Below are positions 1 to 40,323 of a stretch of DNA of 40,323 nt, piece by piece; position 1 is the first letter of the stretch; the number at the start of each line of letters is the position of its first letter. The notes beneath the pieces are model-generated. The model was not told the DNA's origin and did no database searches. It saw only the letters and a list, made by a program, of their open reading frames with translations. Both the position numbers and the translations under genes were made by a program. This DNA comes from Acidobacteriota bacterium (lineage in GTDB: Bacteria; Acidobacteriota; UBA6911; RPQK01; JAJDTT01), in the NCBI GenBank assembly GCA_028874215.1, contig JAPPLF010000031.1:34014-74336 (forward strand), in the 5' to 3' direction.

Positions 1-118
1 CCCCCACCCCATATCCCCTTTTGCCGGGGGGGTGTTTTTTTTTTAAAACCCCCCGGCCCCCCCCCCCTTTCCCCCCCCCGCCCGGGGGGGCGGGGGGGCC
101 CCCGGCCGCCCCCGGATC
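1..118. other. Homopolymer-rich contig edge, probably artefact
   Basis: This stretch is almost entirely runs of C, G and T (for example a T run near base 37-44 and long C and G runs at 50-110). It encodes nothing convincing and does not resemble the base composition of either half of the window. It most likely reflects poor sequence or a misassembled contig end. Bases 119-392 that follow hold no gene I can support. Confidence 0.7.
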
Positions 119-392
119 GCGCGGAATCGCAGCGGCGGCCAACGCCAGGATTCCGGACGTTGGGGACGGTCCGGAACTCCAACCCGCCGGCGGTTCCAAG
201 TCCCGACAAACTAACTTGGTTCTTGTACTCTCTGCATTAATAACATAGCGTTCCCTCTGCTCATCAAGGTTATTTCATTGAACTCTTATCGTGGAAGCTG
301 CCACCATAATCTTCCTGTCCGAATTGATACCCGGTTTATGCGATTTCCGTTGGGATAATGTGGAATTGTGTTTGGGATTGGAAGCATCTAGA

Positions 393-830
393 TTACTCCA
401 AGAAAGCGGATGATCCACCTCGTTTACTACAAAGAAAACTATCAAGGCGCTGAGCCAAGTTCTGAAGATTGTTCGTTTCACATTCCCAAATCACTAGAAC
501 CGCCCAACCGATCTCTTCAAGCTCCGTAGTAACTCTCCGGTCGCGAAGCACGTTCTTGTTGAGTTTTCGGTTCCAGAATTCCTGATTGGAGGCTGGCCGC
601 GAACCTCGCGGACAATCATGCTGGTGCCAAAAACAACCATGAACAAAGATGATTTTTCGCCGAGCCGGAAATACTAGATCGGGAGTGCCGGGCAAGTCTC
701 GGCGATGAAGGCGATACCGGTAACCCATCTTGTGGACGAGACGACGAACTTTCATTTCCGGCTGCGTATCGACATTACCGATACGAGCCATGATCCGGCT
801 GCGCTGTCCAGGAGAGATCCGATCCGGCAT
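393..830 (-). CDS. vsr: Very short patch repair (Vsr) mismatch endonuclease
   Basis: The 145-residue product matches the usual Vsr length and layout. Vsr nicks DNA 5' of T:G mismatches that arise when 5-methylcytosine deaminates, and so repairs damage caused by a C5 methyltransferase. Visible signatures are the N-terminal RSRIMARIGNVDTQPE segment, the GTPDLVFPARRKIIFVHGCFWH core (catalytic Asp in the PDLVF motif, with the FVHGCFWH metal/structural motif after it) and the C-terminal VLVIWECE motif. Start ATG at 830 fits the family N-terminus. It lies 537 bp downstream of the methyltransferase on the same strand, the classic dcm-vsr pairing, although the two genes are not directly adjacent here. 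Family call is firm; recognition context is unknown. Confidence 0.93.
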   Translation of the reverse strand: MPDRISPGQRSRIMARIGNVDTQPEMKVRRLVHKMGYRYRLHRRDLPGTPDLVFPARRKIIFVHGCFWHQHDCPRGSRPASNQEFWNRKLNKNVLRDRRVTTELEEIGWAVLVIWECETNNLQNLAQRLDSFLCSKRGGSSAFLE

Positions 831-1035
831 TATGTATCCACGCGCGTAAGTTCCAGGAGCCTAATGTTTGGACTGTGACACACAGCCTTCTTACACTAGA
901 TTGGTTAACAAGTCAATGCGCTTCCAGTCTCCAAAACTATCCCAATTTTACTGGAAGTAATCCGAAGATTGTTTATCAAGCAGGTGTAAAGTGCACAACC
1001 GTCGCAGGCATCCGGCCGGATTTCCTGAAGCATAA

Positions 1036-1350
1036 TCAGGCAGAACCCGTCATTCGTACCTGAATACATCCCACCAGCTCAAAGATGATTTCGGAGGGGG
1101 TAACGTTTTGAATCCAACTCTTCATCCTAGATTCGAGTTCGTTGGCGGGTCGTTCCGTATACGTGAATACTAAGAGAGCTACCTTGGCAATGCCCTCGAC
1201 GACTCTCCACCAAGCTGCTCGGTGAGCATGACTTCTGTTTTGCCAGAACGGGCGGTGGCAACGGCCAAGAACTCGTCCTATTCTTGAGGAAACCCGATTT
1301 ATTTTGCGTACAGTCACGTCACCGAGTAGTTGTTCCTGGAGGCTGGCCAT
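1036..1350 (-). CDS. Hypothetical small protein between methyltransferase and vsr
   Basis: An open frame of 104 codons from ATG 1350 (112 from GTG 1374, which would overlap the methyltransferase stop). I do not recognise it. It has no clear nuclease motif, membrane segment or signal peptide. Its position directly after a C5 methyltransferase is where a cognate restriction enzyme or a controller gene often sits, so a decayed restriction gene is conceivable, but nothing in the residues supports that. Bases 831-1035 between it and vsr contain no supportable gene on either strand. It may be a chance frame. Confidence 0.3.
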   Translation of the reverse strand: MASLQEQLLGDVTVRKINRVSSRIGRVLGRCHRPFWQNRSHAHRAAWWRVVEGIAKVALLVFTYTERPANELESRMKSWIQNVTPSEIIFELVGCIQVRMTGSA

Positions 1351-1366
1351 AGAAAGTATATTAGAT

Positions 1367-2458
1367 CTATGCACCGGAGTGCGATGCGAGAATATCCACT
1401 ACCTGTTTCGCGTGCCAAAACGCAAAATTGGGAGGGAAAGCGTTCCCGATCATTTGCGCTGCCGGATACCGACCGCGGTAAAGAAGGAATTCGTAGCCAT
1501 GCGGAAATCCTTGCAGAAGCGCCGCTTCCCGCAGGGTGATGGCACGGTCTTGCTCTGGATGCAGATAGCGCCCTTTGGACGGGTTGATGCAGCCGCCTGT
1601 AATTGTCGGTGCTTGCGTCAACCAGGCCATTCGGCCATAGACATCTTTAAAACCGTCAAACTTCCGGTGACACGCCAATTGTAAATTGTTAGGGAGACTT
1701 GCCCGACTTCCGCCGTCCTTCGGGATCATTCTGATGAGATTCATCACCGAACTGCTACGAGAGACTTCGTAATTGTGGAGCGGATCAACGCTTTCCCTCG
1801 GAGCAGGCAGATGGCCAATAGCGTCCCAAACGGACGTTCGCCAAGGCACGCTTTCCGCAAATGGTATGGTCGCTCCCATTCCCCCAAGGAGAATCATGCG
1901 TTTTCTTCGCTGGGGGACGCCGTAGTCGGTGGCGTTGAACACCTCGTAGTCCACGAAATAACCGAGTTGATGAAGATCGTCGCGCAATTGCTCGATGCGG
2001 ACATCACTTGCCAACCCGGGCACGTTTTCGAGCATTATTGCTTTGGGCTCGAAGGTCCTCGCAAATCTAACTATTTCGAAGACCAAGTCGTTCATTGGTT
2101 CACTGATTTTACGGCCACCGTTCTTTGTTCTCATGGTCGAGAAGCCCTGACACGGCGGACACCCTGAAAGTAGGTCGAGTTCTGCTGGCTTCATCCCTAA
2201 TCTGTTCATTAAGAATTCTGGATCGACGGTCGAAATATCCTCCGTAACCATGCGTACTTGCGGATGATTACGACGAAACGTGTCCGACGAGAGCTCATCG
2301 GAATCTATGGCCGCAATGACGTGAAACCCGGCTCTCTTCAGGCCTAGTGTCAGACCACCACTGCCGCTGAACAAATCTATCGCCTTAAACCGCAAGTGAT
2401 CGACTCCCATGGAGCGATTTGGTTTGATTGTTTGGTAGCTGATTGGTCTCAAATCCAT
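1367..2458 (-). CDS. DNA (cytosine-5-)-methyltransferase
   Basis: The 363-residue protein transfers a methyl group from S-adenosylmethionine to C5 of cytosine. All hallmark C5-methyltransferase motifs appear in order: motif I DLFSGSGGL (about 28-36), motif IV GCPPCQGFS with the catalytic Cys (about 100), motif VI MLENVPG, motif VIII QRRKRMILLGG, motif IX LTQAPTITGG before the C-terminal region, and motif X GNAFPP. Length fits a solitary or type II enzyme with a short target-recognition region, so the target cannot be read by eye. An alternative start is ATG 2410, but the 2458 start has a weak AGGG upstream. It is followed on the same strand by vsr. No restriction endonuclease is recognisable beside it, so it may be an orphan enzyme or a self-marking partner of the HerA-NurA genes upstream (inference). 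Confidence 0.93.
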   Translation of the reverse strand: MDLRPISYQTIKPNRSMGVDHLRFKAIDLFSGSGGLTLGLKRAGFHVIAAIDSDELSSDTFRRNHPQVRMVTEDISTVDPEFLMNRLGMKPAELDLLSGCPPCQGFSTMRTKNGGRKISEPMNDLVFEIVRFARTFEPKAIMLENVPGLASDVRIEQLRDDLHQLGYFVDYEVFNATDYGVPQRRKRMILLGGMGATIPFAESVPWRTSVWDAIGHLPAPRESVDPLHNYEVSRSSSVMNLIRMIPKDGGSRASLPNNLQLACHRKFDGFKDVYGRMAWLTQAPTITGGCINPSKGRYLHPEQDRAITLREAALLQGFPHGYEFLLYRGRYPAAQMIGNAFPPNFAFWHAKQVVDILASHSGA

Positions 2459-2560
2459 CGAATTGATGTGCCCTGGCTACGCTGTTCCTATCGATTTGTG
2501 GTCCGAACTGGTTCGAGTTTCAGATCCTCGTCTTGTCCAGCACAAGCTCATTGGATCCCC

Positions 2561-2989
2561 TTAGTGGGAATTGTCTGGGACAGGGTGATGGCGAACTATC
2601 GACGAGGCCCATCTTGCGCGACCAGCCTCAAAATCATCAATGAAATTCTTTAGGGCGGTTTTCTCTCGACTTCCATCAATGCCCAGGACGATGTTGGAAA
2701 AAGAGGCAGCGCGGACCACTGTGGTTTTGGAGCGACGCAGAAATAGATCCCAGCACCACGGCCAAGTGCAGTCACAAGAATCCTGGCGAGTGCGGTTGGG
2801 CAGGATGTCGCTCGCCCACACGACAAATTGTACCTTCATGGCTGGGGTCAAAGAGTTCCCATGCCGACTTCCGACCGTATTTAGTTGTTCTGCCGCAGAT
2901 CAATCACGAGCTTCTTCAGGTGGGAGTTCGCCCTAATAGTCGGCAGGTAATCATCCGCCATCGCTACCAATGTCACCTCGTCGTCGCTG
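2561..2989 (-). other. Gap with short frames, possible decayed gene
   Basis: Between the HerA stop and the methyltransferase there is no intact recognisable gene. On the minus strand GTG 2976 opens a 31-residue frame ending at 2881 that reads like protein (it ends KKLVIDLRQNN). A second frame, from ATG 2851 to 2561 (96 codons), contains a plausible stretch FSNIVLGIDGSREK. The frames do not join without shifts. This could be one degraded small gene downstream of HerA, or chance. No family recognised. Confidence 0.25.
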
Positions 2990-4654
2990 TTAGACGTCCT
3001 CGATTCCGTCTAGTTCTTGCAGCAAATTGTCTGTACGGTCTGCCGCCTTTGCCTCCGGACTTTCTTGCCACTTCTTTGTTGCTTCCAAAAAGTTCTCATC
3101 GCCTATCGCTTGGGTCTGTAGTTCACGATCGAAGTCCACCTTTATGACGAGAGGGAACCTGACAGCCTGACCGCTGACTATTCCCTGACCAGGACCGAAT
3201 CCGGGCAGGAGTCGACTATCAGCCTTGCTGAGATTCTCCATAACCTTTTCGACAAAGCTCTGATCCCTAGGATTGACCAGTCGAAAGATCAGGAAGGTAT
3301 TGCACTGCGAAAGAGCTGTTTCGTCGAGTCTACTTGGCCGTTGACTGACGAGAAGAAGCCCGGTCCCAAACTTCCTCCCCTCGGTGATCACCTTCTTGAT
3401 TATTTCCACCGACGGCGTGCCCGCCTGACCCTCGCCCCGTGATGGAATGAAGTTGTGTGCTTCCTCTACTACAGCAAGAAATGGAGGAATCTGGTTCCTC
3501 ATAGAGGCACGGTGTTCGAACAACTCCTTCAAGATAACGGCAACAATCGTCGATTGTGTCAGATGATCGTAACCTCCAAGGTACACAATGCTCGCCTGCC
3601 CAGGTCTGACAAAGCCTTCGGGTCGTATCGACGGATCAGGCATTGCCTTGAACGGAAAGTCTTGAAGTGCGGCTTGGCGCCGTAGTCTCTCGTTTGACTT
3701 CTCCATGGCTTCAACGTAGCTCCGCACGAGGCGGAAACCTCGCTTTACCGCCCGGATCGTCGGTGCGGTTCTCCTATCGCCGCTAGAGGAATCTTCTAGT
3801 TTTTGCAGAAGCTTTTCGATAAACGGAACAACTCCGACTTCCTTGTTTCGGAGGTCAATTCGCTCCAATGCCTCTCGGTATTTCTCCTTCTGAGGGTCAG
3901 TAAATCCTTGAGTCATCTGAGCGATTAGGTATCCAACCAGATCCAGATTTTCTTCACGCACAGTGAGGCTTGGGTAAAACAAGTGAATCGAGTTCTTAGG
4001 GAAGCCTTCCCGCTGTTCCCATAAGCCGAGATAATCGCCATGCGGATCAAGAATCACAAGGGGATATTGAACCTCTAGCAACTCTTTAATTATGCGCCGT
4101 GCTGCTACAGTTTTTCCTCCACCCGTCATTGCGAGGATTGCCATGTGGCGAGCGACTATGACGTTCGTATTGATCCTAACTTCCACATCGGGACGTCCGA
4201 TAAGGGTTCCAAGGCGCAGCCGATGCACGGGTTTATCGCCAGTTAGAATGGTTTTCACCGACGCAGCGGGCGGACGCTTCACCTCAGCACCTGGACTGAC
4301 TGGATAGCTCAGGGGACGAAGTCGTCCGATGTCGTCCACCGGTGTCTGTCCAAGTACCAATACTTTGCCTTCGACTTGGTCTCTTGAAAGAGAAAGCACG
4401 GTATCAAGTAAATTGAGCCCCTCTTGCGCAAGCTCCTGCCCTGCTTCGACAGGAAGAAAAGGGTTGAAACGGCCCAGTTCCACGATGCGGCCCCAGACCA
4501 ACACTGGATCCTTGCCTTTACCATCCGCGCTCGGGATCTCCATTCTCACGGCCACTAAATCACCCAGTTTTGCCGTAAAGCTCTTGAGAAAAAAGCGAAA
4601 CTCTTGCGGCGACGTGTTGCCTACGACAGTTCCAATGTGAATTCCTAAGCTCAT
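2990..4654 (-). CDS. herA: HerA-type hexameric DNA translocase/ATPase
   Basis: A 554-residue FtsK/HerA-superfamily motor that is expected to form a hexameric ring pumping double-stranded DNA into a partner nuclease. Features in order: an N-terminal HAS-barrel-like beta region (about 1-150), Walker A AMTGGGKTVAARRI (about 170-185), Walker B FLAVVEEAHNFIP (about 400), then the HerA-typical VSQRPSRLDETALSQCNTF segment followed by FRLVNPRDQ, which carries sensor and arginine-finger residues. ATG 4654 is chosen over the TTG one codon earlier because a strong GGGAGG lies 5 bases upstream of it. It starts 9 bases after the NurA stop, so the two genes are co-transcribed and probably translationally coupled. 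In archaea HerA-NurA works in end resection; in bacteria HerA pairs commonly serve in phage defence. The island context favours defence. Confidence 0.9.
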   Translation of the reverse strand: MSLGIHIGTVVGNTSPQEFRFFLKSFTAKLGDLVAVRMEIPSADGKGKDPVLVWGRIVELGRFNPFLPVEAGQELAQEGLNLLDTVLSLSRDQVEGKVLVLGQTPVDDIGRLRPLSYPVSPGAEVKRPPAASVKTILTGDKPVHRLRLGTLIGRPDVEVRINTNVIVARHMAILAMTGGGKTVAARRIIKELLEVQYPLVILDPHGDYLGLWEQREGFPKNSIHLFYPSLTVREENLDLVGYLIAQMTQGFTDPQKEKYREALERIDLRNKEVGVVPFIEKLLQKLEDSSSGDRRTAPTIRAVKRGFRLVRSYVEAMEKSNERLRRQAALQDFPFKAMPDPSIRPEGFVRPGQASIVYLGGYDHLTQSTIVAVILKELFEHRASMRNQIPPFLAVVEEAHNFIPSRGEGQAGTPSVEIIKKVITEGRKFGTGLLLVSQRPSRLDETALSQCNTFLIFRLVNPRDQSFVEKVMENLSKADSRLLPGFGPGQGIVSGQAVRFPLVIKVDFDRELQTQAIGDENFLEATKKWQESPEAKAADRTDNLLQELDGIEDV

Positions 4655-4663
4655 CAATCCTCC

Positions 4664-6469
4664 CTAAAACTCAACTCCCGGTCGGAAAAAGAAGTCTCTT
4701 GGTGTCTTTGCGAGTAACTGTCTAACCTGCGCCACCACATGTGGATCACCCGTTCTGATTGCTCGACGAATCACCGAAGCTGACATTTCACCCGAGATAC
4801 CGCGTGAGATCCAATCCGGAACCTTCGCGTACTTATCGGCGATGTCTAATCCAACAGGAAACCCATACCGCGGCAAGAGACGGGCTGTGTGGTATATTAA
4901 CTTAATTAACAATTGAGCTTGGTTTACGGCTGCCAGATTCATCTCGATTCGAAATGGAAACATAGTGTCCGTCGTCTTTAGCATCGTGGCCGATGGCGAC
5001 GGGAGTTGCCGCACGACTGGTTTCCACCGATCCCTCGCCCGACGCTCAAGATTTTTTCTCACGGGTATCGGCGTTATGTATTCACCCGAACGGAGTATGC
5101 ACCCAAAGAGGAAATCATCTGATATGTCGTAGCGGTCAAGAATCTCGTCGATCCTTTTTCGATAGGTAGCGTTGATAACTCGATCCTTCTCCATGGTCGA
5201 CAGAACGGCCTTCGTCACTGAACGGCCAGCCACCCGCTCCACGACGCCGGCAATGGCCTTCGGATGACCGTGTATCAACTTCATCACGTGGGTATACACA
5301 GCCATAAAGTGCTTCCAAAAAGGTCCAGCTCCTTTGGGGTCGGTTGGGAGATCTTGCACCGTGCCGGTGACTGCGGCTTGCGTGATCCCAAATTGCTCTA
5401 GGAAGGCGGGATCGAGGGCCGGAATGAAGTTGGGTTCTCCCTCGTCATACATTGCGAATTGATTTACCAGCGGCCCGTGGATCAACAGAAATGCAGCGGC
5501 GTCGTTCTGATCCAAGGAATAAAGAGCTGTAAGCGGTTCAAGGGTGTAGCGAGCAGCTTCCAAGAGCCGTTTCCGATCAGTAAACTCTGTGATCGCGTGC
5601 TTCGGATCGGCAATGTCACCGACGACGTATGGTTGCATGAACCACTTTTCTCGCTCATCCACTCGAGTTTCGCCAGGAACTACCGTATATACTCCCACAC
5701 GAAGGGCCAGCGGCTCGAGACGTGCGATACTCGGAATCCGAGCCACACCGCCATCGAGGAATGCTACAGGCCTGCCTTGCATCTGCGCCCAAAGATCAAG
5801 ATGTGATGTTTGAAATCCGTGAAGGCGAACGGACTTGCCGTGGTTCTTTAATAGACCGCGAATTTGCTCCGCAATTTTCTTCAACTGAATCACGAAATCC
5901 ACACTATGGTCGCTTCGTATCGAGAGTACATGGGCGAAGAGAGGGGTCAGGATGTGTGGAGAGTCGAGAAAGCGAGAAACATGCACACTGAACAGTTCCG
6001 GATCATTATCGGTGAGATTACGATAGAATGCTGAGAGGATGGGAGTAGCTGTTATTGTAGTGACATCTCGAGGAGGAACATCGTACACATGCAGTCGTAG
6101 CGTGGGGTCGTCTTCCGCGATAAGCTCGATCCAAGTGGGGTCGAGTGGTTGCACCACACAGCGCGCGTTACCAGGGGTCCCCTCGAAGAAGGCTACCATG
6201 AATCTTTCTGGCATATATGTGGAAAGAAACATGCAGAGTTTTTTCGATCGAAGATAGTATAGTCCCTTGTATTCGACGATTCGACCATCTGCATCCGTTA
6301 TCAAATCCTGATCAGCATCCCTGAACCTAACCAGCACGGTGCAATCTTTGTTGAGATGTTCAACCGATTCCCCCAATGGGTAGTAGTTCCACTTTGTACG
6401 GGCCTTCTCGTTCGGCGGTTCTTCGAGAATCCAGCGCTTACGTGCTAGGACAAAGAAGCTCTTATCCAT
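4664..6469 (-). CDS. nurA: NurA-domain nuclease with long N-terminal extension
   Basis: The 601-residue protein carries a NurA domain in its C-terminal ~370 residues: RPVAFLDGG (Asp239) is the first metal-binding motif of the family, followed about 100 residues later by FLLIHGPLVNQF, which aligns with the family's (D)GxL motif, and a C-terminal part rich in conserved-looking helices ending FRPGVEF. NurA is a Mn-dependent 5'-3' exonuclease and endonuclease that acts inside the HerA ring. The ~230 residues before the domain have no family I recognise and are much longer than the archaeal N-terminus, so they may be a sensor or regulatory module. The expected Asp in the second motif is His here, so the metal site may differ. 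It precedes HerA by 9 bases and begins at ATG 6469 with no other minus-strand gene directly ahead, so it is probably the first gene of the operon. Confidence 0.82.
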   Translation of the reverse strand: MDKSFFVLARKRWILEEPPNEKARTKWNYYPLGESVEHLNKDCTVLVRFRDADQDLITDADGRIVEYKGLYYLRSKKLCMFLSTYMPERFMVAFFEGTPGNARCVVQPLDPTWIELIAEDDPTLRLHVYDVPPRDVTTITATPILSAFYRNLTDNDPELFSVHVSRFLDSPHILTPLFAHVLSIRSDHSVDFVIQLKKIAEQIRGLLKNHGKSVRLHGFQTSHLDLWAQMQGRPVAFLDGGVARIPSIARLEPLALRVGVYTVVPGETRVDEREKWFMQPYVVGDIADPKHAITEFTDRKRLLEAARYTLEPLTALYSLDQNDAAAFLLIHGPLVNQFAMYDEGEPNFIPALDPAFLEQFGITQAAVTGTVQDLPTDPKGAGPFWKHFMAVYTHVMKLIHGHPKAIAGVVERVAGRSVTKAVLSTMEKDRVINATYRKRIDEILDRYDISDDFLFGCILRSGEYITPIPVRKNLERRARDRWKPVVRQLPSPSATMLKTTDTMFPFRIEMNLAAVNQAQLLIKLIYHTARLLPRYGFPVGLDIADKYAKVPDWISRGISGEMSASVIRRAIRTGDPHVVAQVRQLLAKTPRDFFFRPGVEF

Positions 6470-6600
6470 ATTATGAATCTCTAACGCGGATAGATCACTA
6501 GACAGATAGAAAACGGTCGTGTTCTGTGATATAAGTTATTTAACCACAAAGACGAATTGAGCCCCAAGCAGATAATCATGTAACAACACAGTATACCAGA

Positions 6601-6801
6601 TCAAAGCTGATGTTTCAGCGTTTGGACGGACGGGACATCGTCGTCTGGTTCGATGGCCGCGAAATCACATCTGGCTGGGAGTGTCTTCCGGACCGAATTT
6701 GCGCAGCGGACCCGGAATCTGGGTTGTCTAAGCCTGTACTTCAGCCGAGAGCAGGTGAATTTCCCCTCCCCCTTGTCGCTTACATTGCGGGGCAATTTCA
6801 T
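6601..6801 (-). pseudogene. Remnant of HicA-like toxin partner
   Basis: An ATG at 6801 overlaps the stop of the antitoxin remnant by the sequence ATGA, the usual coupling in these pairs. The first residues, MKLPRNVS, match the start of HicA-like mRNA interferases, and a later RLKYRLRQ stretch resembles the family's RLGYxxTRQ segment. The conserved TGSH motif and the rest cannot be read without several frame changes, although a 66-codon frame stays open by chance. I read it as a degraded toxin gene, probably inactive. Confidence 0.5.
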
Positions 6802-7010
6802 GCCACGAGGATCTCGTCTCGCACGAAGCGAAGGCGAATCAGCTTCGGTCTCGGCATGGTGTCGTCAAAGTAGCAGTCTACCGCTTACTTGACGTTGCGG
6901 CGGACTTCTTTGAGCGAGTCGCCCTAGGTGTATATGCCGTAGCCCAATGGGCTGGCCGAATACCCGCCATCCACCTCATCCTCGGTGACTCCAAAAATGA
7001 TCTCGGTCAT
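6798..7010 (-). pseudogene. HicB-like antitoxin gene with two in-frame stops
   Basis: A 71-codon frame from ATG 7010 to TGA 6798 translates as a typical small HicB-like antitoxin: MTEIIFGVTEDEVDGGYSAS at the start and AVDCYFDDTMPRPKLIRL near the end. The frame is interrupted by TAG at 6924-6926, where relatives have Gln, and TAA at 6885-6887, where relatives have Glu. Frame and length are otherwise fully preserved, so the gene appears recently inactivated by point changes. It overlaps the HicA-like remnant by four bases. Stop readthrough or sequencing error are alternatives. Confidence 0.72.
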
Positions 7011-7211
7011 GATCTCGACACCGGTTGTTCGCTGGCACCCAGTATCTGCGCCAGCTACCCTTCTGTCTTTTTCTCCAACGCCAGAATATCGGCCCAAAAC
7101 TCTCCCAGGGACCGCATCGGCTCCGGCTTGTAGAAATAGCAATTGAAACTGATCTCGTAAGCGAAGCTGGAGAAAGAGCGTACCCGATTGGGTTACAAGG
7201 TGGAATAGGCG

Positions 7212-7476
7212 GAGGAAGACCTCAAGCCGATGGGGATTTGTCAAAATGCCATGGCCCGTGCCATCGGTGTCTCCCCGAGGGCGTTCAACGAAATCGTCCT
7301 TCGCCAGCGGTCAATCACTCCGCCCACGTCGATCATGTCGATTCGTTTTGGCGCCTTCTTCGGCCAGTCGGAGGATTTCTGGCATCGCATTCCAAGTCGA
7401 GTGCGACTTCCGCAGGCCGGTTGGGCACAGGAACAGACTGATAGCCGAGGATCAACCTGTTGCCGAGCGATGGTGA
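7212..7476 (+). pseudogene. HigA-family antitoxin remnant, frameshifted
   Basis: The plus-strand frame [20 protein letters not shown], followed by [16 protein letters not shown] and [12 protein letters not shown], is the helix-turn-helix core of HigA antitoxins (consensus FLKPMGISQNxLARAIxVxxxxINEI). After FW, near base 7381, the reading shifts by one base and continues as [12 protein letters not shown], which is the normal next part of HigA. The expected N-terminal HPGE segment is absent or unreadable, a few extra residues interrupt the SIRFG region, and no HigB toxin is recognisable upstream or downstream. This is a decayed antitoxin lying in the same gap as the HicAB-like remnant but on the opposite strand. 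Confidence 0.65.
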
Positions 7477-7661
7477 CCGTCCACTCTTCCCGCGAATTCC
7501 GCGTGGCTGCTTGCTGGGGTTGGGTCAAACAGTAAGTGCCTCCCGAAAATCCTAGATGTCGAACAGCGCAGGAGAAGGAGACTGCCCGTTTCTCAACCCA
7601 TAATCCCTCTTATAGAAATGAACCCCTCCCCGGGTGACGGTAACCACAAGTCACAGCCGAT

Positions 7662-8399
7662 CTAGTAGTCACGCCAGTATACTTGGGTCGCAAGATACTC
7701 TCGCAAAACAGCCCTTACGAAAAGCCCGTCTTCTTCCTCCATACGATACCGGTAGACTCCATCTTGGACGACAATCCACCCGCTACGCATGTCTTGGCCT
7801 GTTACCACTCTCGTCATCATCCGACTTCCTACTTCCGGCCATGGAGCGATACCCCCAATCGGGATTTCGAACTCTTCATGCTCGGCTTTCGTCATCGCCT
7901 CAATAGGCATCGCCCAAATGTGTTCTGGTTCCGTCAACACCGGCTGTCCGTATTCGTAGTACGCGTGGCCACGAGCGTTCTTAAGGACAACTCGATGGAC
8001 TGCGCGGAATTCGGGGGTCCAAATTAACCGGGTGCTCCCACCTACACTTACATTCTGTTTGCTGCGTTCGATTTGCTGTCTCATTCCAACGTGACGCTTC
8101 AGCGCACGACGGACATTCGGTTCCATATGATCTTCTGAATCTGTCGAACCCGCCAGTACGCAGTGTAGAAACAGAAACAGATATTCTTCATCATTCGAAA
8201 ACTGTTGGTTGCAATCAAGACAGGTTGGAATGACAGGTAGATTCGTTGGATACTCATTATTCGACGGACCTTCAGTTTTCCTCAATAGACACTTGGATGG
8301 GACATGATCAGAACTACGATTCTCTTTCCATATCCCTCCGCCACACTGCGCACACATGCCCTTGAGCCGTTCGTCACTGTAGTCGTTGATATAGTCCAT
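7662..8399 (-). CDS. HNH-type nuclease
   Basis: The 245-residue protein starts with a Cys-pair MCAQCGGG (about 15-22), then SSDHVPSKCLL (His of the DHxP motif, about 31-40) and IPTCLDCNQQFSNDEEY (second Cys pair and the Asn, about 56-72). This CxxC...DHxP...CxxCN order is an HNH/beta-beta-alpha-metal endonuclease fold with a structural zinc. The remaining ~170 residues form an unrecognised C-terminal domain. It begins 22 bases after the stop of the coiled-coil gene, so the two form a pair. As part of the low-G+C island next to NurA-HerA it is most likely a defence effector, but its target (phage DNA, tRNA or other) cannot be read from the sequence. Confidence 0.75.
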   Translation of the reverse strand: MDYINDYSDERLKGMCAQCGGGIWKENRSSDHVPSKCLLRKTEGPSNNEYPTNLPVIPTCLDCNQQFSNDEEYLFLFLHCVLAGSTDSEDHMEPNVRRALKRHVGMRQQIERSKQNVSVGGSTRLIWTPEFRAVHRVVLKNARGHAYYEYGQPVLTEPEHIWAMPIEAMTKAEHEEFEIPIGGIAPWPEVGSRMMTRVVTGQDMRSGWIVVQDGVYRYRMEEEDGLFVRAVLREYLATQVYWRDY

Positions 8400-8421
8400 T
8401 CTCCGTCTCCAATATCCTAAC

Positions 8422-9069
8422 TCAGTCGAGGGTCGTCTTCAGCCGCTGCACAAATTCTCCTGCCGAAGATTCGTTCATCATAAACATAATCTCTTGAGGC
8501 GGACCAGCGTGAGGCCACGGTAGAGGTGGATGAAACCAGAACCGCAGTTTCAAATATCCCCTTTCCTGGGGTATCCGAGAAACCTCCGCCCGTTGTATCG
8601 CACCTTGGTACTTGGCGCCTTCGTCTACAGTAATTCCCGTTTTGCCGAGTGAGTATCCTTTCACTTTGATTGACGGGTCATCAAGCCATCCGGGAAGTCC
8701 GTAATACGTATCCTTACGAATGATTCTTGGGTTCGTTTCCCTCTTGGCTTCTCCAGAAAGAATGGCTCGGATGCTTTCTATCGGAGACTTGGCGGAGGTT
8801 TCATACCCCATTTCGATCAGGGAGTCCGTTACTTGACGGGCATTGAGATATTTTTTTTCCCGTTTCAGAATCTGGACCGTTCCCGTCACCACAGTTATTT
8901 TCGGTGCCGGTTCGTTTCCTTGGGTAGCGTATGGTGCAAGGGATTTGAAAAAGTAGTTTAGGTGTTCCAGTTCATCATCCAGCGCAATGATCTTGTTTTT
9001 AAGGGACACCTGTTCCTTCTTGATTTCTGACTTTCGTTCCTGGGCCCGCTGCAGCACGTTTCCAGACAT
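8422..9069 (-). CDS. Coiled-coil protein with winged-helix (HARE-like) domain
   Basis: ATG 9069 is chosen because AGGGGGA lies 6-7 bases upstream; the frame stays open to 9192 but the extra residues look non-coding. The 215-residue product has a charged N-terminal coiled coil (about 8-40, RAQERKSEIKKEQVSLKNK), a predicted winged-helix segment (about 65-125: LNARQVTDSLIEMGYETSAK, later IRAILSGE and a YYGLPGW end) resembling HARE-HTH domains, and a beta-rich C-terminus. HARE-HTH domains occur in transcription and restriction proteins and may sense modified DNA. It is the first gene of a two-gene unit with the HNH nuclease and may be its DNA-recognition or regulatory partner. The domain call is tentative. 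Confidence 0.55.
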   Translation of the reverse strand: MSGNVLQRAQERKSEIKKEQVSLKNKIIALDDELEHLNYFFKSLAPYATQGNEPAPKITVVTGTVQILKREKKYLNARQVTDSLIEMGYETSAKSPIESIRAILSGEAKRETNPRIIRKDTYYGLPGWLDDPSIKVKGYSLGKTGITVDEGAKYQGAIQRAEVSRIPQERGYLKLRFWFHPPLPWPHAGPPQEIMFMMNESSAGEFVQRLKTTLD

Positions 9070-9197
9070 AGATTCCCCCTGTTGAAGTAAGCACAGCGAA
9101 TATCGTAGGCTAGGAGCGGTTCCCCGTACGATTGGGGACCACTCCCATTTTGGGCAGGAGTGCCACCCACAACGTGACGTTACTCCTGACACCTCAA

Positions 9198-9226
9198 GGC
9201 TGGAGAGGTCCTGACCCTCTCCAGCC
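9198..9226. repeat. Perfect 11-bp inverted repeat
   Basis: GGCTGGAGAGG and CCTCTCCAGCC are separated by the 7-base loop TCCTGAC. No T run follows on either strand, so it is not a standard intrinsic terminator. It sits 129 bases upstream of the coiled-coil gene start, at the boundary where base composition changes. It could be an operator, a processed RNA hairpin or an element end. The rest of 9070-9435 holds no gene I can support. Confidence 0.55.
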
Positions 9227-9435
9227 CCCTACAATCGGACATTACAGCAGGTTTGTTTGGCCCACGTCAAGACAGTCGGGGCATTTTATTGGGCGGGGTG
9301 CGAACATACTTTGGGTTGACCCCAATAACAGTGTTGGGTCAGCGCTTGAAAGGTAGCGGATAGATTCGGTGAGAGGACGGTCGGGGGCCTCCAACCTAAC
9401 AGCCCGTGGGAAAAGGCCCGATTGACGAGAAGTGC

Positions 9436-11103
9436 CTACTTCCCAGGATAGGTGATCTCCAAAAAGATCTGGTGGACCACAACCGAATCCTGGTCGCGCT
9501 GGATGACATTCTTGACGCGGCCGAAGGCCTGCTTCAAGAACTCGGCAGGGTCGGCATTGGGCGGACCGATCAGACCTGCGAACGGGCCGGCGGCGGGGAT
9601 GTTCGTGATTAGTCCCACCTCGTTCATCCCGTTCCGCGCCACACCCGCGGGAACCTGGAAGTGGAACCAATCCCCTTCCCTTTCAGCCTCGGGCAGCAGC
9701 GTGTGATTGAGACGCGCCCAGAGGATGGTCCCCTTCCCGGCCTTGGCCGTGAAGACACTCAGCCGCAGGCTGGCCTTCTCGTCTTCCGCAGCGGGTCCCA
9801 GATGGATCCGTAGCTTCCGCTCCACCCGGTCCAACACGATGGGCAGCAGCGCCGGCTCGGAGCCGTGATAGAAAGGGCCGCCGCTGTGCGCCGTCGGGTT
9901 GATGGCGTAGACCTTGTCCTTGCCGGCCATGGTCTCGGGCGCTCCCAACTCGCTCAACACCCCTGTGAACTCCTCCATGGTCAGCCGCTGCGTCGGCTCG
10001 TGCCGGAAGTTAAACAGGTAGATCCCGTCGGCGCCCTGGTCCAGGTAGTAGTCGGCGTACGCCCGCATCCCCTGGCGGAACGAGGGCTTTTCCCCCAACG
10101 TCTCCCAAGCCCCCGCCCGCATGGTATTCGGATTGATGGACGGATAGACCTGCACCCCCGTCTCCCCGGCCAGTTGCACCCATTGCCCGATGGCCAACTG
10201 GTCCGGCATGTATCCCAGACCCACCAGCAGCACGTCCACCAGCCCCTCCCGGGCCCAGGCCTCCACGTCCAGACCGATCTCCAGGTTGGTCTCCAGGGAA
10301 TCCATCACGTGGACCGCCAGGGTGTAGGGCCGCCCCCGCTCCTCTCCGATGGCGTTCAGCCGCTCCCGGATCTTCCGCATGAGGTCCGTCATCAGGTCGG
10401 CCTTCTGCCGTCCCTGTCCCATGGGGAAGTGGATCCCCATGCGGTTGAAGTCCAGCTCGTAGCCGTCGAAATCATGTCTGGCGGCGGTCCTGGCGATGTA
10501 GTCGAGACGATGCTGCCGGACCTCCGGGTGGGTGTAGTCGAACGACACCCAGAGGCGCTGCTCCGTCAGCTCGGAAGGGAGCTGGCGGTCCGTCATCGGC
10601 GCCATCAGCAACTCGGGGTGCTGCGCCTTGTAGACGTCGTCCAATTCCTCCAGGGTCCGGGACCGGAAGGCCGCGTGAAGATCGCTCATGCGCAACGACC
10701 CCCAGACCTCCAACCCCTGTTCATGGCAGGCCCGGATCACGATGTCGTTCACCTGCTCGTAGGAATCGAAACAGTCCCAGAGCAGATCCGTGGGAATGTT
10801 CCACGGCGGCTCGGCCCCGTTTCCGATGTGCCACAGGTAGGTGTCCACCTGGGTTCCCTTCACCATGCGCACGCTGGCGTCCAGGAAATCATCGTGGGTC
10901 TTGATGTCGTAGATGAGGCTCATGTACGGCTCCACCTTCCCCCGGTCCAGGTAGCTGTGCGACTGGATGGCGGCGGAGTCGTAGTAGAGGATCCTCCGCT
11001 CCTTCTTCGGACCGCCTTTCGAGGCGGCGTTCGGGGCCTCGGAAGGGCTGCCGCAGGAGACGGCACCCAACAGGAGCGCCAGCAGGAAACCGTGTCTCTT
11101 CAT
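9436..11103 (-). CDS. Secreted TIM-barrel lipoprotein, glycoside-hydrolase-like
   Basis: ATG 11103 gives MKRHGFLLALLLGAVSCGSP, a lipoprotein signal peptide with the lipobox GAVSC (Cys about 17), so the 555-residue product is membrane-anchored outside the cytoplasm. The middle resembles GHL10-type (glycosyl-hydrolase-like) TIM barrels: LWHIGNGAEPPWN, LEVWGSLRMSDLH, LWVSFDYTHPEVRQHRLDYI and DFDGYELDFNRMG, in which the acidic residues at strand ends are candidate catalytic groups. A C-terminal beta-rich region (about 390-555) may be a carbohydrate-binding module. The gene follows the propeller protein gene on the same strand with a 19-base gap, so they are probably co-transcribed. Substrate is unknown. 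A similar but shorter protein is encoded at 19123-20379. Confidence 0.7.
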   Translation of the reverse strand: MKRHGFLLALLLGAVSCGSPSEAPNAASKGGPKKERRILYYDSAAIQSHSYLDRGKVEPYMSLIYDIKTHDDFLDASVRMVKGTQVDTYLWHIGNGAEPPWNIPTDLLWDCFDSYEQVNDIVIRACHEQGLEVWGSLRMSDLHAAFRSRTLEELDDVYKAQHPELLMAPMTDRQLPSELTEQRLWVSFDYTHPEVRQHRLDYIARTAARHDFDGYELDFNRMGIHFPMGQGRQKADLMTDLMRKIRERLNAIGEERGRPYTLAVHVMDSLETNLEIGLDVEAWAREGLVDVLLVGLGYMPDQLAIGQWVQLAGETGVQVYPSINPNTMRAGAWETLGEKPSFRQGMRAYADYYLDQGADGIYLFNFRHEPTQRLTMEEFTGVLSELGAPETMAGKDKVYAINPTAHSGGPFYHGSEPALLPIVLDRVERKLRIHLGPAAEDEKASLRLSVFTAKAGKGTILWARLNHTLLPEAEREGDWFHFQVPAGVARNGMNEVGLITNIPAAGPFAGLIGPPNADPAEFLKQAFGRVKNVIQRDQDSVVVHQIFLEITYPGK

Positions 11104-11122
11104 TTCGGGCACCCTCACCGCG

Positions 11123-12628
11123 TCAGTGGAAGCGGATGGAGTAGAGGTCGGCGTCCTTCAGGACCACGCGCATCCGCACCGCCTTGCCGGAGAGGGAGCT
11201 CAGGTCGGAGCCTCCCTTCCAGGCGACGATCCGGTGGATCTCGTCGCCGATGATCTCGGGGCAATCCGCCAGCGTGAATCCGGGAATCGGCTGGCCCTCG
11301 GGGTCCTGCATCTCGATCCGGATGCTCCCGGCCGCGCTGGTGGCGTAGTTGATCTCCAGCCGGTCTCCCTTGAAGCGCAGCGGCTTCGTGAGCATCTCGC
11401 CCCCGTCGTAGGGCGCGTTCAGGCTGGCGAAGCCGTCCAGGCGCAGCGTCATCCGTTCAAGGAACGCCGCGCCCTTCTGCCCGTAGTTCCGCTGCATGTA
11501 GAAGGACATCTCGCCGTCACCGGTGGGGACGATGCCGCAGGCCGGATAGTTGGTCCGGGTCGTCCAGTTGTTGACGCCGATTCCGGGCCTGACGAAGCTC
11601 TCCCGGAAGGTGAAGTCGTAAACCGTGGTGCCTGCCCGGGAGGTGAGCAGGACGGCGTCGGAGTGGTCCCCTGTCCCCGCGGTGCCCATCAGGGGCATGT
11701 TCTCCTTGACGAAGTCCCGCAGCTCGGGAGAGATGATGCGTTGGCGCTCGCTCGCCAACTGCTTGTCGTCGTCGGACTTGACGTGCCGCGGGTCGGCGAA
11801 GATGATCCGGGCCGGCAGCGAGATGTAGATGTGGGGCGCCCGGAAATAGGGCTGGGTCTGGTTCGTGTAGAGGTGGTGCGAGGGCGTCGTCGTCCCCGTG
11901 TCGCTGTAGGTCATGAGGACCTGGGGAGTCCAGTTGATGAAGTCATTGGAGGTGGACCTCGCCGTGGCGCGGCGGCCTCCTTCCATGTGCCGGGCGTACA
12001 CGACGTACTGTTCTTCGGCCTCCGACCAGAACGCGACGTTCTGCGAGTCGAAGTGGTTGATCAGGACCTTGGGCACGATGGGCTCGTCCCGGAGCCTCCG
12101 CCAGCGGATGCCGTCGCCGGAGAGGAAACCCACCAGGGCGTGGGGATCGACGGGTCCCCGGGAGACCCCCTTGTACCGCTCGGAGGCAGGTACGCCGGGC
12201 CGCCGGTCGAGGAAGGCGACGAACTGGCGCGCCTCGTTCAGGATCACGTGGTTTTGAGAGGAGCCGTCGACGGAGACCAGTCCCAGGTCGGGCTTGGTCC
12301 AATGGATCCCGTCGCGGCTCTCGGCGTAGCAGGTGGTCTTCCTCTCGAAGAGCGCACCCCGGTAGTACATGCGGTAGACGTCGCCGTCCTTGAAGATGGT
12401 GGTGTAGAAGGCCGTGGAGTCTTCCACCGGATCGTCGAAACGGATGGCCACCCCGCCCGGCAGCGGCGTGCCCAGGCGGAGGCTCGCTCCCACGAGCCGG
12501 TCGACCAGCAGATGATCCACGAACAGCTCGCGGCGCGAGCCGATGTCGACGGCGTCGCCGGCCAGGGCTGCGGGCAGCGACAGGAGGGCGGCCAGTGCCA
12601 GGATGGCGGGAAAACGGATGAGTCTCAT
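11123..12628 (-). CDS. Secreted beta-propeller glycoside-hydrolase-like protein
   Basis: ATG 12628 follows GGAGGAAC with good spacing and gives a Sec signal peptide (LIRFPAILALAALLSLPAAL, then AGDAV). The frame stays open far upstream but that part overlaps the dehydrogenase gene and is not protein-like. The 501-residue product has repeated blades of the five-bladed propeller type seen in GH32/GH43/GH68-like proteins: DGDVYRMYYRGALFER, YAESRDGIHWTKPDLGLV, SQNVAFWSEAEEQYVVYARH and a C-terminal beta-sandwich (LRFKGDRLEINYATSAAGSI). It probably acts on or binds a glycan in the periplasm or outside. Catalytic residues cannot be assigned by eye. It lies in one transcription direction between the dehydrogenase and the TIM-barrel lipoprotein. 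Confidence 0.65.
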   Translation of the reverse strand: MRLIRFPAILALAALLSLPAALAGDAVDIGSRRELFVDHLLVDRLVGASLRLGTPLPGGVAIRFDDPVEDSTAFYTTIFKDGDVYRMYYRGALFERKTTCYAESRDGIHWTKPDLGLVSVDGSSQNHVILNEARQFVAFLDRRPGVPASERYKGVSRGPVDPHALVGFLSGDGIRWRRLRDEPIVPKVLINHFDSQNVAFWSEAEEQYVVYARHMEGGRRATARSTSNDFINWTPQVLMTYSDTGTTTPSHHLYTNQTQPYFRAPHIYISLPARIIFADPRHVKSDDDKQLASERQRIISPELRDFVKENMPLMGTAGTGDHSDAVLLTSRAGTTVYDFTFRESFVRPGIGVNNWTTRTNYPACGIVPTGDGEMSFYMQRNYGQKGAAFLERMTLRLDGFASLNAPYDGGEMLTKPLRFKGDRLEINYATSAAGSIRIEMQDPEGQPIPGFTLADCPEIIGDEIHRIVAWKGGSDLSSLSGKAVRMRVVLKDADLYSIRFH

Positions 12629-12714
12629 GATGATGTTCCTCCAGGGGGCGTTTCGGGACGCCGCGGACGCCGGCGGCGAGCCGCTTGGCCCGATCGGCCT
12701 GTGGTGACGGTTCT

Positions 12715-13800
12715 CTACAATGCCTCGGCGACCAAGTCTCCCACCTCGGTCGTGGTGTAGCCCATCCGGCCGGCGGACATGCTCTTCATCTTGGGAGTGG
12801 TCCGGCCGATGGCGGCGTCCACCCGCTTTCCGGCGCGAACCAGGTTGGGCTGGTCCTTCTGGTCTCCCAGGACCCTCAACAACATGCCCATGGCGGCGAT
12901 GGCGGCGATGGGGTTGATGACGCTCTGTCCCGTGTACTTGGGCGCCGAGCCGCCCATGCACTCGAACATGCTGCAGCCGCCCGGCTCCGGGTTGATGTTG
13001 CCCCCGGCGGCCACGCCCAGGCCTCCCTGAATCATGGCGCCGATGTCGGTGATGATGTCCCCGAACATGTTGGGGACCACGATGGTGTCGTAGTACTCGG
13101 GGTTCTTGACGAACCACATGCAGGCGGCGTCGATGTGGTTGTAGTCGCGGTTGACCTGGGGAAACTCGGCTTCTCCGATCTCGTGGAAGGCCCGTTCCCA
13201 CAGGTCGGCGGCAAAGGTCAGGACGTTGGTCTTGTGGACCAGCGTGAGGCGCAGGCGGTCCTGCCGGCTGATGCAGTGGTTGAAGGCCCAGCGCAGGCAG
13301 CGGTCGGCCCCGTACCGGGTGGCGATCATCTCCTGCGTGGCCACCTCTTGGGGGGTGTTCTTGCGCAGGAAGCCTCCGGCGCCGCAGTAGAGATCCTCGG
13401 TGTTCTCGCGGACGACGTCGAAACGGATGTGTTCGGGTCCCTTGTCCTTTAGGGGGCAGTCGACGCCGGGGTAGAGGCGGACGGGGCGGAAGTTGATGTA
13501 CTGGTCGAGCTGGAAGCGGACGGTGAGCAGGAGCCCCTTCTCCAGCACGCCGGGGGTGACGTCCGGGTGTCCGATGGCGCCCAGATAGATGGCGTCGAAC
13601 TGGCCCAGCTCGTCGATCTGGGCTTCCGTGATGATCTCGCCGGTGGCGAGATAGCGGTCGCCGCCGTAGTCGAAGTCGACCCGGTCGTAGCGGACGTTTT
13701 CCAGGGGGGCGACTGCTTCCAGGACTTTGAGGGCCTCGGTGGTGACTTCGGGGCCGGTTCCGTCGCCGGGGATCACTGCGAGTTTGAGGGTGTCGGTCAT
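12715..13800 (-). CDS. Isocitrate/isopropylmalate dehydrogenase-family enzyme
   Basis: The 361-residue protein is an NAD(P)-dependent beta-decarboxylating dehydrogenase. It has IPGDGTGPEV at the N-terminus, YLGAIGHPDVTPGVLEKGLL, the substrate-arginine segment INFRPVRLYPG, VRENTEDLYCGAGG, the catalytic Lys in VHKTNVL, the metal-binding FGDIITDIGAM, and a nucleotide-binding loop MFECMGGSAPKYTG then NPIAAIAAMGMLL. VRENTE resembles isocitrate, homoisocitrate and tartrate enzymes, whereas the length and LRxxL-like LLLTVRFQLDQ fit isopropylmalate dehydrogenase. In the canonical family the loop reads (E)PxHGSAP; here the His is replaced (MGGSAP), so coenzyme handling may differ. No other leucine-biosynthesis gene is nearby, so the substrate is left open between 3-isopropylmalate and related 2-hydroxyacids. 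Confidence 0.82.
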   Translation of the reverse strand: MTDTLKLAVIPGDGTGPEVTTEALKVLEAVAPLENVRYDRVDFDYGGDRYLATGEIITEAQIDELGQFDAIYLGAIGHPDVTPGVLEKGLLLTVRFQLDQYINFRPVRLYPGVDCPLKDKGPEHIRFDVVRENTEDLYCGAGGFLRKNTPQEVATQEMIATRYGADRCLRWAFNHCISRQDRLRLTLVHKTNVLTFAADLWERAFHEIGEAEFPQVNRDYNHIDAACMWFVKNPEYYDTIVVPNMFGDIITDIGAMIQGGLGVAAGGNINPEPGGCSMFECMGGSAPKYTGQSVINPIAAIAAMGMLLRVLGDQKDQPNLVRAGKRVDAAIGRTTPKMKSMSAGRMGYTTTEVGDLVAEAL

Positions 13801-13946
13801 GGGTTCACACCTGTCTGAGTCATGGGTGGATGAAAGGCTCCGGTCCGGCCGGGGCCAGGGACGCCGGGATTATACTGGCGCGCCTCCGTCGCCTGCAAAG
13901 AGGGGAGAGATTGAGGGCTGGGAGGCCGCCTCCAGCAGGAGCGGAG

Positions 13947-14069
13947 CGGCGGTTTCCTAACCGCCGGAGGAGCGGCGGCATCCTTGCCGCCGGACAGGAA
14001 CGGCGGTTTCCTAACCGCCGATTCTTTGGACGTCGCGTACGAGGGAAACCGGGCGATTGGAAATCGCCC
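13947..14069. repeat. Four palindromic REP-like hairpins
   Basis: In the 319-base gap between the acetyltransferase and the dehydrogenase lie four short hairpins: CGGCGGTT-TCCT-AACCGCCG at 13947-13966, CGGCGGCA-TCCT-TGCCGCCG at 13973-13992, CGGCGGTT-TCCT-AACCGCCG at 14001-14020, and GGGCGATT-GGA-AATCGCCC at 14051-14069. The stems vary but compensate, so pairing is kept. Related hairpins occur at 16371, 20407 and 31435. Nothing else is visible in this gap. Confidence 0.8.
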
Positions 14070-14119
14070 TCCCAATTACCGACACGAAAGTCGCCGCTGC
14101 GGGCTCACTTCGGGGGCGG

Positions 14120-14566
14120 CTACTCGGATTGCTCCAATGAGTAGCGGTAGAGGTTCGTGTGCCGTAATGAGAAGCCGAGGCGTTGGTAGAGGCGGTTGGC
14201 GGCTTTGCGTTCGGAGCGGGAGGTGAGGTCCACGTTTCGGGCGCCGGCGGACCGGGCCCGGTCGATGGCGGCGCGGCAGAGGAGTTCGCCGACGCCGCGT
14301 CGTCGAGCCGACTCGTCCACCACCACGTCCTCGATCCAGGCCCGGACGCCGGTGGGAATGCGGTAGAGGACCAGGGTCAGGGTGCCGACGATGCGGTCCT
14401 CTCGGTCCGGGTCACGTGCGATGAGTAGTTGGGCGGCGTCGCTGGCAACCAGGTTTTCGAGTTGATCGGCGGTGGGAATGGGGGCCGAGGTGGAGAGTTG
14501 AGGGATCAGCCGGCCGATGGATTCGACGATCTCCGGGGTGACGGCGGTGAGCTCGACGATTCTCAT
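14120..14566 (-). CDS. GNAT-family N-acetyltransferase
   Basis: The 148-residue protein has the acetyl-CoA-binding motif A, VVVDESARRRGVGELLCRAA (about 88-107), followed by motif B AGARNVDLTSRSERKAANRLYQRLGF, which ends in the YxxxGF-type sequence of GNAT enzymes. It transfers an acetyl group from acetyl-CoA to an amine on a small molecule or protein; the acceptor is not predictable. It stands alone, 61 bases downstream of the NYN protein gene on the same strand, and is followed by the palindromic hairpins. Confidence 0.85.
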   Translation of the reverse strand: MRIVELTAVTPEIVESIGRLIPQLSTSAPIPTADQLENLVASDAAQLLIARDPDREDRIVGTLTLVLYRIPTGVRAWIEDVVVDESARRRGVGELLCRAAIDRARSAGARNVDLTSRSERKAANRLYQRLGFSLRHTNLYRYSLEQSE

Positions 14567-14627
14567 TCGGATGCTTTCGCAGATTGATGCGGGAGTGTGA
14601 CGACACCGTTCGGGGGCCGTCCAGACG

Positions 14628-15395
14628 TCAATTGGAGTTTTTTCCGAATCCCCGGACCACGTAGGTGCCGCTTCGGGCGTCTTCCCCCAGAACCACCAGG
14701 TTGAACTTGGAGGCGTCTTCCAGGAGGGCCGAAAAGGTCCGGTAGCCGAACCGGGATTCGTTGAAGGCGGGCTGTTTCCGCTTCATGGTCTGCTTGACCA
14801 TGGAGGAGTAGATCACGTCCTTGTTCTCGCGCATCAGCGCCAGGATCGACTCGATCAGGAGCTGGAAGGCGGGACGTTTGTCCTTGGCGATCCTGGCGTT
14901 CAGGCGCGGCGGGCGCGTGGCGACCTCGTCCAGCTCCTCGTAGAAGATGAACTCGTCGCAGTTGTCCACCAGCATCTGGGACGTGCTGCCCTGGGTTCCC
15001 AGTCCGATCACGTACTTGCCGTTCTCCTTCAGCTTGGAAGCCAGGGGGGAGAAGTCGCTGTCCCCGGAGAGGATCACGAAGGTGTCGATGTGATCCTTGG
15101 AGAAGCAGAGGTCCATGGCGTCCACGCAGAGCCGGATGTCGGCCGAATTCTTTCCCGTCTTGCTCCGCTTGGGGATGTCGATGAGCTCGAAGGCGGACTC
15201 ATGCAACTCATGCTTGTATTCGGCGAAGCGCGCCCAGTCGGCATACGCCTCCTTGACCAGGATCTTTCCTTTTTCTACCAGCCGTTCCAGGACCTTGTCG
15301 ATGCGGAACCGGGACCGGGTTTGCCCTTTCTCGAAGCCCAGGGCCAAGTTCTCCAGGTCGAGGAAAAGGGCTAGGCGGCGTTCTCGTTCGTCCAT
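14628..15395 (-). CDS. NYN-domain (LabA/DUF88-like) protein with OST-HTH-like tail
   Basis: The 255-residue protein begins with LALFLDLENLALG (first Asp of a PIN-like nuclease site), then KTGKNSADIRLCVDAMDLCF and DTFVILSGDSDFSPLASKLKE, which carry the remaining acidic metal ligands of NYN domains (PIN-fold ribonuclease-like). Residues about 170-250 (LLIESILALMRENKDVIYSS, then RKQPAFNESRFGYRTFSALL) look like an OST-HTH/LOTUS domain, an RNA-binding module commonly attached to NYN proteins. The expected role is RNA processing or turnover in the cytoplasm. ATG 15395 fits the conserved N-terminus. A stand-alone gene next to tRNA-Arg, with no direct functional partner visible. Confidence 0.87.
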   Translation of the reverse strand: MDERERRLALFLDLENLALGFEKGQTRSRFRIDKVLERLVEKGKILVKEAYADWARFAEYKHELHESAFELIDIPKRSKTGKNSADIRLCVDAMDLCFSKDHIDTFVILSGDSDFSPLASKLKENGKYVIGLGTQGSTSQMLVDNCDEFIFYEELDEVATRPPRLNARIAKDKRPAFQLLIESILALMRENKDVIYSSMVKQTMKRKQPAFNESRFGYRTFSALLEDASKFNLVVLGEDARSGTYVVRGFGKNSN

Positions 15396-15521
15396 GGCGC
15401 TAAACTATCACAAAGACCTGTCTTAGCCGGGTTTTCCCAGGGGCAGGGACGGCGAATCCGGAGTAGACGGGACAGAAGAAATGGGGGATATTACTCGTCC
15501 GGGTCCGAGCGGCCCGTCGGC

Positions 15522-15598
<77 letters not shown>

Positions 15599-15646
15599 CT
15601 TCCTTCCTGCACGCGGTTACCGGTTTCGAGCGGTGGCAACGGGGAG

Positions 15647-16153
15647 TTACGGCTCCACGCCGGACGCCCTTGTGATCTGTTCGGTGACGACTTTCCGGAA
15701 TTCGAGAGGGTGAGCGATGGTGGGAACAGGCGTTTGTCCTCCTCCCGTGCCGCGTATGGTCAGAGTGCCGAAATTGAATACGCGTCCCATCAGACCCTGA
15801 TAGACCGTGATGCTCTCCACCATGTTGTGGTTGAGCTCCACCGTCCGGCGTCCGATCCATCCGAACTTTGCCACCACCCTTTGGGAAGTGACGGCAAGCT
15901 CCGTGAACCTCACGCGCAACCACGCCCTTAGAAGCTTGTAGACGGCGACGATGATGAGCCAGGAGCCGACTACGCCGAAAATCAGATAGGGACCGGCGTT
16001 GGGCGGCTTCCCCGGTGCGAGGTCCCATGTCAGAAACAGAAACACCGACCCCACCAGACCGGTCACGACTCCGGAAACGAATACGAACCAATGCACGCGG
16101 GCATGGGCGAGAATCGTTTCGTTTGGCGTCAGGTTGGCTTCGATATATTTCAT
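15647..16153 (-). CDS. PH-domain membrane protein (bPH2/DUF304, YdbS-like)
   Basis: The 168-residue protein begins [20 protein letters not shown], the usual start of bacterial PH-domain (DUF304) membrane proteins, followed by two transmembrane helices (about 24-43 and 56-76) and a C-terminal PH-like region ([20 protein letters not shown], then [20 protein letters not shown] and the LTIRGTGG end). It sits in the cytoplasmic membrane with the PH domain inside; biochemical role unknown. It is monocistronic, facing the tRNA gene. Confidence 0.85.
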
Positions 16154-16370
16154 GGTCTCGACGGTTGCGCGACGCTGCCCGGAGTAACCGGCGAAACTTC
16201 CGGGTGATCGTGTGGCTCTTCACCTATTTTCCAGGCCGCCCGAGCTTTGTTCAAGACGACCCACGTGGACGGGCCGATTCTGAGGGATGAACGGGGCGAT
16301 TATCGGTTGGGCGTTTTTTGATGCAGGGGAGGTTGTCCGTTGGCCCTTGGATGGGCTGTTGCACTGGAAA

Positions 16371-16419
16371 CCGGCGGCTGGAAAGCCGCCGGTCCCAGTC
16401 GGCGACAGGAATGTCGCCG
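16371..16419. repeat. Two palindromic REP-like hairpins
   Basis: CCGGCGGCT-GGAA-AGCCGCCGG at 16371-16392 and CGGCGACA-GGAA-TGTCGCCG at 16400-16419. They share the loop GGAA and stem style of the other dispersed hairpins. They lie in the 313-base gap 16154-16466 between the stop of the TonB receptor gene and the PH-domain gene start; no other feature is visible there. Confidence 0.78.
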
Positions 16420-16466
16420 CTCCCGATCGGTGCCTCGAAAGACGCCTCTCCTGGCCCACGAGGAGA

Positions 16467-18959
16467 TCAGAAGAAACGGAGGATGTAGGTCAGTCTTACG
16501 CCACGGCCGATTTCGGGGGCCAGGTCCTTGATGAAGGAGGAGTGGTTCCGATAGAGCCGGTCGCCGATGTTGAAGACCTTCACCGCGAACTGGTGCGCCA
16601 CGTGTTGCTGGGCGCGGGTGTAGGAGGCCATCAGGTTCACGACGCTGTATCCGGGAGTCCGGGTCTCGTCGGTGAAGGTCTGATTCTGCTCGCTGGCCAC
16701 GATCAGCTCCGGATTGATTCGCAATCCGCCGACGTTGAAGTCTAGCCCGATCTTGCCCCGCAGTGGCGGGATTCTGGGCAAGGGAGTGCCCGTGTTCGTG
16801 TCTTGAGCGTCGACCATATCCATTCCCAGATCGAGCCAGAGCACCGGGTTCAACCGGAAACCGAATGCCGCTTCCGATCCCACGTACCGGGCATCCCGCT
16901 GGGTGAACTCGATGACCTGCAGGCCGTCCTCCTGCTCTCCCGGTGCGAAGGGGAAGATGAAGTTCCGGAACCCGTAGTAGAAGAAGCTCAGGCTGCCGTT
17001 GACCTGGTCATCTTCATGGCGCAGCGAAAGCTCGATGCCGTCGCCGGTTTCGGCGTCCAGCCTCGGATCTCCGATCTCGAACGCGAGGTTTCCGGCGTGC
17101 GGGCCGAAATTGTAGAGCTCTTCCAAGGAGGGGGCCCGGTAGGAATGGGAGTAGTTGGCGACGAATGCTCCGCCCTGCCAAGTGTCGGCATGGATGCCGA
17201 CTGAGGCGGACGCTCCGGTGAACGTCCTCTCGAAGGCATCGGGAATCTCCTCGTCGTGGTCCTCCTCATCCTCATCCCCGTGCTCCATCTCCTGGTCGTC
17301 CTCTTCGTCCTGGTGCTCCTCCTCTTCGTGTCCGTCGCCGGCGCTGCGTTCGGCGAAGCCCGGACGATAGCGCTGGGTCTCCAGACGTCCCCCGAACTGG
17401 ACCTTGTAGGCCTCGAAGTCCAGCACCTGCAGGGCGAAAAGGGCGAATCCGTTCTGGGTGACCGGTGGTGACAGCGCTTCCTCTCCGGTAGCGGAATAGT
17501 CTCTGGCCAGACCCCAGAAACCGAAGCTTCCACTCAGCGGCCCCGCCTCCCGTTGCTCGAAGACCCCACGATAGGTGAGCTGGGTGTTGTCGAACTCGGT
17601 GCCCACGATCCGGTCACCGTCCTCCAGAAACTCGATCTCGTCATGAGACCAGTCGGTGTAGCCCAGTCTCAGAACGAAATGGTTGATGGCGCCACCCAGA
17701 TCCTTCAGGCCCCAATTGAAACGGTAGCTCAGGCGCTGGGCGTCGACCTGGATGCGGTCGATCGCCTCTTCCCCGTGCCCTTGCTCGTCTTCTTCTTCGT
17801 GGTGATCATCTTCTTCCTCTTCGTGATCCTCGTCTTCTTCGTGGTCTTCGTCCCCGTCCTCGTCCTCGTCGTGGTCTTCAGCTTCCTCTTCGTCGTGGTG
17901 CTCTTCCTCTTCTCCGTGGTGGCCGTGGAATTCCTGGACGAAGGGGACGCCGTAGATCCCGGTGTCGTATTTGGCTTCCATGCTGAAGAACATCTTGTCG
18001 CCGTAGAATCCGAAGCCGCCGCCGCCATTGGACATCTGGGACCGGGAGTTGTAGACGGCGCCCTGGCCGGGGGCCGTGTAGTCGCCGGTGCGCAATCCCC
18101 CGCCCTGTCCCCAGAACAGCCAGTCCTCGGTACCGAACTCGAAGCCGGCGTTGACCCCGCCCAGGGAATTGTTCGTGCCAGCGGAGCCGGAGATGAAGCC
18201 ACGCACCCCCTCGTGTGGGTGATGGTGGACCTGGTGGTGCCGGCTGATTGCGTTGACCGTGCCCCCCATGGAGCTTCCGCTGTAGAGCAGCGTCGCCGGA
18301 CCCTTGACGATCTCCAGCCGCTCTAACTGCGCCGGGTTGATCAATTCCCCGTGATCGCCGGACTGGGAGGAAAGGGAGCCGGATCGGATCCCGTCCTCCA
18401 TGATCAGGACGCGGTCGCCGTCGAAGCCGCGGACGATGGGCCGGGCCGGACCCGGTCCGAAACCGCGTTTGGCGATCCCGCTGCCCACCTTGTGGTCCAG
18501 CAACTCGCCGATGGTGACATCCGCCGACTCGGCCATTTCGTATGGCCCCAGCGACTCGACACTCTGGAACGACTCGAAGACCGTTTCGTGCTCGTCACGC
18601 GCCGTCACCGTGACTTCGTATCGCCTGGGCAACAGCTCAAGAAGGATGTCTACGTCTGCCTCCGCACCGGCCTCGACGTTCACCATGGTGGTGACCTCGG
18701 TGAACAGGCTGTCCAGATGGGTGATCAGGTGGTATGTCCCGGGAGGAACGCCATCGAATTCGTATTTTCCATCGTCGTCGGTGACGGTGCTCCGATCCAG
18801 CTCTTTGATGGACACGCTGGCGTGGTGCAGAGGTTGGCCGGTGTCCTTCAGCGTAACCTTGCCCCTCAGTGTGCCTTGTGACTGGGCGGCTACAGCCGGC
18901 TGAAACGCCCATAGAAACAAGCCGAACCAGACCGCCAGAAACCGGTGACCGATGCGCAT
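16467..18959 (-). CDS. TonB-dependent receptor with His/Asp/Glu-rich loops (probable zinc uptake)
   Basis: ATG 18959 follows GGGAGG with good spacing and gives a Sec signal peptide (MRIGHRFLAVWFGLFLWAFQ, then PAVAAQ). The 830-residue product has a carboxypeptidase-regulatory-like domain (TLRGKVTLKDTGQPLHHASV, about 30-115), a TonB plug (IVRGFDGDRVLIMEDGIR, LERLEIVKGPATLLYSGSSM) and a 22-stranded outer-membrane barrel that ends in RLTYILRFF with a C-terminal Phe. Two extracellular-type loops are extreme in composition: one encoded near 17755-17930 (runs such as HHGEEEEHHDEEE) and one near 17250-17340. Such loops resemble those of zinc receptors of the ZnuD type and favour Zn or a similar divalent metal. 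The gene is monocistronic. Substrate is inferred from composition and from the metal transporters elsewhere in the window. Confidence 0.87.
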   Translation of the reverse strand: MRIGHRFLAVWFGLFLWAFQPAVAAQSQGTLRGKVTLKDTGQPLHHASVSIKELDRSTVTDDDGKYEFDGVPPGTYHLITHLDSLFTEVTTMVNVEAGAEADVDILLELLPRRYEVTVTARDEHETVFESFQSVESLGPYEMAESADVTIGELLDHKVGSGIAKRGFGPGPARPIVRGFDGDRVLIMEDGIRSGSLSSQSGDHGELINPAQLERLEIVKGPATLLYSGSSMGGTVNAISRHHQVHHHPHEGVRGFISGSAGTNNSLGGVNAGFEFGTEDWLFWGQGGGLRTGDYTAPGQGAVYNSRSQMSNGGGGFGFYGDKMFFSMEAKYDTGIYGVPFVQEFHGHHGEEEEHHDEEEAEDHDEDEDGDEDHEEDEDHEEEEDDHHEEEDEQGHGEEAIDRIQVDAQRLSYRFNWGLKDLGGAINHFVLRLGYTDWSHDEIEFLEDGDRIVGTEFDNTQLTYRGVFEQREAGPLSGSFGFWGLARDYSATGEEALSPPVTQNGFALFALQVLDFEAYKVQFGGRLETQRYRPGFAERSAGDGHEEEEHQDEEDDQEMEHGDEDEEDHDEEIPDAFERTFTGASASVGIHADTWQGGAFVANYSHSYRAPSLEELYNFGPHAGNLAFEIGDPRLDAETGDGIELSLRHEDDQVNGSLSFFYYGFRNFIFPFAPGEQEDGLQVIEFTQRDARYVGSEAAFGFRLNPVLWLDLGMDMVDAQDTNTGTPLPRIPPLRGKIGLDFNVGGLRINPELIVASEQNQTFTDETRTPGYSVVNLMASYTRAQQHVAHQFAVKVFNIGDRLYRNHSSFIKDLAPEIGRGVRLTYILRFF

Positions 18960-19122
18960 ACAAACCTCCCTGTGATTTCCGCGCAATTCCGGCGGCAGTA
19001 TCGGCCACAATCCGTCACGGGACTACAAAAAAGCTGTGGGCGGGACCGATTCGCCGGCAACCGGGCCCCTGCTCCGGCGAACGGATGGGGAGGCGGTTCA
19101 GACTGCGTAGGGAGTGGGTCGC

Positions 19123-20379
19123 TTATTCCGCGGACGTGGCCGCATGGGACCGGAGAAACCTCCCGTACCCGATGACAATTCCCGTCACTTCTGGGATCGC
19201 TTCCAGTCTTTCCAGGAGTCTCGCCCGCAGCTCCGGATTCTGTCGGCCCCGGCCGTAGGTCGGATGGAGAAAGGACAGATAGAAGAGTTTCGGGGACACC
19301 AGGAGGTCGACTCCGTGAAGGGCGCAGAGCGGACCGTAGTCGTTGCTCAGGGCCTCTTCGATGGGAAGCAGACCCAGATTGTCCTCCTGGCTCTGGAGGT
19401 AGCCCATGGTGCGCTGAGTCCGCAGCGGGTAGCGGGCCCGCGCTCCGGTGATGTGCCCGACCACGAGCTGGTCGACGATCTTGTCGGCGACCCAGCGCCG
19501 CCACTGGATCCTCATGTTGCCGAAGGGGGGGCCCAGGTACTCCCCCTGTTGCACGCCCACCGCGAGCTTCTGTCCCCGGCTCTTGAGGTGGTCCCGGACC
19601 TCCCTGAGGAAGGTGGTGAAGAACTCGCCCCGCAAGTTCCGCCACTTCTCCAGGTCGAAGGGCTCGCGCAGGATGTCCCGTCCGTAGCGGCGCTTGTACT
19701 CCCGGACCACCGGTTCGTTGAAGCCGAACTGGTCGGCGTGGCCGGGGGGCGGCGAATGAGTGCGAAGGCTCAGGAAGACGCCGTCCAGATCGAAGCGGTC
19801 GGAGAAGGCCCGGATGACCTCGAGCATGTATTGCCGGACCTCCGGATAGGCGTACTCCATGACGCCCCAGTGGTACTTCCGGCCATTCGGGGTGAGGCTC
19901 CTGTCGCAGGCCAGAAACTGCGGGTTTTGGCGGGTGAAGCGGGACTGCCAGGCGAAGGGCACGGAGTCGGCGTAAAGGACCTCGGGGGGACACCCTTCGT
20001 CCAGAACGGTCAGCCAGACGTAGGCGCGAATGCCGGCTTCCCTCATGGCGTTGACGGCAGTCTCCATGAGGTCCGACTCCCAGGCCACCCGGGTCTTCTC
20101 CAACCCCTTGCGGTGTTCCTCGTTGGCGGGTGCCGTCTGGTGAAAGAGGAGGACGCGGAAGTTGTCGCCGCGAAAGAGGACCTGGTCGATGCCCTGGGAT
20201 TTCCAGGAGCGGACGGACTCGCGCACCTTTTCGGGCGTGTCCAGCCGCGCCGCCCCCGGGGCCCCGGACATGATGACGTCGCCCCAGCTCACGATCATGA
20301 CGTTCTGCTTGTCGCTGGCTTGGATGGGGATCGGCAGGAGGAAGAGGGAGGTCATCGCTGCGATCAAGCGGGTGCGCAT
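19123..20379 (-). CDS. Secreted TIM-barrel glycoside-hydrolase-like protein
   Basis: The 418-residue protein starts with a Sec signal peptide (MRTRLIAAMTSLFLLPIPIQ, then ASDK). The rest resembles GHL10-like barrels: SWKSQGIDQVLFRGDN, AMREAGIRAYVWLTVLDEG, WGVMEYAYPEVRQYMLEVIR, FDLDGVFLSLRTHSPP and a C-terminal GLLPIEEALSNDYGP region. The repeated motif 'YxxPEVRQYxLExI...FDLDGV' parallels 'YTHPEVRQHRLDYI...FDGYEL' in the lipoprotein at 9436-11103, so the two are distant relatives. Catalytic residues and substrate are not certain. It follows the Nramp-like gene on the same strand but is separated by hairpins. Confidence 0.65.
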   Translation of the reverse strand: MRTRLIAAMTSLFLLPIPIQASDKQNVMIVSWGDVIMSGAPGAARLDTPEKVRESVRSWKSQGIDQVLFRGDNFRVLLFHQTAPANEEHRKGLEKTRVAWESDLMETAVNAMREAGIRAYVWLTVLDEGCPPEVLYADSVPFAWQSRFTRQNPQFLACDRSLTPNGRKYHWGVMEYAYPEVRQYMLEVIRAFSDRFDLDGVFLSLRTHSPPPGHADQFGFNEPVVREYKRRYGRDILREPFDLEKWRNLRGEFFTTFLREVRDHLKSRGQKLAVGVQQGEYLGPPFGNMRIQWRRWVADKIVDQLVVGHITGARARYPLRTQRTMGYLQSQEDNLGLLPIEEALSNDYGPLCALHGVDLLVSPKLFYLSFLHPTYGRGRQNPELRARLLERLEAIPEVTGIVIGYGRFLRSHAATSAE

Positions 20380-20406
20380 GTTGGTTCCTCCAAGATGGGA
20401 TCTGAA

Positions 20407-20461
20407 CGGCGGTTTTCCTGCCGCCGATTGGGAAGAGCACGGGGGGACTAATAGTCCCCCC
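20407..20461. repeat. Two hairpins after the Nramp-like gene
   Basis: CGGCGG-TTTTCCTG-CCGCCG at 20407-20426 belongs to the dispersed palindrome family. GGGGGGACT-AAT-AGTCCCCCC at 20441-20461 is a perfect 9-bp stem ending 9 bases before the stop side of the Nramp-like gene. Neither has a T run, so any terminator role would be non-canonical. Confidence 0.7.
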
Positions 20462-20470
20462 CTCCGACTC

Positions 20471-22495
20471 CTACAGGAACTGGAGGTCGCGAATCACGGC
20501 CGCCGTGGAGACACAGGCGATGCTCAAAAAGAACAGGGCGCAGGCCACCATCAAGACACGGATGTACCAGGCAGGCTGCAATTCCCTGGGCAGCAGTTTG
20601 CAGTTGACGGCCAGGACGCAGAGCGCCGAAAACCCCAGACCGAAGTTCAAGGGGATGCCCGCAATCTTCACGATCATCATGCGGTCGGGAATCAGGGTCA
20701 GCGCCATCACACCCCAGAGGGCGTAGGCGGCCAGCAGCACGTAGTAGACATACTTGACCTGCTCTTCCTTCAGCCCCCGGGCGCGGGTGCTGGCGGTCCA
20801 GATCAGGTCGGTCCAACGCCGGCAGAAGGAGTCCGCCGCCGCGATCTGGGTCGGGCCCAGGACCATGAAGCCGCAGAGCAGGGTGAGAAACCAGAAGATG
20901 GGTTCCCCGGTCTTCTCGACGACTCCCTGTGCCGTCAGGGCGGCCAGCGAATCGCCCCGGACCTGCTGTCCGGCGGCGAACTGGAGCGAGAGCAGGGCCG
21001 GTATGCCCATGCCCAGGATGCAACCCCCGACCCAGATCCCCAGTTGGTCGCGAATCGTGACCTTGCGCCATCCCGTCCACAGTTTTTTCGATTCCGGCGT
21101 GACGTGGAACACCCGGCCCTCGTGGAGCAGCTTGACGCCCTTTCCGCCCACGGCGCTGGCGATGGCGCCCACCCGGGCCCCCATTCCCCAGCCTTTGTCC
21201 CGAACGTAGTTGGCGAAACTGGCGTTGCCCAGGCCTCCGCTTCCGGCAATGGCGGCGAAAATAGCCAACAGGCCCACGTCCAGAGCCGGTCTGGCGCCTC
21301 CGATTCCGAAGGTCCCCCGGAACAGTTCCGACCACGTCAACGGGTTTCCCCCCACTTCGGGAAGCGCCCCGAATTTGACGAACCCCGAAAAGATCTCGAC
21401 CCAGACCCGCCATTCGACGTAGAAGACCCCCAGGAAGATGAGATAGCCCAGCACCAGGGCCGTCTTGGCGGCCATGATCTTCTCGACCATGTTGTAGACC
21501 TTGCCGCCGAAGATCAGCGGGACGAAGGCGGAGAGGAAGATGGCGTAGCCGAGATAGCCAACCGTACTCCTTTCCGGTTCGACCCACTTCTCCAGCACCG
21601 GCTCCGGCATGGCCTTCCACCGGTCCGTGACGCCGTAGGCGCTCGGGTTCCGAGCCATTTCATGGACGATCTCGGCCGGAAGTCCGGTTTCTCGGATGAC
21701 AACCTCCACCGGTCCGAACAGTTCCGGCCTCCCTTGAACCTTCTCCAGAACCTCGCGGTCCAACCCGGTCCTGGCGGCCACCTCCGTGACCGAGTCCCCG
21801 TCCTGCCACTCGGTGAGCGGATGGGGCAGAGGCCGCCAGCGGCGGGTGTCGCCATAGTGCTCCGGGTTCTGCGCGATCTCCCGGATCACCTCCACCGGCA
21901 GTCCCGTCTCGCGCTCGACATCCTGGACCCGTCCGAAACGGCCGGGGTGTTGCGACATCTCCTCCACCAGCCGGGCCGAAAGCCCCGTCTCGGCCACGAT
22001 TTCTTCCTGGGAAAGGTAGGTCGTGGGGAGGGTCCCAGGCAGATGCCCCAGAAACGCCGCCAACAAGGGTACCGCCGCGTTGGCCGACAGGTAGGGCCAG
22101 ATCGCGCCGAAGTCGACCACCAGGAAGATGCCGGTCCAGAAGCGCGGGCCCGGCGCCAACCGGAAAAAGCCGGTGAACATGGGCTCGCCGCAATACAGGG
22201 CGTAGCGCATCACCTCCAGGTTGTAGCAGCACTGGAACAGGATGCTCATGGTGGCGATCCACATGAGTATCCCGCCGTACTGCGCCGTCAGGGCGGGACC
22301 GGTCAGCCATTCCCCTCCTCCGATGGCCAGTCCCACCATGAGCAGGCCCGGCCCCAGGAACCGGCGCAGATCGAAGCGGTCCGGGGGAGGAACGGGCAGC
22401 GTGTCCACTCCCCAGGCCGCCATTTTCCCGGCCGGGACGCGGAGGTTGGAGCCGGGATCGGCGCCGGACATCTGAGTTGGGTTCTGGTCGGTCAT
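20471..22495 (-). CDS. Nramp-related membrane transporter with repeat-bearing insert
   Basis: The 674-residue protein is a polytopic membrane protein of the Nramp-related type. TM1 carries FLGPGLLMVGLAIGGGEWLT where canonical Nramp has a DPGN metal motif, so the ligand may not be a simple divalent metal. TM segments follow at about 77-100, 122-150, 313-330 and a C-terminal set from about 335 to 670. Between residues about 155 and 312 lies a soluble insert with four degenerate repeats of the pattern TGLxxxVxxxxxxxPxxFG (near 170, 197, 243 and 270). Insert and membrane parts are in one uninterrupted frame. It is monocistronic. Substrate is unknown; divalent metal is the family default, but the altered TM1 makes that uncertain. 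Confidence 0.72.
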   Translation of the reverse strand: MTDQNPTQMSGADPGSNLRVPAGKMAAWGVDTLPVPPPDRFDLRRFLGPGLLMVGLAIGGGEWLTGPALTAQYGGILMWIATMSILFQCCYNLEVMRYALYCGEPMFTGFFRLAPGPRFWTGIFLVVDFGAIWPYLSANAAVPLLAAFLGHLPGTLPTTYLSQEEIVAETGLSARLVEEMSQHPGRFGRVQDVERETGLPVEVIREIAQNPEHYGDTRRWRPLPHPLTEWQDGDSVTEVAARTGLDREVLEKVQGRPELFGPVEVVIRETGLPAEIVHEMARNPSAYGVTDRWKAMPEPVLEKWVEPERSTVGYLGYAIFLSAFVPLIFGGKVYNMVEKIMAAKTALVLGYLIFLGVFYVEWRVWVEIFSGFVKFGALPEVGGNPLTWSELFRGTFGIGGARPALDVGLLAIFAAIAGSGGLGNASFANYVRDKGWGMGARVGAIASAVGGKGVKLLHEGRVFHVTPESKKLWTGWRKVTIRDQLGIWVGGCILGMGIPALLSLQFAAGQQVRGDSLAALTAQGVVEKTGEPIFWFLTLLCGFMVLGPTQIAAADSFCRRWTDLIWTASTRARGLKEEQVKYVYYVLLAAYALWGVMALTLIPDRMMIVKIAGIPLNFGLGFSALCVLAVNCKLLPRELQPAWYIRVLMVACALFFLSIACVSTAAVIRDLQFL

Positions 22496-22682
22496 CTGGC
22501 CCCCTGGAGAAGACGCGTCAGTCTACGGTCCTCAAGCAAATCGTCTGGAATTGTCGAGAATGCGCCAGCGCGGACCGGACTGCCTGCAGCCGGGGTTTTC
22601 GACCCGGGTTCGAGCACAGGCTCGGTGGAGATCCGGTGAGATGGCAATGGTGCCTAGAACCCTACCACGGCAAGGATTTCTG

Positions 22683-23873
22683 TCAAACGACGGCGGCCGG
22701 TTCCCAAAAGTCCGCTTGGTGCAGTTCGCTCCAGGGGACCAGGCTCCCTTCGGTGCGCCGCTGGAGTTGCTCGCCCCCGTAGGCCACGACGACCGAACAT
22801 GGGCGAGGCTGTCGCGAAAGATGTCTGCGCACGCGCCGGGCGCCGCGAAACAGAGCGGAGGACGGCGTCGCGGAAGCCTTGGCTTCCACCAGCGTGATGT
22901 GGAACGGATATTCAAGGATGAGATCGACCTCGGCCCCGTTACTGTCGCGGTAGAAGAAAAGACCCCCGGATTCGCCCAGGTGAGTCCGGTATTTTGCAAT
23001 CTCCGAGACCACCCAGGTTTCGAAGATCGGTCCTCGCAAGGGATGTGTGCGGAGCTGCTCGGGGCTGCGAATGCCCAGCAGCCAGCAGACCAGCCCGGTG
23101 TCGTAGAAGTACAACCTCGGCATCTTCACCAGGCGCTTGCGCAGATTGGCGTGAAATGCCGGCAGGCGAAAGGTGAGAAAACCGGTCTCGAGAATCCCGA
23201 GCCATGTCTTGGCCGTTGGCTGGGACACGCCGCAGTCGTCGGCCAATGACGAGTAGTTCACCAGTTGAGCCGTACGGCCGGCGCACAATTCCACGAAGCG
23301 TTGAAAGGTGGGAAGGTCTCCCACGTTGCTGATGGTCCGCACGTCCCGTTCGATATAGGTCGCGACATAAGAACGGAGCCAGTCCGCCGGGTTCAGATCG
23401 CGATCGAAAATCCGAGGATAGGCGCCCGCGAAGAGAGTCGCTTCAAGACTTTTCGGAGGCCGGTCGAAGCGCACGATCTCACTGCGGCTCGGTGGCAGCA
23501 GGTGGTGCACGGCTGTCCTTCCCGCCAGCGATTGGCTGACCGACGCCAGCAGGGAAAGGTTCTGCGAGCCAGTCAGAACCCAGCGGCCGGGCTCCGGATC
23601 GGAGTCGATGATGACCTGCAGGTACGAGAGGAGGTCTGGGACGCGTTGCACTTCGTCGATGATGGCTCCGTTGGGAAACTGGGCCAGGAAACCTCTGGGG
23701 TCCTCCGTCGCCAAAGCGCGTATGTCCGGGGCCTCCAGAGTCGTGTAGGGAAGGTCCGGAAACACGGCTCGGCACAAGGTCGTCTTTCCGCTCTGCCGTG
23801 GTCCGGTCAACGTGATCGAAGGGAATTGGCGAGCCGCCCTGATCAACTCCGGCGTGAGGTCCCGCTCGATCAT
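22683..23873 (-). CDS. AAA ATPase with DUF4143 domain
   Basis: ATG 23873 gives a 396-residue protein; an upstream TTG at 23909 is less likely because it lies inside a palindromic, AT-rich control region. Walker A is LTGPRQSGKTTL, Walker B is GAIIDEVQRVPDLL, and the sensor region is WVLTGSQNLSLLASVSQSLAG. The C-terminal half matches DUF4143 (LRSYVATYIERDVR, SQPTAKTWLGILETGFL, FETWVVSEIAKYR, then GAEVDLILEY), which has a nuclease-like fold. Proteins of this type are abundant accessory genes in soil and archaeal genomes; their role is unsettled. The gap 22496-22682 is empty. A perfect inverted repeat just upstream suggests autoregulation. Confidence 0.88.
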   Translation of the reverse strand: MIERDLTPELIRAARQFPSITLTGPRQSGKTTLCRAVFPDLPYTTLEAPDIRALATEDPRGFLAQFPNGAIIDEVQRVPDLLSYLQVIIDSDPEPGRWVLTGSQNLSLLASVSQSLAGRTAVHHLLPPSRSEIVRFDRPPKSLEATLFAGAYPRIFDRDLNPADWLRSYVATYIERDVRTISNVGDLPTFQRFVELCAGRTAQLVNYSSLADDCGVSQPTAKTWLGILETGFLTFRLPAFHANLRKRLVKMPRLYFYDTGLVCWLLGIRSPEQLRTHPLRGPIFETWVVSEIAKYRTHLGESGGLFFYRDSNGAEVDLILEYPFHITLVEAKASATPSSALFRGARRVRRHLSRQPRPCSVVVAYGGEQLQRRTEGSLVPWSELHQADFWEPAAVV

Positions 23874-23894
23874 CGCAGACAGCTTACAATAATT

Positions 23895-23933
23895 ATTAGG
23901 ATATTCCAAAGTTACATATTGAAGTATCCTAAT
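23895..23933. promoter_or_regulatory. AT-rich inverted repeat upstream of DUF4143 ATPase
   Basis: ATTAGGATA (23895-23903) and TATCCTAAT (23925-23933) are perfect 9-base inverted arms with a 21-base spacer, in an AT-rich island inside a G+C-rich region. The repeat begins 22 bases upstream of the ATPase start codon, so it probably overlaps its promoter and may be an operator. Bases 23934-24044 hold nothing else. Confidence 0.5.
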
Positions 23934-24044
23934 TCATACCCTTCCATCGCCTGAGTCCACCGGATCGTCAATGACGCGGAAGAGGTTTGGCCGATCAAGA
24001 AGGGGGCAGTCCGATTTTCCGCGATTTTCCGTGGGATCGGTTCT

Positions 24045-24467
24045 CTAACCGAAAGGGTTCGTGATGACAACGCCAGAAATCTCTTGCCCATGCTGAAGAT
24101 CTTCGCTGTAGAGGGTTCTGCAGCCCGCCTTGATCGCGGCCGCAACGATGAGCGAGTCATAGAAGCTGAAACCGTAGCGGGATCGGATCTCCAGTGATTT
24201 TCCATAGAGCCAGATATCTGGTTGAACTCTGTACAACGGATTCAGGACGTCCATCATGTACTTGCGCATCTCATCTTCGGTCAGCGGCACTTCAGCCTTG
24301 CGGGTGGCGGTGTTGAGACACTCCTGGATCACCTGAAAACTGATGCACGCCGTCTGGGTTTCGATTCCATGCCCGATGAGTTGGTCGGCAATATCGGCTT
24401 TACGGACATCAAGACGCTCAAGCTGATACACGAAGACATTTGTATCGATGAAGCTTTCAGCGTTCAT
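24045..24467 (-). CDS. vapC: VapC-type PIN-domain toxin
   Basis: The 140-residue protein is a PIN-domain ribonuclease: first acidic residue in FIDTNVFVY (about 7-15), CISFQVIQECLNTATRK in the middle, and FYDSLIVAAAIKAGCRTLYS then EDLQHGQ, which carries the remaining metal-binding acids. VapC toxins cleave RNA (tRNA or rRNA) and are held inactive by VapB. Its start overlaps the vapB end by 11 bases, the same overlap as in the neighbouring broken pair. All catalytic positions appear intact. Confidence 0.93.
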   Translation of the reverse strand: MNAESFIDTNVFVYQLERLDVRKADIADQLIGHGIETQTACISFQVIQECLNTATRKAEVPLTEDEMRKYMMDVLNPLYRVQPDIWLYGKSLEIRSRYGFSFYDSLIVAAAIKAGCRTLYSEDLQHGQEISGVVITNPFG

Positions 24468-24678
24468 TCATCTCTTCCCGCGTCAACTTGCGCCCGACGC
24501 GCAGTTTGCCTTGCAGTTCACGGACGGTACGCATCGCCCGGGCTGCCTGCCTTTCCCCGCCAACGTACTCGGCAAGCCAGAGCCGAAACTGACCGTTCAA
24601 GGTCGTATTTTCCGCCACCGCGCGGCGCCGAGCCGCTTCGATCATATTCTCGTCAGCGCTCAGGGTGATGTTTCTCAC
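24457..24678 (-). CDS. vapB: VapB-type antitoxin
   Basis: GTG 24678 is preferred over ATG 24690 because GGAGGT sits about 4 bases upstream of it and the resulting start aligns with the paralogue at 25314 (xNITLSADExxIEAARRRA). The 73-residue product has an N-terminal ribbon-helix-helix-like DNA-binding region (RNITLSADENMIEAARRRAV) and a C-terminal tail (LQGKLRVGRKLTREEMNER) expected to wrap the toxin. It probably represses its own promoter through the operator at 24730-24761. It overlaps vapC by 11 bases. Confidence 0.88.
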   Translation of the reverse strand: MRNITLSADENMIEAARRRAVAENTTLNGQFRLWLAEYVGGERQAARAMRTVRELQGKLRVGRKLTREEMNER

Positions 24679-24729
24679 GATGACCTCCATGCTTTCAGTC
24701 TTCTTTCGTGAAGTATTCCGTCTACGATC

Positions 24730-24761
24730 TACACTGTTGCAGTGTACACGGTAGAAGTGCT
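24730..24761. promoter_or_regulatory. Candidate VapB operator, two overlapping sites
   Basis: TACACTG-TTG-CAGTGTA (24730-24746) is a perfect inverted repeat of the pattern TACAC-N7-GTGTA. A second copy (24745-24761) shares its TA and has TACAC-N7-GTGCT. The same 15-base-stepped arrangement occurs upstream of the second vapB gene. It lies 52 bases upstream of the vapB start. Confidence 0.65.
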
Positions 24762-24785
24762 GATTGCGATGCGTGGGGGGAAAAT

Positions 24786-24900
24786 GGGGACAGTCTGGTA
24801 CTCGGGCGGAGATGGGGGAACTGGGAACAGTCTGGCTATTCGGGCAAGTTTTCGGAAAGTGGAGAAAGGGAGACGGAGAAAGGGACAGTCTGTTTTTCCG
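24786..24900. repeat. GGGGACAGTCTGG repeat cluster, left
   Basis: Three degenerate copies: GGGGACAGTCTGGTACTCGG from 24786, GGGAACAGTCTGGCTATTCGG from about 24823, and AGGGACAGTCTGTTTTTCCG from about 24881. They match a second cluster at 25394-25510. This cluster replaces the 3' half of a vapC gene. The motif is of a REP-like kind, commonly associated with transposase-like RAYT proteins, none of which is in the window. Confidence 0.7.
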
Positions 24901-24907
24901 GAGTGCG

Positions 24908-25100
24908 CCGTCTCCGGCGGCACCTTGAGCTTACGGGTCATGACGTTGAGTGTTTCCTGGACGACCTGGAAACTGATGCAACCAGTTTGGTGCTCCAAGG
25001 CCCGTTTAACCAGACGCTCTGCAAGTTGCCGCTTTCTGGGGTCGGTTTCATCAAACAAGTAGACGAAGACGTTGGAGTCAAGGAAGTCTTCAACGCTCAT
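24908..25100 (-). pseudogene. Truncated vapC toxin gene
   Basis: The first ~64 residues match the neighbouring VapC closely (FLDSNVFVYLF, RKRQLAERLVKRALEHQT, CISFQVVQETLNVMTRK). After VPPETA near 24908 the homology stops and the frame runs into the repeat cluster, ending at a chance stop at 24729. The C-terminal half, with the other catalytic acidic residues of the PIN site, is gone, so the toxin should be inactive. It overlaps the end of the second vapB by 11 bases. Confidence 0.85.
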
Positions 25101-25314
25101 TCATTTGATCCCGAGTGAACGTGCGACCTCCAGTGAATATGCGCCCTTGCAGTTCGCGGATCACTCTCATGGCCTCCGCAGCCTGCTGCTCGCGTCGTAC
25201 GTAGTTCTCAAGCCAGCCGCGAAATTGCTCGTTCAACGTTGTGTGTTCCGCGGCAGCACGTCGGCGTGCCGCTTCAATCAGGTTTTCGTCGGCGCTCAAT
25301 GTGATGTTTTTCAT
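25090..25314 (-). CDS. vapB: Second VapB-type antitoxin
   Basis: A 74-residue paralogue of the vapB at 24457-24678, sharing KNITLSADENLIEAARRRAA, TTLNEQFRGWLENYV and the tail FTRDQMNER. It remains intact although its partner toxin is truncated, so it is an orphan antitoxin that could still repress or cross-neutralise the neighbouring pair. ATG 25314 aligns with the paralogue. A double operator lies 31 bases upstream. Confidence 0.85.
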   Translation of the reverse strand: MKNITLSADENLIEAARRRAAAEHTTLNEQFRGWLENYVRREQQAAEAMRVIRELQGRIFTGGRTFTRDQMNER

Positions 25315-25344
25315 AATCCGCTTTCTAAGCCTCATTGAGGAATA

Positions 25345-25376
25345 TACACGAAGTCAGTGTACACGAGTCTAGTGTA
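25345..25376. promoter_or_regulatory. Candidate VapB operator, two overlapping sites
   Basis: TACACGAAGTCAGTGTA (25345-25361) and TACACGAGTCTAGTGTA (25360-25376) both follow TACAC-N7-GTGTA and overlap by two bases. The design matches that at 24730-24761, implying that both antitoxins recognise the same site. Confidence 0.68.
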
Positions 25377-25393
25377 GAGGGCAGTAGCGGGAG

Positions 25394-25510
25394 GTGGAGA
25401 CAGTCTGGTTTTCGGGGGCGCCCGCCGTGCGTGACTGCCCCCTTCAGAGATGGGGAGTGGAGATGGGGACAGTCTGGTTTTCCGGGGACCTCCGCGGACT
25501 GTCCCCTTCA
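25394..25510. repeat. GGGGACAGTCTGG repeat cluster, right
   Basis: GGAGACAGTCTGGTTTTCGG near 25395 and GGGGACAGTCTGGTTTTCCG near 25464, each followed by an inverted partner (GACTGCCCCCTTC near 25432 and GGACTGTCCCCTTCACG near 25496). The second unit is a long imperfect palindrome bounded by GGGGACAGTC and GACTGTCCCC. This looks like one REP-type element duplicated. Confidence 0.7.
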
Positions 25511-25799
25511 CGCGCACGCGGGAGCCTTGAGCGTTTCGACGTCCTTCAGCGCACCGTGGGATTCCGCTGCGGCCGTATGTTGCGGAGCCGGCGAGAGAAG
25601 GACGATCCGGAAGGTGAGGATCTTGAGCCCCGAACCACTGCGCTGGTCAGTTTCCTCGAGGGCTTGCGCCATGATGCCCGTTTCCTCACGTATAACGGCA
25701 ACTGCCATTGACCAACAGTTGACATCGCCCCGATCACGACAACAAAATTGACAACAAAATTGAGATTATCCGGTAAGTTACGGCACTAAGTTCGTCGAA
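25511..25799. other. Gap without a recognised gene
   Basis: Several overlapping short frames exist on both strands (the longest on minus, 25708-25508, reads VAVIREETGIMAQALEETDQ near its start), but none has a recognisable family or ribosome binding site. It may contain a remnant related to the repeat clusters and presumably holds the promoter for the downstream CDF gene. Confidence 0.4.
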
Positions 25800-25808
25800 T
25801 TGAACAAT

Positions 25809-26789
25809 ATGACGGGTGCGCATCGTCACGATCACGACCACCATCATCACGGACCCGCGGAACATGGCGACGATCTGCACGGCGCCAGCCGGTACAGCCT
25901 GATCATCGCGCTCCTCTTGACCGTCGGCTACATGCTCATTCAGATCGTCGGCAGCATTTTGTCGGGCAGTCTGGCGTTGCTGGCGGAAGCCGTACACAAG
26001 GTGACGGACGCGGCGTCCATCGGTTTCGCCCTGGTCGCCCTCCACTTCTCGACTCGGCCCGCATCCATCCAACGGACCTACGGCCTCCGCCGCCTCGAGA
26101 TCCTGGCGGCCCTGCTCAACGCCCTTTCTCTCTGGCTGATCGCCGGATGGCTGATCACGGAGGCCTACGAACGCGCCCATGATGCGCATCACCACGTTGA
26201 AGGCGAAATCATGCTTGCATTCGGCGCAGCCGGCTTGCTGGTCAACCTCTCGGTGGCCGGTGTTCTCCACCGCGCGTCGAAGCACAATGCCAATGTTGAA
26301 GGCGCATTCCTGCACATCATGGTCGATCTGCTGGGGACCGTCGGCGTCGTGGTCTCGGGCCTGCTCGTGTGGGCCTTCGACTGGGACCACGCAGACACGG
26401 TCGTGAGTGTGGTCATCGGAGTTCTCATCCTGTTCAGCACCTGGCGGTTGATCGGCAAGGTCGTGAACGTCCTGCTGGAGGGTGTTCCCAAACACATAGA
26501 CGTGTATCGGCTCTGCAGCCAGATGGAAGAGGTGGTGGGCGTCGGCCTGATCCACGACATCCACGTCTGGAGCCTCGTCCCCGGCTATGAAGTGCTCACT
26601 GCCCACGTCCTGGTCGACCCCGAATTCAAAGACCTGGAATTCCTGCGGCGCCGCCTGCGGGAGATCGCAGCTAACGATTTCGGCATCCAACACATCACGA
26701 TCCAGTTGGAATACACGGCGAAAGGCTGCACCGAACGCCACCACCTCGACCATCTGCACGCGTACAGCGCCGAGGAGAGAATCTACTGA
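25809..26789 (+). CDS. Cation diffusion facilitator (zinc efflux)
   Basis: The 326-residue protein (ATG 25809; a TTG lies three codons earlier) exports divalent cations by proton antiport. The His-rich N-terminus HRHDHDHHHHGP is a cytoplasmic metal-binding region. Six membrane helices follow, with HKVTD in TM2 and HIMVD in TM5 giving the His-Asp/His-Asp tetrad typical of Zn-selective CDF proteins. A cytoplasmic C-terminal ferredoxin-like domain (VVGVGLIHDIHVWSLVPGYE, then IQHITIQLEY) serves for dimerisation and metal sensing, and a His-rich tail (RHHLDHLH) closes the protein. It is the first plus-strand protein gene of the window and is isolated. No Zur or MerR-type site is evident upstream. 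Confidence 0.93.
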   Translation: MTGAHRHDHDHHHHGPAEHGDDLHGASRYSLIIALLLTVGYMLIQIVGSILSGSLALLAEAVHKVTDAASIGFALVALHFSTRPASIQRTYGLRRLEILAALLNALSLWLIAGWLITEAYERAHDAHHHVEGEIMLAFGAAGLLVNLSVAGVLHRASKHNANVEGAFLHIMVDLLGTVGVVVSGLLVWAFDWDHADTVVSVVIGVLILFSTWRLIGKVVNVLLEGVPKHIDVYRLCSQMEEVVGVGLIHDIHVWSLVPGYEVLTAHVLVDPEFKDLEFLRRRLREIAANDFGIQHITIQLEYTAKGCTERHHLDHLHAYSAEERIY

Positions 26790-26826
26790 GGAACAAAGGA
26801 GATCCGGTTCCGGACCGGCGATGATG

Positions 26827-26848
26827 AGGGGGACAAGAATGTCCCTCC
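26827..26848. repeat. Short hairpin GGGACA-AGAA-TGTCCC
   Basis: A 6-bp core stem (26830-26835 with 26840-26845) extended by imperfect pairs lies 41 bases after the CDF stop. No T run follows. It resembles the GGGGACA-type palindromes near the vapBC modules rather than the CGGCGGTT family. Confidence 0.5.
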
Positions 26849-26988
26849 CAGGGTGCTCCGATCGAATCGGTTTCACCCGGACCCGGGACCGCGGTAAGGG
26901 TCCTGGCCGATTCTCGCGTTGCCCAGACATCTCCGGTATCATGGCGCCAATCTGGAGCTACTCGATGACGCCTCATTCAGGGAACACC

Positions 26989-29892
26989 ATGGCCTTTCTC
27001 AGGGCCTGCCGCCGGATGATCTGGCTCGCTCCGCTGTTCTTCGCTCCTGTTACCGCAACCGGCGAGACGGCGCCGGACGTCTTCGACTCGTCGATCCGGC
27101 CCATCATCGAGAACAACTGTGTGGCCTGCCACGGCGAGTCCGCGCCCCAGGCCGAGCTGGACCTGAGAGCCCCCGCATCGATCCTGAAGGGAGGCAAATC
27201 GGGTCCGGCCGTCGTCCCCGGGTCGGCCGACCAAAGTCTGTTGCTGGACAAGGTGGTGTCCGGAGCCATGCCTCCCGGCGACGCGGCTCTGGGCCGGGAG
27301 GAGATTGCGGCCATCCGCGGCTGGATCGACCGGCTGGGTCAAGCGGAAGCGGCCCTGGCCCACGCGGACATCAGCGAGAAGGACGTGCTTCCCATCTTCC
27401 TCATGAGGTGCGTGGTCTGCCACGGCAAGCGGGCCCAGGAAGGGGGTCTGGACCTGAGAACCCTGGCCGGACGCCTCCGGGGCGGCAAGTCGGGACCGGC
27501 CCTGGTGCCGGGCGACCCCGACGCCAGTCTTCTCTTTCAGCGCATCGTGCACGAGGAGATGCCTCCCGCCGACCTCCTCTTCAAGTACCGCGTCAGGCCT
27601 CCCAGCACCGGGGAGGTGGAGAACCTGCGCCGCTGGATCGCCGCCGGAGCGCTTGCCGACCCGCCGCATGACCCGGGCCAGGATTCCGAACTTCCCCTGA
27701 CCGGCGAGGACCGGGGGTTCTGGTCCTTCCGGAGTCCAAAGAGTCCTCCGGTTCCGAAGGTCGCCCGGGACGCACTGGTCCGGAATCCCATCGACGCCTT
27801 CCTGCTGGAGAAGCTGGAAGCCAACGGCCTGAGCTTCTCGCCCGAAGCGGACCGCCTCACCCTGATGCGCCGGGCCTACCTGGACCTCGTCGGGATGCCT
27901 CCCACCGCGTCCCAGATCCGGGCCCATCTGGCGGACGAGTCTCCGGACGCGTACGAGCGCATGGTCGAGGAGCTGCTGGACTCGCCCCACTACGGGGAGC
28001 GCTGGGCTCAGCACTGGCTGGACGTGGCCGGCTACGCCGACACCGAGGGGATCAAGCACGCCGACCACTTCCGCCCCCAGGCCTGGCGCTACCGCGACTA
28101 CGTGATCCGCTCCCTGAACCAGGACAAGCCCTACGACCGCTTCCTGGTGGAGCAGTTGGCCGGCGACGAGTTGGCGGACTACAAGAAGGAGGTCACGCCC
28201 GACGCCCTGGAGTTCCTGGCGGCCACCGGGTTTCTGAGGCTCGCCTCCGATCCCACCGATTCGCCGTCCAACGCCTCGCTGGCCGAAAAGATGGACGTGA
28301 TCCACGACGAGATCCAGGTGCTGGGCTCCTCGGTCCTGGGCCTGACCATGGGTTGCGCCCGCTGCCACGATCACAAGTACGACCCCATCTCCCAGAAGGA
28401 CTACTACCGCCTCAGCGCCGTTTTTCAGAGCGCCTACGACCCCTACGACTGGCTCGACCCGACCCAGCGCTACCTGGACGTGGGGGATCCGAAGGAGATC
28501 GAGGAGACGAAGCGCTTCAACGCTCCCATCCAAAAGCAGATCGACGACCTGGAACGGGCCTGGAAGGCCAAGACCGGGCCGCTCCGAAACCAGGTCCTGG
28601 AATCCCGGCTGGCGGCCCTGCCGGAAGCCCTGCGGCAGGACCTCAAAGCCCTGCTGAAGACCCCGGAGGACCAGCGCAACACGGTTCAGAAATACCTGCA
28701 ACGCCGTTTTCAGAAGACGCTGAAGGTCACCGACCAGGGGCTGGCGCGTGAGAACGAGGAGCTCAAACCCCAGCTCGCGGAATTCAACAAGTCGCTGGGC
28801 GAGCTGAAGAAGAAACTGAAACCCAAACCGGCCGTGCGGGCCCTTTTCGACATGGGGAGCGAAGGCTCTCCCACCTACGTCCTGCAGCGCGGCAATGCCG
28901 AGACCATCGGGGAGCGCGTCTACCCCGGAGTGCCCGCCGTCCTGCGTGCGGGGTTGCCCGAATACGATCCGGAGATCCCTTCGGGGAGAACCGACACCAC
29001 CGGCTATCGCCTGGCCCTGGCCCGCTGGCTGACCCATCCGGAGCATCCGCTGACCTCGCGGGTCCTGGTCAACCGGGTCTGGATGCACCATTTCGGACGT
29101 GGCATCGTCTCCACGCCGGCCGACTTCGGCCGGACCGGCGCCCGGCCCTCCCATCCGGAACTGCTGGACTGGCTGGCCACCTGGTTCGTGGACCGGGACT
29201 GGAGCCTCAAGTCGCTGCACCGGCTCATGATGACCTCCACCGCCTACCGACAGAGTTCGGGACGGGGGTTGCAGGGGGAAGCCGATCCCGAAGGCCACCT
29301 CTGGTCGCGCATGTCCTTGCGGCGGATGCAGGCGGAGGTGCTCTACGATTCCATGCTGCGGGCCACCGGCCGGCTGGACCCGGACCGCTTCGGACCGGCC
29401 GACCCGGTGGAGAGGATGGACGACGGGGAGGTGATCGCCCAGGGAACGAAGAACGGTTGGAGGCGGGCCATCTACACCCAGAAACGGCGCCTCCTGAGAA
29501 TGACCTTCCTGGACCTCTTCGACGCCCCGCAGATGGCGCCCAACTGCACCGAGCGAATCTCCTCCAACGTTGCGCCGCAGGCCCTCCAGTTGATGAACGG
29601 CTTCCTGGCCCGGAAGCTGTCGCGCCATCTGGCCGGACGCCTGGTGGACGCGCACCCGGGACGGGCCGAGGACCAGGTCCGGGAGCTCTACCTGCGGGTT
29701 CTCACCCGGAGGCCCACTCCGGAGGAGATGCAAATGACCCTGGAATCCCTCTCCGACCTCGCGGAGAAGTGGACCCGTCACTTGGAGAACGAACAGGACG
29801 AGGCTCCGCGCCGGACGACCGCCCACTGGTCGGCTCTGGCGTCCGTTTCCCACGCTCTGCTCACCTCGGCGGAGTTCTCCTACATCGACTAG
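26989..29892 (+). CDS. Planctomycete-type cytochrome C / DUF1549 / DUF1553 protein
   Basis: ATG 26989 follows AGGGA with good spacing; the frame is open much further upstream but overlaps the CDF gene. The 967-residue product has a Sec signal peptide (to about 25), two c-type haem motifs CVACH (44-48) and CVVCH (141-145), each followed by the GGKSGPA and MPP segments typical of PSCyt1 domains, then DUF1549 (about 240-450, including MVEELLDSPHYGERWAQHWL) and DUF1553 (about 670-930, including LARWLTHPEHPLTSRVLVNR). These proteins are periplasmic, are nearly always paired with a DUF1501 protein, and are enriched in Planctomycetes, Verrucomicrobia and Acidobacteriota; they are thought to act on sulfated or other complex organic substrates, but their chemistry is not established. 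It is followed after 10 bases by its DUF1501 partner. Confidence 0.93.
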   Translation: MAFLRACRRMIWLAPLFFAPVTATGETAPDVFDSSIRPIIENNCVACHGESAPQAELDLRAPASILKGGKSGPAVVPGSADQSLLLDKVVSGAMPPGDAALGREEIAAIRGWIDRLGQAEAALAHADISEKDVLPIFLMRCVVCHGKRAQEGGLDLRTLAGRLRGGKSGPALVPGDPDASLLFQRIVHEEMPPADLLFKYRVRPPSTGEVENLRRWIAAGALADPPHDPGQDSELPLTGEDRGFWSFRSPKSPPVPKVARDALVRNPIDAFLLEKLEANGLSFSPEADRLTLMRRAYLDLVGMPPTASQIRAHLADESPDAYERMVEELLDSPHYGERWAQHWLDVAGYADTEGIKHADHFRPQAWRYRDYVIRSLNQDKPYDRFLVEQLAGDELADYKKEVTPDALEFLAATGFLRLASDPTDSPSNASLAEKMDVIHDEIQVLGSSVLGLTMGCARCHDHKYDPISQKDYYRLSAVFQSAYDPYDWLDPTQRYLDVGDPKEIEETKRFNAPIQKQIDDLERAWKAKTGPLRNQVLESRLAALPEALRQDLKALLKTPEDQRNTVQKYLQRRFQKTLKVTDQGLARENEELKPQLAEFNKSLGELKKKLKPKPAVRALFDMGSEGSPTYVLQRGNAETIGERVYPGVPAVLRAGLPEYDPEIPSGRTDTTGYRLALARWLTHPEHPLTSRVLVNRVWMHHFGRGIVSTPADFGRTGARPSHPELLDWLATWFVDRDWSLKSLHRLMMTSTAYRQSSGRGLQGEADPEGHLWSRMSLRRMQAEVLYDSMLRATGRLDPDRFGPADPVERMDDGEVIAQGTKNGWRRAIYTQKRRLLRMTFLDLFDAPQMAPNCTERISSNVAPQALQLMNGFLARKLSRHLAGRLVDAHPGRAEDQVRELYLRVLTRRPTPEEMQMTLESLSDLAEKWTRHLENEQDEAPRRTTAHWSALASVSHALLTSAEFSYID

Positions 29893-29902
29893 GCCGGCGA
29901 CC

Positions 29903-31354
29903 ATGAGAAACAGACTCGAGAGTCCCCACATCCCCCGGCGGGAGTTCTTCTCCCGGCTCAGCGACGGCCTTTACGGCACGGCCTTGGCCACACTCTTGGG
30001 GGAGGACCTCTACTCCTCCTCCAATCCGGCGCTGGCCGGCAACGGAGTCCATGACCTGAAGCCCCGGGCTCCCCACTACCGTCCCCAGGCCAAGGCCGTG
30101 ATCCACCTGTTCATGAACGGCGGACCCAGCCAGGTGGACCTGTTCGACCCCAAGCCGGAGCTGGCCCGGTTGGCGGGGAGCGCGCCCCCCAGGGACATCC
30201 TCAACAAGATCGAATTCGCCGACCAGGTGGGAGGGCTGTTCCCCTCCCCCTACAAGTTCAAGCGGCGCGGACGTTGCGGAATGGAGCTCTCCGAACTGCT
30301 TCCCCATCTGGGAGAGGTGGTGGACGACATCACCCTGATCCGTTCCATGTACGGGGAGCACTTCAACCACGAGCCGGCCATCTATCTCATGCACTCGGGC
30401 CGAACCCTGCCCAATCGGCCCTCGTTGGGCTCGTGGGTGGTCTACGGACTGGGGAGCGAGACCCGGAACCTGCCCGGATACGTGGTGCTGGACGACCCCA
30501 AGGGGCTGCCCATCAACCGGGAGCAGAACTGGCAGTCGGCCTGGCTGCCTCCCGTCTACCAGGGGACCCGCTTCCGCTCCGAGGGGCCGCCCGTCCTGAA
30601 CCTGGAGTCGCGGCGGAATCTGCCCAGCGACCTGATCGAAGCCGAGCGCGCCCTGCTCCGCCGTCTCGACACGGCGCACCGGGACGCCCGGCCAAGGGAA
30701 CCGGAGCTCGACGCCAGGATCGCCAGCTACGAGCTGGCCGCCCGGATGCAGTTGGCCACGTCGGATGCGCTGGACCTGTCCCAGGAGGACGAGGCCACCC
30801 GGGAAATGTACGGCCTCAACGACGAGCTGACCCGTTCCTATGGAACCCGCTGCCTCATGGCCCGGCGCCTGGTGGAGCGGGGAGTCCGTTTCGTTCAGAT
30901 CTTCATCGAAGGCCAGATCTGGGACGCCCACACCAACCTGGAGAAGATGCTGACCTACAGTTGCGGGAAGACGGACCGTCCCGCGGCCGCCCTTGTCAAG
31001 GACCTCAAGCGCCGCGGCCTGTTGGAGGAGACCCTGGTGATCTGGGGCGGAGAGTTCGGGAGAATGCCCCTGGCCCAGGTCGCCGACCGGGGCGCCGACG
31101 GGCGGGACCACGGCCCCGACGGATTCAGCATCTGGATGGCCGGCGGCGGCGTCAAGGGAGGACTCACCTACGGCGGCACCGACGACATCGGGCACAAGGC
31201 CGTGGACCAGAGGGTCAGCGTCCACGACTTCCACGCCACCCTGCTGCACCTGTTGGGCATGAACTACCGGGACCTGGTCTACCGGCGCCACGGTCTGGAC
31301 GAGCGCCTGACCGACCAGTTTCCCGCCCGGGTCGTGGAGGAGATCCTGGTCTGA
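29903..31354 (+). CDS. DUF1501 protein, partner of the cytochrome protein
   Basis: The 483-residue protein begins with a twin-arginine-like region IPRREFFSRLSDGLYGTALA and contains DUF1501 motifs: VIHLFMNGGPSQVDLFDPKP (metal-binding Asp of the alkaline-phosphatase-like fold), SLGSWVVYGLGSE, LVIWGGEFGRMPLAQ, and a C-terminal DFHATLLHLLG. These proteins are periplasmic sulfatase/phosphatase-fold relatives of unknown reaction. It starts 10 bases after the cytochrome protein stop, so it is co-transcribed with it. Confidence 0.92.
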   Translation: MRNRLESPHIPRREFFSRLSDGLYGTALATLLGEDLYSSSNPALAGNGVHDLKPRAPHYRPQAKAVIHLFMNGGPSQVDLFDPKPELARLAGSAPPRDILNKIEFADQVGGLFPSPYKFKRRGRCGMELSELLPHLGEVVDDITLIRSMYGEHFNHEPAIYLMHSGRTLPNRPSLGSWVVYGLGSETRNLPGYVVLDDPKGLPINREQNWQSAWLPPVYQGTRFRSEGPPVLNLESRRNLPSDLIEAERALLRRLDTAHRDARPREPELDARIASYELAARMQLATSDALDLSQEDEATREMYGLNDELTRSYGTRCLMARRLVERGVRFVQIFIEGQIWDAHTNLEKMLTYSCGKTDRPAAALVKDLKRRGLLEETLVIWGGEFGRMPLAQVADRGADGRDHGPDGFSIWMAGGGVKGGLTYGGTDDIGHKAVDQRVSVHDFHATLLHLLGMNYRDLVYRRHGLDERLTDQFPARVVEEILV

Positions 31355-31382
31355 CCTTCCCGGCCTCCTGAGATATGAGGAG

Positions 31383-31507
31383 GGGCGAATTCCAATCGCC
31401 CGGCCTTCGTCGCCAAGTTCGTTAGTTAAGAGTTCGGCGGTTGGAAACCGCCGTTCCAGTTCGGCGATTGGAAATCGCCGTTCCAGTTCGGCGGTTGGAA
31501 ACCGCCG
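31383..31507. repeat. 27-bp tandem array of palindromic hairpins
   Basis: Three units step exactly every 27 bases: CGGCGGTT-GGA-AACCGCCG at 31435-31453, CGGCGATT-GGA-AATCGCCG at 31462-31480 and CGGCGGTT-GGA-AACCGCCG at 31489-31507, separated by TTCCAGTT. A looser related hairpin, GGGCGA...TCGCCC, lies at 31383-31401. The middle unit differs at one stem pair with both arms changed, so pairing is conserved. The array sits between converging genes, so it could be a bidirectional 3' element. Confidence 0.87.
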
Positions 31508-31534
31508 CTCCCGTCCGGGCCGGTGGGGGAGTTC

Positions 31535-32581
31535 CTACCTTTCGATGCCGGCCGAATCGGTCGCCGGCGGCGGAGGGAACCTCTTCCGAAACGCGTCCAT
31601 GTGGACGTAGAGAGCCGGCGAGCCCCCGGTGTGGACGAAGACCAGCGTCTCCCCCTTGCGGAAGACCCCCTTGCGGATCAGGTCGATGGTCCCGGCCATG
31701 GCCTTGCCGGTGTAGACCGGGTCCAGGAGGATTCCCTCGGAGCGGGCCACGAGCCCGACGGCTTCCATCATCTCCGGCGTCGGCAGGGCATATCCAGGGC
31801 CCAAGTAGTCGCCGTTGCAGTCCACCGATTCCCTGGGGACCGGGGCTTCGACGCCCAGCCGGGAGGCGGTCGCCAGGGCCAGCTCGTAGACGCTCGGCTC
31901 CTGCAGATCCCGGCCGCGGCTCACGTTGACGCCGGTCACGGCGAGCGAGTGATCGGCGCCGTGGAATCCGGCCAGGAGGCCCGCCTGGGTCCCGGCGCTT
32001 CCGCTGGGAACCACCAGGTGGTTCACCCGCAGGTCCAGCTCCCGAAACTGGGAGATCAGCTCCAGGGCGCAGGCGGCGTAACCGGTGGCGCCGACCGGGG
32101 TGGATCCTCCGACTGGAATCAGATAGGGCTTCCGTCCCCGCTCCCGGCACTCGCCGGCCAACCGCTCCATGGCGAGAGGCCCCTCTTCCCTTCCGGAGAC
32201 GATCCGGAGGCTGTCCGCCCCCAGCAACTGGTAGAGGAAATTGTTGCCGCCGGCCTCGGGATCGAAGGCGCCGGGCGCCGGTTCCTGGAGCACCAGGTGG
32301 CACTCGAGTCCCTCCACCCGGGCCCAGGAGAGGGTCAGCCGGCAGTGGTTGGATTGAATCGCGCCGCTGGTGATGAGGGTATCCGCGCCCTGGGCCAGAG
32401 CGTCACCGATGGAAAACTCCAGCTTGCGGGTCTTGTTCCCGCCGCCCGCTCCCGGCAGCAGGTCGTCCCGCTTGATGAAGATCTCCGGACCGCCCAGCAA
32501 TCGCGACAGGCGGGGAGCCGGCTGCAGGGGCGTCGGCTGCGTAACGTACGTTCTTCGGGGAAATGACGATAGTGGCTTCAA
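31535..32581 (-). CDS. D-cysteine desulfhydrase / ACC-deaminase-family enzyme
   Basis: The 348-residue protein is a fold-type II PLP enzyme. IKRDDLLPGAGGGNKTRKLE holds the PLP-binding Lys of the family, GAIQSNHCRLT is the next substrate-binding loop (the nucleophilic Ser of the family), and LVVPSGSAGTQAGLLAG is the phosphate-binding loop; VFVHTGGSPALY closes the active site. D-cysteine desulfhydrase converts D-cysteine to pyruvate, sulfide and ammonia; ACC deaminase is the alternative, but the motif GNKTRKLE and overall length favour the former. It is monocistronic, facing the hairpin array. Confidence 0.87.
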   Translation of the reverse strand: MKPLSSFPRRTYVTQPTPLQPAPRLSRLLGGPEIFIKRDDLLPGAGGGNKTRKLEFSIGDALAQGADTLITSGAIQSNHCRLTLSWARVEGLECHLVLQEPAPGAFDPEAGGNNFLYQLLGADSLRIVSGREEGPLAMERLAGECRERGRKPYLIPVGGSTPVGATGYAACALELISQFRELDLRVNHLVVPSGSAGTQAGLLAGFHGADHSLAVTGVNVSRGRDLQEPSVYELALATASRLGVEAPVPRESVDCNGDYLGPGYALPTPEMMEAVGLVARSEGILLDPVYTGKAMAGTIDLIRKGVFRKGETLVFVHTGGSPALYVHMDAFRKRFPPPPATDSAGIER

Positions 32582-32620
32582 GAGTCTCGACTCCGGTGTG
32601 TGGTTTGGAAATCGCTGGGG

Positions 32621-34051
32621 TCAGGCAAACAGCTCTTGGACCGGTTTTCCGCGGCCGTCCTTGGTGACGAAGAAGGGCCGCTTCTCCACCACGTAGGCTT
32701 GATCCGGCGGAATGCCCAAGGCGGCATAGAGGGTGGCGTGCAGGTCCTCGATGGAGACCGGATTCTCCACCACGCGACAGGGGCGCTCGTCGTCGGTCCT
32801 CCCGTAGAGGAAGCCCTGCTTGAATCCGCCACCGAAAACCAGCACCGAGGAGGCTTCGGTGAAATGCCGGTGCATGCCGTAGTGGCGCGGCTCGGTCATC
32901 CGGTCCGGGACCTCGATCTGCTGCCTCACCCCCAGGTCCGGCTTGCCCTCGATGAGGGCGTCCCGGCCGAACTCGCTGGCCACGACCACGACCGTCCGAT
33001 CCAGAAGCCCGCGCTCTTCAAGGTCCAGGACCAGTTGGGCGATGGGACCGTCGATGCTCCGCTTGAGGTGGACCATGCGTTCGTGGCCGTTCTCGTGCGT
33101 GTCGAAGTAGCGAAAAGGGATGTATCCGGTGGTGACCTCCACGAACCGGACTCCCGCTTCCACGAGCCGCCGGGCCAGCAGGCAGCCCTGGCCGAAGCGG
33201 GCGGCGCCGTAACTTCGGTGACTACTCTCGGGCTCCCGGGACAGGTCGAAGGCCGCGGCTGCGGGAGAATCCACCAGGCGGTGGGCCTTGTCCAGGTAGC
33301 GGAGCAGCGACTCCTGCTGGTAGGTGGTCCCTTGTTGAAGCACCGGACTCTCGGCCACCAGCCGGCGATAGGCGCGGTAACGCCGCGCGGCGCGGGTCCG
33401 GTCCACGCCTTGGGGCGGCCGCATGGCTCCGGCCGCGGCCGCCGGATCCGGGATCAGCATGGGCCCGTACTCGGCGCCCAGGAACCCGGCGGTATGGAAG
33501 GCCTTGAGCGAGTCGCTCTCCGCGCCGATCTCCATGTCCTGTCCGATGTCCACGAATGCGGGCACGTCCGGATGGCGGGGCCCCAGCGTCCGGGCCACCA
33601 CCGACCCCAGGTGGGGAGCCGCCACCGAGAGGGGCGGCGCGTAGCCGGTGTGCCAGTGATACTGGTGGCGGGAGTGAAGGATGAAGCCCAGGTCTCCCAG
33701 ACGGTGACTCCGGATCAGGGTGGCCCGGTCCATCACCCGGGCCAGGCGGTCCAGGCCGCTGGAGAGTCGAATGCCGTCCACCACCGTGTCGATGGCGGGA
33801 AACGTGCTCAGAACCCGTTTGGACTCGATACCGGGTTCGAACGGGGTGTAGCGCTTGGGGTCGAAGGTCTCGGTCTGCGCCATGCCCCCGGCCATCCAGA
33901 GCAGAATCATGGAGTCGGCCCGAGGGGAGGGGGACGGCGCCGCCAAGAGCTGCGGTTCCGGACTTCGCCAGGCCGTTAGCGCCGCGGCTGAAAGCTGGAG
34001 GAATCGTCTGCGGTCGAAGCCTGCGAAAGGGGCCGGACTCAAGTTCCGCAC
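32621..34051 (-). CDS. Second DUF1501 protein, Tat-exported
   Basis: GTG 34051 is chosen because GGAG lies about 9 bases upstream and the next residues lead into a twin-arginine signal FDRRRFLQLSAAALTAW; the frame is open to ATG 34147 but those residues are not signal-like. The 476-residue product has DUF1501 motifs MILLWMAGGMAQTETFDPKR, GVRFVEVTTGYIPFRYFDTH, VVVVASEFGRDALI and SIEDLHATLYAALGI. It is diverged from the DUF1501 at 29903. No DUF1549/DUF1553 cytochrome partner precedes it; instead a ZIP-like gene and the SPFH operon lie upstream, so it is an orphan copy. Confidence 0.9.
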   Translation of the reverse strand: MRNLSPAPFAGFDRRRFLQLSAAALTAWRSPEPQLLAAPSPSPRADSMILLWMAGGMAQTETFDPKRYTPFEPGIESKRVLSTFPAIDTVVDGIRLSSGLDRLARVMDRATLIRSHRLGDLGFILHSRHQYHWHTGYAPPLSVAAPHLGSVVARTLGPRHPDVPAFVDIGQDMEIGAESDSLKAFHTAGFLGAEYGPMLIPDPAAAAGAMRPPQGVDRTRAARRYRAYRRLVAESPVLQQGTTYQQESLLRYLDKAHRLVDSPAAAAFDLSREPESSHRSYGAARFGQGCLLARRLVEAGVRFVEVTTGYIPFRYFDTHENGHERMVHLKRSIDGPIAQLVLDLEERGLLDRTVVVVASEFGRDALIEGKPDLGVRQQIEVPDRMTEPRHYGMHRHFTEASSVLVFGGGFKQGFLYGRTDDERPCRVVENPVSIEDLHATLYAALGIPPDQAYVVEKRPFFVTKDGRGKPVQELFA

Positions 34052-34210
34052 GGTGGGTTCTCCGCCTTGCCGGTCAAATCGGGGTCGAGGCTCATGTGAC
34101 GCATTCCTCCCGACGCCTCGCAAGCTCCTGCACCTTTGCGCCAGCATGGGATCATCCTCCGCAACTGACGCAGGTGCACGGAGGCATGAACTCCCCCTGG
34201 GCAGGTTTCC

Positions 34211-34810
34211 TCAGTCGTGCTTGTGACTATGGTCGTGGCGGACTTGGTGAAACACGACGTGCAGAAGCGATCCGCCGACGAACGCCTGATAGAGTTCCAC
34301 GCCACCGCTGCCGTCCCCGAAGACCCGGGCGCCGACAGCGTAACCGGCGACCGTGGCAACCAGGATCACTCCGATGCCGAGCAAAGCTCCCCCGAAGCCA
34401 TGCCGGGGGCGCAGCAGCCACCAGATCATCAGGCCAACCATAATCCGGTGCAGGATCACCGCCGGTGCGATTTGTACTCCTGTGGACACCAGCGCCGCCC
34501 CCTCCAGAAACACATGCAGCGCCAAGCCGGACAAACCGGCCAGGAGGGCCAGATTGTCGGTATGGGGCGCGAGCCTGTGTGAGACGAATTCAATTATGGC
34601 GGGTGTTCCGGCGCCCAGAGCGAAGACCACAATCGCCAGTACGCCGTAGCCGGCCCAGGCAGACGGAATCACCTGCCAGACAACGAGTGCCGGCACGGCG
34701 ACGTACATGAAGACGTCAACAAAACGTGCAGCACCAGGCCGGTCGTGCAGCCACCTGTAAAGGAACGCACCCACGACCGGCGCGGCGAGCGATCCGGCGA
34801 GTTGGAGCAT
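34211..34810 (-). CDS. ZIP-family metal transporter (ZupT-like, short)
   Basis: The 199-residue membrane protein has about seven hydrophobic segments. SGLALHVFLEGAALVS and IAPAVILHRIMVGLMIWWLL resemble the paired metal-site helices of ZIP transporters (HNxPEG and HExP in canonical members), though the residues are altered. The C-terminus VFHQVRHDHSHKHD is a His-rich tail. ZIP proteins import Zn or Fe into the cytoplasm. It is the last gene of the SPFH operon, 47 bases after the preceding stop. It is shorter than typical ZupT (about 250), and some helices may be missing at the N-terminus. Confidence 0.7.
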   Translation of the reverse strand: MLQLAGSLAAPVVGAFLYRWLHDRPGAARFVDVFMYVAVPALVVWQVIPSAWAGYGVLAIVVFALGAGTPAIIEFVSHRLAPHTDNLALLAGLSGLALHVFLEGAALVSTGVQIAPAVILHRIMVGLMIWWLLRPRHGFGGALLGIGVILVATVAGYAVGARVFGDGSGGVELYQAFVGGSLLHVVFHQVRHDHSHKHD

Positions 34811-34857
34811 GGCGATGGTCCGTACCCAATGCCTTGACTGCTCAATTCAAGGATGCG

Positions 34858-35379
34858 TCAGAAGTACAGGGTCAACAGGATGATGCTGCTCAGTCCACCG
34901 AGCATGAAGCTCATGGCGCTGACGGTGCCGCACACGGTGGCGAAATCCGCCAGGCGAAAGATCTGGCCTGCAACCACGAACAGCACCCGCGAGCGATCCA
35001 AATCGCCGTCGACGAACTCCTTCAATCCGGTTTCCGCCCCGTGCGCCTCCTTCACCGAGACCAGAGTCACCAGGACCATTGTCAGGGCCGATGCGAGAAT
35101 TCCAACCCCGAAGACGAGCAGGGTCAGCAAGGTGAACCAGTGGTAGGTCGTACTCTCGCCCCCCGCAGGTTCCCTCATGAATCCGACGATCAACGCTGCG
35201 CCGCCGGCATTGCCGTACAGCAACATGCGCGTCGACTCGTTGATCAAGCGGAACATGGTGTTGCGCCGCATGGCGACAACCTTGTAGAGTTCGCGCAGCC
35301 ATTCCTCGCCGACCTCTTCGGTGGAAAAGTCATCTACTTTTTTCAAGCGACCCTTCTCCTTTCGTGGCTTAGTTGCCAC
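34858..35379 (-). CDS. Unknown four-helix membrane protein
   Basis: The 173-residue protein has a basic N-terminus (MATKPRKEKGRLKKVDDF), an amphipathic region (about 25-45), then hydrophobic segments near 50-70, 82-108, 130-150 and 152-173. I do not recognise the family. Its start overlaps the stop of the binding-protein gene by 11 bases, so it belongs to the same operon and probably to the same membrane assembly. It may be an anchoring or ion-channel-like subunit; nothing in the sequence decides this. Confidence 0.7.
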   Translation of the reverse strand: MATKPRKEKGRLKKVDDFSTEEVGEEWLRELYKVVAMRRNTMFRLINESTRMLLYGNAGGAALIVGFMREPAGGESTTYHWFTLLTLLVFGVGILASALTMVLVTLVSVKEAHGAETGLKEFVDGDLDRSRVLFVVAGQIFRLADFATVCGTVSAMSFMLGGLSSIILLTLYF

Positions 35380-36532
35380 CGAATGCGGTCAACCTGATGA
35401 AATTCGATCCGGCATTCGTCCCAGGCTCGAATTCAACCTTCCAGTCATCAATGTCCACGGGGCCGGACCGCAATGCCTGCTCAAGAAAGTGCTCGCGCGT
35501 CAATTCCTCACCCATGCGCTCCAGCACGGCGATGACAAAGCGGCCAAGCATATAGCCCTCCAAAGACACCTCATTGGCCGCCGGTCGAACGGATTTCCCC
35601 GCTCGTTGGCTCTCCGATCGAAGGGCGCGTCGAAAATTTCGAACGATTCGACTGTTCGCGTCTGTCGGGTCCGGCACGACTTCGGTCACCACGACTTCGC
35701 TACTCGGCATCTCAATTCTCTGCTTCAATTCATAGGACAGAACAAAGGACAGATTGGCCATGATGTAGTCATGTCCCAAGCTGTTCGCCATGTTGATGAT
35801 ATCCGCATTGGTGGTATAGGTCCCGACGAGCAGAACGAAATCGAGATCGGCCTTCGCCAAGGTAAAGAGGCTTGCATGGACGGCATGCGTGTTGCGTGAG
35901 AAGGCCGCTTTCGCCAAGAGGGGAAGACCGTGCTCCTTGAGCGCCACCTTGTAGCCCCTCAACCCCGAACGGCCGAAGGCGTCGTCCTGATAGATAATGC
36001 CGAACCGGCTCTTGCCTTGTTTGCGAACGGCGTAGTCCACCAACATGAGGATTTCTTCCTCGTAGCTCGCCCGCAGATTGACGATATTCGGAAAGTGCTC
36101 GGCGTCGCGCAGAAATCCCGCGCCCGTAACGTGGCCCACAAAGGGAATCCCGGCCGCTCTCAGCACTGGAGCGATGCGCTTCGCCGTCGGCGTTCCCACG
36201 CCGCCGACGATGGCCAACACATCGTCCTCGGCGACGAATCTCTCCGCGTTCGCCGCCGCCTGGTCCGGTTCATAGCCGTCGTCGTGGGTGATCAACTGCA
36301 ACGACCTGCCGTTGACTCCCCCCCGAGCGTTCCATTCCCCGAACGCCGCGAGGATGCCCGACCGGTAGTAGTTCCCCAGATCCCTGTTCGGCCCCGTCAA
36401 ACAGGCGCTCTGCCCGAAGATGACCTTATCCGCGTACACGCCGGTCGCCGCCATCGACGGACACGGGACCAGCAGCAACGCCATTACCAGGAACAGCGCT
36501 GATCGAAGCATCCCGGGATGCAAGTCAGTCAT
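35369..36532 (-). CDS. Branched-chain amino-acid-type substrate-binding protein (orphan)
   Basis: ATG 36532 is set by one base of spacing after the previous stop. The 387-residue product has a Sec signal (MLRSALFLVMALLLVPCPSM, then AATG) and the periplasmic type-1 binding fold (Peripla_BP_6): SACLTGPNRDLGNYYRSGIL, AFGEWNARGGVNGRSLQLIT, EDDVLAIVGGVGTPTAKRI and YQDDAFGRSGLRGYKVALKE are all typical of LivJ-like proteins. No ABC permease or ATPase gene is in the operon, so it is unlikely to serve a classical importer. It may be a sensor domain that delivers ligand information to the SPFH proteins, or a partner of the fused permease (inference). Confidence 0.88.
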   Translation of the reverse strand: MTDLHPGMLRSALFLVMALLLVPCPSMAATGVYADKVIFGQSACLTGPNRDLGNYYRSGILAAFGEWNARGGVNGRSLQLITHDDGYEPDQAAANAERFVAEDDVLAIVGGVGTPTAKRIAPVLRAAGIPFVGHVTGAGFLRDAEHFPNIVNLRASYEEEILMLVDYAVRKQGKSRFGIIYQDDAFGRSGLRGYKVALKEHGLPLLAKAAFSRNTHAVHASLFTLAKADLDFVLLVGTYTTNADIINMANSLGHDYIMANLSFVLSYELKQRIEMPSSEVVVTEVVPDPTDANSRIVRNFRRALRSESQRAGKSVRPAANEVSLEGYMLGRFVIAVLERMGEELTREHFLEQALRSGPVDIDDWKVEFEPGTNAGSNFIRLTAFGGN

Positions 36533-36533
36533 C

Positions 36534-37829
36534 CTATTTTTCCCTTGCAGGTTTGTTGTCCTCTGCGCCCTCATCAGCGATCACATCCACCATCGGCTTC
36601 TGGTCGACCGGCTGCCCGACGCCTCCGGAGTGACTCTTGAGGTGACGATGGGAGAATATTGAGGGCGAATCGAATATGAGCGACCGGGGATTGACCCCCG
36701 TTGCGTGGTCACGCTCCGTGTGCTCCTTATGGAACTGCCCATCCAGCACGGGCCTGTCCTTCCCGACGGTTTCCAGAGTGTGCACGTTGGGTAGCGCGGT
36801 CGAACTCGGCAACCGCCCCTCAGCAGCGGCAACCCTCGAAGGCGGCGCTTCCAACGCAATCTGTGCCGGGGTGAATCCGGCTGCGCCGTCAATCATGTTG
36901 ATGTCGATAGTCGAAGCCCCACCCGGGTTTACCATCGACAGGCTTGCCTCGGTAAAGACCTCGCGCATGCGCTGCCAATAACGCGTGATGGCGACCTGTG
37001 TCGGATCCTTCCGATATTCATCCAGCAACGCCCTGAAGACCCCGGCGCTGCTTCGCGCCTGAACAACTCGTTCCCGGGCGCTCGCCTTTGCATTCAATAT
37101 CAACGCGTCGGCCTGCCCCTTGCTGCGGGCAACCAACCGTTCCCTCTTGCGATTTGCTGCGCTTACGGCTTGCTCGCGTTCCGCGATTGCGTCGTTGACG
37201 TCCCGGAATGCAGCCAGAGTCTCCGGGATCGGACGCACGCTGACGAGCTTGAGCGCGACGAGATCGATCCCGACAGCCAGAGTTTCGAGGCGTCCGATCA
37301 CCACGTCCAGCAGATGCTGTTGAATGAGATCGCGATTCGAAGTCATAATCAGGTCAACAAAGTGCTGCCCCAGAATATTGATCAACTCTTCCCGTACCAG
37401 CACCGTGAGCAACGCGCGGGGGTCGGAAGCCGCGAACAGGTACTGCTTCAGATTACGGATCTTGTACTGAATGGCCACGTCCACTTCGAGCAGGTTCGTG
37501 TCTCCGGACAGGACCGTGAAGTTGATCGTATCGCCGTTCCTGCTCGCTATCCGGTATCCGACGATTCTCTTGACCTTGCGGATATGCATCCGTTCGATGA
37601 GTGGGATGCGGTAGCCGATGCCCGGACCGACCGCCGCATCGACCACTCGCCCGAAGCGGGTACGGACGCCCTCCTCCTCCTTCTTGATGATGTAGATGCC
37701 ACTGGCCAGAATGCCGAGCGCGACAGCGGAGGCAAGGCCCGCAAGAAATTTCTTGCGGTGGAGGCCGCAAAAGTCAAATACGGCGTATATGACCCGCGTG
37801 CTCGGCGGAATTGATTGCTGCTCGTTCAT
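36534..37829 (-). CDS. SPFH/prohibitin-family membrane protein (HflK-like) with extended tail
   Basis: The 431-residue protein has one N-terminal membrane helix (about 28-46), followed by an SPFH domain beginning with EEEGVRTRFGRVVDAAVGPGIGY and running to about 230, then a coiled-coil region (NRKRERLVARSKGQADALIL). The last ~120 residues (from about 310) have no family I recognise and end with a charged tail. SPFH proteins form ring-shaped cages that set up membrane microdomains and usually regulate a membrane protease or transporter. It is translationally coupled to the next gene (1-base gap). No ftsH is nearby. Confidence 0.85.
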   Translation of the reverse strand: MNEQQSIPPSTRVIYAVFDFCGLHRKKFLAGLASAVALGILASGIYIIKKEEEGVRTRFGRVVDAAVGPGIGYRIPLIERMHIRKVKRIVGYRIASRNGDTINFTVLSGDTNLLEVDVAIQYKIRNLKQYLFAASDPRALLTVLVREELINILGQHFVDLIMTSNRDLIQQHLLDVVIGRLETLAVGIDLVALKLVSVRPIPETLAAFRDVNDAIAEREQAVSAANRKRERLVARSKGQADALILNAKASARERVVQARSSAGVFRALLDEYRKDPTQVAITRYWQRMREVFTEASLSMVNPGGASTIDINMIDGAAGFTPAQIALEAPPSRVAAAEGRLPSSTALPNVHTLETVGKDRPVLDGQFHKEHTERDHATGVNPRSLIFDSPSIFSHRHLKSHSGGVGQPVDQKPMVDVIADEGAEDNKPAREK

Positions 37830-37843
37830 TGGCCGAACCCGAT

Positions 37844-38737
37844 CTATCTCGGTACCTGCCTGCTGTCGAGATACTTGAACAACTCATTGTCCGCCGGCAG
37901 CATGAGCGTCGTGTTTCTGTCGATAATCAGATCGTAGCTGTCGAGGGCGCGGATGAACTTGTAGAACTCCGGATCGCGCCGGTAGGCCCTGCCGAGCAAC
38001 GCCATCGCCTCAGCTTCCGCGTCCCCAAGTATGGTGGTCGCCTGCGCGTGGGCGTCGGCCATGATCTTCTCGTGCTCGTTGATGGCGCGCGCCTCGACAC
38101 GGATCGCTATCTCCTCCCCTTCGCTGCGATACCGGGCGGCGATGCGGGCGCGCTCCGAGATCATTCGCTGGATCACGCTCGGCCGGTTCTCCATCGGCAA
38201 TGTGTATTCGACGATTCCGGCTCCGGTCACCTCGATACCGTAATTTTCCTTGGCGATGGGCGCGATGAGAGCCAGAATATCCTTGGACGCTCTGGTCAGA
38301 TCTTCGTGTTCCAGCCCCAGACTGATAAAGGCGTCTCGGGCCTCGTTGCTGATAACGATGCCGCTGCTCGATTGGAAGAGATTCGTCAGCCGCTCGGTAG
38401 CGCTCTCACCGGTTCGGATCGCTTCGACGAAGAGAATGGGATCCTGCACGCGCCAGAGCAGATACCCGTTCATCAGAACGCTCTTCTGGTCTTCCGTAAT
38501 CAGTTCCTGGGAGAGGTCGGTGAGAGCCTGAATCCGACGATCCACCTTGTAGATCTTGGATATGGGCCGGGGCCACTTCAGGTGGAGGCCGGGTTGCCTG
38601 ACGGGGGGAGATATCTTGCCGAAGTGGGTCAATACCCCGAGTTGCGTTTCGTCGATGATGTAAAGGCTATCGTAAGCGATTACGCCAAAAGCAATCACGG
38701 CAATGGTTGCGGGGATTCTCTTTATCTTCAAAGTCAT
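37844..38737 (-). CDS. SPFH/prohibitin-family protein, HflC-like
   Basis: ATG 38737 overlaps the previous stop (TGATG), so it is the chosen start; the frame is open upstream but lies inside the previous gene. The 297-residue product has an N-terminal TM helix (KRIPATIAVIAFGVIAYDSL), then IIDETQLGVLTHFGKISPPV and PGLHLKWPRPISKIYKVDRR, the SPFH signature of HflC. A coiled-coil region with EARAINEHEKIMADAHAQAT is followed by YKFIRALDSYDLIIDRNTTL and PADNELFKYLDS, which are conserved endings of HflC. It would pair with the SPFH partner downstream or with the fused permease-SPFH upstream. Confidence 0.9.
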   Translation of the reverse strand: MTLKIKRIPATIAVIAFGVIAYDSLYIIDETQLGVLTHFGKISPPVRQPGLHLKWPRPISKIYKVDRRIQALTDLSQELITEDQKSVLMNGYLLWRVQDPILFVEAIRTGESATERLTNLFQSSSGIVISNEARDAFISLGLEHEDLTRASKDILALIAPIAKENYGIEVTGAGIVEYTLPMENRPSVIQRMISERARIAARYRSEGEEIAIRVEARAINEHEKIMADAHAQATTILGDAEAEAMALLGRAYRRDPEFYKFIRALDSYDLIIDRNTTLMLPADNELFKYLDSRQVPR

Positions 38738-40323
38738 CACTTCTTGCTCCCCGGTTGATTGGCTGCCGAATCCTTGGGCGCGTCGACCGGTATCTTCGAT
38801 TGCTCCCGGCCGGCGCCCTCGGCGCGAGATCCCTTGCTGCCGGCCGGATCGTGCATCCTTACGGGCCTGTGATGACCGGCTTTGGCGCCCGCCTCCGCCG
38901 ATCTCCTCTTCCACAGCGCAACCTTTTCCAGACTGCGCCTGTTGGGCACGATGATCTTCGGTTTATCGGACAGTGCAGTTTCCAGCTTCTCCCGCCACAG
39001 CATGTTCCGAAGCACATTCGGCGCGCTTCGCATGGCGGCGGCCACCCGCTGGATCGCAGCGGACTCCGCCCCTGCCGTCGCCACTCTTCGGTGCGCCTCT
39101 CCATCGGCCTGCTCCACCTCGTAATCGGCATTGCCGTGCGCCCGGGGAATCAGCGATACCAGAAGCCGCTGCGCATTGGTGACAATCCGGGATTTATCCT
39201 CCTGCGCGCTCGATACTTCCCGGAAGGCGCTCATGGCCTCGGGCACGGGGCCGATGACCGACAGGTTCACCTTGATCGGCTCGACGCTCTCGAACACCAT
39301 GGCTTGCTCGCGCGGAAAGTGCGTATGCTTGTTTTCGAACAAGTCGTTGACGCTCCCTTCCAAGGCTTCCCGATGAACGTTGAGGAGCTGGTCCATGCTT
39401 CTGGCGGATACGAAGGAACGCACCTGGTCCCTGACGGCGTCCTCGATGAAGCTCTGCGGGTCGGCTATCCGGTAATGGTAGAGATAGGGGTCCTTCACCC
39501 GGTATTGCACATTGACGACGAGGGAAATCAGGTTCAGGTCACCGGACACATACTCGTGGGCGTCGCCGGCCATGATGGACTTCACTTCCCGGACCGGCCA
39601 TTTGTCGACCCGGACAAAGGGCCATGGGGCAAGATAGTGCAGACCCGGCGGCAGGTCCCTCCAGTAGACCTTGCCGTGCAGGCGGCCGTAGCCGACCGAG
39701 CCGGGAGGCACGATGGTAAAACCGCTGCCGAACAACAGTGCCAGGACCACTCCGCCGAGTATTTTGCCCGCCGGTGTGGAGGGAGAGATGGCGCCGCGGA
39801 ACGATCGGCCACGCGTCAGGTGCGCCCAAAACCGTCTCCAGCCCCTGGCCAGAGGCCGTAGGTTGATCAGCAGATCCTCCCAGCCACTGCTCAGGGCGCC
39901 GGCGCGGAACCGCCAGACGATCAGGGCGATGAGGCCCAAGGCGCCCGCCCATTGCAGCGCCAGAATCGCCGGCGAGTCAGAGGCCCCGAGGTACACGGGG
40001 ATCGCCAGGCCGGTGGCGAGAAGGAGGGTGTCGATCAGGATGGCAATGACGACGGTCACCGCAATGACCACGGACACGTAGATGGACGCGAAGCGCGCCC
40101 CGAACTGGCTCGTGATGATCGCGATGGTGCCCGTATTGGTCGCCGGACCCGTCATGAGAAAAATCAGCGCCGCTCCCGGACTGAAACCCTTGGCGACCAG
40201 CGCGGCGGCGATCGGCGTGCTCGCGGAAGCGCAAATGTAGAGGGGAACGCCGATCAGAACCATGACCGGGTAGGACATCCAGCGGGCATACTCGTTCGAC
40301 ATCAGATCGCTCGGAATCACCAG
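38737..40323 (-). CDS. SO_0444-type permease fused to SPFH domain (partial)
   Basis: The gene runs off the window's right edge; 529 codons are present, and the visible part begins in the middle of the permease. The first ~110 residues hold the C-terminal half of a DUF318/SO_0444-type permease: GVPLYICASASTPIAAALVA, FSPGAALIFLMTGPATNTGT and two further helices (to about 105). A helix near 118-136 and one near 186-203 lead into an HflK-like SPFH domain (IVPPGSVGYGRLHGKVYWRD, LPPGLHYLAPWPFVRVDKWP, then DLNLISLVVNVQYRVKDPYL). The C-terminal ~80 residues are basic and low-complexity. SO_0444-type permeases export Cu/Zn-like metals. The fusion is continuous in one frame and is the strongest novelty here: an SPFH ring protein tethered to a metal permease. 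Confidence 0.88.
   Translation of the reverse strand: MVIPSDLMSNEYARWMSYPVMVLIGVPLYICASASTPIAAALVAKGFSPGAALIFLMTGPATNTGTIAIITSQFGARFASIYVSVVIAVTVVIAILIDTLLLATGLAIPVYLGASDSPAILALQWAGALGLIALIVWRFRAGALSSGWEDLLINLRPLARGWRRFWAHLTRGRSFRGAISPSTPAGKILGGVVLALLFGSGFTIVPPGSVGYGRLHGKVYWRDLPPGLHYLAPWPFVRVDKWPVREVKSIMAGDAHEYVSGDLNLISLVVNVQYRVKDPYLYHYRIADPQSFIEDAVRDQVRSFVSARSMDQLLNVHREALEGSVNDLFENKHTHFPREQAMVFESVEPIKVNLSVIGPVPEAMSAFREVSSAQEDKSRIVTNAQRLLVSLIPRAHGNADYEVEQADGEAHRRVATAGAESAAIQRVAAAMRSAPNVLRNMLWREKLETALSDKPKIIVPNRRSLEKVALWKRRSAEAGAKAGHHRPVRMHDPAGSKGSRAEGAGREQSKIPVDAPKDSAANQPGSKK

What the first reader, a model, noticed from the sequence alone, without database searches (positions are those of the whole stretch)
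34211..40323. SPFH-permease operon: fused SO_0444-type permease, two more SPFH proteins, orphan binding protein, unknown membrane protein, ZIP
Six genes lie head-to-tail with overlaps or gaps of 1-47 bases, so they almost surely act together. Directly seen: a DUF318/SO_0444-type permease half continuous with an HflK-like domain, an HflC-like protein, a third SPFH protein, a LivJ-like binding protein with no ABC partner, a four-helix unknown and a ZIP-like transporter with a His-rich tail. Known: HflK-HflC form membrane cages around FtsH; SO_0444-type permeases and ZIP proteins move metals in opposite directions. Inference: the SPFH ring scaffolds a metal efflux/uptake complex, with the binding protein sensing ligand outside. 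I know of no described system with this composition.
Basis: partly seen in the sequence, partly recalled or inferred. Interest (0 to 1): 0.78.

Follow-up and report, generated by a model that had tools for sequence, protein, structure and literature searches.

The report
Metal exporter built into membrane cage
A zinc/copper export pump is fused to one subunit of a membrane 'cage' protein family, and the resulting five-gene set has been passed around between unrelated bacteria, many of them known sponge symbionts, almost always next to other zinc transporters; this suggests an undescribed way of organising metal transport.

Summary
Gene A is cut by the contig end (the window ends where its contig ends), but in 68 of 71 relatives it is one unbroken 756-937 aa protein: a complete SO_0444-type Cu/Zn efflux permease (above NCBIfam's cut-off) with a His-rich loop, then an HflK-like SPFH domain. 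It is followed by an HflC-like protein (B), a second HflK-like protein (C), an orphan LivJ-like binding protein (D) and an unknown membrane protein (E). A-B-C-D-E is intact in 66 of 71 loci from about nine phyla; four more are cut by contig ends. Horizontal transfer is strongly indicated: B is 73-81% identical between phyla where RpoB is about 50% and canonical HflC 29-46%. The next gene is a zinc importer: ZIP in 34 loci or ZnuABC genes in 27, never both. F (window and nearest relative only) could not be shown to be ZIP. At least 16 loci come from documented sponge MAGs; the rest were not verified. Two wider findings support the idea: a divergent permease-HflK/HflC/HflK set leading into znu genes, and a P1B metal ATPase-HflK/HflC/HflK set in this same genome. 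Best reading: a Zn/Cu exporter occupying the HflK position of an SPFH cage. Cage and activity are inferred, not shown.

The parts
38737..40323 (-). Gene A (3' part; 5' end beyond the contig end): C-terminal half of SO_0444-type Cu/Zn efflux permease fused to an HflK-like SPFH domain
   Evidence: Pfam ArsP_1 and Band_7; full-length relative L004:7167-9584, 80% identical, hits NF033936 (316 bits, cut-off 300) and TIGR01933 hflK
37844..38737 (-). Gene B: HflC-like SPFH protein, 297 aa
   Evidence: TIGR01932 hflC 157 bits over cut-off 134; E. coli HflC structure 7vhp chain G, E 1.4e-32
36534..37829 (-). Gene C: second HflK-like SPFH protein with conserved His-containing C-terminal extension
   Evidence: TIGR01933 140 bits, just below cut-off 159; conserved RSLIFD..SIF.H.H motif in 64 rows
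35369..36574 (-). Gene D: exported LivJ-like periplasmic binding protein without ABC partner
   Evidence: Peripla_BP_6 9e-51; nearest solved structure 4kv7; N-terminal hydrophobic segment 18-36
34858..35379 (-). Gene E: unknown helical membrane protein, marker of this operon
   Evidence: no Pfam or NCBIfam match; 36 invariant columns in 28 sequences; AF2 helical model, pLDDT 75, no PDB match at E<0.001
34211..34810 (-). Gene F: unknown membrane protein with His-rich tail in the slot where relatives carry a ZIP transporter
   Evidence: only in L004 among 71 loci; not recognisable as ZIP

Best explanation
[quoted passage not shown] A (exporter-HflK), B (HflC) and C (second HflK-like) would assemble into an HflKC-like periplasmic cage or ring, so that each A subunit brings one exporter and the metal is released at or inside the ring; the His-rich cytoplasmic loop of A would collect metal. 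D (periplasm) and E (membrane) are dedicated accessory parts. The neighbouring importer (ZIP or ZnuABC) and RND efflux genes complete a local metal-handling neighbourhood. Shown: fusion, gene order, family assignments, linkage, wide sharing between phyla. Inferred: export of Zn/Cu by A, assembly into a cage, roles of D and E.
For: Full-length A scores above NCBIfam's equivalog cut-off for SO_0444 Cu/Zn efflux; SO_0444 itself is needed for growth with Zn or Cu in Shewanella (PMC3219624). Permease core and CSCSVVP motif are near-invariant, with a His-rich loop, in 21 rows. B passes the HflC cut-off; A and C are HflK-like and match E. coli HflK structures. The linker before the SPFH membrane helix has 11 K/R and 3 D/E, so it should lie in the cytoplasm and put the SPFH domain in the periplasm, as in HflK. 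A zinc importer gene is adjacent in 61 of 71 loci, ZIP or Znu but never both (Fisher 1e-11, loci not independent); RND efflux genes in 30. A divergent A'-B'-C' set in L076 runs into znuA and a znuB-like gene. An unrelated metal exporter, P1B ATPase, has the same HflK fusion followed by HflC and HflK-like genes.
Against: No experiment, expression data or complex model. The AF2 model of full-length A is poor (pLDDT 57). A's SPFH part and C score below the hflK equivalog cut-off. No regulator or convincing Zur box was found upstream. D looks like an amino-acid-type binding protein, which zinc export does not explain.
Confidence: 0.55

Rival explanations
1. The SPFH proteins here act mainly as FtsH regulators: A-B-C recruit or cage FtsH so that metal import or export proteins are degraded according to metal supply; the fused permease is the metal sensor or address label.
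For: B and C resemble HflC and HflK, whose known partner is FtsH; importers stand next door.
Against: No ftsH among the recurrent neighbours; the genome already has a canonical hflK-hflC pair elsewhere. The permease part is the most conserved region of A, which suits transport as the main job.
Confidence: 0.15
2. A loose membrane-microdomain scaffold: the SPFH parts only cluster exporter and importer in the membrane, without a closed cage.
For: General role proposed for bacterial SPFH proteins (papers).
Against: Three HflK/C-type SPFH proteins are kept as a strict set, with strong C-terminal conservation in B, as a defined hetero-oligomer would require.
Confidence: 0.17
3. Same machine, other cargo: the ArsP_1-type permease exports an arsenical, a thiol compound or another metal rather than Zn/Cu.
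For: ArsP_1 is a broad permease family; D looks like an amino-acid-type binding protein.
Against: SO_0444 equivalog score above cut-off, His-rich loop, zinc importers adjacent in 61 of 71 loci; no ars genes recognised among the recurrent neighbours that were identified.
Confidence: 0.12
4. The fusion is a sequencing or assembly error, or the gene order is chance.
For: Single MAG-like contig, gene A cut by the contig end.
Against: 68 of 71 relatives carry the unbroken fusion, seven of them on records titled as chromosomes from different phyla.
Confidence: 0.01

Closest known systems
SO_0444 family Cu/Zn efflux transporter (NF033936; ArsP_1/DUF318)
   Same: The permease half meets the family's curated cut-off and has the conserved cysteine motif region.
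   Different: The characterised member is stand-alone; here the protein continues into an HflK-like SPFH domain and sits in a five-gene set.
HflK-HflC complex (with FtsH)
   Same: An HflK-like and an HflC-like protein encoded in tandem, with the predicted N-in/C-out layout.
   Different: The HflK partner carries an exporter instead of a short N-terminus, there is a second HflK-like protein, ftsH is not among the recurrent neighbours, and canonical hflKC exist separately in the genome.
P1B heavy-metal ATPase-HflK / HflC / HflK operon (G000:C77, L075; found here)
   Same: Same plan: metal exporter fused to HflK, then HflC, then another HflK-like gene.
   Different: Unrelated transporter class; no D or E; found in 19 of 396 sampled genomes of the phylum against 1 of 396 for the window's operon.
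A'-B'-C'-ZnuA set in L076
   Same: Same permease-HflK fusion, HflC and HflK-like order.
   Different: About 31% identical to A; no D or E; leads directly into znuA and a znuB-like gene.

Membership tests
SO_0444 Cu/Zn efflux transporter (NF033936) | Score over curated cut-off across the whole permease | tested here: met
   Full-length relatives L004 (316 bits) and L009 (313) against cut-off 300. The window copy itself lacks its 5' part and could not be scored whole.
SO_0444 Cu/Zn efflux transporter (NF033936) | Exports Zn/Cu | not testable with these tools
   Supported only for Shewanella SO_0444 (PMC3219624).
HflK-HflC complex | HflC member over hflC cut-off | tested here: met
   B: TIGR01932 157.3 bits, cut-off 134.4.
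HflK-HflC complex | HflK member over hflK cut-off | tested here: not met
   A relative 126 bits and C 140 bits, cut-off 159.4: HflK-like, not filed as HflK.
HflK-HflC complex | Binds FtsH and forms a periplasmic cage | not testable with these tools
   No complex prediction available; no ftsH among the recurrent neighbours.
ZIP transporter (gene F) | Match to Pfam Zip or to a profile of the 34 neighbouring ZIPs | tested here: not met
   No Pfam match; ZIP profile scores F no better than shuffled F; hhalign 1-3%.
Branched-chain amino acid-type binding protein (gene D) | Peripla_BP_6 match | tested here: met
   E 9.3e-51.
Branched-chain amino acid-type binding protein (gene D) | Cognate ABC permease and ATPase genes in the operon | tested here: not met
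   None among the operon genes of the window; the recurrent ABC neighbours in relatives are of ZnuBC type.

The most novel reading that the evidence does not exclude
Caged exporters are a general, undescribed class: SPFH (HflK/HflC) cages in which the HflK subunit itself carries a metal exporter, evolved at least twice with unrelated transporters (SO_0444 permease and P1B ATPase), so that a ring of pumps empties into a periplasmic chamber. The SO_0444 version with D and E has spread horizontally between phyla of host-associated, mainly sponge-dwelling bacteria.
Probability: 0.4. Interest if true: 0.88.

Novelty: new variant of a known kind. Interest (0 to 1): 0.78.

Why it matters
SPFH proteins are found throughout life, yet what bacterial cages enclose besides FtsH is an open question. 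Covalent fusion to metal exporters, in two unrelated transporter classes, names a cargo and makes the question testable with one cryo-EM and one zinc-tolerance experiment. The transfer of a whole five-gene set across about nine phyla, many of them sponge symbionts, also points to metal handling as a shared need in that habitat.

Tried and rejected
F as ZIP: tested several ways, not supported. Zur-type box upstream of A: 2 of 69 against 0.5 expected by shuffling, not convincing. Structure of full-length A: model too poor to use. Fold of E: no PDB match at E<0.001. Plasmid collection: only HflK-type matches listed for A and no place covering 80% of it; nothing for the P1B-HflK fusion at 1e-100. 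Literature: no paper in the library holds both DUF318 and SPFH, and none found by title or abstract describes an HflK-P-type ATPase fusion or SPFH with metal efflux; a 2009 SPFH survey has no occurrence of ATPase, permease or metal. Two rpoB comparisons failed through wrong-frame ORFs and were redone.

Full report
1. What is there. The window is G000:C31:34014-74336 and ends exactly at the contig end, so gene A at 38737-40323 lacks its 5' part. Reading leftwards on the minus strand: A, B (37844-38737), C (36534-37829), D (35369-36574), E (34858-35379), F (34211-34810), tightly packed. Starts of D and E are uncertain; in most relatives E begins at MKKxDEF, about 11 codons inside the window ORF.

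2. The fusion is real. A scan of 84,980 species genomes found 71 loci, all titled as MAGs. In 68 the ORF is unbroken at 756-937 aa; L021 is cut by the contig start, L068 is split, L052 is short. L004 (80% identical) gives NF033936 'SO_0444 family Cu/Zn efflux transporter' at 316 bits (cut-off 300) over residues 17-414 and hflK TIGR01933 at 126 bits (below cut-off 159) over 495-741. Between the permease halves lies a His-rich loop. The 50-residue linker before the last hydrophobic helix has 11 K/R and 3 D/E, so the SPFH part should face the periplasm as in HflK. That is inference from the positive-inside rule.

3. The gene set. B passes the HflC cut-off; C is HflK-like, just below cut-off. D is a Peripla_BP_6 protein closest to solved LivJ-type chains. 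E has no family, many invariant residues among 28 aligned sequences, a helical model of moderate confidence and no solved relative. A-E occur together, same order and strand, in 66 of 71 loci; L007, L008, L019 and L059 are cut by contig ends; L065 lacks D and E.

4. Metal neighbourhood. Within the fetched flanks (up to 8 kb), 34 loci have a ZIP gene, within about 400 bases after E; 27 have znuA and/or znuB; none has both. The shared ancestry of loci makes the Fisher value (1e-11) too optimistic, but the two zinc importers clearly replace each other. RND efflux genes occur in 30 loci and phosphate transporters in 26, 22 of them Znu loci and none a ZIP locus. In the window and L004 the slot holds F, which I could not relate to ZIP.

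5. Spread. The concatenated tree spans nine phyla by record titles and does not follow them: G000 and L004 group with Binatota, Nitrospinota and a record titled Deltaproteobacteria, while Bryobacterales group near Alphaproteobacteria (FastTree, local supports only). RpoB puts G000 with L004 (68%) and Bryobacterales (62-64%), so G000 is probably Acidobacteriota (inference). B is more alike than RpoB in 52 of 55 genome pairs. As a rate control, canonical HflC of the same genomes is 29-46% identical where B is 73-81%. Seven loci (L004, L005, L017, L029, L041, L045, L062) lie on records titled as chromosomes, so mis-binning does not explain the pattern. E was found in 1 of 396 sampled genomes of the own phylum, with three same-genus genomes negative, and in 1 of 274 of the class of G007; in both cases the positive one is the query genome itself.

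6. Habitat. jk18x bins are from Caribbean Ircinia sponges (PMC9531527; it names jk18x7bins.13, which is L066): 12 loci. 277c and 287ce are Petrosia ficiformis specimens (PMC8941161): 4 loci. The other 55 (p16x, RHO, APA, CO36..., OX63..., MP..., SB0662, Plut and others) look like sponge MAG names to me, but I did not verify them. The scan used exact peptide patterns and misses distant members, so 'sponge-restricted' is a hypothesis.

7. The wider theme. L076 (G008) carries a divergent fusion A' (698 aa, NF033936 357 bits), B', C' and znuA, with a znuB-like gene 0.8 kb on. Of 198 genomes in the sample of G008's phylum, G772 and G757 also hold fusions; G757 has the three-gene order. G000:C77 (L075) and relatives carry a P1B heavy-metal ATPase fused to HflK, both parts over their cut-offs, with CPC, DKTG and TGE motifs present, followed by HflC-like and HflK-like genes; 19 of 396 sampled genomes of the phylum have a match along the fused protein, in open frames of 930-1135 aa.

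8. Mechanism. Shown: domains, fusion, order, linkage, spread. Established elsewhere: SO_0444 is needed for growth with Zn or Cu in Shewanella (PMC3219624) and a relative is induced by Cd and Cu in Nitratiruptor (PMC10092412); E. coli HflK and HflC have solved structures. Inferred: A takes the HflK place in a cage with B and C and exports Zn/Cu into or around it; D and E are accessory. The main rivals are FtsH control and loose microdomain scaffolding.

9. Verdict. The finding stands and is stronger than first stated in its genomics, weaker for F and for the sensing idea. I file no gene as HflK or ZIP. Novelty is a new variant built of known parts; if cages of exporters are confirmed it would be a new class.

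Noticed in passing
G000:C77, L075:2486-7447 (same genome, outside window): P1B heavy-metal ATPase fused to HflK (1028 aa from the listed start), followed by HflC-like and HflK-like genes and a small 157 aa ORF; the fusion is also in L077, L078, L136 and in 19 of 396 sampled genomes of the phylum.
   Followed up: partly
L077:5871-6875 and L078:5755-6735 (- strand): HflC-like proteins beside the P1B-HflK fusion begin with a long His-rich stretch (MHDHSHSHDHHSHSHGHEHH...), suggesting metal binding.
   Followed up: no
L076:3942-10750: Divergent permease-HflK, HflC, HflK-like, then ZnuA with a His/Glu-rich repeat and a znuB-like gene, about 1.5 kb from the end of the same genome's main A-E operon.
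   Followed up: partly
71 loci: Phosphate transporters (Na/Pi or PHO4 type) lie near 22 of the 27 Znu-type loci and none of the ZIP-type loci.
   Followed up: no
window 1-10000: G+C about 52% against 60-67% in most of the rest of the window, with a HerA-type (DUF87) helicase ORF at 2990-4657; may be a foreign island.
   Followed up: no
window 31420-31516: ARAGORN reports an odd tRNA with a four-base anticodon inside a short repeated stretch; probably false.
   Followed up: no
window 36534-37829, C terminus: Gene C carries a conserved C-terminal extension (FH....ER.H..A..RSLIFD..SIF.H.H) beyond the SPFH part, of unknown role.
   Followed up: no
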